From positions 3,061,912 through 3,125,911 of the forward strand of contig CM026553.1 in the NCBI GenBank assembly GCA_015143295.1: a stretch of 64,000 nucleotides of DNA, written 5' to 3'. This document shows, piece after piece, positions 1 through 64,000 of this stretch; the first letter of the stretch is position 1, and the number at the start of each line of letters is the position of its first letter. The translations under genes were made by a program, and so were the position numbers. The notes below the pieces were generated by a model, which saw only the letters and a list, made by a program, of their open reading frames with translations, was not told where the DNA came from and did not search any database. Source of the stretch: Tetracentron sinense (lineage: Eukaryota; Streptophyta; Magnoliopsida; Trochodendrales; Trochodendraceae).

Positions 1-499
1 TAACCAGCAATCAAACCCCTAGTCTGGCTAACTGGTCGATGATTTGAACTTTTTGGTCTCTGTTTTTTGAGAAAAGAAACTAGCGCTATAGATCCAAAAC
101 CTGAGGGCCTACGACTAAATCCCCTCCGATAATAGGAGGTGATTTTAATGCCCCCAGTAGTACGTTCGCAGAATAGGTTTCATTGTCACTAGAATAGGTT
201 ATGTTCACCCTCGTTCTCTCCTAGTTTAACAGCTTGTCAAAGTCTCAATAGAGCAAGGGAAATTTACGATTACTGTGTGAAAATTGAAAAGCGAGAACCA
301 AAATTGTAGTATCGGAGAATGTAGGGGTGTACCGCTCATGCTAAGTTGCCTAACTTGCACAATTCCAACGTAGGACCTAGAGGCACCGATTCTGTCTCTG
401 TTGGTGGTTCAATGACCAGCAAGGCATATCATTCTTAATTTGGAAACACCTACCCCTCATACAATTGTGAAAACAAGTAATGCACACTAAATTCATCTT
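1..499. other. Unassigned intergenic sequence
   Basis: I see no gene, LTR boundary or tandem repeat here. The stretch lies directly upstream of the copia remnant and could be its decayed integrase region, but I cannot recognise integrase motifs in any frame. Confidence 0.4.
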
Positions 500-1423
500 T
501 CAGTTCAAGGAGAAATCGAAATTAATGATGGTTCAAGCCCAACCAAGCATCAAGAGGAAGGAAGTTGAGGTTGCAAAAGTAGTTGAACCTAGAAGAAGCT
601 CAAGAGGCAGAATATCAAAGGACTTCAGTTTTGATTAACTGATGTGTATAGTAGAGAACAATCATACTACTTACGCAAAAGCAATGTTGTCACACAATGC
701 AGCACTCTAGAAGGAAGCAAATGCAACTGAGATGCGTTCAATCATGTCCTTCCAACAACACGTGGATGCTAGTGGACCTGTCACCTGGGAGAAAGTCAAT
801 TGGATGCAAGTGGATCTTCAGGATGAAGCTAAGGTCCTATGGAAAAATCAAGAAGTAAAAGGCTAGAATTGTCACAAAGGAGTTAAGAAAACAAGGTCTC
901 AATTATTTTGATACCTACACCCTTGTAATGAGGATAACAACCATCAAATTAGTGATACCTCCGGCTGTATTCAATTATCTGATTATTCATATGCTGCATT
1001 AAAACAGCATACCTTAGGAGGAGACCCATATAGAGCATCCAAAAGGATACATATTTCCAAATAATGAAAAGAAAGAATTTAAGTTGCTAAAGTCCCTTTA
1101 TGGAACTAAGCATGTGTCAAAATAGTTGCATAACAAGTTCAAAAGAATCCTCCTTGCTTATGGTTAACAAATTAACAGTGGAGATACTTGCATGTACAGC
1201 GAATTCAAGGAAAACTTCAACGTTATAATCTTCTTGTACATAGATGACATGCTCATCTTTCGAACTAATTTGGATAGTGTATGAACACTTAAAAGTTATA
1301 ATCCGCCAACTTAGACATTAAGGAGTTGAGTTAATTCGATGTTATACTGGGTGTCAAGATAAACAGAAACATAGATGGGATAGCTCTCACGCAGTCCAGA
1401 TATCAGTTTGTTTTTAAAAAGAC
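500..1423 (+). pseudogene. Ty1/copia pol remnant (reverse transcriptase part)
   Basis: Decayed copy of the copia RT region, read across frames. In order: a RRSSRGRISKDFSFD segment near 580-636 that matches the linker before copia RT; KEANATEMRSIMS near 712; WMLVDLSPGRKSIGCKW near 762 (the family's NTW-LVDLPPG-K-IGCKW block); KARIVTK; YFDTY near 905; an EHPKGYIFP block; LLKSLYGTKH near 1085; the catalytic block LYIDDMLIF at 1234-1260 (family Y-V-D-D); and FDVILGVKI-type sequence near 1345. Reading needs several frameshifts and contains in-frame stops, for example a TAG near 711 where the family has W. No copia LTR, gag or RNase H is visible, and the copy ends abruptly where the tandem duplication begins. 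The family call is firm; this is not a functional gene. Confidence 0.85.
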
Positions 1424-1431
1424 CAGAATTT

Positions 1432-2035
1432 GGAATGTTACCAAACAATCTTTGAATATAACCCTTTGGGCTGTTATTCGGATACTGGATTTCTAGAATT
1501 CAGTTGGATTAGTTTGGAATTCCATCTGCATTTAATTCCAAAAGGCTTTATTTAGAATCTATTGGTAACCATTCATTTTGTATCCTTCCTTTGAGAAATC
1601 TTTTGGTCCAGCAATAAAGGGCGTCCTATTTGATTTGCATTCTTTGTAAATCAGTTTTATCTTTATTTAAGCTTAACCTAATTATCTAAGAATCCGAATT
1701 CGAACTGAGTTAATCTAGATTAATATAAATTGATCAGATAATTATTTGGTGTGTTACCAAACAATCTTTGCATATAACCCTTTGGGCTGTTATTCGGATA
1801 CTGGATTTTTAGAATACAGTTGGATTAGTTTGGAATTCCATCTGCATTTAGTTCAAAAAAGGCTTTATTTAGAATTTATTGGTAATCCTTCATTTGAGAG
1901 ATCCTTTGGTCCAGCAATAAGGGGCGTACTATTTGATTTACATTCTTTGTAAATTAGTTATATCTTTATTTAAGAATCCAAATTCAAACTAAGTTAAACT
2001 GGATTAAGATAAAATTGTCAGATAATTATTTGGGT
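1432..2035. repeat. Tandem duplication, about 316-bp period
   Basis: Two head-to-tail copies: 1432 to about 1750 and 1748 to about 2035. Both begin with TTACCAAACAATCTTTG, continue through TTTGGGCTGTTATTCGGATA and end with GATAATTATTTGG. The second copy carries a few small deletions. No coding capacity or LTR ends are evident. The unit could be a tandem genomic duplication or part of an unknown element. Confidence 0.75.
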
Positions 2036-2385
2036 ATCCAGAAGAGCAGGGTTGGAGCTAGTATATTGTAGGAGGCACATTTGATTTAAGGGATGGGGAT
2101 TCGGGGGCGTAGCCACTGAAATTTTTATTTTTTTTGATCACTAAGTTTGTGGATCATCTCATCCATACATTTTGTACATATCCTACAGGTATTGTTTCTC
2201 CTTGTTTATAGGAGCAATTGTCCTCTTGCCCTATGGCTATGCCCTATTAAATAATATAATATGTTTTTTTTTTTAAAGTTCAGGGAGCAGTTGCCCCCTT
2301 GTCCAATGACTATGCCCTATTAAATAATTAAACAAAATAGTTAAAAGATATTTTTTTTGAAAATTCAATGGGAAAGATGCTCCAT
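2036..2385. other. AT-rich spacer with a short direct duplication
   Basis: No gene is seen. A segment near 2205-2265 containing CTATGCCCTATTAAATAAT recurs about 75 bp later (2280-2335), each copy followed by an A/T-rich run. It looks like a small local duplication. Confidence 0.4.
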
Positions 2386-2387
2386 GA

Positions 2388-2770
2388 CTAATCCTCCACG
2401 GTTATATCCAAACTCCTTGGAGTCCGGTTACAACATATCCTTTAACTCTAGTTAACAACTTTAAACTTTAGAGTTAATTTTTTTCTTCTAGAAACCAAGG
2501 TTAGGTGGTTGAACCCTAAGGGTTAATGAATCTTGATCACAATCAAGAGGAATTAAAAGAGACATGTGTTGACCTATGGGTTGTGGCCGGAGAAGTTGGG
2601 CTCAGGGGTCAGGATTGCTACTATTTTTTTTTTATTGCATTTGAGTTTGTTAGCTTGTAAACTCTTGTTTTGCATGCTCTCTTGTCCCCTGTATCCTTGT
2701 CATTCTATTTATATATATTGCTTGGTTACCAATCAAAAAAAGGAGTTTGGTTATAACAGTAGAGGATTCT
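2388..2770. mobile_element. Small TIR element with nested pieces
   Basis: Sequences at 2388-2418 and 2740-2770 are inverted repeats of each other (about 26 of 31 positions match; inner end CCAAACTCCTT). Between them lie a third arm-like copy of the fold-back repeat found at 2851-3188 (about 2480-2585) and a T-rich stretch from about 2590 to 2738. The T-rich stretch ends in TTGGTTACCAATCAAAAAAA, which resembles the 3' tail of a plant LINE or a retroposed transcript. I infer a nested non-autonomous transposon cluster. The LINE-tail reading is weak, and I found no clear target duplication. Confidence 0.45.
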
Positions 2771-2850
2771 AAATCCTTAGTAAACTATATTATTTTCAAA
2801 AAAATTCAAAAGCTTTTAAGAAAATTCAAAAGCTGAGGGCACCCACCTGA

Positions 2851-3188
2851 GATCGAATCATAGCCAATCGCGATTGAACTCGGGAAGAGTTCAATCACAC
2901 CCACAGGCCAATACATGTCCCTTTCAACCCCTATTAATTGTGGTTAAGATTTACGAACCCTTGGGGTTCAACAATATAACCTTAGTTTTTAGAAAAATAT
3001 TAAACTCTAGTTAAGGATTTTTACCCTTAGGGTTAATATTTTTTAGAAAAACTAAAGTTATATTGTTGAACCCCAAAGGTTAGTGAATTTTAACCACAGT
3101 TAATAGGGTTAAAAGGGATGCGTGTTGGCTTGTGGGTGCGATTGAACTCTCCTCGAGTTCAATTGCAATTGGCTATGATTGGATCTCC
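2851..3188. repeat. Fold-back inverted repeat with arms of about 150 bp
   Basis: The left arm (about 2851-3003) is the reverse complement, with roughly 10-15% mismatch by eye, of the right arm (about 3033-3188). The loop is only about 30 bp. Shared blocks include TGAACTC near the outer part and GGGGTTCAACAATATAAC in the middle. The transcript would form a long hairpin. This fits a fold-back MITE and could be a source of small RNA. Confidence 0.75.
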
Positions 3189-3696
3189 ATCCACCTCCAT
3201 GCCCCTTGGCTCCGCCCCTGTGGAAGGGGCTAAGAACAAGTTCCTACAGGTAGTGGAAGCTTGTAGATGAATGGATCAAGTCCTAACTAGATACAACCCT
3301 GAAGATAGTGTTTCCATTCAATCCCTTGCACGTCAGAGGCACTAACTATCGTCAAGAAGCATATTACATACCTCTTGGCTGGGTTTGGTTAATTAATCAA
3401 GTGGATAATTAAGTGGCTATTGGTGCAAGATAAATAAATTACTAAGCAATATTTCCAACAATGATGGTAGATGAGTGAATTGTGTCATGCTAGAATTTTG
3501 CTACCATCGAGGTAAAAATTAAGGTATTTAAACGTATTCCAGTGCAGACCTGGGTTTGGAGTCGTCTTACCACAAAATGAAAGCTTACAATTCAAGAGAG
3601 CTGACATAGTGATAAAGAAGTCAAAATATTCAAGCTTGGTGCAACCAAAACTGTATCTATTTGCAATTTTGCATATATATTATAACAGTGTTAGAT
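3189..3696. other. Unassigned spacer
   Basis: No coding, repeat or RNA feature is recognised. Short low-complexity A/T patches only. Confidence 0.35.
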
Positions 3697-3752
3697 ACAC
3701 ACACACGCACACACACACACATATATATATATATGAAGAGAGAGAGAGAGAT
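3697..3752. repeat. Compound microsatellite (AC)n(AT)n(AG)n
   Basis: An alternating AC run with one G interruption, then AT, then AG dinucleotides, directly visible. Confidence 0.95.
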
Positions 3753-3879
3753 CTGTAAAGAAATGCTACATAAACTCCCGCACATACATATACACAACGA
3801 AAGGAATTCACTCATTCATATGAAACAAAAAGTCAATAACACAGTTACATTTTCCTAGTCCATGTTGGGCGTATGCCAA

Positions 3880-3970
3880 CAAGCACTTGCTCAGATGGCA
3901 GAGTGCCCCCTTTCGTGTGGGTGGTCTTAGTTAGAGTCTGGAGAGCGGGAGTTGATATGACCTCTCCACT
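3880..3970 (+). other. Possible tRNA-derived SINE head
   Basis: CTTGCTCAGATGGCAGAG resembles a pol III A box (T-R-G-Y-N-N-A-R-N-N-G), and GGTCTTAGTTAGAGTCTGG about 30 bp further on resembles a decayed B box (GGTTCGANTCC). The spacing is right for a tRNA-derived SINE, but the B box is poor and no tail or target duplication is clear. Confidence 0.3.
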
Positions 3971-4591
3971 AACCTGCTAACCTGACTAATCCGACTAACA
4001 AGTAAACGACTAGGTACAACACCCCCAAAAAAATATGGGGCATGCATTAAAGAGGCATGAACACTATATTGTTCTAAGATAAACAAATCCTTGGAATACC
4101 AGTAGGAAAGTGTGTCCCATATAAATTGGGTAAAGCATGGGCACTTGTCCTAGAAGTACCAGTACCCAATACATGTCCGACACAGGTATTTAATCCAAAA
4201 TGGTTCTGGTTTAAGATTGAGACAAAATTAAGTGATCACCGAGTCCTTACACCATAATTTGAAGAAGAAAGGAACTTGGGAATTAATTGCTCCTCTCTAT
4301 CAAGTCAAAAGAGTCTTTAGACAAAAGGGGTATCCGGTCTTAATTAAATGTGTTTATTCTACAGATTTCAATTTCTATTGTCAGACATTGTAGTAGCATT
4401 TCTAGCCAAAAGAAGAAGAAGAAAATATTGTAGTTTTCTTTCCATCTAGACTTCAAATTGTAACAGATAAAACAGCAGAAAAGTTCTCAAATTCACATAA
4501 AGACCCAAATTCATCCATTAAATTGAAGATACTCAAATGCCCAGAAGAGCCCATTTTTTTCAAAAGGAAAGGTAGAAAACTGTCAGTGACA
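3971..4591. other. Unassigned spacer
   Basis: No supported feature. A short GAAGAAGAAGAAGAA run occurs near 4410. Confidence 0.35.
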
Positions 4592-4625
4592 AACACACAC
4601 ACGCGTAGAGAGAGAGAGAGAGAGA
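4592..4625. repeat. Compound microsatellite (AC)n(AG)n
   Basis: AC repeats followed by GCGT and then AG repeats, directly visible. Same architecture as 3697-3752. Confidence 0.9.
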
Positions 4626-4867
4626 ACCTTTGTGGTTGGCAGCGAGTTCTTGAAGGGTGGTCGTAGCAGGTAAGGAGGGAAGAGACAGAGACTTTATCAG
4701 GCGGGCGGGAAGCTGCATGTTTTAACAGAGACTACTTTCCAACTGGTAAGGATAGAATAATGAACCTCAAAGATAAGGGTGAATGATTTACAAGGGACTG
4801 TTTGGTTTCAGGCGTAGCTCTATCCCTGATACACTCAGCTATTCATTATTTTGTTAGATATACTTCA

Positions 4868-5164
4868 AAGGCCACGGATTCTCTCCGCCACATGCCAGAA
4901 AATTGGTCTCAGGCTATCACAATGTGTGCCACATGTGGCAAAGTAGTCATTTAAGTGATAAAGTGGTGAGAAAAAGGGGTAGAGATATCAAGTAGAGAGA
5001 AGTCAAAATCCTGGGAGACAATGAAATGACTTCTCCCTTTTTTATCGCCACATGTCGCACACATTGTGGTAGCCCGAGACCACTTTTCTGGCATCTGCCA
5101 GAGAGAATCCGAGGCCTCAGCCTGAGACCACTTTTCTGGCATCTGTCAGAGAGAATCTGAGGCC
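4868..5164. mobile_element. MITE with 7-bp target-site duplication
   Basis: A 297-bp element flanked by TACTTCA at 4861-4867 and 5165-5171. Its ends are inverted repeats: AAGGCCACGGATTCTCTC on the left, and the reverse complement of GAGAGAATCTGAGGCC on the right. The inverted similarity continues inward for about 80 bp (GTCTCAGGCTATCACAATGT). The right terminal module of about 44 bp is duplicated in tandem (about 5076-5120 and 5121-5164). The TSD length and short size point to a hAT- or Mutator-like non-autonomous element. There is no transposase. Confidence 0.75.
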
Positions 5165-5203
5165 TACTTCAGAGCTATCGAGAGGTCGTGTGTTTCTACT
5201 CAT

Positions 5204-5575
5204 AACTACAAGAAAGCTACCAACTAGCAACAAAATAATAGAGACAGAAAACTAGTTTGTCTCTAATACCGCACTTATAGAGACGGAAAACCATTCCGTC
5301 ACTAATATATATTCCAACACTTATTTACATTTTATTAAGAAAACAATAATTAGTGATGGAATATTTTTCGTCTCTAATGTTTTTAGAGACATAATTTTTT
5401 GTTAGTGACGGAAAGTATGTCTCTTTTGTGAAAGATCATCAGAGACAGAAATATATTTGTCTCTAAACCTTAAATAGTGTTAGAGACGAAAATATATCCG
5501 TCTCTAAACCTTAAATAGTATTAGAGACAAATATAGTTCCGTCTCTGATAATCTTATATACATATTCCCTAACTC
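5204..5575 (+). mobile_element. CACTA (En/Spm)-like terminal region, decayed
   Basis: AACTACAAGAAA at 5205-5216 differs by one base from the standard CACTA terminus CACTACAAGAAA. It is followed by about ten short subterminal repeats in both orientations with the core AGAGACGGAA or TTCCGTCTCT (near 5253, 5286, 5305, 5368, 5418, 5445, 5487, 5530). Such subterminal repeats are where the family's transposase-accessory protein binds. No matching opposite terminus and no TNPA/TNPD coding sequence were found, so this is probably a truncated end. Confidence 0.6.
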
Positions 5576-5663
5576 ACAAAAATCATTCCCTCCCCCCCCC
5601 CCAAAGCTCCTATTCTCTACTCTGACCACCTTCGACCACCCCCGCTGGTCGGTAAGTCTTTTG
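5576..5663. other. Short C-rich and pyrimidine-rich spacer
   Basis: Contains a run of C at about 5590-5602 and pyrimidine-rich sequence. It may be the leader next to the CACTA end. Confidence 0.3.
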
Positions 5664-5850
5664 AGCTCTCTCTATATATCTCTCTCTGTCTCTCTCTATC
5701 TCTTGTCTCTCTCTCTGTGTCTCATTCTCTCTCGCTCTCTCTCTCTACCGAGCTCTCTATCTCTCTCTCCTGTCTTTGTCTCATTCTCTCTCTATCAAGC
5801 ATCTCTCTGTCTCTTTGTCTCTCTCTCTATCTCTCTCTCAAGCTTCTCTT
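5664..5850. repeat. CT-rich microsatellite region
   Basis: Imperfect CTCTCTGTCTCT-type repeats over nearly 190 bp. Any long Ser/Leu-rich reading frame across it is a product of the repeat. Confidence 0.9.
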
Positions 5851-6863
5851 TGGTTGAAATTTTTTTCATAGTTCTTCGCACTCTCTCTGCAATTTTCAGA
5901 TCTGAAATCCTCTTTTTGGAGCTTATTGGAGGAGCGGAATCATTCAATTCACTTTCGAGGTTCAATTGTTTCAAGTATATTGCAGATTTAGTTAACGTTT
6001 TATAAATCGCCAATTCTAGGGATGTAGCTATGTGCTTAAAGCTTATTTACTTCTAATGATGTTTTGGTTTGAGCTTCTGAATCTATTTGTGCTTCTTCAT
6101 ATTAACACTAGCAATTATAGGTTATTATGTTAGGGAATTTTTTTTGTAATTTTTAGTTTTTTTTATTTATTTTAATTTCCTATTCTTGTTGGATACATGG
6201 GTACTGGTTCTCATTGTTGTTGCCATGAGATTTATGTGTATAAGGCTGATGTATTTGGAAGGTTTTTATACAAAGGAATAATACGGTGATTTGAGGTGGG
6301 AATTTGGTTCTGTTTTAGGGGTTTTGAGATTGATTTTGGGAATTGATTTGTGTGTTTTAGGGGTTTTTACTTTATTTGGTGGTTCTAGAGATGGGTTATT
6401 TTATGTGTGTTCTCATTGTTGCTGCATGATATTTAGAGTCATCCTAAACTTGTTGGAAATTAGTTTTCTTGTCTTTAAATAGAAGAAATAGATAGTTGGT
6501 CATTTGTTCATTCATAATATAAATTTTTTTTTTAATTATAATGAGTCCAAGTACAAATATGAGTTTTTGTGTGATGCAATTTCTTTGTATTTCTACATGT
6601 GTAGCCTTCCTACCAAATTGACAAAGTTATAAAGGAACTACAGTTGAGAACGAACCATGTTCTTTTACCAGGACTCTATTTAATGTAACATTTGTTAATA
6701 CTTTGTATATGATTATGATGTATGGTTATTCGGATTCAGATTAAACTAATGAAATACTTCGACATGCGAGATGAAGTACATTCAAATTTGGGCGAGGCAT
6801 TGCCCGAAATTGCACAACCCAACGTTGTACGATTGTATGACATTGGACTAGATGTTGATAATA
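5851..6863. other. Unassigned AT-rich region
   Basis: No recognisable gene. An open stretch near 6740-6860 (plus strand) reads DMRDEVHSNLGEALPEIAQ, a composition that looks coding, but I do not recognise it and it is cut by the LTR that starts at 6864. It could be a CACTA exon fragment or chance. Confidence 0.35.
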
Positions 6864-7033
6864 TGTCGCGCCCCAAAATCCCACCAAAGTTAAAGTGAGA
6901 CCTTGACTTAATCATCAAACCATCATATCATCCTATCATAAAACATTTAAGGCAATCTAAAATATGAACCTGAAAATTTTTCTTCAATTAATCATGATCA
7001 AATCTAATATCTCAAATTAAAACTAAAACATAT
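6864..7033 (-). mobile_element. LTR copy A, first part (Tekay-like, minus strand)
   Basis: Starts with TGTCGCGCCCCAAAATCCCA, the reverse complement of the 3' end of the LTRs of element G (57598 and 63253). The match runs collinearly for 170 bp and then breaks exactly at the insertion site of element B; it resumes at 24229. CATAT at 7029-7033 is one copy of B's target duplication. Only LTR sequence of this copy is visible. Confidence 0.85.
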
Positions 7034-7059
7034 TGTAAGCACCCAATTTTTACATCCCT

Positions 7060-7400
7060 TCTTAACCATAGTTAAACTCCCTAACCCTAGGTTAACCCCA
7101 GTCAACCCTGAGTAAACCCTAGGACATCCCTTTTTAACCCTAGGTAAACCCTAGGTTACTCCTCAATCAAACCCTAGGTCTAACCCTAGGACACCCCTTC
7201 TTAACCATAGTTAAACTTCCTGACCCTGGTTAACCTCAGGCAAACCCTAGGTCAACCATAGGTAAACCCTAGCTAAACCCTAGGTCAAACCCCAGTTAAA
7301 CCCTACTTTAAACTCTAGTTAACCATAGGTTAAACCCTAGTTAACCCTAGGTCAACCATAGTCCACTCCAAGACAACCCTAGGACTAGCCCTAGCCTAGC
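7060..7400 (+). repeat. CCCTAGG / telo-box-like array in B 5' LTR
   Basis: Dozens of imperfect units such as GGTAAACCCTAGGTCAAACC. Many contain AAACCCTA, the plant telo-box sequence. The same block is in the 3' LTR (about 21520-21850) and, longer, in LTR copy C (about 26480-26970). The units are not true telomere repeats (CCCTAAA). Confidence 0.85.
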
Positions 7401-7555
7401 CCTACCACCCTAGGGCATGGGCCCAAGACCCATGTATAACCCTAAGGCCCCTAGGGCTTAAACCCTAGTCTGGGCCCAAACAGGGCCCAAAAATTCAAAA
7501 AAACCCAAGTCTTACCGCGTGCAAATAGGGCCAGACCTGTTCTGGGTAAAAACCA

Positions 7556-8509
7556 GTAATGGCGGTAGAAACTCTACCGCCATTACCAATTTAGCCTAGA
7601 GTGGGAATGGCGGTACTAGTTCTACCACCATTCCCAGTTTGTGTATTTTCAGTACGTAATTGCCCCCTTAGTGCTTAAGCATGCCTCCTGGTAGCCACAC
7701 TCCTCCCTGCGGCCTTCGCCTACCCCCGTCCTATTCTCCCCTGTGTCCCCAACTCCTCCTCCCATAAAATCTGAACCCCCTCAACCTTCATGGGTCATGC
7801 CATTTTTCTCCCCTGAGGATAATCCGAAATAATAAGGAGACGAACCCCTACCACAACCCTGTCTCAATCTTGTTCTCCACTAAATCGCCAGGCCAGCAGT
7901 ACTAGGAGCTCCCTAGGATTACCCAAGGCCCTCCTCTAGCCGTGCACCACCACCAAGCACTACCACCTCCACTGTTGAGGGTGTAGCAGCAAGGTAGGGC
8001 CTCCCCATACCCCTTTTTCTTTTCTGTGATTACCATGTGAGTCCCTAGTCCTATTCCAGAGAACTTTTGCTTGGCTTTTGGTCGCTATGAACACCATAAG
8101 GGGGATTCTCTTGCCTTCATCATAGGCATAAGGATCCCCCTCAAGGGAAAAACCCTTGGCCTCATGGCCCCGCAGCTCTCAGACCCTCTCCTGAGCTTCT
8201 GAGGGATCCTCGATTCATAAGGGATCCCCTAGAAGCAGCATGGTGCAGCCTAGGAGGGGCACAGTTTGGTTTTTGGAAAACTTCTAGAATGACAGTAAAC
8301 ACAATACCGTTATTCTGGATCTTCCTATTCCAATGGCCATAGGCCCTACTTTGGTTGAGCCCTGGTCAATTCTAAGGTCTTGACTTAGTCTCTAGGACCT
8401 TCCTGAGCCTACCCTGGTCCTTCTAGGCTAACCTCATAAGCTTAACCATAGTTAAAATGCTAAAAAAAGAAACTGTCCAAAATGACGGTAAACATTCTAC
8501 CGTCATTTT
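7556..8509 (+). repeat. Dispersed GGCGGTA hairpins in B 5' LTR
   Basis: At 7556-7586 is a perfect palindrome, arm GTAATGGCGGTAGA and loop AAC. At 7603-7635, arm GGGAATGGCGGTA with one mismatch. At 8286-8316, arm AGAATGACAGTA with two mismatches. At 8479-8509, a perfect arm AAAATGACGGTA. Weaker versions occur near 8690-8720 and 8735-8775. All share AAT-G-(C/A)-GGTA facing TACCG-CATT. Confidence 0.85.
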
Positions 8510-9090
8510 GGGATTTCATTTACAGTGTTTAGATGACCACTGTAGACCCGTCTTAGACCAAGCCTAGGTCCCACAATAGGCCCAAGACACATAGGGGAGT
8601 CCCCTAACCATCCTTGAGGACCCATGGCCAATGGGTTCACCCCTGACCTTACCCCTGACCTTGCAAACCCATTTCCAAAAATGCTTGAAATTGGCGATAA
8701 ATAGATCATCGTCATTCCAGTTCTGTAAAGAATTGAAAATTATGGTAATTCATTTACTGTCATTCTTGGTTTTTTCTGTTCATGGGTCATGCATCAGGTC
8801 CAAACTTGGTAGGAGGCCATTCTAGGCCCTACAAAACCACTTGGGTCCACCTCTGACTTGTCCAGACCCTTAATTGAGGTTAAGCTTAACCCCAGTTAAC
8901 TTTTAACCATGGTTAAACTCACTTAACCCTTGAAAAAATCTTTAAAAATTTTAAAAACATCTAAAAATGCTAAAAGACCAAAAACATAGGACTTTGGATC
9001 TCATAGCCATGGTTAGGAGCCCTAACCATGGTTAGCCCTCCTCCTTACTACGGTTAACCGAATTAACACATGGTTAAGCAAACCCTTGGC

Positions 9091-9345
9091 CTATCGGGCC
9101 CAAATTTGGCCTACCGGGCTAACCCTTGGGCTACTGGACCCAACCTTGGCCTACCGGACCCAATCTTAGCCTACCGGGCTAACCTTTGGCCTATCGGGCC
9201 CATCCTTGGCCTACAGGACCCAACCCTTAGCCTACCAGGCTAACCCTTGGCCTAGCCGTAGTCTACAAGACTAAAACCTTAGCCTACCGGGCTAACCCTT
9301 AGTCTGCCAGACTCAACCCCTAGCCTACCGGGCTACCCCTTAGCC
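9091..9345 (+). repeat. Short tandem repeat in B 5' LTR
   Basis: Units of about 17-18 bp of the type CCTACCGGGCTAACCCTTGG, more than ten imperfect copies. A homologous block lies at about 23530-23745 in the 3' LTR. Confidence 0.8.
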
Positions 9346-9835
9346 TTCGAGCTCCCTTTTTAACCTCCAGGCCCAAACCCATTGGACCATGCACTTGACT
9401 AACCCAGTCAACCACCTCTAACCTCCAAGCTAGAAACTTAAGCCACTCCGGTGCGCTCACACACTCTCTTTAGCCTCGACAAGGACTCATGTGCCAAAAC
9501 TACACTCGATCTGATCTCACCCTATGTGAGTACGTAGGCAACCCAATCCGGATTCGACCCTAGTTAGTTTTTCTTTCTTGGATTAGTATAAGCTAAAGAA
9601 TAAGACATTTGAATAATACTCGACATTAATTTGGCTTATACCTAGGAAGTAGGTAACAATTGCAAAATGGGGGTCCTAGGTGCCTAACACCACCTTGGGA
9701 CTTAACCGAACCTCTTACCTAGAACTCAAATGTATACTAAGACCTTATCCATACAATCTTGGGACCTATCCCTTAGAATAAACAGGTGGCGATTCTCAAT
9801 CCACTATGGGCGAACGAAATCCATGCTCACAGCTC

Positions 9836-9853
9836 TGGCGACTCTTCTAGGGA
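9836..9853 (+). other. Primer-binding site of element B
   Basis: TGGCGACTCTTCTAGGGA begins four bases after the 5' LTR. It resembles the TGGCGACTC-type sites used by Ogre-lineage elements and is complementary to the 3' end of a tRNA, probably tRNA-Arg. The tRNA identity is from family knowledge; the position is seen directly. Confidence 0.65.
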
Positions 9854-10416
9854 TCATATTTAAGGTTCAACTCGGAACCTAGGTTTAAGTCAAATAAACC
9901 TCAATATTATTCAAATGCCTTAGAATTTAGTTTAATACTAATTCTTTTATCTCTTTTGGGATATCGGACATCTCAGAATATATCTCTATTCAAATTTACA
10001 ATTTAGTCTAATTATTCAAATGCCTTAGAATTCAGACAGGTCTTTATAAGACTTATTTCCAGCCTTGACCTGATAGGCCCCCAGTTCTCAACAACCCGAG
10101 TAAAGTATATCGGACATCTGTCCGACTACCCTAGTGGAACACATGTGCCCTATCACACCCCATCAAAATCAAAAATCAAAAAATATACAATTATCACCAT
10201 CTTTGCATTTGCATTTGCATTTGCATACACAATACATTTACACAGAGTCTGTCTTTGTCCAGGTAGATGGCAGTACCTTCAGAGATTGTTAATTCAATGG
10301 GTCAACCGTCATGGCCCATATATTTGACCTCTCAACCGGCATGTGATGACAACCTCCAGAAATCAATTGAAGCCCTCACTCCTAGTCAGCATCTTATTTT
10401 GGCTCAGTAATATAAA

Positions 10417-11999
10417 ATGGGGTCCGTCCTAGACCTGTCCATGGTTAAAATAGACCGGCGCCTCTTAAATGCCGCCATCCAGTGTTGGAACCCATCATAC
10501 ATGGTGTTCCATTTTGGTAAGAATGAGCTGTGTCTAATACTAGAAGAAATCCAGTGCATTTTGGACTTAACCATGGACGGCAAAGCCATAGTACCACGCT
10601 ACAAGACTACATACCAGGCAGACCTCTCAAGGTTTTTGCATATCAAGCCTACCTGCTTGCTTGCAGCATGGTCCTAGCGACACTTATGATCGGATACCCA
10701 TGAGATATCTTGAAGATCAGTACAGCCGCAAGTGGACCCCTGACACCTTAACAGCTGAACTTCCCGGTCTCAACGCCTTTGCACTGATAGTCATGTCTCA
10801 GTTGGTCCTATCAAAGTACCGTACCCTCGATGACTCAGTACTGGTAGGGGTTATCGAAGACATACGCAGCTCCGAAACGTTGTCCCCATCATCCTTGCAG
10901 AGCTTCTCAAGGCTCTCAGCCAAACTATAAACCGCAGAAAGGGTATCTTCCATGCCAATGCACCTCTGTTGCACCTATGGTTGGTAGGACACCTTCCTAC
11001 AATCATCCCAGTACCTACTGATCTTTGTGATGCATACAATCTACCTAGAAAGATTTCTCAAAATCAGGGTCAGATAGTGACTATAGATATTAGAACTCTT
11101 TACCAGCTTCTCTAGAACCTGACAAATGAGCATATTACACGGGAATGCGAGTGGCTAATCTTGAAACAGCTACCACGTGTTGTCATAACAGGAAGATGGT
11201 GCATGATTCTCGCCGGTCTAACTAGCTCAGTAGCATATGTACTACTACGAGTCCTTCACTAGTTTGGACTCCCTCACGCATCCCGGTAATAAATAAGCTA
11301 GGAAATGATTGTATCGACTTCACAGTGCATTCTGAATGCCTCACTTGTCGCTTCTAGGCAAATTGGCAAAGCTCTAGAAGAGAACAGTGGCCAGACTTTG
11401 TGGTTATAATTGGACCATCAACTGATCCAACATATCAACTTTGGGTGGAAAATCTTGACATTCCATCCAGTATGCTATCACCAAGTGAACTACCTACCTC
11501 AATTTCAACTCCGTCAAAAGGAACCATACCCATAGCTGAAATTGTGATTCCAAAGAGAGACATATTCCTGGAAAGGCAGTTGCAGATCCAGGAGAAGGAA
11601 AGAAGGCTACGAAAAGCCCAGTAAGCGTTCAGGCAGTAGGAAGCAGAGTGGAACAACGAACTTCAAGCAATGCAGGGATGGATCGAGCAGCTTGAGTATA
11701 CAATCCAATCTCTCCACAAGAGACATAGAGGTGATGCTAAAGAAACCACCATCATCAGAGCTTAGTTGCACTTCTATCAATAACAGCTTGACAGTGCAAA
11801 GACTGAGATGACCACCCGGATCCGACAGTTCGGATCCCGAATGTTCAATACTACTGAGACAATTGACAACATGGAGGTTGAGATCACATCCTTTCAATAG
11901 CAAATCATGGACCTCAACGGTGTGCGCCAGCCACTTGACTTTGACATTCCTAACGGGCCTGCCTAGGATCAAGTCTTTTTTTCTTTCTTGGAGTCTCAC
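10417..11999 (+). pseudogene. Ogre-type ORF1 remnant (DUF7745 / plant-mobile-domain-like)
   Basis: Extra ORF between the primer-binding site and gag, a hallmark of Ogre-like elements. The N-terminal part (10417-10677) reads DRRLLNAAIQCWNP, then FHFGKNELCLILEEIQCIL, the pattern of the DUF7745/plant-mobile-domain superfamily (W-P-x-T-H-x-F-x-F then E-x-x-x-T-L-E-E). The reading shifts frame near 10660, continues in 10661-10930, then through ANAPLLHLWLVGHL (near 10955) and ITGRWCMILAGLTSS (near 11188), matching the later part of that family. The C-terminal third (about 11560-11940) is a charged coiled-coil (RQLQIQEKERRLRKAQ) with several stops. No function is established for ORF1. This copy is broken by frameshifts and at least six stops. 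Confidence 0.65.
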
Positions 12000-12104
12000 A
12001 GTCCTGTACTCACCGAGCATGCATCAATGAAAAATCTTTTTTGGCATTCTCTTTCTTGCAAATCATTCATATTCATGTTTAGTCGTTGCATTCATTTTAG
12101 TTGT

Positions 12105-13783
12105 ATGAGCCGACCCATGACTCGCTCTATGACTACAATTCTCGCAGAAGCAGTAGCCTTAGACACAGCAGCCTTAGACGTAGTTCTGACTAAGGTACCA
12201 ATCACGGAAGAAGTGCCCAACATCACTTTATCAGAGAGCCAGTCAGATTCAATGGCAGAACCTATAGATCAGCATCAAAGAACTAGTGAGATCTTGTAGT
12301 CTCACGATAAAGACATCGCAATCATGCAATCCAAACTTGATAGTGTTCTAGAATCCTTGAAGATTCTTATTGGTGCCCGAACCAATGAACCCTCCATCTG
12401 AAACCCTACAGGAGAATCCTCTGAACAGCCACACCCGAAATCACATCAGCCTATTCCTATTATCATCCCTAACCCAGGACCCGCACCAGGCGAAGGTGAA
12501 ATAGAGTATAAGCAGTTTGATGGGTTAGAGAAGCCCAAGAACTCTCATGTCAACCAAGACATGCCATCTTCTTCAAACCCAATACTGTCTCTCAGGGACC
12601 AGCATGAAGAAATCAAGCAAATGAAGGAGGAGATGAGACGAATGAAATGGACATCTACCAGTTCCAGTCTGTCTCTTGAAGAATTGACCTTCTCGTTTGG
12701 GGACGCTATTCCCCTAGGTTTTAAAGTGTCAGACTTTAACAAGTATGATGGCACAGGCTGCCCAAAGCAAGCTATTCCATGAGATCGGGGAGGTATCTTC
12801 GATAATAAGATCATCTGGGTCTTTGCCATTTACTCAGTTTAAGTGTCCCCCGTGATACGAGCACCAGAGCCGGGTATATATAGTACAGGCAGAGGTTGTT
12901 GTTTCATCCACCTGCAACTTTATCTTGGAGACATACTCTAGTACAACAAGAACCAGCATTTTATCATTCAATACTTTTAGAAGAGTATAAAGGGAGCAGC
13001 CCTTACTTGGTGGATGTCAGTGGACAAGCAGCAGATCAAGACTTGGAAAGATGTCATGGACAACTTTGTGGAACAGTATTCCTTCAATCAGGAGCTCCGG
13101 CCTCAAAGGAGTCAGTTGGAGTAGATGAGCCAACAGAACACCGAGTCGTTCTTAGAGTATGCCACCCGGTGGAAGGAGATGACAAAAAAGATTCTTACTC
13201 TGATCCCCAAGGAGGAGACTTTGGCACTATCATCAAAACCGATGCTCATATCGAGACTGCCATCAAAAGCGGAGTTATCCACTCCAGTCTAGGGCTTACT
13301 CCCCCCAAAACGACAGCATCAGTCAATAGAAATAGTGGTCCCAGGGACCAAAGAAGAAAAGATGATGTACAGATGGTGACTCCCGTAGCACCAATCAGAT
13401 TGCCGGCTCCAGCTACTCAGTCTCAACCTGCAGCCAGAAACACCCGGCCAGCCCAATCAAACCATGGGCAAAATCGTCAACAGGACAGACCCCCCAGAAA
13501 CTTCACCCCTCTTCCATATAATCTCAGTCAGTTATTGGACTTTCTTACCAAGCATGGTCTTCTCACCTTAAGGGGCCTTACTCCTCTCTTGCCATCCGAT
13601 AAACAGAATAAGAATTATAGAGCCGATCATCACTGCGCCTTTCATCAAGGCCCAGGCCATTCTACCGACAATTGCATCGGCCTAAAGTGCGTCATCCAAG
13701 ATCTCTTGGATGAGAGAAAGGTTGAGCTGGCCCCCAGGAATACTAGCATCAACCAGGCACCACTGCCCCTATACAACAATTAA
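12105..13783 (+). pseudogene. Tat-lineage gag remnant
   Basis: Structural capsid gene. The start chosen is ATG at 12105 (MSRPMTRSMTT), a Tat-type gag opening. It is followed by a low-complexity acidic and helical linker (HEEIKQMKEEMRRMK near 12605) and the conserved FNKYDGTGCP block near 12740. After a frameshift near 12785-12985 the capsid core is readable in another frame: ALTWWMSVDKQQIKTWKDVM, EQYSFNQELRPQR, then ESFLEYATRWKEM (about 12993-13190). The frame returns near 13240 (HIETAIKSGVI). The C-terminal CAFHQGPGHSTDNC near 13640 is the Tat gag Cys/His motif, followed by IQDLLDERK. Stops near 12299 and 12400, at 13124 and at 13783 are CAG, CGA or CAA changed to stop where the ancestor can be inferred. 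Confidence 0.85.
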
Positions 13784-15240
13784 GTGAATTTCATTGAGTG
13801 GAAAGAGCCCGGAGCAGGGCAGCCAAGACCCAACGCACCGGCAGTAGATGACAGTTTAATCAGACCCTCTTACCAATTGTCTGTTATAATCTCATTCCCT
13901 CAGTCAGACATCCAGACTATCCAGTCACCAGTACAGATCCCCGCTCTTAAACCAGAAGAAGAGCAAATTGTTTACATTATCCCTTATCCACTAAATTGGC
14001 CCACAGCACCAGCTCAAGCCTCTACCTCTACAGGTCCTATCAGGATCCCTTACATCCACTCTCAACCTTTTAACCTCAACCATGTACTCCCTCCTCACTC
14101 GCTCATCATTGAGAGAGAAAGCATAACTAACCTCACTCGATCTGGCCGGGTGTACCAACCATCGGTGGCTGAGCCGGTAAAAGAAAAAGAAAAAGAGAAA
14201 AAGAAAGCAAGGATATCAGACCCGGAAAAAGAAGCAGTAGACTCAGCAGTCCTACTGAAAATCTTGGAAAAAGCAGAAGAGTTCAATATCATACAACAGT
14301 TGAGCAAAACTCCAGCCCAGATCTCCATCATGGGTCTTCTCCTGACTTCCGAGCATCACCAGAAGCAGCTACTCTGGGTATTTAACAATGCCCATGTAAC
14401 ATCAAGTATCACGCCCGAGAAATTGGGGTACATGGTGGGGCAAGTGGTAGAAGCAAGAATCATCTACTTTACAGAAGAAGAAATATCGGATGGTGACAAG
14501 GACCACACCCAGGATCTTTATATTGTAGTTTAGTGTATGGACAAGACTCTATCATCAGTGCTAATCGACAATGGCTCCGGCCTAAACGTCTGCACTTTAT
14601 CTACACTGCAAAGCCTGGGTCTGAACCTCAGTTAGGTAAAGAAGAGACCCATGACCATCAGGGATTTTGAAAACTCAACAAGACAGAACCTGAGCGACAT
14701 TAACCTAACCATCGAGGTCGGACCTGCTCAATTTACAACAAATTTTTAAGTCGTGAATGTGTCAGCCTCATTCACTTTGCTACTTGGGAGTCTGTGGATC
14801 CACTCGGCCGGAGCTATTCCCTCCTCTCTCCATCAGAGAATCAAGTTCATTCAAGATGACCACATGGTCGTGATCCGATCAGAGGAGTTGGAAAGTTCAT
14901 TCGGGGACATCCAGGAGCTGGGATAAGGCACTGCCTTCATGACATACCAGTTCGAGCAGGTCAGTTCTATCGCTCAGATAGAAGAGCAGAACAAGCAACA
15001 AGTACCGCCATTTGTCAGGATGATGGCCAAAATGAATTACCAACTGGGTTCAGGCCTGGGAATCAAAAACTAGGGAATGAAGAAGAGATATATACCTCCT
15101 CGCTACACACCGCCGTTTGCATTAAGGTACAAGCCCAAATTTAAGGACTCTCTCTCAAAGCTAACAAAGAAAAGCAATCGGTTGGCGAAACCAGAACCCT
15201 GACCCCACATCTCTGTGACCTTCCCAATAGAACCTTCAAA
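13784..15240 (+). pseudogene. Aspartic protease and G-patch region of B
   Basis: 13784-14533 is a linker of unknown fold rich in P, S and charged residues (KEKEKEKKKARIS near 14178). After a TAG at 14531-14533 comes the retroviral-type protease: VLIDNGSGLNVCTLSTL at about 14555-14605, with the D-N-G-S active site typical of Tat elements instead of D-T/S-G. Then FTLLLGSLWIHSAGAIPSS near 14775, the family's second conserved block. MMAKMNYQLGSGLGI near 15021 is a G-patch-like module that Tat elements carry after protease. Stops near 14636 (S-stop-V), 14749, 14925 and 15074 each fit a Q codon changed by one C-to-T. Confidence 0.8.
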
Positions 15241-15882
15241 GCCTACCCTGACACCCCTCTTGCACTAGTTGCTAGTATCATAACCCCCTAGTCCAATGCC
15301 CACTCTTCAGGGATTCCAGATCCAGAAGTGTTCAGCATGACACAAATGTTCGACGAGCTGACTGTCAAAGATGTCACAGGAGTAGAAGATCCAACGGGAG
15401 AGCAGGTCTGCACCCTCTCCAACAGCGTCAAAGCGTCATCCAGTTGTCAGCCACTGATCCGTTGGTAGACCAAGGTTCTCACCATTGAATTCATCCAGGG
15501 TCGGGGTAATTATAGTACAATACAGGTTGGTCTGATCAAGCAGTGACCAAGCATTGTTCTTCTCCTCCTTCTATTTTCTCTTTGCTCCTACTGAAAAATC
15601 CAAATGTCGGCCATTGTAGGCCTCTTTTAGTTGAGTTAGCTTTTTATAAACAACAATCATTTTGTTTTGTTAATAGAAAATCTGATATTTTGACTCAAAA
15701 TCATGTTTTGCATGAAATATTTCAAATTGGATGATGACGAAATCACACGGACTCTTCCCCTGGAAGGCCTAGTGTCTTGAAGCCACCAAAAAACAATAAA
15801 ACATTCTAAACTAAGATAACTGATTTACCAGGAAATCACCTCCGATAGGGCTACTGCCGAAACCCTCCTTGAACTCTCGAAA
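15241..15882 (+). other. Linker between protease and RT of B
   Basis: Frames are broken here. Short acidic stretches read DVTGVEDPTGEQVC near 15370. A T-rich insertion-like segment (about 15545-15735) is unlike the surrounding C/A-rich pol sequence and may be a small foreign insertion. No domain was recognised. Confidence 0.4.
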
Positions 15883-17030
15883 GTGGAGTATGACACAGAG
15901 CAGGAAGATGAACCGCCTCAAGAAATACTGAATCTCCTAAAGCGCAGCGAAGGAGTATTACAGTCTAACATTGAGGACATCGAGACCATAAACCTTGGAT
16001 TCGAAGAGAACTCTCAGCTCGTTAAGATCGGCATAACCATAAGCTCACAGCAGAGAACAGACATGATCAGCTTCCTGAAGAGCTACAGCGATGTCTTCCC
16101 CTGGTCATATGCAGACATGCTTGGCCTAGACTCAGCATTGGTGGTACACAGACTACCCTTGAACCCTGAGGTAACACCAGTTAAGCAAAACTTAAGACGG
16201 ATGAGGCCCGAATGGTCACAAAAAGTCAAAGAAGAGGTAGAGAAGCATATCAAAGCAGGCTTCCTTATTGTAGCAACCTATCCTGAATGGTTAGCCAACA
16301 TTGTGCCGGTACCCAAGAAGAATGGCAAGGTCCGAATGTGTATTAATTACCAAAATCTGAACAAGGCAAGCCCTAAAGACAACTTCCCTCTCCCGCACAT
16401 CGACATTCTGGTCGACAATACAGCAAGACATGAGACACTCTCATTCATGGATGGTTTCTCCGGATACAACCAGATCAGAATGACAGAAGAAGGCATGGAG
16501 AAGACCTCCTTCATTACACATTGGGGCACATTCTAGTACAAGGTAATGCCTTTTGGACTTAAAAACGCAGGGGCAACCTACCAGAGGGCCATGACGGCAC
16601 TGTTCAATGACATGATCCACAAGACAACTAAAGTCTATGTGGATGACATGATCGTCAAATCACCTACTATCAGGCAACACCTTAAAGACCTGAAGAAGCT
16701 GTGTGACAGACTTAGAGAGTTTGACCTAAGACTGAACCCGACCAAATGTGTCTTTAGAGCCACATCAGGAAAACTCATTGGCTTCATAATCAGGAAAAAA
16801 GGTATTGAGATTGATCCAGCTAAAGGTAAGGCAATCATCGAAATGCCGACTCCCCAGACCAAAAAAGAAATCCACGGATTCCTGGGCAGAATTCAGTACA
16901 TTAGCCAATTCATCTCTCAGGTCACTCCGGTATGCGAGCCAATCTTCAAGCTGCTCAGGAAGAATATACCTACAGTCTAGACAGACGAGTGTCAGGAAGT
17001 CTTTGATAAGATAAAGTAATATCTTCTCCA
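15883..17030 (+). pseudogene. Reverse transcriptase of element B
   Basis: Ty3/gypsy RT of the Tat type. In order: DVFPWSYADMLGLD (the FAWSY-DMPGID block) near 16090; LRRMRPEW; VEKHIKAGFL; PVPKKNGKVRMCINYQNLNK (about 16308-16365); DNFPLPHIDILVD; FMDGFSGYNQIRM near 16445; VMPFGLKNAGATYQRAM at 16543-16592; the catalytic VYVDDMIVKS at 16633-16662; LRLNPTKCVF; GKLIGFI; and FLGRIQYISQFISQ near 16885. All palm motifs are present. In-frame stops interrupt it: TAG at 16534, TAG at 16978 (family W) and TAA near 17017 (family Q). Confidence 0.95.
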
Positions 17031-17526
17031 ACCTCCAATGCTCATGCCTCCTACACCAGGACAGACACTACTGTTCTACATCTCAGTACAAGAAACCTCC
17101 ATGGGGTGCATTTTGGCACATCATGACGAGATAGGCCGAACAGAGCAAGTCATCTACTATATCAGTAAGCGCCTGCTAGAGTATGAAGAAAAGTACAGCC
17201 CGTTTAAGAAAACCTATCTAGCACTGGTCTGGGTTACTCAACGTCTATGACATTATCTGCTTTCTTATCCTGTAATCCTAATCTCTTAGATGGACCCACT
17301 CAAATACCTACTAGAAAAGTTAGCCACCACAGGGAGGACAACCCGATGGCTTATGATGTTATCTGAATTTGACATCACGTACATGACTCAGAAGTCTATC
17401 AAAAGGCAGGTAATTGCAGATCACCTAGCCCACAGTCCAACACAAGACTACATTTCAGTACATGATCAATTCCCAGATGAAGCCATCCTACATGCAGAAA
17501 CTGAAGAACAAGAATACCTCGGTTAG
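17031..17526 (+). pseudogene. RNase H (gypsy type) of element B
   Basis: The Ty3/gypsy RNase H that degrades the RNA template. Visible blocks: LLFYISVQETSMGCILAHHD, where the first catalytic D of YLSVSD/A-type sequences is not obvious; QVIYYISKRLLEYEEKYSP; ALVWVTQRL; then DPLKYLLEK, RTTRWLMMLSEFDITY and VIADHLAHSP near 17410. Stops at 17248 (R or Q position), 17287 (Q position) and 17524. In the Tat group this domain is often degenerate and followed by a second RNase H, as here. Confidence 0.85.
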
Positions 17527-17895
17527 GAGCTATATTTCGACGGAGCCGCTAACAATCATGGACATGGGGCAGGAGCAGTCCTGATATCTTCTAAGGGAGC
17601 CCACCTTCCCAGCTCAGTCAAGCTAAAATTCAGATGCTCAAACAACGAAGCAGAATATAAGGCGTGCATAGTCAGACTTAAGGAAGCCATAGGCATCGGG
17701 ATTAAAGAGATAGACATCTACGGAGACTCATCCTTAGTAATCTGCCAGACAAATGAATCTTGGGCCATCTAAGAAGCCAGTTTAATCTCATACCTAGCCT
17801 ACCTCAACATGCTGAACATTCAGTTAAGAAAGAATCACATTCAGTCACAGGTCTAGGAACCACAACAGATTCGCCAACACACTGGCCACTCTCGC
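17527..17895 (+). pseudogene. Second, archaeal-type RNase H (aRH) of element B
   Basis: A separate RNase HI-like domain directly after the first, diagnostic of Tat-clade elements. YFDGAANNHGHGAGAVLIS begins near 17533 (first catalytic D), CSNNEAEYKACI near 17640 (catalytic E), and IDIYGDSSLVICQ near 17712 (second D). The D-E-D set is therefore intact at sequence level. The frame is broken by a TAA near 17770 and a frameshift near 17850; it resumes as NRFANTLATLASMVQIP, which ends the domain and leads into integrase. No host counterpart needs to be invoked. Confidence 0.88.
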
Positions 17896-19250
17896 CTCCA
17901 TGGTTCAGATTCCTAAGGGCATCATGCTCTACCCAATCAAGATTCAACAACAGGATCAGTCTGCTTGTTGCCTCGAGATTAAAGACGTATCAGACAACAA
18001 ACCTTGGTATGCAGACATCAAGCAATATCTCGAGGACGGGATCTTCCCACTCGATGCCACCAAAATAGACCGCCGGGCAATCAGAAGACTTGTCATTCAG
18101 TTTGTCCTCTCAAGAGGAATTTTATATATGAGATCACCAAACATAATCTGGCTCAGATGCCTCGACACTCTTGAAACTGAACAAGTAGTCAAAGAAGTTC
18201 CCAGAGGAACTTGCGGCCCACACATGAACGAGTTAATGTTGTCAAAAAAGATACTCAGACTGAGCTACTACTGGTCCACGATGGAATCTGACTGTTGTCA
18301 GCATGTACAGAAGTGCCACCAGTGTCAAATCTATGCTGACATGATCAATGCACAATCGACTAGGCTGCACAATCTCACTGCTCCATGGCCATTCTCAGCT
18401 TGGGGCATCGACGTCATCGATCGTATAGCACCGAAAGCATCCAACGGACATCGATTCATCTTGGTAGTAATCGATTACTTCACAAAATGGGTCGAGACAG
18501 CCTCTTATGCCAATGTCATGGCCTCTGTGGTTCAACATTTTCTGAAAAAGGACATCATCTGTCGATACGGAGTCCCGTTTGAGATTGCAACAGACAATGC
18601 TCTCAATTTCTGCAACAAAAGGATGACAGATCTTTGTCAGAAATTCAAGATAAAACATCACAATTCCACGCCTTACAGGCCACAAAACAATGGCGCAGTC
18701 GAAGCTGCCAGCAAAATATAAAGAAAATCATAGAGCAGATGATAACTAACGACTCTGCCTGGCATGAGATGCTCCTATATGCACTCATGGCCTATGGAAC
18801 ATCCATCCAAGCCTTAACTGGGGTAACACCATTCTCTCTGGTTTATGGTATGGAAGCAGTCCTCCCTATTGAAGTAGAAATTCCATCACTTCAGGTGTTA
18901 ATGGAAGCAAAAATCTCAGAAGCAAAATGGGCACAGACTCGATATGAACAACTGAATCTGATAGAAGAGAAGCGACTGAAAGCCATCAATCATTCTCAGG
19001 CCTACCAGAAGTGCATGACTAGGGCATTCAACAAGAAATTCAAGCCTCGAAGCATTGAAGTCGGTGACCTGGTTTTCTGAAAAGTGTTGCTAAACCACCA
19101 AAACCCGAGGGGCAAGTTCACTCCCAACTATGATGGCCCATACATCGTCCGAGAAAATTTCTCCGGCAGTGCCCTTTAACTCGGACGTATGAATGATGAA
19201 GACCTCCTAGAGCCCGTCAATATGGACAAAGTCAAATGATACTATGCTTG
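17896..19250 (+). pseudogene. Integrase of element B
   Basis: DDE integrase for insertion of the cDNA. The zinc-binding N-terminus reads CGPHMNELMLSKKI ... HVQKCHQCQIYAD (about 18210-18345). The catalytic core has WGIDVIDRI with D at 18410-18412, then YFTKWVETASYANV, EIATDNALNF with D at 18593-18595, and NNGAVEAASK with E at 18701-18703. The D-to-E spacing is 35 residues, the DD35E signature. The frame breaks at 18720, resumes with FSLVYGMEAVLPIEVEIPS near 18830, and the C-terminal part reads PRGKFTPNYDGPYIV near 19110 and ends with the DKVK-YYAW block near 19240. Stops at 19078 (W position), 19180 and 19238 (R position) fit single transitions. No chromodomain, as expected for Tat. Confidence 0.93.
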
Positions 19251-20999
19251 GGGTCTAGATCTGATAGGTGCTTCGCACTTGTAGATTCTCCGGGAAATGA
19301 ATGGAGGTCATTCTTGGCACCCTCCTCATCCCCAGCAATGTAAACCATTTTCAAATCAATAAAATCCGTTATTTAGCCCCTTGAGCCTAACAAGCTTTCT
19401 TTCATAAAACTTTTTCAGGGACACCCTCCCTTGCCGTCTAAGGTATTTTCTTGAACTACGTCATGACCTGATCCTGCAAAGGGTACGTAGTCAACTTGAC
19501 AATCAGGTGCGGTCACAGAGGGACCCAGATATCTCCTAAATCATCCCCAAGTGGATTCAAAACCTCTCCGGAGTTCCTCCTGCAAAGTTAAACTTTTCAC
19601 AAGTAAAGTCAAAACTCTCCTGACTTCCCCAACGGAGTCAACTCTCAAGGGTATGAAATTTTCATCAAAAGAAAACCCAAAATAGAAGTTGAAACATTTT
19701 CAAAGCGAAAGATTTCCCACAAAGACAATCTCTCTAGACTCTACCCCTAGCAAAATCAACCCCTATACAGTAATCTTTCAAGGATAACCTCTCCCAAAAC
19801 TTTCCCCAATAGAGTCAATATCTCTCAAACTCCTCAAATGAGTCCGTCTCAAAGGAAAATTCCCCAGCAGAGCCAAAAAAAAAAACTCCAAAAGAGTGCA
19901 AATCAACTACAGCAGGAAAAATCCCAGGGTGTCCCAAACTTCGGTCCCCTAGCCTATATTTTGTCCCACTCTAAGTCCTCCTAGATCCACTAGAAGCTAC
20001 GAGTGCAAGCGTGATATCACATCTACACCCCCAGCGGAATACAATCTCCAGTAGAGAGCCATCCTGGTCAATGAAGGGAGAAGATCTAGTTCCCCAACAA
20101 ATTACGGGCATGAATGAAAACTGACAATGACCTCATTGCACAAAAATCATGCGACCTGAGACCTAGTCTTACGACTAGGGGCAAAAAAGAGATAAAAATC
20201 AATCAGCTTCGTAGGCATGAGGAAAACCGGCAATGGCCTCATTGCACAAAAATTATGCGAATCCCATGACTTGGTCATTCCAAGTGTAAAAAAGGAAGAA
20301 AAGCTGAAAGGCAGTTTGACAACAAAATCCGGTAGCAATCAGCCTCACAGGACTCCCGATTATACTCAGTAAAGATTCCTCCAGGAACAAATCCCCAGCG
20401 GAAAATGAATATACAACAGACTCCAGCAATTTTCTATCCCCCGTCGGATCCCTAGTAGAAGTTTTCAACTACTTTCTACACTTCAGGAAACTTTCCCTAG
20501 TGAGAGTCCTCAGTCTTCAACAACAATAAGACAAGCATAGAAGCATTCCTAATAGGGGCAAATCCTCTATTGAATCATATTTCACTCTCTGAGAGTAAAA
20601 GACAAACCACAAATCCCCTCTGCCCTAGCAAAGGCAATTTATTGGCAAATCTAAAAGCTAGCTAAACATTTTTTCTATCAAAATAAAAAGCTTTTTCAAA
20701 AAGTTCGTAACAATTTTTCTAAATGTTTTTCAAAACAGAACTTCTACCCGACTATACCAGCCTCCACTAAGCAGCCCCGGTGAGACAAGCAGAAGAAGCC
20801 GACACTGTGCATCCCCGCAAGTCGCAATCAAAAGAGTCATGAGAAAGCATCCTCGTCTTTATCCCCTGCATGACATCATTTTGCATAGCATCACACCCTG
20901 TGTGAAAAAAATCATCTGCATCACTCAACGTGATCAAAATTCAATGCCTCTGGGCCATTTCAATATCAATCCGGCTAGTACCTCTAGGACATGTCATAT
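19251..20999 (+). other. Long 3' untranslated region of element B
   Basis: No coding sequence. Contains the GGTACGTAGTCAACTTGACA-type block near 19478, also seen in Tat elements after integrase, and many loose repeats of the form CCCCAGCGGAGTCAA (about 19560-19930). A direct duplication of about 118 bp is marked by CCTCATTGCACAAAAAT at 20130 and 20236. Frames called in this stretch are by-products of the repeats. Confidence 0.6.
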
Positions 21000-21505
21000 C
21001 TCTTTTTGACACCCTCGTGTGTCCCTGACATCCTGTGTGCCTCTTTGAAAAACTTATCATACTGTGGTATTTCCTCCTGCATGTCCTCCTTGTGACACCC
21101 CTGTGTGTCCTTATCATACAGCGATACCTCCCGCATGTCCCATTTGTGACACCCCCGTGTGTCCCCGACATCCTGTGTATCCCTTGATAAACTGGTCATA
21201 CTGCGATACCTCCTGCATGTTTCCCTTGTGACACCCCCGTGTGTCCCCGACACCCTGTGTACCTTGATAAACTTGTCATACCGCGGTATTACCTCCTACA
21301 TGTCCCCCTTGTGACACCCCTATGTATCCCCGACATCCTGTGTGCTCCTTGACAAACTCATTATACCGCGACATTACCTCCTACATGTCCACCTTTGTGA
21401 CACCCCCATGTGTCCCCGACATCCTGTGTGCTCTCTGACAAACTCGTCATACCGTGGCATTACCTCTTGCATGTCTCCTTTGTGACATCCCCGCATGTCC
21501 TCGAC
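21000..21505 (+). repeat. Tandem array, 83-86-bp unit, in the 3' UTR of B
   Basis: Six to seven units beginning TTGTGACACCCCCGTGTGTC and ending in CTCCTGCATGTCC-like sequence, with starts near 21003, 21091 (a short unit), 21147, 21228, 21311, 21397 and 21480. The last partial unit runs directly into 3' LTR sequence, so the first ~25 bp of that LTR and any polypurine tract are missing or replaced. Confidence 0.88.
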
Positions 21506-24223
21506 CCCTTCTTCACTATAGTTAAACTCCTTGACCCTAGGTTAACCACAGTCAACCCTGAGTAAACCCTAGGTTACCCCAAGTCAAACCCTAGGTCAAA
21601 CCCTAGGACAACCCTTCTTAACCATATATAAACCCTAGGTTACCCCCAATCAAGCCCTAGGTCTAACCCTAAGACACCCCTTTTTAACCATAGTTAAACT
21701 CCCTGACACTAGGTCAACCCTAGGTTAACCCCAGGCAAACCCTAGGTCAACCATTCTCAACCATAGGTAAACCCTAGGTCAAACCCTAGTTAACCATAGG
21801 TCAAACCCTAGTTTAACCGTAATCCACTCCAAGACAACCCTAGGACTAGCCCTACCATACTAGGGCATGGGCCCAACACCCATGCAAAACCCCAAGGCTC
21901 CTAGGGCTTAAACCCTAGCTTGGGCCCAAACATGGCTGAAAAATTCAAAAAAACTCAAGTCGTACCACGTGCAAACAGGGCCAGACCTGTTTTGGGTACA
22001 AACCAGTAATGGCGGTAGAAACTCTACTGCAATTACCAATTTAGCCTAGAGTGAGAATGGTAGTACTGGTTCTACCGTCATTCCCAGTTTACGTATTTTC
22101 AGCATGCAACTACCACCCCAGTGCTTAGGCACGCCTCTTGGTAGCCCCACTCCTCCCTACGGCCTTCGCCTACCTCCATCCTATTCCCCCCTGTGTCCCC
22201 AACTCCTCCTTCAGTAAAATCCAAACCCCCTCAACCTTCATGGGCCATGCCATTTTTCTCCCTTGAGGATAATCTGAAATAATCAAGAGAAGAACCCCTG
22301 CCACAACCCTGTCTCAGTCTTTTCTCCACCAAATCGTCAGGCTAGCAGCACCAGGAGCTCCCTAGGATCACCCAAGGCCCTCCTCCAACCGTACACCTCC
22401 ACTTCCACTGTTGACGGTGTAGCAGCAGGGTAGGGTCTCCGCTACCCATTTTTCTTCTCTGTGTTACCATGTGAGCCCCTGGTCCTATTCCAGGGGACTT
22501 TTGCTTGACTTTTGATCGTTATTAACCCTATAAGGGGGATTCCCTTGCCATCATCATAGGCATAGGAGTCCCCCTCAAGGTAAAAACCCTTGGCTTTATA
22601 GCCCCGCAGCTCGCAGACCCTCCCCTGAGCTTCTAGGGGATCCTTAATCCATGAGGGATCCCTTAGAAGCAGCATGGTGCAACCCAGAAGGGGCATAATT
22701 TGGTTTTTTTAGAAAACTTCCAGAATGGCGTTAAACACAGTACCGCCATTCTGGATCTTCCTATTCCAGTGGCTATAGGCCCTACTTTGGTTGAGCCTTG
22801 GTCCATTCCAGGGCCTGAACTTGGTCCCTAAGACCTCCTTGAGCCTACCCTGGTCCTTCCAGGCTGACCCCATAAGCTTAACCATGGTTAAAATGCTAAA
22901 AAAAAGAAACTGTCCAGAATGGTGCTAAACATTCTACTTTCATTCTGGGATTTCATTTACAGTGTTTAGATGGTCACTGTAGGCCCATCTCAGACCAAGC
23001 CCAGGGCCCACAATAGGCCCATGACACATGGGGGAGTCCCCTAACCATCCTTGAGGACTCATGCCCCATGGGTTCACCCCTGACCTTACCCCTGACCCTG
23101 CAAACTCAGTTCCAGAAATGCATAGAATTGGCGGTAAACAGATCACCGTCATTCCAGTTCTGTAAAGAAAATGAAATAGCGGTAATCCATTTATCGCAAT
23201 TCCTGGTTTTTTTACTCATTAGCCATGCATAGGGCCCAGACCTGATAGGAGGCCATTCTAAGCCCTACAATGCCACCTAGGGCCACCTCTGACTTACCTA
23301 GACCCTTAACTGGGGTTAAATTTAATCCTGATTAACTTTTAACCATGGTTAAACTCACTTAACCATTGAAAAAATCTTTAAAAATTTCAAAAACATCTAA
23401 AAAATACAAAAAAACCAAAAACATGTGACTTTGGACCTCATAGCCATAGTTAGCAAGCTTACCCATTGTTAGCCCTCTTCCTTAACTGCGGTTAACTGAA
23501 TTAACCCATGGTTAAGCAAACCCTTTGCCTACCGGATCAATCTTAGCCTACCGGGCTAACCCTTGGCCTACTAGGCCCAACCTTGGCCTACTGGGCTAAC
23601 CCTTGGCCTACCGAGCCTAACCCTTAGCCTACCAGGCTAACCCTTGGCCTAGCCTTAATCTACCAGACTAAACCCTTAGCCTACCGGGTTAACCTTTAGT
23701 CTACCGGGCTAAACCCCTAGCCTACCGCACTACCCGTTAGCCTTCGGGTCCCTTTTTGACCTCTAGGCCAATTAGACAATGCACTTGACCAACCCGGTCA
23801 ACCACCCCTAACCTCCGGGCTAGACCCTTAAGCCACTCCGGTGCACACACACACTCCCTTTAGCCTCGGCACGGGCTTATGTGCCCAAACTAGACTTGGT
23901 TTGATCTCATCCTATGTGAGTACGTAGGCAACCCAACCCGAGTTCGGCCTAAGTTAGCTTTTTCTTCTTGGATTAGTATAACCTAAAGAATAAGGCATTT
24001 GAATAATACTTAACATTAATTTAACTTATATTTAGGAAGTAGGTAACCATTGCAAAATAGGGGTTTCAAGGTGCCTAACACCATTCCTGGGACTTAACCG
24101 AACCTCTTACCTAGAACACTAATACAGACTAAGACCTTATTCATACAATCTTGGGAACTATCCCTTAGAATAAATAGGTGGCGACTCTCAATCCATTGTG
24201 GGCGAACGAAATCCGTGCTCACA
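21506..24223 (+). repeat. 3' LTR of element B
   Basis: About 2.7 kb collinear with the 5' LTR from 7056 onward and ending GTGCTCACA at 24223, next to the CATAT target duplication. The GGCGGTA hairpins are present but more decayed: 22006-22036, and 22731-22753 with arm CAGAATGGCGTTA. The CTACCGGGCTAACCCTT block is at about 23530-23745. The left end is altered by the tandem array. Confidence 0.88.
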
Positions 24224-24228
24224 CATAT

Positions 24229-24897
24229 TAAATAATTCGAATCATCATCATGATTCTCAACTGTCAATCCAACCTAACCATAAATTCATGATGAAATCTA
24301 TTACAATGTCTTGAACTTCAAATCAAAATACTGATAATTTAATTCCCAGAAAATGGGCAATGATGCAGATTCCATTCACCCTCGGGATAATCACCAGCTG
24401 GATTTTCTTTTTCCTCTTCGTACTCTTCCTCTTCCTAAGGTCCTGTGACACAAATTTTGAACCTAGAACTTGCCAACAACAAAGGCATCGGCTAAGTAAC
24501 AAGTTACTACGTGTATATAAACTCCTAACTAACAATATAACAATATTAATATAAAACACAAATCATTATTTAACAGTACATGTGAGCATATAAACCAATC
24601 AGAGTGCGGAAGCATAATTTCTAATCAATCCTTATATGTGTTCACTTGTACTTATTTTTCTTACTTGTCTATCTTGTTCGTGAGTGTATTCAACAACATG
24701 CACTATATAATAACTTAAGATAACTCTACCCCATATATTGGATAGAGACTAACATAGACCCTACTTACCGAGGTACCACATGGTTTACACATTATCCGGT
24801 GCATATGACTTGTCTACACATTATCCGGTGTATACGGCTTGTCTACAGATTATCCGGTGTATATGGCTGATCTGCACATTATCCGGGGCATACGAGT
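24229..24897 (-). mobile_element. LTR copy A, second part (Tekay-like, minus strand)
   Basis: Continues the LTR interrupted at 7033, collinear with the reverse complement of the element G LTR. It includes three to four direct repeats of ACATTATCCGGTG-type sequence with CATATGACTTGTCTAC (24785-24890) that are also in G at 56820 and 62400-62520. It ends near 24897 where LTR copy H begins. The rest of this LTR is absent. Confidence 0.85.
24339..24488 (-). pseudogene. LTR micro-ORF, copy A (one nonsense codon)
   Basis: Same 50-codon frame as in element G: starts MPLLLASSRFKICVTGP, then a TAG where all relatives but K have W, then EEEEYEEEKENPAGDYPEGEW and a terminal SGN before TAA. A single TGG-to-TAG change breaks it. 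Length and stop position equal those of the G copies. Function unknown; see the first finding. Confidence 0.65.
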
Positions 24898-24947
24898 TAT
24901 GGTTGAAATACCAAATGGGAAAAATATGGACAACTCACTGGAATTTG

Positions 24948-25120
24948 GACGATCGATCGTCCTAAGCCTGACGATCGATCACCCGGAACCCAGAAATTTG
25001 GATAGCTCACTGTAATTTGGACGATCGATCGTCCCGATTGACGATCGATCGTCAACGCGCGATTATGTTTTTTTAAAAACATGAAAATCAGGGTTTTTAA
25101 ATCCTTAGGCTATAAATAGG
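24948..25120 (+). promoter_or_regulatory. Palindrome cluster plus TATA box of LTR H
   Basis: GACGATCGATCGTC occurs at 24948-24961, 25020-25033 and 25040-25053, each a perfect 14-bp palindrome, with a fourth, imperfect copy at 24970. The set is two copies of a ~72-bp unit. TATAAATAGG starts at 25111, 58 bp after the last palindrome. This looks like the LTR core promoter with upstream protein-binding sites; binding is inferred. Confidence 0.7.
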
Positions 25121-26029
25121 AGGACCATTTGGAGGTTTTGGGATAGCCTAAACCTAGAGGAGATTTGGAAAGAGAAGGGAGAAGATTAGGGATTTCAAAG
25201 AGGGGTTTTGGATTGAAGAACAAGGGGAGCTAAAAGCAAGGTTTGGGATCTTCCCCATCAAGCTTGGATCATCCTTTTCAAGAAAGGACCCTCCTCCTCA
25301 AGGTGGTGTCTTCTCCATCAAACTTGGGGTTTTTAAGTAAGGGATTTCTTCAAACTATGAGTGATCCTCAAGAGGTTGGTACACCCTTCTAGTTGGCTTA
25401 GTAATAACCTAAGTTTTTCTTTAAGATTGAATGTGGATTGAGCTTGCATGTCCCTTTTTCTTGAACCTATCATATCTCCTAAATGCATAAATTAAAGTAA
25501 ATGATTTTGTATGTGTGGGATGAATGGATTGTGAGGTGAATTTGGATGTCATGTAGAAGGTGGATGATTATTGTATAATGGAAAATGGGGAAGAGCAATG
25601 TACACATAAAACACGCACTCAAGGTGTTTGATGAAATGTTTGACTATGAAAAACATGAATAAAATGCCTATAAGAATGTTGAATGCTACGTGTGCGATAA
25701 AATGCATGTACGAGAGTTAAATATAAGACTATAAAAACATGATTTAGGGATTTTCTAAAATTTGGTAAATGTTGCTAATATGCCTCTAAATGTTTTATTT
25801 AAGTTCTCTCAAATCTATGGAATTATACTTGTTATTCATTTAAGTGTTTTCTTGCCAATATAATGCTCACAAGCACCACAAGCACCATATTCTCGTATAG
25901 TCAATGTTTCTCATATGCATAATGTTGGAAAACGCATAAGAAGAGTGTTAAGGAACATCTCATAAGGTAGAATAATGAACTCATAACATTTGACAAGGCC
26001 AAACTTTGGGTTGGCAAAATCCAATATAG

Positions 26030-26410
26030 GTTGCCATATCTCTACGGATCATAAGGATCATGTCTAAGATTGGCTCACAAGTCTCTAAGGATCATAAGTC
26101 TCGCAAGACTCTCATAAGAACTTACAAAAACTCATAAGAACTCATAAGGCTCACAAGTGGGTCATAAGGTTCATAAGGCTCATAAGTGGCTCGTAAGGCT
26201 CATAATGCTCACAAGGCTCATAAGGATCATGTCTAATCATTTCACAAACTCTAAGGATCAAGTCTAAGATTGGTTATTATATCTCTATGGATCATAAGTC
26301 TAAGATCGGTTACTAAGTTCACAAGGCTCATAAGGATTCACAAGCTCAAAGAACTCATAAGAACTTATAAGCTCATATGACTCATAAGATTTATAAGAAC
26401 TCACAAGTCA
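26030..26410 (+). repeat. ACTCATAAGG-type word array
   Basis: About thirty loose copies of CTCATAAGG / CTCACAAG / GGATCATAAG. The same words occur in F at about 36680-36910. Confidence 0.75.
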
Positions 26411-26423
26411 TGTTTTGTTTCTA

Positions 26424-27758
26424 TGAACACCGAATTTTTACATCCCCTTCCTGATCATGGTTAATTACCTTAACCATGGTTAAAGCCTTAACCCCAGGTA
26501 AACCCTAGTCAAACCCTAGTCCTAACCCTAGGATAAACCCTAACCCTAGGTAAGCCTTAGTTAAAAACTCTAGGTCAAACCTAAGCAAACTCTAGTCAAA
26601 CCCTAGGCCTAACCCTAGGTAAACTCTAGGTAAATCCTAGGCTTAACCTTAGGTAAACCCTAATCAAATCCTAGGCCTGGCCATAGGTAAGCCTTAGTTA
26701 AACCCTAGGTAAACCCTAGGTCAAACCTTATTCAAACCCTAGGCAAATCCTAGGTCAAACCTAAGCAAAGCTTAGGTAAACCCTAGGCCTAACCCTAGGT
26801 AAACCCTAATCAAACTCTAGGCCTGACCCTAGGTAAGCCTGAGTCAAACCCTAGGTTAAACCTAAGCAAACCTTAGTAAAACCCTAGGCCTAACCCTACA
26901 TAAACCCTAGTCAAACCTAAGGCCTAACCCTAGGTAAACCCTAGTTAAATCCTATGCCTAAACCTAGGTTAGCTCAACACCCATTTCTAGGCTCAGGGAC
27001 CCAAAATCCGAAGCCAAACCATCCTATGGGTCCAAAGATGGGCCCACAACCTATAAGACCCGTTGGTGTGGGGCCCACAGAAGATTTTCAAAAAGGTTTA
27101 GGATTGGCGGTAATAACATTACCGCCATTCCTAATTATGGAAATTTCTATAGTGCCACAGACCAATTATGTGAAGGTTGGGCCTATTTTAGCAAAAGAAG
27201 GAAATGGCGGTAGAGTTTCTACCGCCATTCCCAGTTTAGGCTAAACCAGGAATGGCGGTAGAAACTCTACCGCCATTAATAGTTTTTAGTTCAACTCATT
27301 CTGGCACCCCCTACACCACTCCAGCTCCACCCCCAAAGTGTCCAGCACCCTTTTTATAATCTCTAGAATACCCAGAGGTCCTTCCAACCCTATAAGTACC
27401 CACCTCTTCATGGTTTAACTCATTACAAAACCATTACAGTGAACCCCTGTTGGGATTCGGCCAGCCCAATCTTAGACTCCCTCAACCACTGTTCTCACCT
27501 TAGGAAGGTCCTAGGCCACCCAAGAGACTAATCAAAGAGTACCCCCAGGCCTGCCTCCACCTGCCACAGTCGTGCACCACTGTTTCACCACCGTGTGGAT
27601 CAGTCCAAGAGGGTAGGACCTCCCCTACCTTTTTTTTAAAATTTCTGTAATAGCAATATAAGGCCCCTGGTCCTACTCCAGGGGCCCATTTCTTTTCAGT
27701 TTTTACTGTACAACCAAGGATAGGGGACCCCCTACCTCTTCAAAGGCATAAGGGGACT
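26424..27758 (+). mobile_element. LTR copy C, first part (Tat-lineage)
   Basis: Starts TGAACACCGAATTTTTACAT, parallel to the start of B's LTR, then a long CCCTAGG array (26480-26970). Then three GGCGGTA hairpins: 27099-27133 (16-bp arms, one mismatch), 27201-27231 (14-bp arms, one mismatch) and 27251-27277 (12-bp perfect arms, loop AAC). The LTR is interrupted at 27759 by element D and resumes at 39764. Confidence 0.8.
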
Positions 27759-29244
27759 TGAAACTAGGTTTTTCCATAGTCTAGAATCACCCTATTTCAA
27801 CAATTTTTTTGTAATATCCGATTCTTTAAATTCCTGCAAAATGCAATGCACAATGGTATGTTGGATGTCGATTCCTCACTCGGGTTAGTTATGTTAGTGC
27901 AATAAAGAAAATAAAAGAGCATAAAAAGCTTAGAAAAAATGGAGAGATTAGAATGATGGAATAGTATTTTTAAAACATTTTTCTTTTGTGTTTGAAAAAT
28001 ATTCTAGATCTAAATAAATTAAATAACTTGAAGTAGAATAATTAAAGGCATCGAAGCATGAAATAATAAGCATAAAAAAAGAGATTTATTAATTAAAACT
28101 AAAAGGTCACTTATAAATTTTAAACTAAAAATAACTGCGAGTACATCCGAAATCAAAGAAAGCTTGAACTAAGCATAAATGCAAACTTCCAAGAAGAGAG
28201 AAAGAGATATTCAAGAGCCAGAGTCTGCACCAGCGTGTGTAGAGATGAGGTGAGACGTCCAGATGGTATGGATGGGGTGAGAAAACTCGTGGTTGATAGA
28301 GATGGGGTGAGAAATGAAGTTTTTTCCCTATGCGTAGGGATGGGAACGTGAGAGCCCTAAGCGTAGGGCATAAGAGAGAGAGGTGAGAAGAGAAGTTAGG
28401 GTGAAGGAACCATCTCTGAGGGAGAGAGAGTGGTGAGTATTTATAGAGGGTGGCTAGGGTTTTATGAAGATTAGGGTTAGAAAAATGGGCTAGGGTTTTT
28501 AGAAAGAGATGGGTGATTAGGATTAGGGTTTGGTGATATGGGTGACTAAGATTTAGGCTAGAAGGTGGTGGCTAGGTTTAGGAAAAAGAGATGGGATTAG
28601 GGTTTTTGAACTAACTAGAGTTTTGAAAAGTAAGGATGGATGGCTAAGATGATTAAGGTTGGACGAATAGGATTAGAAGAGAGAGATTAGGGTTTTGAGA
28701 AATAAAAGAGAAAAAGAAGAGAAAATGATGGTAGAGGGTTTTGAACCCTAGTCTCTGGTATTGTTCTCCCATAAATCTCACCAACTGAGCAAACTGACAT
28801 ATTGTGTCTTGTATTGTGACTTTTAATATTTTGGTCTCTTTTTTTGGAGATTGACACTTCTGCTCTCTTGGTCTTCGTTCTGACTCTGTGATTTTCTGGC
28901 TTATTCCACACTTGGCATGCATCTACTTGGTATAACCTGTTGGCTCTTTAGTCATTGGTAATGGCTTTAGTGGTAACTACGATCTCAGGTTCTTGAGAAT
29001 CATCCAATTAGGTTTCCTAGGACAGTTAAAACACGTAATAAGAGTTCATTAAGATAACCTTGTATCTAGTCTTTCAAAAACATGTCAAATTTATGCAAAT
29101 GTATCATTTTTACCAGAAATGTGTGTTATGCAATGGAAGGAACCCTTACGTAGAAAATCTTGTAAAAATACAAGTTTTACATAAAACAATGTGATAATGC
29201 TAAAAGGATAATCGTGAAAAACAAACACTTTTAAGCGAATATCA
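27759..29244 (-). repeat. 3' LTR of element D (left copy)
   Basis: 1486 bp, collinear with 34219-39758 once the insertion there is removed. It contains the TATA-like word TATTTATA at 28438-28445 (minus strand TATAAATA) and a tRNA-like A/B-box segment at 28737-28792. Confidence 0.88.
28737..28792 (-). promoter_or_regulatory. tRNA-like pol III A and B boxes in D LTR
   Basis: On the minus strand TTGCTCAGTTGGTGAG (A box) is followed about 35-40 nt later by GGGTTCAAAACCC (B box, consensus GGTTCRANNCC). Spacing and order match a tRNA or tRNA-derived SINE head. The right LTR keeps the same pair at 39247-39302, so it predates the insertion of D. Confidence 0.55.
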
Positions 29245-31250
29245 CGACCTACAACCAGCATATTGCCAATCTTTGGCAATTAGTATGAAAAATTGGAGCT
29301 TGAAAGGGTTTGGCACATGCTACACACTGTTTCTCATTGCTCAAAGAAAACTCCGTTTGTCAAATTAGTTCAAGAATGTAACAAAATATTTACAAATTAG
29401 AACTCAGTTAGTAATTTTCAGCAATAATACAGATGGACAATCAGCACATGAAAAGTCAGATTCAGCATGTGTGTGCTCAACATCATCATTATCCGGCAGG
29501 AAAGATTTTCAAATCACCTTTAAAATTGTATGTCTTGACCTCAATTCTCACTTGTATACCACTTAGTTTTGAATCACTCAAAAATGCTTTTATTTATTTT
29601 CTCTCAAGTTATATGTGAGGAGATATGTTGATATAAATAGGCAAATTTCTCACATATATTGTCTAGAAGGAAGGACATTATAAAATCAAAAGATCTCATG
29701 ACAGGAATATCATGTCACTCGGGAACGTTAGATCAAACTCTATAGTTTGTCTTTCTTCAATCTCCACATTTTATGATTATGGTAACCTAGAATCAAGTAG
29801 GACTTTAATAGGTTGTATTGAGGTTTGGGATTGGTTTAGGACAAGAAGGGGACACAGGGATTCAAAGTTATGAGAGGATACCTCAATATTCTTTACAAAT
29901 TTCCTGAGGGCGTAACACCAGTTCTTTTTTCTTTTCCTTCTTTTATTTTTTGATCTTTTTGAGATTGTTCAATATTGTTTTTCAGCTTTCCATATTTTCT
30001 TTTCAGTTCCCCACTTGGTTTTTCTTTCCTTTCTCGATTTCTATCTTTCATGGTGTACCCATACCACTTACTCTTTTATCCTTCTCAGAAATAGGGTCGC
30101 GAGTCATATTTCTTATCTGGATTGGGTTTTCAGTGAATGGATTGACAAGAAAAGGTTTTCATTAAAGGCTTAAAAGGGTTTTCTACAGATGTAAAAGTCA
30201 GGTAAGCTAAAAATTCTAAAAGGTTACAAACATGGCCTATGTCATTTTCTAGGGTTGCACTATCATGTCTAATGTCTTGAATGAATACAGAGAAAGTTCT
30301 TTCCAATGTTTGATGTCTTTCCGAGTTTAATGATTAAATCAAGAATTAATGAGATCTCTCAAAGGAATATGTGTGGGCTGGAAGAAATTGTGATTCAACT
30401 TGTGACTCGAAATTTTTGTATAACCCTTTGAAATAATGAAATGCTCAAAAGCTCACTAGGTTAGGTCTCCACAAATATTCTTCTTGGATCGGATCTCTAG
30501 AGAATCTAAACTTTGGATGACTTTGATGTTGATTTTCTGTAATTTGCGCTGAATCTGAATTTTCTAAGCATATCAATCCACAATAGTACTGAACTAAGTG
30601 CTAATATGTATTTCAAAAGATGACATCTTTTTCAATAAGTAGACTAACGGTTAGTTTTTATCTCATCATTGTAAAGTTATTTGAAAACATTATTGAAAGT
30701 ACTAGAAAACTCTGATTTTTTTTAATAAAAAAAAAATAAGCCTAGATATCCTATCCGTAAAACCCAGAGTTCTACCTCCTAGGCAGCCTACGGGATAGGC
30801 TGGAAGCTTTTACAGTCTCTAAAGCTCCAAAGAGTTAGCAAAAAACTTATTTTTTTCAAAAGGAAAATATGATTTTTGGAAAATACCCACCCCCAAACAA
30901 AAGATAGCACCGTCCTCGGTGTTTATGACCTAGACAAAAAGATATGAATGTGGATTACAAGATGCAAAAGTTGAGGAAGGGTATTACCAGCTTGACAGAA
31001 ATTGTACACTGGTAGGTATCAGATAATCTGCAAAAGTAATGAGACCCGTACAACTTGAAAAATAGTGCCAAAATATATGCAAGATAATCATGTAACTCAT
31101 GAATCTTGGAATTGCCTTTCTGACAGCGCTAAGTTTAACGTCTTCAGCCAGACACAATGGGATACATAAAAGCACCCCTAAACAAGATGAAGCACATAGA
31201 GACTGACAGTCTTCAAAGATAGGATTGATTAGATCGACTTAACCAACACT
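29245..31250 (-). other. Internal region of D downstream of protease, no pol
   Basis: No RT, RNase H or integrase motif in any frame. On the minus strand GACGTTAAACTTAGCGCT (31125-31142) resembles the sequence that follows pol in Athila-like and related gypsy elements, placed here about 170 bp after protease. So pol appears cleanly deleted. The remainder to the left LTR is A/T-rich and unrecognised. Confidence 0.6.
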
Positions 31251-31304
31251 AACTAGCGGCTTTGGAATGACCCCCACAGGTTGTATGTCCTTTAAGCCTA
31301 ATGG

Positions 31305-32520
31305 TTAATCAATTGAAAAAGACAGGAGATTCACACTAGCTCCTAGGACCAGCAAAGTGGTACAGCTAAAATCGTTTCCTATGATGCATTGAACGGTAGG
31401 GATTCTGGGATCCTTTGATTTGAACGCAGTGACTTTTTCGACTAGAAATGGATCCTTAGGTGCTTGTGTACGCAGCTTGACTGTGCATAAGTATTTGAGG
31501 AACGTAGCATAGTTTACAATCTTCTTGATAGCAATACTGAACGAAATATTGATCGGTAAGTTTTTGAAAACTTCCATGATCTCTGAGAATTGTTGGTCCT
31601 TATTATTCTGGATAAGCCTTTTTGAGAAATGTAGTTTCAACAGACAAATGGACTTTTCCTCAGCCTGAGGTATCTGCACAAGAGTATCGGATTTGGGTTC
31701 AGACATAGAAACATCAGAGTTGGATGTGAAATTGGGACTCTCTGAGCTAGGGTTAGAAGGTGGTGCTTTTGAGGGCACCGAGGATGGTGGTACTCCTATA
31801 TCAATAGTTTTGCCTGAACAAAGGGCGGTATCCGGTTGGATCTCTCCTTGAAAATTTTGGTTCTTCAACTTCAGAAACTGTCTCCTCTTCAATAAGATTT
31901 TGAATAGTTTAGCTCAGAAAGTTACCTATCTCACGCTCAGCTTCTAATTGATCCAGACGTTGTTCTAGACGTTGAAAGGATTGTTCTTGCCGGGTCATAA
32001 GCTGGGAGAGAAGGTCTTATAGACCAGGTTTAGGAGTAGATTGTTGAGGTGCAACGAAGGGAAGCTTTGGTACCAATTCACAATTAGAGCTCATTAGTGT
32101 ATAATAATTGTAGGACTGAGGACTCGGGATGGCGTTGGTCAAAATAAGAATTCTGGGGGAATTGCTAGTACTGTGGTTACGAGTACTGTCCACCATACTG
32201 TATATTAGATTGGTTAAACCCAGAATGATATATGTTATGGTATGGTTGCTGTTGTGGAAAAAACTCTTGCTCCCAAGAGAATTTGGGATGATGATTCTAT
32301 GTATCTGGATGATAAGTCTGGCAATAGGAATTTGGGCTATAGGAGTCCTGGCAATAGAAATTCTGGTTATAGAAATTTACGTTAAGTCTCAATAAGTGGC
32401 CTTTCTGTTGCCATGGAGGGGATGAGGAAGGTGAAGAAGCTGGGGCTAATTCCCGGATTGGAATGACTCTTAGATCGAATCAAATGCTGATGGGCCGAAC
32501 CCAACTGGGCATATGTTTGA
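31305..32520 (-). pseudogene. Athila-like gag C-terminus and protease of D
   Basis: Minus strand. The gag C-terminal part (32450-31900) has the N/Q/Y-rich stretch with HHPKFSWEQEFFPQQQPY, the Athila-type 'HPNFSW' block, then a coiled segment (FQRLEQRLDQLEAEREIGNF) with stops. The protease part (31892-31305) reads LKLHFSKRLIQ, FSEIMEVFKNLPINISF, VQCIIGNDFSCTTLLVLGAS and VNLLSFSID. The family active site is D-L-G-A-S; here the D position reads V, so catalysis would be lost even without stops. Protease ends the coding part of D. Confidence 0.75.
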
Positions 32521-34196
32521 AGAAACATGCCCAAGACCTGACAAAAAGTTGCCAAAAGGAGGCACAATCCTAAGTGAGTCTATATGATGCGCAAGAAGAC
32601 ATAAAGATAATCTTAAGCCAATAATAAACAATCAATAGGTTTCAAGGATTTATCTTTTTATCTTTGGTGGCAAATGAGTTATGACAGTGGGCGGAACCAC
32701 TGGTTTTATCTTTGATTAGTCCGCTGGACTGACTTGCACTCTAGGGTTCTCACAAAGGTTTTCACTCACAAGCTAACCTTTCAGTACTAACATGAGTTAA
32801 CTCTGAGAGAATCCGTAGCCTAGACAGACGTGTCACACAATGGTAAGCTTAAGTACGTCCCAGACTAGCCGGATCAGTCAAGTAGTTTGACAAGTGTATT
32901 CCCGAAAGAATAACTTGGGCTAGATTGTGTTCTTAAGTCAACAAGCATAGTTAACCAACAAGATTTTGAGGAGGCCACTTAAGAGCTCGGTATACTAAAG
33001 TTGTAGGGACCTGTCGGTATGTTAGGAAACAGGGACCTGTGCTCATGGTCTTATTCGACTCAAAAATAAAGGATTCACTTATTTTGTGATGGTCCTATGA
33101 ATACCGAGCTAAATTTGACTCTCGATCTTGGTTCATTTTATTAAATTGCTTTTGGGTTCACATAGCTAGAGTGACGAGGTGGGTGATGAAATCCCACTGG
33201 TTTCAAGTAGAGCTGAATTTGCTCTTTTAATTAATGGATTTTTTTCGGCCATCCACATAATTTGAAAAAGTTGTATGAAAGCAAATAAACAATCACCACA
33301 ATCCAACCAACACCTGAGATCGCTTTCAAGCGAGGTTTAAAACACGTACCTACCCGTGGGCCATGCCACGGGGTCGCCTCCGTGAGGTAGGGAGGGGCAT
33401 CCAATCCGTCTCCGTCTAAGCATGTTTTTGCTCCCTACTCACAATCCTTCCTTGCGAAAGAGTTTGTTCATAGAAAGAGAGTCTAGGGTTTTTGGGAATT
33501 ATTTTTTGGAAGGTCACTGCCTTTTAGGGTTTGCACACAAAATTCAATTAATAAGGCAGGTTAATTGATTTCAAATTAGGGTTTGAATTCAAACTTAGAA
33601 GTTTCCTAAAGTTGAAAACTTCTATTTTTGAAAATTTCCCAAATTTGGAAACCTACCAAATTCAAATTTGGAAACCTGGGCAAAATGGAAACTTCCCAAT
33701 AGAGGGAATTTTTCAAAATGGAAAATTTCCAATTTTAGATATCCAAAGTTAGAAAATCTCTATAAATAGAAATTTTCTAAATCTGTCAAATCTAAAAAAT
33801 TAGAAAGTTTCCAACTTTGTAAAACTCGCTATTTTGGAAACTTTACAAAATGCAAACTTTCCCGAAAAATTAATCACCTATAAAAAAAAATAAAGTAAAT
33901 CTAAACCTATCTCTTTTTTTTTGGATCTTTTTTTTTTAATTTTGTGTTTTTTTTTTTTTTTCCTCAAGGGTTTCTAAGCCCTTGAACACATATCTAATAA
34001 TAATAATAATAAAAAAAAAAGGAAAAAAGAAGTAGAAAGTCCTAAATTATTACAAGTTGCACCCGGCCATCCGAGGCTAAAAATAAAAATAAAAATTAAG
34101 CAAGTAGAAAAGAAAGAGAAGAAGGGGGATCCGAAATCCCTTGCTGTTCTTTTTTTTTTTTGAAAGGTTTTCTTCTTTCTTTATGCACTTCCTTCA
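32521..34196 (-). other. Leader region of D, low complexity
   Basis: Lies between the primer-binding site and gag in element sense. It contains A/T-rich imperfect repeats of GGAAACTTCCCAAA-like words (about 33590-33880), poly-T and poly-A runs (33900-34020), and no recognised N-terminal gag domain. Confidence 0.5.
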
Positions 34197-34216
34197 CCTG
34201 AGCGGCAACAATGCCA
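34197..34216 (-). other. Primer-binding site of element D
   Basis: Minus strand TGGCATTGTTGCCGCTCAGG lies two bases inside the right LTR. It resembles TGGCGCCGTTGCCGGGG, the tRNA-Asp-type site typical of Athila elements, with changes mostly of the C-to-T type. This fixes the orientation as minus. Confidence 0.7.
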
Positions 34217-35119
34217 TTTGAAATAAGGTTTTTCCATCGTCTAGAATCACCCTACTTCAACAATTTTTTTTGTAATATTTGATTCTTTAAATTCCTGCAA
34301 AATGCAATGCACAATGGTATGTCGGATGTCGATTCCTCACTCAGGTTAGTTATATTAGTGCAATAAAGAAAATAAAAGAGCATAAAAAGTTTAGAAAAGA
34401 TGGAGAGATGAGAATGATGGAATAGTATTTTTAAAACATTTTGCTTTTGTGTTTGAAAAATATTCTTGATCTAAATAAATTAAATAACATGAAGTAGAAT
34501 AATTAAAGGCATCGAAGCATGAAATAATAAACATAAAAAAACAGATTTATTAATCAAAACTAAAAGGCAACTTACAAACTTTAAACTAAAAATAACTGTG
34601 AGTACATCCGAAATCAAAGAAAGCTTGAACTAAGCATAGATGCAAACTTCCAAGAAGAGAGAAAGACATATTCAAGAAACAGGGCCTGCACAGTGTGTAC
34701 AGAGATGAGGTGAGACGTCCAAATGGTATGGATGGGGTGAGAAAACTCGTGGTTGATAGAGATGGGGTGAGAAATGAAGTTCTTTCCCTATGTGTAGGGA
34801 TGAGAACGTGAGAGCCCTAAGTATAGGGCATAAGAGAGAGAGGTGAGAAGAGAAGTGTAGAACCCCGGAACTTTTTGTATATAACTTGTAATGTGTGTCA
34901 AGGCGTGACACCTTTGTAATCTCCATTTTCGTGAAATGAGAATTGAAAATTTTGAAAATTGTTTCAAGAATGCTATAATTAATTAAATAAATTATTTAAT
35001 AATGTCTATAAGCCTTGAAAGGGTCCTAGTCATGTTTAGAAGAGGTCAAAAGGGAAGTAGGATAAGTCCAAGTAGCAGGAATGGGTGAAAAATGGACTGG
35101 GTGTCGAAATTTGCAGAGC

Positions 35120-35344
35120 ACCGATTGCTCGGTCCATATTAGCGATCGATCGGTCCACAACCGATCATCGGTAGCTATCGATTAGTGCACTTTTTTGTAT
35201 GGGGAAAAATTCCAGAGAGCATGTTTTTAACCGGTCGATCGGTCAAGAACACCGATCGCTCGGTAAGCGATCGATCGCTCGGTATTGACCACCGATCAAT
35301 CGGTATATCGCGTTTTTTGGGCATTTTCACCTTGGCTATAAAGG
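35120..35344 (+). promoter_or_regulatory. Palindrome cluster plus TATA box of LTR E
   Basis: Seven near-copies of the 14-bp palindrome ACCGATCGATCGGT: 35120, 35142, 35160, 35230, 35251, 35267 and 35291, several with one or two changes that keep the ACC...GGT outer bases. TATAAAGG is at 35337-35344, 33 bp after the last copy. Probably a factor-binding array of the core promoter (inference). Confidence 0.7.
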
Positions 35345-35928
35345 CTTGCTCAAGCCTAAGGGTTTCATAAACCCTTAGGGCAGCATTTTGAGAGAGAGTA
35401 GAGGAGAGAAAGAGGGTTTCTAACCTAGGGTTTTCACTTGAGAAGGAATCAAGGGTTTGAGAACCCTAGATCATTACAAGCTTGGATTTCTTCAAGTACA
35501 CGGCTCAAGCACGTGAGGAGCACGTTCTCCAAGCTAGGGCAGTGACTCCACGCACATGTTGGAGGGTTTTTCTCGCCTTTTCAAGGTCGGTACCTTGTGC
35601 TACCCTCCTAGTCATGGTTTCCTCTTTTCCTTCCTTATTCTTTGTTTTCCCTAAACTATAACTATGCTATGTGTAGAACCCCGAATCCGCATTTCACTAA
35701 GTAGTGAATAGTATGTGAATAGTGCTCAAGTGTGGTTTTGTATACTAACGGGCCTTATGTTAATATACGTATTTGGATTTATGGTGTGCATGTTTTGATA
35801 GGTCCCCATATTCTTAAGAAGTGTGTTTGAAGCATACGAGGGTGTTAGAATTGGTTTGGAGAAGATTCAAGTAGTGAAAATAGGGTTTTTGCAGAAAACA
35901 GGGGTCCATCGATCTCTCGGTGATAACC

Positions 35929-36159
35929 TCCGATCGACCGGTCCACTACCGATCGATCGGTAGCTATCGACTGGTTAACTTATTTGTATGGGGAAAAAGT
36001 GCAGAGAGGGTGTTTTCAACCGATCGACCGGTTGAAACCACCGATCAACCGCTAAGCCACCGATGGCTCGGTCTGTACCACCGATCGATCGGTCATACAC
36101 AAATTTTCTTCATTAAGGGTGTTTAACACTTTAGCCATTTCCCTTTTGCCTATATAAGG
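35929..36159 (+). promoter_or_regulatory. Palindrome cluster plus TATA box of LTR F
   Basis: ACCGATCGATCGGT or close variants at 35929, 35948, 36019, 36040, 36059 and 36080 (perfect at 35948 and 36080). TATATAAGG is at 36151-36159, 58 bp after the last palindrome, the same distance as in LTR H. Confidence 0.7.
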
Positions 36160-37081
36160 TTTGTTCGTGCCTTAGGGTTTCAGAAACCCTTAGTTCACTA
36201 TTTTGAGAGATTTTGAAAGGGAGAAGAAGGAGAGGAGCTAGGTGGTTGCTCAAGCTTGAAGGAGAGATCAAGTTCTTCCTTCTTTTGGTGTTTCTCATCC
36301 AAGAACTCAAGGTTCTTGCTTGTTCAAGCTTTTGGAATCAAAGTCTTTGATTTCATCAAGGTAGATACACTCTACTACCAATCTTGCAATACTACTAGTT
36401 ACTAAATGTTGTTCTTCTCAATCTATACTACATATATATATCTTGATTGGTTATGGTGTGAAAGGATGTTGTTTTATACTTGGATGTAAGATAGCACTAT
36501 TATGCATTCTATGTGTTTGTGTAAATGCCTCTAAGGGTTTTGGGTATTTAAACATGATATTACTCTTGTATGCTCCATGTCTCGCATGAATCGATGTTTT
36601 TCATGGATTTCCTCACTGCTACAAAAAGGGTTTTCAAACAAATGACTTGTAAGGAATGATTCTAAGTAACTCCATAATTTGTCTAAGATCGGTTCACTAG
36701 CTCTAAGGATCATAATACATACTCACAAGAACTCCATGATATCTCTAAGATCGTCTCATAAGCTCTAAGGAACATAAACGAAATGTTCTAAGATCTCTAT
36801 TGTCTTGGCTCTATGAATATGCTCTATGGTATCTCTATGTCTCTACGGATCATAAATGACTCTAAGAAACTCTACGAACTCTATGAAATCTAAGAACTCA
36901 CAAGGCTATGATTATCGTATGACTCACACGGTTATGGTTTTGGTTTCAGATTTTGGATTTAATCACATATGCTATACATGATTTCTACGCTTGATATGCT
37001 TTAAGGATTTTAGTCTCCATGCTTCGTATGCTCTATGCTATATTGCTTTATTGTTATTAGTTTGTATACGCTGAGTATTCC

Positions 37082-37246
37082 ATGCTCAGCCGATATTTGT
37101 TATCATAGGCAGGTGCTTGGGCTCCATTTGATCTATGTGGTACGGAACCTTGGGTAGAGGAGGAGTACTTCGACCCGGAGCCTTCCATGGATCACTACCA
37201 GGATGATGGTTCATTAGATAGGCGTTGGGACTTTGACTTCTGTTGA
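37082..37246 (+). pseudogene. LTR micro-ORF, copy F (one nonsense codon)
   Basis: ATG at 37082 begins MLSRYLLS, followed by TAG at 37106-37108, then AGAWAPFDLCGTEPWVEEEY, DPEPSMDHYQ and RRWDFDFC before TGA at 37244-37246. The frame after the TAG keeps the family motif. One change has inactivated it. Confidence 0.6.
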
Positions 37247-38494
37247 TCTACGTATACTTGATACTATGCTTTGTTAAGTGAGAGTGGGACTTGTCCACTC
37301 CACCTTTTTGGATACTCATGCAGTTGTATTTTGTTGGTTCACGTGTGGACCCAGTTATAGGAGTAATTACTTTGCTTCCACTATGTTTTGTAATGTTGGC
37401 TTCCGCTATGCATTGTATATTGTTTTCGCTGTATACTTCTGTGTACTCTGACAGTTTTCTATGTGTGCCTTATGTATCATATTGGAGGTATGATACAACG
37501 GTCACGAGTCAAAGTATCCCTAACTCCTAGGGGGTATTTTGGGTCGTGACACTATGAGTTGGGATGCTTGAATGGAGATGGATGTTGGGCGAAGGATGCC
37601 ATGTGTATGTGATGTGATGAATGAAATGGGAAGGGTATTATACCAATAATAAACACACATGTATGTTGTGAACATAAATCCACCTAGAAAAGCATGGTGT
37701 AGGCTTTAACAAATAATGTACGCACCACATGTTTGATGAAATGCCAAGGTGAAGAAATGAGTTGTAAATCAAGAAATGCATGCTTAAAAGCGTTTTGAAT
37801 TGCTAGGGTTATGATAGTGTGATTAATTGCTTTCTCTAATGGCATGAATATTTACTCGTTTAAATTAATGATATTCTATGCATTGTTGAAATCCTAAATG
37901 TCATATTTAATTCTAAGTGAAAGTATGTACACGATTCTACGAGCACGGCATGCATGACATGGTTTACCGGTGTTTTTCAAGAATAAGGATGTTAGAGGTA
38001 GGACATATTTTACGATATGTTTTGCCTCACTTTTGACAAGAACAAGAACAAGCATTGCACATGAGGGAGTTTACACTTCCCTCTCATCTCATTGAAAGAG
38101 GGATCTTCCCTCACTCACAAGTACATATCATTGAAAGAAGGGTCTCCCTTCCCTCTCAAGTGCATCTCACAAGTGCATCTCACAAGCGCATCTCACAAGT
38201 TACATGAGTATGTTTAAATTCCAAGCTAGCACGCATGACATGACACGCATGACAGACAAGCAAGACAGACATAACAAGTTTTTCAAGCACGTAAAGAGTA
38301 TTTTAAGTCAAGTTAAGTGCACGATGATTTCAAGAGTTTTATCGGCTTTTATGTGATGCAAGCATGAAAATATACTATTTTACTTTCCTGTTATTATATG
38401 AATTGCTTCCTGCTTTATATATCGTTATTGTTATGTTATGACTGTTGGTTAGCATTTGGTACACGCTGAGTATTTCATGCTCAATTATACATTT

Positions 38495-38614
38495 ATGTCG
38501 GCAGGTAGTGAGGGAGCTGCTGCTCCATTTGACATCTACGCTCCTGGCCCATGGGTGGAGGAGGAATACGTTGAGGAACCTGTGGAGGAACCTCCGGTAG
38601 AGGGCTACTACTAA
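38495..38614 (+). CDS. Conserved LTR micro-ORF, copy E, 39 codons
   Basis: Open frame MSAGSEGAAAPFD, YAPGPWVEEEYVEEP, then PPVEGYY and TAA. The start at 38495 is chosen because copies L and G' share it; an in-frame ATG at 38477 would add six residues. The product would be a small acidic protein with no signal peptide or membrane segment. It lies about 285 bp before the LTR end, so in a full element it would be in the RNA leader upstream of gag. Against copy L, 15 sense codons differ and 10 of those differences are synonymous, which argues for selection on the protein. Function unknown. Confidence 0.6.
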   Translation: MSAGSEGAAAPFDIYAPGPWVEEEYVEEPVEEPPVEGYY

Positions 38615-39763
38615 GTGGTAGATTCTAGGCTACTGTGGGTGAGTTTGAGAGAGTATATTCATGTATTTTGGTGGGCCTGTCTGCACCTTCTTTTGTTTTT
38701 CCCTTTTGTACAAGCTTGGATCATGTATATATGCTTAAAGGTTTGGTTAGTCTTCCGCTGTGCTATGTAGTTTATGTTTCCGTTATTATGTCCTCTTTGT
38801 ATATGCTCCAGGTATTTTTGCAGGTTGGTTTGTCAAACAAGTCATGATAAGTCGTCCAAGATTCACTCTAACTCCTAGGGTGGGTTTTGGGGTGCGACAA
38901 GAAGTTAGGGGGAAGGAACCATCTCTAAGGGAGAGAGAGTGGTGAGTATTTATAGAGGGTGGCTAGGATTTTATAAAGATTAGGGTTAGAAAAATAGGCT
39001 AGGGTTTTTAGAAAAAGATGGGTTGCTAGGATTAGGGTTTAGTGATATGGGTGGCTAAGATTTAGGCTAGAAGGTGGTGACTAGGTTTAGGAAAAAAAAA
39101 ATGGGATTAGGGTTTTTGAACTAACTAGGGTTTTGAAAAGTAAGGATGGACGGCTAAGATGATTGAGGTTGGTCGAATAGGATTAGGAGAGAGAGATTAG
39201 GGTTTTGAGAAACAAAAGAGAAAAAGAAGAGAAAATGATGGCAGAGGGTTTTGAACCCTGGTCTCTGGTATTGTTCTCCCATAACTCTCACCAATTGAGC
39301 AAACGTCAACATTGTGTCTTGCATTGCGACTTTTAATATTTTGGTCTTTTTTTTTGGAGATTGACACTTCTGCTCTCTTGGTCTTCGTTCAGACTCTGTG
39401 ATTTTCTGGTTGAGTCTACACTTGGCCCGCATCCACTTGGTATAGCCTGTTGGCTCTTTAGTAATTGGTAATGGGCTTTAGTGCTTAACTACGACCTCAG
39501 GTTCTTGAGAATCATCCAGTCAGGGTTCCTAAGACAGTTAAAATACGTAATGAGAGTTTAACAAGATAACCTTGTATCTAGTCTTTCAAAAACATGTCAA
39601 ATTCATGCAAATGTATCATTTTTACCAAAAATGGATGTGTTATGCACTGGAGGGAACCCTTAAGTAGAAAAGTTTGTAAAAATGCAAGTTTTACATAAAC
39701 GAGTGCGATAATGCTAAAAGGATAATCGTGAAAAACAAACACTATTCAGCGAATATCAGGGCT

Positions 39764-40289
39764 CCCTTGAGGTTCGAGGCTATGGCCACAAGGGCCCCGA
39801 TATGCATGGTAGCACCCTTAACCTTCTGGGGGACCCTCAGTCAATGAGGGGTCCCCTGGATGCAAGCTGGTTTCACCCCAGGGGGAGAAAGCATAATTTT
39901 TGGAAAAAACTAGGAATGGCGGTAAACTTAGTACCGCCATTCCTGGCCCTCCCATTTACAGTAGCTTTTACACTCTTTTGAGTGGGCCTTGGTCCATTCC
40001 AGGGCCCTGGTTTGGTCCCTCAGGCCTTCCCCTATCTACCCTAGTCCTTCCAGGGTCACCCAACTTGTCTAACCATGGTTAAAATGCCCTGCACTGGGGA
40101 TTATCCAGAATGGCAGTAGAATAATTACCTTCATTATGGGTTTTCATTTACAGTGATTTCAGGCCAACTGTAGGCCCATTTCAGAGCACCCCCTGGCCCA
40201 CAGCAAGCCTAGGATGTTTATGGGAGTCCCTTCTTCAACCCTATGGGTCTATGACCCCTTGGGTTAACCCTTAACCCATGCACCAGGCC
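39764..40289 (+). mobile_element. LTR copy C, second part (Tat-lineage)
   Basis: Resumes the LTR interrupted at 27758, collinear with B's LTR (compare 8150-8660). Hairpin at 39912-39944, perfect 13-bp arm AGGAATGGCGGTA with a 7-bp loop, and a decayed one near 40107. Cut at 40290 by LTR copy J; the remaining third of this LTR is not in the window. Confidence 0.8.
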
Positions 40290-40500
40290 TGTAGAACCCC
40301 GGAACTTTTCATGGCCAAGGAATAGTATTTTCATGGCCAAACGGCTTTCCATGTTTTTGAATTTGGCATTTAGCGAGAAAATGGATGTTAACGATCCATG
40401 TGCAGCATGAAAAAGGGGGTTTCGTGCCCTAAGAATAATGAAAATGAGGTTGGAAACACCCCTAGGGGTCTGTAGGGGGAAGAAACCAAAATCTGGGAAG

Positions 40501-40758
40501 TGCGATCGATCGTAGGTAAGGTGCGATCGATCGCATGGAGGCAAAATTGAACAAAAACATTATGGGCCAAGTGCGATAGCTGGGCCATCATGTGCGATAG
40601 ATCGCAAGGATCTACGATCGATCGCAAGGGTGTGCAATCGATCGCATGTAGGGAGAAATCAAACAAAAGCTTTCGGGTTCATGTGCCACAGATCGCTCTA
40701 TGGTGCGACCGATCGCACTGATCCATGATCAATCGCAGTTAGTGTGCGATCGATCACA
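40501..40758 (+). promoter_or_regulatory. Palindrome cluster of LTR J
   Basis: About nine copies of the 14-bp palindrome TGCGATCGATCGCA or close variants: 40501, 40522 (perfect), 40593, 40613, 40633, 40704, 40726, 40745 and a half copy near 40572. No canonical TATA follows; TTATGAGAG near 40802 is in that position. Confidence 0.7.
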
Positions 40759-41929
40759 CACGGGTAGCTGAATCCGAATTTGAGGGTTTTAAACCCTTGG
40801 CTTATGAGAGGGTTCTCATTTTGGGGTTTCTTAGACCAAAAGGAGAGAAAGAGGGAAAGAGGAGATTGGGGGAAAATCCAAGAGGGGTTTTTCGATTAGA
40901 GATCAAGGAAGCTCAAAGCTTGAAGATTCTCAAGCAAAGTTGGGGGTTTTTCAAACAAGGGTTTTTCTCCAAGATCAAGTATTGATCACCAAGGCTAGTA
41001 CACCCTCCTAGTTAATTTAGTAGTAACCTAGGTTTTCTTTTATAATGAGTATGATTGAGCATGTGTATCCCTAAATTCTTACCTAAGATCAATGATGCCC
41101 TAAATTTTACAAAATAAACTAAAAGGTGAATGATGTGTTGGATGTTGGATGTTGAGGCGATTGGATGTCATGTGGTGATGAATGATGTGTGATGACAATA
41201 GTGGAAGGGCAATGTACTCATAAGAAACACACTCAATGTATTGATGAAATGTTGAACATGAAAACATGAAGAAAATGCTAAAAAGAGATGTTGCACGTCA
41301 AGTGTTTGATGAAATGCTTGTATGAGAAATAACGTAGTTGATCAAGCCTATAACAGGCATGACTTGTAGGGTTTTTCCAAAATGGTAATTAGGATTAAAA
41401 TGCTAAGTACATGTTCTTGAATTCTCACATGATTATGGAAGGATTTGAAATGCTACATGTGTCCCTTGAACCATCTATGATAGTATGATTGCCACGAGCT
41501 GCCACACACAAGCAAGCATGCATGCATGGACTAAGTGAACTTAATCAAGGCTATGACATTATGATTTAAGGTTTTTTTTTTCAAATTGGGTAGTTTAAAT
41601 CAATTGCTCTATATGTTTTCTTTAAATCCCTCATAGCTATGAAAAGGTAAGAAATGTTATATTATGCGTTATTAATTCATGTCGCCATGATATCACAAAT
41701 TGTTATACACGAGCAAGCATGCACGCATGAACCAAGCCTTTCTAAGTATAAGCGTACCAACAAGAAACAACAAGAATGAAACATGAAATTCGCAAAACAA
41801 ATGACAGCCGAACTTTGGGTCGGTCAAGGGTAGGGCATATCCCTGGATATGTCATACCTGGCTCACAAGAAAATGAGACAAGAACAAGTCAAGAAGAGAA
41901 TTAAGAAACGTAAACCATGAAAAGATGCT

Positions 41930-42300
41930 AGTGTACTTAGACTAGGTACAGGCACTAACATCTGTTCCCAAGTAAGCATGAGAGGATGTCAGTATACTTA
42001 GACCAGGTACGGGTACTGGCATCTGTCTCCAGGTTAAATGAAAAACATGAAAGGATACTAGTGTACTTAGATCGGGTACGGGCACGGGCACTGGTATCCG
42101 TTTCCAAAGTACAAAGAAATTATGAAAGTATGCTAGTGTACTTAGACCAGGTACGGGTACTAGTATATGTTTCCAAGATGAATATGGAAGGGTGTTAATG
42201 TACCAAGACCAAGTACGGGCATTAACATCTGTTCCTAAGAAAGCATGAGAGGATACTGATACACCAAGACCAGGTACGGGTACTGGTATCTGTCTCCAAG
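41930..42300 (+). repeat. Tandem array, about 60-bp unit
   Basis: Six imperfect units containing CTTAGACCAGGTACGGGTAC and CTGGTATCTGTCTCCAAG. Any VPVPGL-rich reading frame on the minus strand arises from this array. Confidence 0.85.
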
Positions 42301-42304
42301 TAAG

Positions 42305-44556
42305 AATATTCATCACACACATTTCTCTTTACATATACCATATTCATCACATGCATTTCTAGTATCCGAACTATGATTGAATGGAACATACTAGCATCAT
42401 CACATATACAACATTTCACATACTTTTCAAACTTTCTTTCATTTCTTTTATTACACTTAACAAGTGCCTGGACTATGACGGAATGGAACACACTAGCTTC
42501 ATTTCTTGCTTTTACTTTACTTAACTAGTGCCCAGGCTATGATGGAACGAAACACACTAGCATTAGTCACTTTACTTGACTAGTGCCCGGACTATGGCGG
42601 AACGGAACACACTAGCAACTTTCACTTGCTTAACTAGTGTCCGGACTATGATGGAACGGAACACATTAGCATCATATCTTTTACTTTACTAGTGCCTGAA
42701 CTATGATGGAACGGGACAAACTAGCCTCTTTTCACTTGCATACTAGTGCCCGGACTATGATGGAATGGAACACACTAGCATCAACACACATATCATATCA
42801 TACACATACTTTACAAGCAAGTCCTAAAACCCCTTAAATCTAAATCACTCTTTAAGAAAAATATACTTTGATCAAACCCTTCTTTGAGCAAACAATACCT
42901 TGAGCAAAACCTATACTTTGATCGAAACAATACTTTAAACAAAAACCATACTTCGATCAAACCGATACATTGAACAAAACTCATACTTCGATCAAAACGA
43001 TACTTTGAGCAAAACCCATATTTTGAGCATAACAACACTTTCAACGAAAATCATACTTTGAGCAAAACAACATTTAATCAGAGATCATAATTTAAGAAAA
43101 AATCGTACTTTGAACGAAACAATTTTTTGAATGGAAACCATACTTAATTTAAGCGAAATCATACTTTTCAAAACTATATACTTTACTTTATTCGAAAACC
43201 ATATACTTGTATCATTTTCTTCATGTCTTTTATTTTCACTTTCCTATCTTTCATTCTTTTACTTCACTTATCCGAGTCAATCCGCTTACTTTACTTGGGA
43301 ATATCAGGTGGTTATTAGTGCTGGTACCTGGTCTAACGTACAGTAAACACCCACCCAATAACATCATTACTTGAGAATATCAGGTGGTTAGTGGTGTACT
43401 TTGTGCTAACACACTAAACACCCACCCAATTGCATCATTACTTGGGAATATCAGATGATTAGTGGTGTACCTTGTGCTAAAACACTAACATCCACCCAAT
43501 AGCATCATTACTTGGGAATATTAGATGGTTAGTGGTGTACCTTGTGCTGACACACTAAACACCCACCCAATAGCATCATTACTTGGGAATATTAGGTAAT
43601 TAGTGGCATACCTTGTGCTAACACACTAAACACCTACCCAATAGCATCATTACTTTTCTTTATTTCATCTTCTTTACTAGTCTTTTCGGATATCCGTACT
43701 TATAAAAACCTCGATCATGCATTTACACGTGCTCATATACATTTGTGAGTGGCATATAGGTAATAGGGTTTAACACATAACATATGCATTTCCATCATCA
43801 ATTCTTTATTCTAAGCATGCTCAAATTAGGCAATAAGACTTTAACAACATAGCATATGCATTTCGATTATCAATTCATTATTCTAAGCATGCTTGCATAT
43901 CATTTAGGCATACATTTTCAATTACTATGCATGCTCTTTGTAAAACAAGTACATCATTATTCTCCTTTTCATCAATAACCTTGCACATGAACCAATTAGT
44001 ATTATATTCGTAGGCATTTCATCAAACATTTCATTCTCATCATTTACTCTAATATATAATCCATTCACGTCATATAATGAAGCTTAACTAATTTAGTTTT
44101 CACTATTTTCATGCTTTCATTTTCATTTCTCAAAATGAATTCACAATAGTAATCTATAATATAACAAACTCTTCAATCCATCATAGAATAGCATACATTT
44201 CATTTCGATTTAAGCTAAGGAATTACAACAACAAGGTTTAGTAGAGAGTGTCAACTTGAAATCATTAATAATTATGCTTTCACAATTACTTTAAATGTTA
44301 CTTTCATAACAAAACCACCTAGTGTAGAATATCCACTTCAATTTATCAAACAAGCATACTTTGGAATTCATATTTCTAATTAGGGCATTATAACAAGTAT
44401 ATCTAGTAGAGAGTAATTGCAACTTTTCATAAAAAAAATCCATACATTCAATCATTTCCGATTAAAGAATTCATAACAAAGCTAGTTTGTAGAATGTATC
44501 TACCTTACGAGATCGATTCCCTGTGATCTAGAGCTTTAGAAAGAGTTAAGAATTTC
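42305..44556 (-). repeat. Left LTR of element K (partial, 3' LTR in element sense)
   Basis: Collinear with 49860-52220 of the right LTR, including three tandem blocks: ACTAGTGCCCGGACTATGAT units (42355-42785), CATACTTTGATCAAAACGAT units (42850-43190) and GGGAATATCAGGTGGTTAGT units of about 66 bp (43290-43655). Both ends are missing: the left is replaced by copy J and the right (U3, with the promoter) is lost at about 44556, where the sequence passes straight into K coding sequence. Confidence 0.82.
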
Positions 44557-44980
44557 GTCCTCGAAATTAGGACTACTCCACGAACAAGCGGGGATATTAT
44601 TCCCACACACTTCATCTTGTGCTCATAGGTGGCTTCTTTTGCCGAGTGATGCTGCCAACGCACCAAGGAAACAATCTTGTTCTGCAAGACTTGGCTTCCA
44701 ACCTGGATAGCATAAGCTCGACATACTTGGTCAATGACAACTGACTTGCTGATCGTAGTGAAAGTGGGCAACTCCCTATCTAACTGGCTTCAATTGAAAA
44801 AGAAACCTTAGCCAATCTAGGTGCGACAAAAATGAGTTGATCTGGTATTGATCAACCCATGGGTTTGGCATTTTCTTACTAGTAAGGTGCTCAACATCAT
44901 ACCAATCAAACATCAGTCAAGTGAAAGAAAAACGCCCATCAAATATAATTAGCAAGTTTATACACATAGGGCCACATACT
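44557..44980 (-). pseudogene. Protease fused to chromodomain end in element K
   Basis: Minus strand. Near 44915 the protease active-site block reads LINTRSTHF, where element G has LIDTGSTHSF. Both changed residues (D to N, G to R) are G-to-A changes. It continues as SQLDRELPTFTTISKSVV and QVCRAYAIQVGSQVL (about 44800-44700), then jumps directly to NKIVSLVRWQHHSAKEAT (44690-44640), the end of a Tekay chromodomain, and the block AATTTCGAGGACGAAATTCT that precedes the polypurine tract in this lineage. RT, RNase H and integrase are deleted. Frameshifts are present. Confidence 0.78.
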
Positions 44981-45278
44981 GAATATGTCGCGACCCAAAA
45001 CCCACCCTAGGAGTTAGAGTGAACTTTGGACGACTAATCATGACTTGCTTGACAACCAACCTGTAGAAACCCACAGAGCATATACAATAGAGGATATAAA
45101 TAGCGGAAACATATTCTAACATAGCACAGCGGAAGTCTAAACAAACCTCTATGTATATACGGATCCAAGTTTAATACAAGGAAATCAAAACAAAGAAAGT
45201 GCGGACATGCCCGCCAAAATACATGGATATAATCACTCATGCTCACCCACAGCTAATCCACTCAGAATCTAACTCCAC

Positions 45279-45398
45279 CTACTGATAACCCTCTATGGGA
45301 GGTTCCTCCAAAGGCTCCTCGACGTACTCCTCTTCCACCCATGGACCAGGAGCACAAACATCAAATGGAGCAGCAGCTCCCTCAGAACCTGCCGACAT
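45279..45398 (-). CDS. Conserved LTR micro-ORF, copy L, 39 codons
   Basis: Minus strand, ATG at 45398-45396. Reads MSAGSEGAAAPFDVCAPGPW, then VEEEYVEEPLEEPPIEGYQ and TAG. Same start, same length class and same acidic composition as copies E and G'. A GCTGAG/CTCAGC hairpin with TATTCCATG loop lies about 15 bp upstream (45410-45430), as in the other copies. It would be a leader ORF upstream of gag in an intact element. Fully open although the surrounding elements are dead. Function unknown. Confidence 0.6.
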   Translation of the reverse strand: MSAGSEGAAAPFDVCAPGPWVEEEYVEEPLEEPPIEGYQ

Positions 45399-45714
45399 AA
45401 GAAGTACGGCTGAGCATGGAATACTCAGCGGGTACTAAATACTAACCAACAGTCATAGTATACAGATAGCATACATAAAGTAGGAAACAATTTGCATATA
45501 TAGAACATGAACAATTCATATTATACAAGGAAGTAAAGCAATTTATAATCATGCTTGTATTTCGTAGAAAACCGATAAAACCTCTCGAAAACATCGTGCA
45601 CTTGACTTGGCTTGAAATATCTTTTCGTACTTGAAAACTTGTCATGATTTTCTTATCTTATCGTATCATGCATGTCATGTGTGTCGTGCCATGTCATGCT
45701 TGCTTGGAAAAGTA

Positions 45715-46050
45715 AACTACTTGTGAGGGAAGGGAGACCCTTCTTCCTAAATGCCCATGCTTTTCATGCCGTGTATCATGCTTGCTTGTTCGGAAAAGTA
45801 ATCTACTTGTGAGGGAAGGGAGACCCTTCTTCCTAAAATGCTCATGCTTGTCATGCCATGTCATGTCATGCTTGTATCATGCTTGGAAAAGTAAACTACT
45901 TGTGAGGGAAGGGAGACCCTTCTTCCTAAATGCTCATGTCATGTCCTTTCACTTGTGAGGTGTCCTTGTGAGATGTACTTGCGAGGGAAGGGAAACCCTT
46001 CTTATGATATGTATGTACTTGCGAGGGAAGGGAGACCCTTCTTATGATAA
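45715..46050 (-). repeat. Tandem block in LTR L
   Basis: Five units with GAGGGAAGGGAGACCCTTCT spaced 55-130 bp apart. The equivalent block in G' is at about 55280-55480, and a related one in E is at 38085-38215. Confidence 0.8.
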
Positions 46051-46959
46051 TGCATGATTGGCTTGTCCTTGCCAAGAGCGAGGTAAAACATATCGTAGGA
46101 TATGTCCCACCTCTAACCATGTTCTTGAAAACCTCGATAACTCATGTCATGCATGCCGTGCCCGTGGGAACCGTGTACATACTTGCATTTAAATTTAAAG
46201 ACGACATTTGGGTAATTTCGCAACACATATAACATCAATGATTGAGCAATGTAATATTCATATCATTTAGGGAAAGCAAGAAACACACTATCATAGGCCC
46301 TAGCAATATTCAGAATTTATTAGGCATGCATTTACTAATTTACAGCTCACTTTATTCACCTTGGCATTTCATCAAACATAGTGTGTTCATTATGGATTTA
46401 CCCTACAACATGCTTTTCTAGATGGGTTTTACTCAAATCATACATGTATGTTCATTATTGGAACAATGCCCTCCCTATTTTAATCATCACCACACAACCA
46501 TTGGCATCCAATCGCCCATTCCATCTCCATTCACCATTCACAACCATCCATTTCATAGCACATGTGTAAATGAAGGAAAATAAAGAGAAATGAAGGGAAA
46601 GGAGGAACTATAACTAGGAGGGTAGCAAGAAGTACCGACCTTGAAGAAATGAGGAAGAAACCCCTTTCCAAAAACGACCGTGTAGCTACTGCCCTAGCTT
46701 GGAGAACGCTCTCCACGAGTGCTTGAGCCGAGATCTTGGAGAAGAGCCGAGCTTGAAGTAATCTAGGGTCTCAAAACCCCCTTGATTTCTCTTCCAAAGA
46801 CAAACCCTAGGTTGGAATCGCCTTCTCCCTTTTCTCCTATTCTCTCAAACTCTCTAAGTGTCGAATGATGCCCTAAAGGCTTGGGTTAAACTCTTAAGGT
46901 AAGAGTGAACCGACCAAAAGACCATAATACCCTTACTAAATTTCTGCAAGACGCGAGTA

Positions 46960-47125
46960 CCAAGCACGTTGAGCTGTGAATAGTGCCAAACACGTTGTGC
47001 TGTGAACAGTGCTGAACACGTTGTGCTGTGAACAGTGCCAAACTCGTTGTGCTGTGAATAGTGCCAACTCGTTGTGCTGTGAATAGTGCCAACTCGTTGT
47101 GCTGTGAAGGGTGCCGAACCCGTTG
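46960..47125 (-). repeat. U3 tandem array of LTR L, about 24-bp unit
   Basis: Six to seven units; plus strand CTCGTTGTGCTGTGAATAGT. In element sense ACTATTCACAGCACAACGAG. Same unit as the longer array in G' at 53975-54330. It occupies the position where E, F, H and J have GATCGATC palindromes. Confidence 0.85.
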
Positions 47126-47689
47126 TCCGTTGTGTTGTGCCTAGTGCTGAGCTCGTTGTCCGTTGTCTTATGTACAACGTGCCCGTCATGAGCTATACAG
47201 CGAACACGTTGTGCTGCACAACGTACCCGTTGTCTGTTGTACAACGGATGCACAACGTATACGTTATCAGAGTACATTGTCTATGCGTTGTCTGTGCCTT
47301 ATCAGAGCACGTAGTCAGAGCACGTTATCAGAGCTACGTCCTCAGCGCATAACCGAGCTACGATTGCCTGCAGGCCCAGACTGTTTTGGCCATATCTTTT
47401 AACTCGTTCGTCCGATTTTGACGATTCAACTTGCTTTGGGTTCGTACTTCGAAAAGGAACATTTCTGACATTTCGAAATTTCCAATTTCTTCCTTATTTA
47501 TTAATTATACCTCTTTAAAGGCAAAATGGTAATGAAAGTGTCATGTATTAAGCATGAAAAAGTCTGGGGCTCTACAGAATATTCACTCACTACATCATTT
47601 CATACAAAAGTTTCTATCGAAGTACTTCACACCACAACATTAGGTGCCTGGGCAACCTAATTTGACATGGCAAAGACTCAGCCCTAGTT

Positions 47690-48826
47690 CACCTAGCGAG
47701 ACGGCTGTGTGGGCTGCGGGGCCTTGGAGGCTTGGGATGACCCCTGCTGAGTAGCTGGTCTGGCTGGGGGCTTACAACCCTTAGGCTGGGCCGGTAGTGG
47801 ACGATTAGGATAATTTTTGATAATATGTCACTGGTCACCACAATGGTAACATCCACTAGTGAGTTTCTGGCAATCCTCAGAGTGTTTCCTCCTATAGTGG
47901 TCGTAGAGCTCCAATCCTGATGTAGAAGATGCAGGCTGCATAACTCGAGTAGCCGGAGTAGTAACAGGGCGAGGAACTTGTGGTGCAAGAGGAGGCCTAT
48001 GTGACTATATCGGTATAAAAGTAGGGTACGGGGTAGTCCTGGTCCTCTTCTCAGGCTGTGCTGAGCCACTGGACTAACCTCTAATCATGCATCTCCCAAG
48101 GCTACTGTCTCTCCTCCTAAAAAACTCCTCCGAATTCTTTCAGCGATCTTTGCCTTACCCACAATCTCCATCCAGGTCTCCACTTGAAGTACGGAGATCC
48201 GATCTCGAATGAAGGCCTTTAACCCTCTCTCAAACTTTCTGACTCACATGCTCTCAGTGGCTGCCCTATGCGGTGCAAATCTTAACAACTCTACAAACTT
48301 GGCCTCATACTCGGTCACACTCATCTCTCCCTGATCTAAAGTCATAAACTCTACCTCATGTTCTCTAACAAACTTGGGGAAGTACTGTCCGTAGAAGACG
48401 TCCAAGAATTCTCCCCATGTCCATGGCTCTCCTCCTTGGCGACATCCCTCTGTCTCAATGCCGATCTCCACCAATGGTCGGCTTCACCCCCATCACGAAG
48501 GAAGCTCAGTCCACTCGTTGTTCATCACTGTAGCGAAGCACTCAGAAGATCTTCTCCAGCTGCATAATCCATGCCTCTTCAACCATGGGGTCTATCATCC
48601 CATAGAAGGTAGGCGGATGGAGTATCCTAAATGCCTCAAGTCCAGAAGTGTGGGGTGCGGGTAGAGGCATAGGTGTAGGAGTAGCAGCAGACTGCCTGGT
48701 TGCAAGAATGGCCACGATGTCGACCATAGTTTCCAAAAGTTGGGAGAAATCGGGCTGTTCATTGCCCACTGGAGTCTCCCCTCCACTCCCTCTAGTCTGG
48801 TATCCACCCCTTGTATTGTGTCTCAT
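47690..48826 (-). pseudogene. Tekay gag remnant of element K
   Basis: Minus strand. Start chosen at ATG 48826 (MRHNTRGGYQTRG). Conserved parts: FRILHPPTFYGMIDPMVEEA and WIMQLEKIF (near 48600-48545), a frameshift near 48500, then the capsid core PWTWGEFLDVFYGQYFP, EVEFMTLDQGEMSVTEYEAKF and LLRFAPH (48430-48255), followed by VRKFERGLKAFIRDRI. Near 47850 a CCHC-type knuckle reads CYHCGDQ, then a stop where the family has G or W, then HIIKNY with the last C changed to Y. Both fit G-to-A changes. It lies about 270 bp downstream of the primer-binding site in element sense. Confidence 0.82.
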
Positions 48827-49076
48827 GATCAAATCTTGAGAGCAACAGTAACCCATGAGTCTAACTTGGAAACCAGTTCAAGCTGATAATTTACTAACAT
48901 AAAATACTCATAATATTGATAGTAATACTCCAAGGTATACACATAGTAATATAAGTATACGTTTTGGATTCCTAGCGAAGCTAAGACATAACTTCGGTTG
49001 AAGTCTCAACCGATTTTGGACTAAGACTAAATGATTAGTCTATACTTGGAATACAACTCGCTACATGGACCTACTG

Positions 49077-49093
49077 CCTATGCTCTGATACCA
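49077..49093 (-). other. Primer-binding site of element K
   Basis: Minus strand TGGTATCAGAGCATAGG, four bases inside the LTR end at 49098. It is the tRNA-Met-type site common in Tekay and copia elements. This proves the minus orientation of K. Confidence 0.88.
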
Positions 49094-49360
49094 ACTCTGT
49101 TGCGACCCAAAATCTGCCTAGAAGTTATGGGACTTTGGTTCGTGACTTATACTTCAAACCATCCTGCAAGAGCATTTAAAGCAATGCTAAAAAGCGGAAG
49201 CTAATTTTTTTCTTAACAATTAATCCATAACCGTATTCCAAGGACATAAACAAACATAATGAAGTAGAAGTCTAATGAGTAAACCAGTCTAACAATCGCA
49301 AACATGAGTGGACATCCCCACTTCAAAGCAAGTCTGAGTCCACATACACAAGTCACTCCC

Positions 49361-49519
49361 TCACCACTCAAAGCAATAACAGAGTCGCCTATCAAAGGCC
49401 CTCCCCTCCACAGGATGACCCAAAGTAGGATCCTCCTCCAAGTGCTCTTCCTCGAACCTTGGTTCCGGAGTGCAGATGTCAAGTGATGTACCTACTGAAA
49501 TAACAATTCGGCTGAGCAT
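49361..49519 (-). CDS. Conserved LTR micro-ORF, copy K, 52 codons
   Basis: Minus strand, ATG at 49519-49517. Reads MLSRIVISVGTSLDICTPEP, then RFEEEHLEEDPTLGHPVEGR and ends CYCFEW before TGA. The core D-I-C-x3-P-x2-E-E-E-H-x-E-E aligns with the other copies; the W after P is R here. The ATG lies in the loop of the GCTGAG/CTCAGC hairpin. Open throughout. The most diverged copy, so its alignment gives the most weight to the conserved core. Confidence 0.5.
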   Translation of the reverse strand: MLSRIVISVGTSLDICTPEPRFEEEHLEEDPTLGHPVEGRAFDRRLCYCFEW

Positions 49520-49959
49520 GGAATACTCAGCGTATACAAACCACTAAATAACCATGTTTTGAACATCAATAATAACATGCTCGCATATAGATAGAATAAT
49601 GCAGTTCAAAGCAAAACCAAGCAATATAACAATGCTTTAATCAGAGTACGGAAGCCATACTTCTTTTTCAAAACTAACATGTGCCTAATTTTTGAAAATC
49701 ATACTTCAATCAATACTTTTCTAATCTCAATTCAATCTCATATACACTAACTTTTCAAATCACATGCTTTTCGAAGTTTGCTTTAAAACAATACTTTCAT
49801 CATTTACATCATGCCTTTCTTTTTACAAGTAACATATATCACACATGCATTATTTCTTCATAGGTACCATATTCATCACATGCATTACTCTTTACATATA
49901 CCATATTCATAACATGCATTTCTCTTTACATATACCATATTCATCACATGCATTTCTAG

Positions 49960-51325
49960 TAACCGAACTATGATTGAACGGAACATACTAGCATCATCAC
50001 ACATACAACATTTCATATACTTTACAAAATTTCTTTCATTTCTTTTATTACACTTAACTATAGTTCCGACTATGATGGAACAAAACATACTAGCTTCATT
50101 TCTTGCTTTTACTTTACTTAACTAGTGCCCAGACTATGATGGAATGTAACACACTAGCATTTGTCACTTTACTTGACTAGTGCCTAAACTATGGTGGAAT
50201 GGAACACACTAGCATCTTTCACTTGATTAACTAGTGCTCGGACTATGATAGAACGGCACGCACTAGCATCCTATCTTTCACTTTACTAGTGCCCAGCCTA
50301 GGATGGAACAGGACACACTAGGCTCTTTTCACTTGTATAACTAGTGCCCGGACTATGATGGAACTGAACACACTAGCATTATCGCACATATCACATCATA
50401 CACATACTTTACAAATAAGTCCTTAAAGCCCTTAAATCCAAATCACTCTTTGAGCGAAACATACTTTGATCAAACCCTTCTTTGAGCAAACAATACTTTG
50501 AGCAAAACCTATACTTTGATCAAAATGATACTTTAAACAAAACCCATACTTCGATCAAAACGATACTTTGAACAAAACCCATACTTTGATCAAAACGATA
50601 CTTTGAGCAAAACCCATATTTTGAGCATAACAACACTTTGAGCGAAAATCATACTTTGAGCAAAACGATAGTTTAATAAGAGATCATACTTTAAGCAAAA
50701 ATTGTACTTTGAACGAAACAATTTTTTGAATGAAAACCATACTTCAAGCGAAATCATTCTTTTCAAAATTATATACTTTACTTTACTTTCTTCGAAAACC
50801 ATATACTTTTATCATTTTCTTCGTGTCTTTTACTTTCAATTTCCCATCTTTCATTCTTTTACTTCACTAATCCAAGTCAATCCTTCTTACTTTACTTGGG
50901 AATATCAAGTGGTTAGTGCCGGTACCTGGTCTAACGTACACTAAACACCCACCTAATAACATCATTACTTGGGAATATCAGGTGGTTGGTGGTGTACCTT
51001 GTGCTAACACACTAAACACCCACCCAATTGCATCATTACTTGGGAATATCAGATGATTAGTGATGTACCTTGTACTAACACACTAACATCCACCCAATAG
51101 CATCATTACTTGGGAATATCAGATGGTTAGTGGTGTACCTTGTGCTAACACACTAAACACCCACCCAATAGCATCATTACATGGGAATATCAGGTGATTA
51201 GTAGTGTACCTTTTGCTAACACACTAAACACCCACCCAATAGCTTCATTACTTAGGAATATTAGGTGATTAGTGGTATACCTTGTGCTAACACACTAAAC
51301 ACCCATCCAATAGCATCATTACTTT
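49960..51325 (-). repeat. Three consecutive tandem blocks in K right LTR
   Basis: Block 1 (49960-50385): about seven 60-bp units with ACTAGTGCCCGGACTATGAT. Block 2 (50450-50800): about ten 34-bp units with CATACTTTGATCAAAACGAT. Block 3 (50893-51325): six to seven 66-bp units with TTACTTGGGAATATCAGGTG. The same blocks and order are in the left LTR. Confidence 0.88.
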
Positions 51326-52376
51326 TCTTTCTTTCATCTTCTTTACTTGTCTTTTCGGATACCAGTACTTATAAAAACCTCGATCATGCATTTACGCGTG
51401 CTCATATATATTTGTAAGTGACATATAGGCAATAAGGGTTTAACACATAACATATGCATTTCCATCATTAGGTCTTTATTCTAAGCATGCTCACATTAGG
51501 CAATAAGACTTTAACAACATAGCATATGCATTTCATTATCAATTCATTATTCTAACCATGCTCGCATATCATTTAGGCATACATTTTCAATTACTAAGCA
51601 TGCTCTTCATAAAACAAGTGCATCATTATTCTCATTTTCATCAATAACCTTACATATGAACCAATTAATACTATATTCATAGACATTTCATCAAACATTT
51701 CATTCTCATCATTTACTTTAATATATAATCCATTCACATCATATAGTGAAGCTTAACTAATTCAGTTTTCACTATTTTCATGCTTTCATTTTCATTTCTC
51801 AAAAGGAATTCACAATAGTAATCTATAATATAGCAAACTATTCAATCCATCATAGAATAACATACATTTCATTTTGATTTAAGCTAAGAAATTACAACAA
51901 GAAGGTTTAGTAGAGAGTATCAACTTCAAATCATCAATAATTATGCTTTCTCTATTACTTTAAATGTTAGTTTCATAACAAAACCACCTAGTGTAGAATA
52001 TCCACTTCAATTTATCAAACAAGCATGCTTTGGAATTCATATTTTTAATAAGGGCATTATAACAAGTATATCTAGTAGAGAGTAATTACTACTTTTCATT
52101 AAAAAAAAGTCATACATTCAATCATTTCCAATTAAAGAATTCATAACAAAGCTAGTGAGTAGAATGTATCTACCTTACGAGATCGATTCCTTACGATCTA
52201 GAGCTTTAAAAAGAGTTGAGAATGCTTGAAGGATGGATTCCAACTTGAGAAAGGAGATCCAAGCTTCCTCTTGCTCCTCCAAGAACTTTCTTTAGAAAAC
52301 TTAGGGGTTTGCTCCCTTCTTTGCCAAATTAGGTTAGATGGACTTAGAATATCCTAAAACCCCGAATTAGGTGTAC

Positions 52377-52561
52377 TATTTATAGTCCAAGGCGGTTAAA
52401 CCCCGAAAATCCACACTTAGCACAATTAAAAAAAAAAAAACTATTTTAACAACATTTGTTCGAACAAAAATGACACATTTCAAACGGAAATGGTTGCTGG
52501 ATTCAATTTATGGTCCATTTTCTGGCTTCGTTTAAACGAATAAGGCATTTGTTCGAACAAA
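52377..52561 (-). promoter_or_regulatory. TATA box and palindromes of LTR K
   Basis: TATTTATA at 52377-52384 (minus TATAAATA). Upstream in element sense: TTTGTTCGAACAAA at 52455-52468 and 52548-52561, and TTCGTTTAAACGAA at 52527-52540, all perfect 14-bp palindromes. Same palindrome length and position as in E, F, H and J, different core. Confidence 0.65.
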
Positions 52562-52946
52562 AGTCCCAGACTTTGTTTTTCTTCAGTTTTTCTTCCAACT
52601 TAGCTTCCTCTACTTAGGCTCACACTCATTTCAGCATCCTAAGACACCTTTTAGGATTAAAACCTTAGTCCAAAAGTTTTATTAACCTAGAGCATGACAT
52701 ATACTTTAATATTGACTATTTTTACCCTTTTCCCACAATTTGAACATTTCCTTCTTTCCCTTAACTATTTAAGCACCTAAATTACTTAGAGCACTTACCC
52801 TTAGTATTAAACATTCCCAGTATACATACACATACCCTTGATGAGATTCTCATTAGAATTTTACCCTGCACCCTACACTTAGAAGACTTTTGGCCTTTTC
52901 CAAACCTATGTAAAAAACACTATTCACTAAGTTTTCGGGGTTTACA

Positions 52947-53107
52947 GCACACGTCTCGGAATATAATTCCCTAAGGCACAGGTTCGGGGCATCACGTTTC
53001 ATTCTTATGAGACTTTTAACAATGACTCATGCTAGTGAGACTTGCGCAAGTGGTGTGATCCACTTTCATTAGGGTTAAAATAATTGACTTTTAACAATGA
53101 CTCATGC
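52947..53107. other. Spacer with a short direct duplication
   Basis: GACTTTTAACAATGACTCAT occurs at about 53030 and again at 53090. No element boundary is recognised; it separates K from the truncated start of G. Confidence 0.45.
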
Positions 53108-53974
53108 TATATGACGTAAAGTAGTTATGGTTCAAATTTTAGGTTAATCCGATAATAATTGAGTTCTATAGAATTATTCAAAGTTTAGTAGCAAAATTAT
53201 AAATAGGATGAATAGTAACCATGTGAATAGTGTTTCAAGAATAGTATTTTTAGCAATTCTAATCACTTTCCAACTCTAGTATTGCCTATATAAGGACCTT
53301 AACTCGTGAATTTTAGGTATTTTATCATTCTAAAACTTATTGGAGAAAAAAAGGAAAGAAAAACCTAGGGTTTCTCAAGGAGTTCTCAATAGAGAAGAAG
53401 GTAGAGAAAAGTTATTTTTGAGAGATCTAAAAGGGAAAATCAAAGGTTTTGTAAGGAGAAGAGCGTGAAGGCTTAAATCAAAGCCATTCGCAAGTGTTTG
53501 ATCATAGGGAAGCGATCGAGAGAGGTAAATATAGGTTCCTTCCTACCAATAGGAATGATTTTTAATATAAACAACGAGAAATAGTTGGATTTAAAGAAAG
53601 AAATAAGATCAAGCATGTCATTTTATGAATCCCTTATGAAAGTGTTTATAATTTTAAGAGATGTTTTCTTATGATGTTAGTGTAGAACCCCGGACCTTTT
53701 CACAGTTAATACATGACACTCTCGTTGTCATTTTTGCCTTTTTAAGAGGTATAATTAATAAATAAGGAAGAAATTGGAAATTTTGAAACGTCAGAAATGT
53801 TCCTTTTCGAAGTACGAACACAACACAAGTTGAATCGTCACAATCGGATGAACGAGTCAAAAGATATGGCCAAAACAGTCTGTACCTGTAGGAAATCGTA
53901 GCACAGACAACATACTCTGATAACGTATACTGTGTGCATCCGTTGTACAACTCACCACGGGCACGTTGTGCAGC

Positions 53975-54330
53975 TCACCACGAGTTACACTATTCACAGC
54001 ACCACGAGTTGCACTATTCATGGCACCATGAGTTGCACTATTCATGGCACCACGAGTTGGCACTATTCACAGCACCACGAGTTGCACTATTCATGGCACC
54101 ACGAGTTGCACTATTCATGGCACCACGAGTTGGCACTATTCACAGCACCACGAGTTGCACTATTCATGGCACCACGAGTTGCACTATTCACAGCACCACG
54201 AGTTGCACTATTCATGGCACCACGAGTTGCACTATTCATGGCACCACGAGTTGGCACTATTCATGGCACCACGAGTTGCACTATTCACAGCACCACGAGT
54301 TGGCACTATTCACAGCACAATGTGTTCAGC
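53975..54330 (+). repeat. U3 tandem array of LTR G', 24-25-bp unit
   Basis: About fourteen units of CACGAGTTGCACTATTCATG or the variant with TTGGCACTATTCACAGCAC. Long reading frames across it in all three frames are by-products of a period divisible by or close to three. Short related words (ACTATTCA, GAATAGTG) occur upstream of the TATA box in several other LTRs here. Confidence 0.92.
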
Positions 54331-55784
54331 ACTATTCACGGTCCTCGCGTCATTGCAGAAATCCCAGTAAGGGTATTACGGTCTTTTGGTCAGTTCACTC
54401 TTACCTTAAGAGTTTAACCCGAGCCTTTAGGGCTTCATTCGACACTTAGAGAGTTTGAGAGAATAGGAGAAAGGGGAGAAGGCGATTCCAACCTAGGGTT
54501 TCCATTTTGGAGAGAAATCAAAGGGTTTTGAAACCCTAGATCAACCTCCAGCCCATTTTTCTTCAAGATCAAGGCACAAACTCGTGAGGAGCATCTCCTC
54601 AAACTAGGGCAGCAGCTACACAGTCGTTTTGGAAAGGGGTTTCTTCCTCATTTCTTCAAGGTCGGTACTTTTTACTACCCTCCTAGTTATAGTTCCTCTT
54701 CTCCCTCTATTTCTTTTGATTTTTCTTTCATTGATACATGTGCTATGAGATGGATGAATGGTGAATGGAGAATGGTAAATGGTGAATGGTGAATGGAGAT
54801 GGAATGGGCGATTGGATGCCAATGGTTGTGTGTGATGAACAAATGGGGAAGGGCATTGTTCCAATAATGAACATACATGTACGATTTGAGTAAAACCCAT
54901 CTAGAAAAGCATGTTGTAGGGTAAATCCATAATGAACACACCCTGTTTGATGAAATGCCAAGGTGAATAAAGTGAGCTGAAAATTTGTAAAGGCATGCCT
55001 AATAAATTCTGAATATTACTAGGGCCTATGATAGTGTGTTTCTTGCTTTCCCTAAAGGATATGAATATTACATTGCTCAATCTTTGATGCTACATGTGTT
55101 GTGAAATTACCCAAATGTCATCTTTAAATTTAAATGCAAGCATGTACACGTTTCTCACGAGCACGGCATGCATTACATGATTTATCGAGGTTTTCAAGAA
55201 CATGGTTAGAGGTGGGACATATCCTACGATATGTTTTACCTCGCTCTTGGCAAGGACAAGTCAATCATGCATTATCATAAGAAGGTTTCCCCTTCCCTCG
55301 CAAGTACATCTCACAAGGACATCTCACAAGTGAAAGGACATGACATGAGCATTTAGGAAGAAGGGTCTCCCTTCCCTCACAAGTAGTTTACTGTTCCAAG
55401 CATGACATGGCACGGCATGACAAGCATGGGCATTTAGGAAGAAGGGTCTCCCTTCCCTCACAAGTAGTTTACTTTCCCAAGCAAGCATGACATGGCATGA
55501 CACACATGACACGCATGATACGATAAGATAAGACAAACATGACAAGTTTTCAAGCAAGGAAATGGTATTTTCAGTCAAGTCAAGTGCACGGTGTTTTCAA
55601 GGGTTTCATCGGTTTTTATGAATTCAAGCATGATTATATACTCCTTTACTTTATTATCATGATATGAATTATTCCTGTTTTATATGCTTGAATTGTTTCA
55701 TGCTTTATATATGCTATCTGTATGCTATGACTGTTGGTTAGTGCTTAGTACCCGCTGAGTATTCCATGCTCAACCGTACTTCTT

Positions 55785-55901
55785 ATGTCGGCAGGTTCTG
55801 AGGGAGCTGCTGCTCCATTTGATGTTTGTGCTCCTGGTTCATGGGTGGAAGAGGAGTACGTTGAGGAGCCTTTGGAGGAACCTCTCGTAGAGGGTTATTA
55901 G
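55785..55901 (+). CDS. Conserved LTR micro-ORF, copy G', 38 codons
   Basis: ATG at 55785. Reads MSAGSEGAAAPFDVCAPGSW, then VEEEYVEEPLEEPLVEGY and TAG. Nearly identical to copy L; the final residue Q of L is the stop codon here (CAG to TAG). About 290 bp before the LTR end. Small, acidic, no membrane segment. Function unknown. Confidence 0.6.
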   Translation: MSAGSEGAAAPFDVCAPGSWVEEEYVEEPLEEPLVEGY

Positions 55902-57161
55902 TAGGTGGTGTTAGATTCTGAGTGGATTAGCTGTGGGTGAGATGAGAGTCAGATTTATGTATTTTGGTGGGCATGTCCGCACTTTCTTTTGGATTCTTTT
56001 CGTATAAACTGGGATTGATTATGTATATACATAGAGGTTTGGTAGACTTCCGCTATACCATGTTAGAGTATGTTTCCGCTGTTTTGCCCTCTCTTGTATA
56101 TGCTCTGTGGGTTTTGCAGGTTAGTCGTCAAGCAAGTCATGATTAGTTGTCCAAAGTTCACTCTAACTCCTAGGGTGGGTTTTGGGGCGCTACAGTTAGT
56201 ATGTAAATCAACAAGGAGATAGGAAAAAATTGTGTGGTTTATGTATGGTGGGTAATGAATGAAGGGATGATTGTTGGATTGGATGAAATGAGTATGAGTT
56301 TGATTAAAAATTGTGATGTATTATTAAATTAGGTTTTTTTAAAAAAAAATTAATTTTATAAAAATTATATACCGAAAATTGATATATGATTAATGGAATT
56401 GTTTCATTATTTTATTGTTGAAAACCTTATAAAACATGTTTTTAGATTGATCAATTATGAAAAATTGCATTTGCTTAGATTTATGTATGATGGACAAATT
56501 GCATGATGATATATGTTGATTAAATTAAACCTTGAATTATGATTGTGTGACTTAGGGGTATTATCATGGCGGCGTTAGTCGTTATGATAAGCTTTCGAGA
56601 GCCTTAACCAATAATTCTAGTGTGATTTAATTAATGACTATCATTGTTTCACTCACACTTATTCATGAAAATAAATATGCACAAGCATAATAAAAAGCAA
56701 GATCATAAGTATTATACAAGTATACAAGCACACGAGCATAACTGTATGATTGAGTTTGCACAGCCTGAGTACCAACAAGCCTAAGATCAAAGCAAGACAA
56801 GCTGTATGCATCGGATAATGTGTAGACAAGCCATATGCACCGGATAATGTGTAAACCGTATGGTACCTCAGTAAGTTGGGTATATATTAGTCTCTATCCA
56901 ATATATGGGGTAAAATTATTTGAAGTTATTGTACTATGCATGTTGTTGGATACATTCATGAATAAGAAAAAAAATAAGATAAGTAAGAAAAAAATATGTA
57001 CAAATGAGCACGTCTAAGAATTAAATTGAAATTATGCTTCCACACTCTGATTTGTTTATATGCTTACATGTAATGTTAAATTCTAATTTATGCTTTATAT
57101 TAAATGTTGTTATATTGTTAGTTAGAAATTTATATATGCGGAGTAACTCGTTATTCAGCCG

Positions 57162-57311
57162 ATGACTTTGTTATCGGCAGGTTCTAGGTTTGATATTTGT
57201 ACCTCAGGACCTTGGGAAGAGGAAGAGTACGAGGAAGAAGAAGAAGATCTAGCAGGTGATTATCCCGATGGTGAATGGAATTTGTCTCGTTGGCCATTTC
57301 TTGGGAATTAA
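57162..57311 (+). CDS. Conserved LTR micro-ORF, copy G 5' LTR, 49 codons
   Basis: ATG at 57162. Reads MTLLSAGSRFDICTSGPW, then EEEEYEEEEEDLAGDYPDGE and WNLSRWPFLGN before TAA. It shares the D-I-C-x3-G-P-W-x-E-E-E-Y core with E, F, L and G', but has a longer C-terminus like copy A. Its partner in the 3' LTR differs at ten codons, all non-synonymous. About 290 bp upstream of the primer-binding site, so it lies in the genomic RNA leader. Confidence 0.6.
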   Translation: MTLLSAGSRFDICTSGPWEEEEYEEEEEDLAGDYPDGEWNLSRWPFLGN

Positions 57312-57602
57312 ATAATTAGTATTTAAATTTGAAGTTCAAGACATTGTAATAGACTTAATTTTGGATTTATGGTTAGGATGAATTGGTAGTTGAGAATCAT
57401 GATGGATTATTCGAATTATTTATTATGTTATAGTTTTAATTTGAGATAGTAGATTTGATTATGATTAATTAAAGAAAAATTTTCAGGTTCATATTTTAAA
57501 TTGCCTTAAATGCTTATGACAGGATGTTATGATGATTTAATGGTTTAGTCACATGCAAAGGTCTCACTTTAATCTAGGTGGGATTTTGGGGCGCGATAGA
57601 GA

Positions 57603-57614
57603 TGGTATCAAAGC
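57603..57614 (+). other. Primer-binding site of element G
   Basis: TGGTATCAAAGC, four bases after the LTR end; the standard tRNA-Met-type site is TGGTATCAGAGC. One G-to-A change. Confidence 0.85.
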
Positions 57615-58218
57615 AAAGACATTAAGTCCATATAGGGTTTAGTTGTCTTTCAGGATAGATAAATGGATTAGTCTTAAATTCGGATTGATACCATGACGGA
57701 TGTGGTGTCATTAGGTTCTCTAGGATTTAGGCCTGTTATGCAATTGGATGCTAATAAAAATTATTATATGTTATTATAGACTATTATGAGTTTTGTATTC
57801 TAAAGTGATAATTATATGTTAGGATGACTGATGTCTAAATGAAACTTATGAGTTATTCTTAAAATTTGGGTTGGATAACGACAAAGCAAATGCATTGAGT
57901 TCCTTAAGGTTAAGTATATTATAAGGAAAACCCTGGGCGAATAGGATTTAAATTCTTTAAGGATTAGGCTTAAGATTTGTTATAAGTCTAGGTTACGATT
58001 GTTCTCAAGTTGGACTTATGGTTAGTTAATTGCTCTCAAGAATTTCGTCATGATACGCAACAACCCAGATTGCTACGATCTAATATTATTGTTTTGAGTA
58101 TGAAATCTCTATGATGATTGTAAATATGCTATGATATTATTATATGTGAAACATGATATGTTATATGATATATGTGCACAAGATTAACACTTAGTTATGC
58201 AATAACTCGGGCACCTTA
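57615..58218 (+). other. Former gag position in element G, no gag left
   Basis: Only about 600 bp separate the primer-binding site from protease, and no capsid or CCHC motif is readable in any frame. A Tekay gag normally needs well over 1 kb, so gag is deleted. No other feature is seen. Confidence 0.6.
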
Positions 58219-58835
58219 TTGATTAACGAATGTTTGACACATGTATTGATCGATACGGGATCGACGCACTCATTTGTTACACCTAGATTTGCAAAGGTAT
58301 TTGTTTCAGAACCAAGCCAGTTAGATAAGGAGTTGTCCATCTCGACTCCTATCAGTAGATCAGTGGTCACCAACCAAGTATATCGAGCTTGTGTCATCCA
58401 AATTGGACAACATAAGTTACTGGCAGACCTGATTATCCTAGACTTTCAAGATTTCGATATCATTCTTGGAATGGATTGGCTTGCAACTTACCACGGGCAT
58501 GTAGATTGTTTTAAGAAGATGGTGAATTTCAAACCAGTTAATGGAATTCCCTTCCATTTTAGAGGATTGAAGAAGGACATCGCTCGATTTGCACCATTGA
58601 GTCTTTCGAATCTAGAGATGAAAGATTCTTCTATCATCCCAGTAGTCAGTGAGTTTATGGATGTATTTCCTAACGAGTTACCAAGATTGCCACAAGATAG
58701 GAAGATTGAATTTGTTATAGACCTAGCTCCAGGCACTGCACCGATTTCTAGAGTACCGTATAGGATGGCTCCAACAAAACTAAAGGAGTTGAAGGTACAA
58801 ATTGAGGAATTACTAGAATAGGGTTTCATTAGACC
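58219..58835 (+). pseudogene. Protease and RT N-terminus of element G
   Basis: The aspartic protease active site VLIDTGSTHSF (about 58243-58275) is intact; then QLDKELSISTPISRSVV and IILGMDWLATYHGHVDC (about 58460-58510), the family's protease end. The RT N-terminus follows: VSEFMDVFPNELPRLP, IEFVIDLAPGTAPIS, PYRMAPTKLKELKVQ and a TAG near 58819 in the Q position of [13 protein letters not shown]. The sequence then jumps, without the RT palm, to the next feature. The start given is the first ATG of the open frame; in a live element this is part of a longer gag-pol. Confidence 0.9.
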
Positions 58836-58855
58836 AAGTGTGTCACCTAGGTCTC

Positions 58856-59515
58856 GCAAGATATTATAGAAGATTCGTAGAGGGATTCTCTAGCTTGGTA
58901 GCACCACTTACTCACTTGACCAAGAAAAATACCAAGTTCACATAGGATGATAAATGCGAATAGAATTTCTTAGAATTGAAGAAGCACCTCACTACGACCC
59001 CAGTCCTTACTATTCCATTGGGTAGTGGTGGATTTGTAGTTTACAGTGATGTTTCACATATTGGATTAGGTTGTGTTCTCATGCAACATGGTAAGTTCAT
59101 TACCTATGTATCCCGGCAATTGAAGAACCATGAGAAGAACTATCCTACTCATGATCTAGAGCTAGCAGCAGTGGTTTTTGCTCTAAAGATTTGGTGGCAC
59201 TATTTGTATGTAGAAGAGTTCGAAATTTTTACAGATCACAAAAGCCTCAAGTACTTGTTCTCTCAGAAAGAGCTCAACTTGAGACAACGCCGTTGAGTAG
59301 AGTTTTTGAAAGATTATGATTGTTCGATTCAATATCATCCGGGAAAAGCTAATATAGTAACAGATGTACTTAGCAGAAGGCTTTCTGGTTTATTGGCACA
59401 CTTAAGGGTAAAAGGGTGGAAATTGTTAGAAGACATGTCTAACAACAAAACAAGTTTCAGTCTTTGTACCTTTGGACCATTGGTAGCTTATATTGCGGTT
59501 AAACCATATATTTGA
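58856..59515 (+). pseudogene. RNase H of element G after RT deletion
   Basis: Opens with [20 protein letters not shown], the end of RT, joined directly to the RT N-terminus; everything from VSPWGAP to the FLGLAG block, including the Y-x-D-D site, is gone. RNase H follows: [17 protein letters not shown] (first D), [15 protein letters not shown] (E), [13 protein letters not shown] (D) and NIVTDVLSRR (last D). Stops near 58949 (W position), 58963 (Q position) and 59295 (W position) fit single transitions. Confidence 0.9.
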
Positions 59516-59530
59516 GTCAGAATCATAGAG

Positions 59531-60740
59531 TTGCAAGGGTCTGATGAAGAATTGTTAGCTTATCGAGCCAAGTCCTTTGAAAATGGTCAAAAAGATTTCT
59601 CAACTAATGTAGAAGGAGCCATAACATTTAAACGCAGGTTATGTGTCCCAAATAATGAAGAATTGAGACGAGAGATTTTGGACGAAGCACATTGGTCCAA
59701 GTATACAGTTCATCCTGGTGGTACTAAGATGTACCAAAATCTCAAGAGGCACTATTGGTGGAGGAATATAAAGAGAGATGTGGCTACTCATGTATCTCAA
59801 TGTTTGGTCTATCAACAAGTCAAAGCCGAACATAAGAGACCTGCAGGATTATTACAACCTCTTCCCATTCCCGAATAGAAGTGAGAAAATATAGCAATGG
59901 ATTTTATTGTGGGTTTGCCAAGGACAGCTAAGAATTTCGATGCTATTTGGGTAGTGGTAGACCGTTTGACTAAGTCAACTCATTTTCTCCCTTATCGAAC
60001 TACTTATAATGATAACAAGTTAGCGGAACTCTATATAAAAGAAGTAGTTCGTCTTCATGGGGTGCTTGTCACTATAGTTTCTGATAGAGATACAAGGTTT
60101 ACATCAAGATTTTGGAGGAGTTTTCAGCAGGCCATGGGATCTCACCTGGATTTCAGTACGACATTTCATCTTCAAACAGATGGTCAGACAGAGAGAGTGA
60201 ATCAGGTTATTGAGGATATGCTCCGGTCTTGTATGCTTGATTTTCAAGGTAGTTGGGATGAGTAGTTGCACTTAGTTGAATTTGCTTATAACAACAGTTA
60301 TCAAGCAAGTATTCAAATGGCACCGTTTGAAGCCTTGTATGGTAGGAGTTGTCGGTCTCCTCTCTATTGGGATGAAGTAGGAGAGAGAAAACTTTTGGGT
60401 CTCGAGTTAGTTGAACAGACCACAGACAGGGTTAACTTGAACAGGAAAAGGTTGAAGATTGCTCAGAGTAGACAAAAGAGTTATGCGGACACCCGAAGAA
60501 GAGATTTGGAATTTCAAGTGGGAGATTATGTTTTCGTCAAAATATCTCGTACAAAAGGAGTTATGAAGTTTAGTAAGAGAGGCAAGTTAAGCCCAAGGTA
60601 TGTTGGACCTTTCGAGATTATCAGGAGGGTAGAAGAAGTGGCATACAGGTTACCCTGCCTCCTGACATGGCAGCAGTTTATAATGTCTTCCATGTCTCTA
60701 TGTGGAGGAAGTATATTCAAGATCTATCACACATCATCGA
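59531..60740 (+). pseudogene. Integrase of element G
   Basis: Zinc-binding N-terminus: HPGGTKMYQNLKRHYWWRNI ... CLVYQQVKAEHKRPAGLLQP (about 59710-59865), with the second C of C-L-x-C changed to Y. Stops near 59876 and 59882 replace the two W residues of PEWKWE. Core: MDFIVGLP (D), WVVVDRLTKSTHF, IVSDRDTRFTSRFW (D), QTDGQTERVN (E), 35 residues between the last two. A TAG at 60263 (SWDE-stop-LHLVEF). Then YNNSYQASIQMAPFEALYGR, RRDLEFQVGDYVFVK and GKLSPRYVGPFEI. A one-base deletion near 60652 shifts the frame before AVYNVFHVSMWRKYI. Confidence 0.93.
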
Positions 60741-60741
60741 C

Positions 60742-60945
60742 TTTGAACCGCTGAAAATTTGAGAAGATTTAACAATAGTAGAACAACTAGTTCAAATTCT
60801 GGATCAAAAAGAGCATGTTCTACGCAGGAAGACCATCCGTTTTGTCCTCCTTCATTAGAAATATCACTCCGTTGAAGAGGCTACTTGGGAGAGAGAAGAC
60901 AAAGTTCAAGAGAAGTATCCCAATCTATTTAACTAAGGTATGTAA
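60742..60945 (+). pseudogene. Chromodomain of element G
   Basis: In the frame after the deletion: DFEPLKI, TGA (R position), EDL, then QLVQILDQKEHVLRRKTIRF, a TAG at the W position of V-L-W, HSVEEATWERED and KVQEKYPNLF before a stop. This is the C-terminal integrase chromodomain of Tekay elements, thought to direct insertion to methylated-histone chromatin. One aromatic-cage or core W is lost. Confidence 0.85.
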
Positions 60946-60964
60946 TTTCGAGGCTGAAATTCTT

Positions 60965-60979
60965 TTAAGGGGGGTAGGA
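60965..60979 (+). other. Polypurine tract of element G
   Basis: TTAAGGGGGGTAGGA immediately before the 3' LTR, preceded by the TTTCGAGGCTGAAATTCTT block typical of this lineage. It primes plus-strand DNA synthesis. Confidence 0.88.
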
Positions 60980-63253
60980 TGTAAAGACCCAAAACTTGTT
61001 TTTCTTGAAACTAATGCATATTAAATGAAAATATGGAGATTTTGCTTAAACCGTTGTAATTAATGTTAATTGATTTCCATGATTGTTTAATTGATGATTA
61101 ACTATGTATAAATATATCTATGTAAAGTTTTAACTAAAGTTATAAATATTGTATGACCAATGGTTAAGGTTTAAAGCAAATAAAATTGTCAAAATAGGTA
61201 AAATTTCCTCTATCATAAGAGGGGTATTTTGGTCATTTTTATTTATCCAAAATTTATGAAAATTTTAAGATAAATTCTATATGACCTAAAGTAGCTATAG
61301 TTCAAATTTCAGGTTAATCCGATAAGAATTGAACTCTATAGAATTATTCAAAGTTTAGTGGCAAAACTATAAATAGGTGGATGAATAGTGTTTCGTGAAT
61401 AGTGTTTTTAGCAATTCTAATCACTTTCCAACTCTAGTATTGTCTATATAAGGACCTTAACTCATGAATTTTAGGTATTCTATCATTCTAAAACTAATTA
61501 GAGAGAAAAAGGGAAGAAAAACCTAGGGTTTCTCAAAGAGTTCTCAATAGAGAAGAAGAGAGAGAAAAAATTATTTTTGAGAGATCTAAGAGGGAAAATC
61601 TAAGGTTTTGCAAGGAGGAAAGTGTGAAGGCTTAAATCGAACCCATTTGCAAGCACTTGATCATAGGGAAGCGATCGGGAGAGATAAATATAGGTTCCTT
61701 CCTACCAATATGATGATTTTTAATATAAATAAGGAGATATAGTTAGATTTAAAGTAAGAAATAAGATCAAACATGTCATTTTATTAATCCCTTATGAAAG
61801 TGTTTATGATTTTAAGAGATATTTTCTTATGATGTTAGTATATAAATTAACAAGAGGAAAGAGAAAATTTGTGTGATTTATGTATGTTGGATAATGAAGG
61901 AAGGGATGATTATTGGATTAGATGAAATGAATATGAGTTTGATTAGAAATTGTGATGTATTATAAAATTAGGTTTTTTTTGTAAAATTAATTTTATAAAA
62001 ATTATATACCGAAAATTGATACATGATTAATAGAATTGTTTCATTATTTTATTGTTGAAAACTTTATAGAACATGTTTTTAGATTGATCGATTATGAGAA
62101 ATTATATTTGCTTAGATTTATGTATGATGGACAAATTGCATGATAGTATATGTTGATTAAATTAAATCGTAAATTATGATTATGTGACTTAAGGGTATTA
62201 TCATGGCGGCATTAGTCGTTATGATGAGCTTTCGAGAGCCTTAACCAATAATTCTGGTGTGATTTAAGTAATGACTATCATTGTTTCACTCACACTTATT
62301 CATGAAAATAAATATGTACAAATATGATAAAAAATAAGATCATAAGTATTATACAAGTACACGAGCATGACTGTATGATTGAGTTTTGCACGGCCTGAGT
62401 ACTAACAAGCCTAAGATCAAGGCAAGTCGTATGCACCGAATAATGTGTAGACAAGTTGTATACACCGGGTAATGTGTAGACAAGTCATATGCACCGAATA
62501 ATGTATAAACCGTATGGTACCTCGGTAAGTAGGGTATATGTTAGTCTCTATCCAATATATGAGGTAAAGTTATTTTAAGTAATTGCACTATGCATGTTAT
62601 TGGATACATTCACGAATAAGAAAGACAAGTAAGATAAGTAAGAAAAAAATAAGTACAAATGAGCACGTCTAAGAATTAAATTGAAATTATGCTTCCGCAC
62701 TCTGATTTGTTTATATGCTTACATGTAATGTTAAATTCTAATTCATGTTTTATATTAAATCTTGTTATATTGTTAGTTAGGAGTTTATATACGCGGAGTA
62801 ACTCATTACTCAACCGATGACTTTGTCATCGGCATGTTTTAGGTTTGATATTTGTGCCTCAGGACCTTGGGAAGAGGAAGAGTACGAGGAAGAAGAAGAA
62901 GATCCAACAGGTGATTATCCCGATAGTGAATGGAATTTGGATCGTTGGTCATTTCTTGAGAATTAAATTATTAGTATTTAAATTTGGAGTTCAAGACATT
63001 GTAATAGACTTAATTTTGGATTTATGGTTATGATGAATTGATAGTTGAGAATCATGATGAATTATTCGAATTATTTATTATGTTTTAGTTTTAATTTGAG
63101 ATAGTAGATTTGATTATGATTAATTAAAGAAAAAAATTTATGTTCATATTTTAGATTGCCTTAAATGCTTATGATTGGATATTATGATGGTTTAATGGTT
63201 AAATCACGTGCCAAGGTCTCACTTTAATCTAGGTGGGATTTTGGGGCGCGACA
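60980..63253 (+). repeat. 3' LTR of element G
   Basis: 2274 bp, TGTAAAGACCCAAAAC to GGGGCGCGACA. TATATAAGG at 61445-61453. Contains the direct repeats of TGTATACACCGGGTAATGTG type (62415-62520) and the micro-ORF. Confidence 0.92.
62817..62966 (+). CDS. Conserved LTR micro-ORF, copy G 3' LTR, 49 codons
   Basis: ATG at 62817. Reads MTLSSACFRFDICASGPW, then EEEEYEEEEEDPTGDYPDSE and WNLDRWSFLEN before TAA. Same length as the 5' LTR copy and still open. The ten codon differences between the two, all non-synonymous, arose after insertion in a dead element and show what unselected change looks like here. Confidence 0.55.
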   Translation: MTLSSACFRFDICASGPWEEEEYEEEEEDPTGDYPDSEWNLDRWSFLEN

Positions 63254-64000
63254 TTCTCATTCCATTAAAGAAAATGATCTAGGTTAATGTAACCTAAGCA
63301 TTCAACATCCTGAAATTAAATCACAATATATGCATACATAAATAGACTTACCACATGCAATTCATAAAAACAATATTTAAAGTTCACGGACTAATATTTA
63401 ACGTTCACGGGCTAGTATTTAACATTCACGGACGCTAATATTTAACGTTCACAGACTAGTAATAATTTAATAACTCATTGCAAATCATGTAAATCAATTC
63501 TCAATAATTCATTAAATCATAAAAACTAACATTCTTAATTTTCTTTTATTTAAAATAATATTTAGAACTTCTCAAGATCATGCTCATTCAATATTAAATC
63601 CATTCTCATTCATGCAAAATCAAACGTATTAAATATACTCAATATTTAATCTTAATTGTTAGTAAAAATTGTATTTTTACCTCTCAAGATCGCTTCCCCA
63701 TGATTGAAGCGTTTTAGAATAGTTGGATCTTGATCTCCAATAATGCTTCTTGATCTTAAAAGATTGAATCTTGATCTTCAAAGAATGTTTCTTGATCTCT
63801 AACCATTTTCCTTCTTTTCTAAGCCAATCTCTAGGTCTTCTCCATTTGAAAACCCTTAAAATACTCAAAAAAAAGCTCTCTCAATAAAAACCTAATAAGT
63901 TTTGGGCAATAATAGGTTAGAAAGGGAAGCCAAAAATCAAGTTTAGGGTTTCTCGGATTACTATTCATGCACTATTCATAATTTTGCATATTTACGATTT
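63254..64000 (-). mobile_element. Partial LTR copy M (Tekay-like, minus strand)
   Basis: The minus strand carries AGCGATCTTGAGAGGTAAAA at about 63679-63700, matching the GCGATCGAGAGAGGTAAATA block of element G's leader, preceded (element sense) by a CCTAGAGATTGGCTTAG-like leader and, near 63965, ACTATTCA words as in other U3 regions. A small tandem array of TATTTAACGTTCACGGACTA units lies at 63385-63460. It continues beyond the window; the 3' part with the micro-ORF is absent. Confidence 0.6.

Follow-up and report, generated by a model that had tools for sequence, protein, structure and literature searches.

The window analysed here, a stretch of 64,000 nucleotides from Tetracentron sinense, holds eight copies of a short acidic reading frame, each of which lies within a long terminal repeat (LTR). 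On the forward strand the frame is found by translation in LTRs E (38495..38614, with a constrained core that starts from F-D-I at 38528), F (37082..37246), Gp (or G', 55785..55901), G (57162..57311) and H (62817..62966), and on the reverse strand in A (24339..24488), L (45279..45398) and K (49361..49519), the last of these belonging to a sublineage that shows no clear constraint. Four of the hosts are solo LTRs with 5-bp target duplications, namely E (34856..38899, forward, AGAAG), F (35672..37551, forward, CTATG), L (44986..47576, reverse, TATTC) and Gp (53681..56194, forward, GTTAG); F is nested in E, which it interrupts, and Gp sits within the G LTR. After K, a 5' LTR, comes the primer binding site TGGTATCAGAGC (49082..49093, reverse), G and H are the 5' and 3' LTRs of one old element, with a degenerate primer binding site after G (57603..57614, forward), and A is split by a large insertion. 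The eight copies are not all independent, given that G and H come from a single element and that the four hosts named above are solo LTRs. From the end of the frame to the end of the LTR there are 263–305 bp in the copies whose LTR end could be placed, A being split.

Other features of the window concern the history of these LTRs. Empty sites are present for the insertions of E (28382-28396, compared with 34856/38900) and Gp (61834, compared with 53681/56195). An element of ~17 kb (7033-24222) sits inside LTR A, the U5 end of which is at 6863-7032; the LTRs of this element, of ~2.7 kb (7083-9831 and 21565-24223), are 83% identical, and its ORFs at 15820-18721 are RT-like and integrase, with an RT match under the Pfam cut-off. 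Two copies of a segment with internal tandem repeats (42306-44553 and 49903-52223), about 91–92% identical, flank LTR L and part of the K element, and tandem units of ~73 bp occupy 53976-54341 in LTR Gp, where the comparison of L with Gp also gives a high coding-like score.

Translation of all eight frames agrees with what the first-pass annotation of this DNA had described. In six copies (E, L, K, Gp, G and H) the frame begins with an ATG and is uninterrupted, and A and F carry one nonsense codon each: in A a TAG replaces the W codon, while the TAG of F lies upstream of the conserved, constrained core and occurs in none of the 20 other F-family copies that were fetched. When recounted from the alignment, the comparison of E with L gives the reported 15 differing sense codons, 10 of them synonymous. 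The core motif that had been put forward needs qualification, since it fails in A (K for D, a stop for W), in K (P-R) and in Gp (S-W).

The elements that bear the frame are probably chromodomain-bearing Ty3/gypsy elements of Tekay-like type. The one element tested for the F family, L139, has Retrotrans_gag, RVT_1, SH3_Tf2-1 and Chromo domains, and its frame is open in both the 3' LTR and the 5' LTR (L134), pieces of which are 93.3% identical over 299 nt; the frame thus occurs together with recognisable gag, RT and chromodomain, though the gag and pol frames of this element are interrupted. The G/H element yielded protease and SH3_Tf2-1 only. The primer binding site, which we take to be of the initiator-Met type, is exact in K, L035, L037, L139, L140, L146, L150 and L157, and has one mismatch in others.

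Within the window, the changes among copies follow the codon. Over the 26 codon columns common to all eight copies, Fitch changes at codon positions 1, 2 and 3 number 32, 19 and 44 (column-shuffle p 0.0026). An RNAcode-like scan for coding-like segments placed the frame at the top in the last 1.35 kb of E, L and Gp (55.6, with the next segment at 26.0) and in the eight-copy alignment (30.0, with the next at 20.2); in a separate scan of five sets for other coding stretches it ranked first in three, second in one, after a minus-strand segment, and fourth in K. In G, H and A the RNAcode-like scan listed a segment in another reading frame of the same area at the top and did not list the frame, nor was it listed in the whole-LTR comparison of L with Gp, in which other segments scored higher.

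The selection acting on the frame was then measured across the genome. About 130 extra copies were fetched from the same 1.16-Gb assembly by DNA similarity, which is not specific to the frame, among the best ~40 places listed per query, and a codon model was fitted on trees built from LTR sequence, with stops treated as missing, a treatment that lowers omega (dN/dS) somewhat. In 42 copies, which include 13 of the 38 E-family copies (E itself and 12 loci) as well as L and Gp, the 17 core codons give an overall omega of 0.32–0.38 and an internal-branch omega of 0.14–0.17, whereas the overall values for plus frames 1 and 2 are 0.90 and 2.53 (48 stops in the latter), with 0.82 and 2.34 on internal branches. 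Equal conservation in the other plus frames, where overall omega is at least 0.90, was not seen. For the three minus frames the values are 0.98, 3.47 and 0.51, and the last of these is a weaker shadow of the frame.

The same constraint is found within families. In delta, 21 copies with both LTR and gag give an omega of 0.40 over 36 codons (p 7e-11), compared with 0.57 for gag and 0.75–1.43 for five non-coding windows, one of which stands at 1.43 with p 0.04; L084, whose LTR is partly missing, L093, a copy of L092, and K and L043 were left out of this comparison. Thirty-six distinct delta copies give 0.42 over 35 codons, the duplicate rows L039 (equal to L035) and L042 (equal to L026) having been taken out of these fits of upstream and core codons. 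The F family, which is less decayed, gives 0.26 over 38 codons in 21 copies, the other two plus frames standing at 1.30 and 2.32, and for the 38 copies of the E family the value is 0.34 over 28 codons. In the G family omega is 1.16 and not different from 1, as expected for copies that decay after insertion, and frame+1 gives 0.59 (p 0.01); the within-family test is uninformative. A scan of delta from LTR to gag gave strong coding signals at two places, namely the frame and gag; a leader window with a marginal value (omega 0.54) proved on inspection to have stops and indels in most copies, and nothing else in the leader or the 3' portion of the LTR consistently stood out as coding. Taken together, codon-position bias, omega below 1 and specificity to the frame strongly support protein-level purifying selection in several families, as had been claimed from the window copies.

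It could be argued that the constraint is exerted at the nucleotide level only, by an enhancer or packaging element whose purine-rich sequence imitates coding. The codons of the E residues do form a purine tract, and one minus-strand frame has the omega of 0.51 mentioned above. The frame tests largely refute this notion, which we hold to be very improbable: the codon-position bias persists when all-purine columns are removed (p 0.011, 23 columns), plus frames 1 and 2 have an omega of 0.90 or more, and the frame-0 scale in two-omega fits is 0.98–1.94 times the LTR tree, so that synonymous sites are not slowed.

The frame is not universal in these LTRs. The four beta copies (L015-L018) all have the same two 1-nt deletions that break it, and the four gamma copies (L019-L021, L027) all share one stop and one deletion; both lineages spread after losing the frame, and it follows that the frame is dispensable in some sublineages or supplied in trans. 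Across K, beta and gamma (16 copies) omega is 1.12 over 35 codons (p 0.57) and 0.70 over the 17 core codons (p 0.19), and the K/beta fits over 35 codons range from 1.12 to 1.18, with no significant constraint, although neutrality is not clear from the core values of K/beta and K alone comprises five copies. With beta and gamma taken by themselves the core has an omega of 0.50 (p 0.025), possibly a trace of older constraint.

The start of the frame is another matter. In-frame ATG codons are located in a hairpin loop (K and part of F), just before TCGGCAGG (E and L/Gp) or in the next loop (G), and they are present in 37 of 38 E copies, in both L/Gp copies, in all three of G, H and A and, by eye, in 23 of 23 G-type rows. 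Past the last upstream stop, only 6 of 36 delta copies have an ATG in frame, in five of them more than 14 codons upstream of the core, and at one homologous place delta has an in-frame CTG in 18, CTA in 7, TTG in 7, CTT in 2, ATG in 1 and nothing in the remaining one. The F family has the loop ATG in 10 of 21 copies and ACG (8), ACA (2) or ACC (1) in the other 11, and the copies without it are constrained (omega 0.20, p 2e-8) as are those with it (0.27). The idea of a micro-ORF defined by its ATG, the same throughout, is consequently not supported as the whole story, given that the position of the ATG differs between families and that constraint is kept in the 30 delta and 11 F copies that do not have one; a conserved-peptide uORF started by AUG would describe E, L/Gp and G/H/A, and it does not describe delta or those F copies.

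The N-terminal boundary of the constraint leads to the same conclusion. The codons ahead of F-D-[IVL]-C have an omega of 1.28 in delta, against 0.42 for the core (p 1.5e-8), of 1.23 in E, against 0.34 (p 4e-4), and of 0.81 in F, against 0.26 (p 0.07). No start codon is kept across families, and the codons that precede F-D are unconstrained in delta and E. In the F family, the second codon before F-D-L (GCT, GTT, ACT, TCT, ATT or AAT) varies at positions 1 and 2 and mostly keeps T at position 3.

Two adjoining hairpins can be drawn by eye upstream of the frame: SL1, formed by CTGAG..CTCAG, and then SL2, formed by GCCGAA..TTCGGC in delta and by GCCGAT..ATCGGC in F and G. The region folds beyond shuffled sequences in four of five window copies, with z from -3.07 to -4.35, the latter for the stretch of F that contains SL1 (37070..37090, forward). 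In E, SL1 (CTGAG..CTCA, 38466..38484, forward) lies upstream of the frame and is weak (z -0.41), and in G the two hairpins (57138..57179, forward) end at CGGC just before AG|GT. A TATA-like TATAACA is found ~31 columns upstream of SL1 in delta, and the RNA of the element would thus probably start at or just before SL1.

On this basis, the reading that we prefer, tentatively and at somewhat less than an even chance, is that Tekay-like elements carry in the R region of the LTR an acidic module translated as a leader micro-ORF with a flexible AUG or near-cognate start. The cap, SL1, SL2 and the frame would take up roughly the first 200 nt of the transcript. The module would have some 28–40 residues with the core F-D-[IVL]-C-x3-P-W-[VE]-E-E-E-Y, followed in several families by an acidic middle and L-D-R-W-P-Y. 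Translation would start in or near the loops of SL1 and SL2, at AUG in E, L/Gp, G and part of F and at near-cognate codons elsewhere (CUG in delta, ACG or UUG in F), and with no constraint on the N-terminal tail the start could drift. The product would be a small acidic peptide bearing aromatic residues, and our guess is that it acts in trans on the expression of the element or on the basic Gag/RNA complex; action in trans is favoured over mere ribosome stalling because constraint spans the whole core.

The spacer lengths bear on this proposal. In K and most beta copies the spacer is 1 nt shorter, so that the delta-type CTG falls out of frame, and these copies show no significant constraint; the spacer of E is as short, but E has an ATG and is constrained. 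The comparison is weak and no more than suggestive, and could be understood if the start is flexible. Other observations speak against a leader micro-ORF: the CTG of delta differs in half of the copies, and its letters are kept where they are out of frame, which may mean that the RNA sequence is what is preserved, and scanning would be impeded by a stable hairpin close to the cap. In addition, the AG that follows SL2 is kept in nearly all rows compared, whether or not the frame has been lost, and a splice site would explain that too.

A spliced origin of the product has to be considered in this light. The YAG|GT after SL2 would serve as a 3' splice site within the 3' LTR, and a donor in the leader or in gag would join an upstream start to the frame in a multiply spliced RNA like those of retroviral accessory genes. 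This proposal would account for the absence of a conserved AUG, for the persistence of the AG in frame-less families and for the fact that constraint in delta lies only downstream of AG|GT. Splicing of the leader is itself plausible: the leader, an AU-rich stretch from the primer binding site to gag, ends in most of the delta and F copies inspected with [CT]T[CT]AG (e.g., TTCTCAG) directly before the gag ATG, by eye a good 3' splice site, so that gag may come from a leader-spliced RNA. For the barley element BARE, a spliced Gag RNA has been reported (PMC3735527). In six F-family leaders (L139, L140, L146, L150, L157 and L158), GGAAGTAAGT is present in four and CTCAG or CTTAG stands just before the start of gag in five, which outlines a candidate leader intron.

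Nevertheless, we consider the spliced exon, although a serious competitor, less probable than the leader micro-ORF. Eight of the nine codons ahead of F-D in E, which jointly have the omega of 1.23, follow the AG, and a constraint that starts exactly at AG|GT is weakened accordingly; moreover, the pairing of GCCGAA with TTCGGC in SL2 accounts for the conserved CGGC. The best in-frame donor, in early gag, is not conserved in delta, where GT is present in 14 of 23 rows and missing from the open copies L092 and L094, and an in-phase join from the start of gag to the LTR acceptor, attractive at first in delta and F, is disfavoured on this count, although another donor may serve. In F the GT is present in 20 of 21 copies (L140 being the exception), and neighbouring Gly codons have GT too. 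A donor in the F leader (GTAAGT/GTAATT, phase 1) was set aside as well, with no upstream in-frame ATG at any of the five sites tried. No partner exon was found, and the LTR-to-gag scan returned no clear third coding signal.

A further proposal, which we regard as improbable, is that the frame is a regulatory uORF that acts in cis, its nascent peptide controlling the translation or packaging of gag. Its place at the 5' end of the predicted leader, upstream of gag, speaks for this, and so does constraint that extends to codons near the stop in delta and F. The C-terminal length varies, however, with earlier stops in E, L and Gp than in delta or F, and several hundred nucleotides that contain other AUGs separate the frame from gag.

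Neither the peptide nor the DNA gave a match in Pfam, Rfam or IMG/VR, and a first protein search with the window peptides only returned nothing at E<=1. A profile built from the wider alignment, in keeping with the motif search that the first-pass annotation had suggested, then gave five distant relatives of 44–87 residues on ENA contigs of 647–1261 bp: P0007-P0010 (E 4.2e-6, 1.3e-4, 1.4e-4 and 0.028) and, subsequently, P0011 (1.1e-3). P0007-P0009 have in common C-A-P-x-P-W-V-E-E-[ED]-Y-V-E-E and D-Q-W-P-Y-P, and P0010 and P0011 retain A/D-P-x-P-W and E-E-Y. P0009-P0011 contain M-A-G-E-Q-L and P0007 and P0008 begin with M-F-x-I-L-A-x-E-Q-L, starts that are biased by a gene caller that demands one. 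Ahead of its core P0009 has Y-P-L-S-I-R-I-L-S, the codons of which would fit SL1. These contigs may mean that more than one plant carries relatives of the frame. The broader claim, that Tekay-like chromoviruses of more than one plant encode inside their LTRs an acidic regulator that acts in trans, much as small retroviral accessory proteins do, has no conserved AUG and is made from a near-cognate start in a structured leader close to the cap or as the last exon of a multiply spliced RNA, is in our opinion doubtful.

All of this suggests that the acidic stretch is an undescribed small product of the element that is made in an unusual way. LTRs are usually taken as non-coding, and here a coding stretch within them is selected about as strongly as the start of gag; a frame without a dependable start codon would escape the ORF-based annotation of elements. 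The frame gives access to the question of how translation is kept apart from packaging in chromoviruses, and it can serve as a marker that distinguishes source lineages, which have kept it, from those that have lost it. A literature search, with preprints and most subscription papers outside its scope, found no described protein inside a Tekay LTR, and the available part of a review of aORFs makes no mention of Tekay (PMC7264820).

Among the closest known systems are related chromoviruses. An ORF0 or 5'aORF is reported in RIRE3, RIRE8, Retrosat2 and group 2 of sunflower Tekay, and the likeness consists of an extra element-encoded protein upstream of gag; theirs is a separate ORF upstream of gag-pol, of 402 aa in sunflower (PMC3485330, PMC11728184). 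The present frame differs in having ~40 residues, in lying inside the LTR and in having no reliable ATG, and delta shows no comparable coding signal for a long ORF between the 5' LTR and gag. Protein-coding LTR sequence is also reported in group A of CRM, where the polyprotein extends into the 3' LTR, which encodes the CR motif (PMC3059260). Unlike that motif, the frame lies deep in the LTR and is not continuous with pol, for an in-frame stop occurs no more than 57 codons upstream in each copy examined.

The use of splicing by an LTR retrotransposon has parallels in the subgenomic Gag RNA of BARE (PMC3735527) and in Cer1 (PMC10309623), as reported. The product here would differ from both as an LTR-encoded C-terminal exon with a hypothetical junction. 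Conserved-peptide uORFs and the short ORFs of pararetrovirus leaders are known systems, in which shunting and non-AUG starts occur. The peptide is, as far as we know, unrelated to theirs, and with its predicted start and leader position the frame would resemble them as a short ORF in a structured 5' leader.
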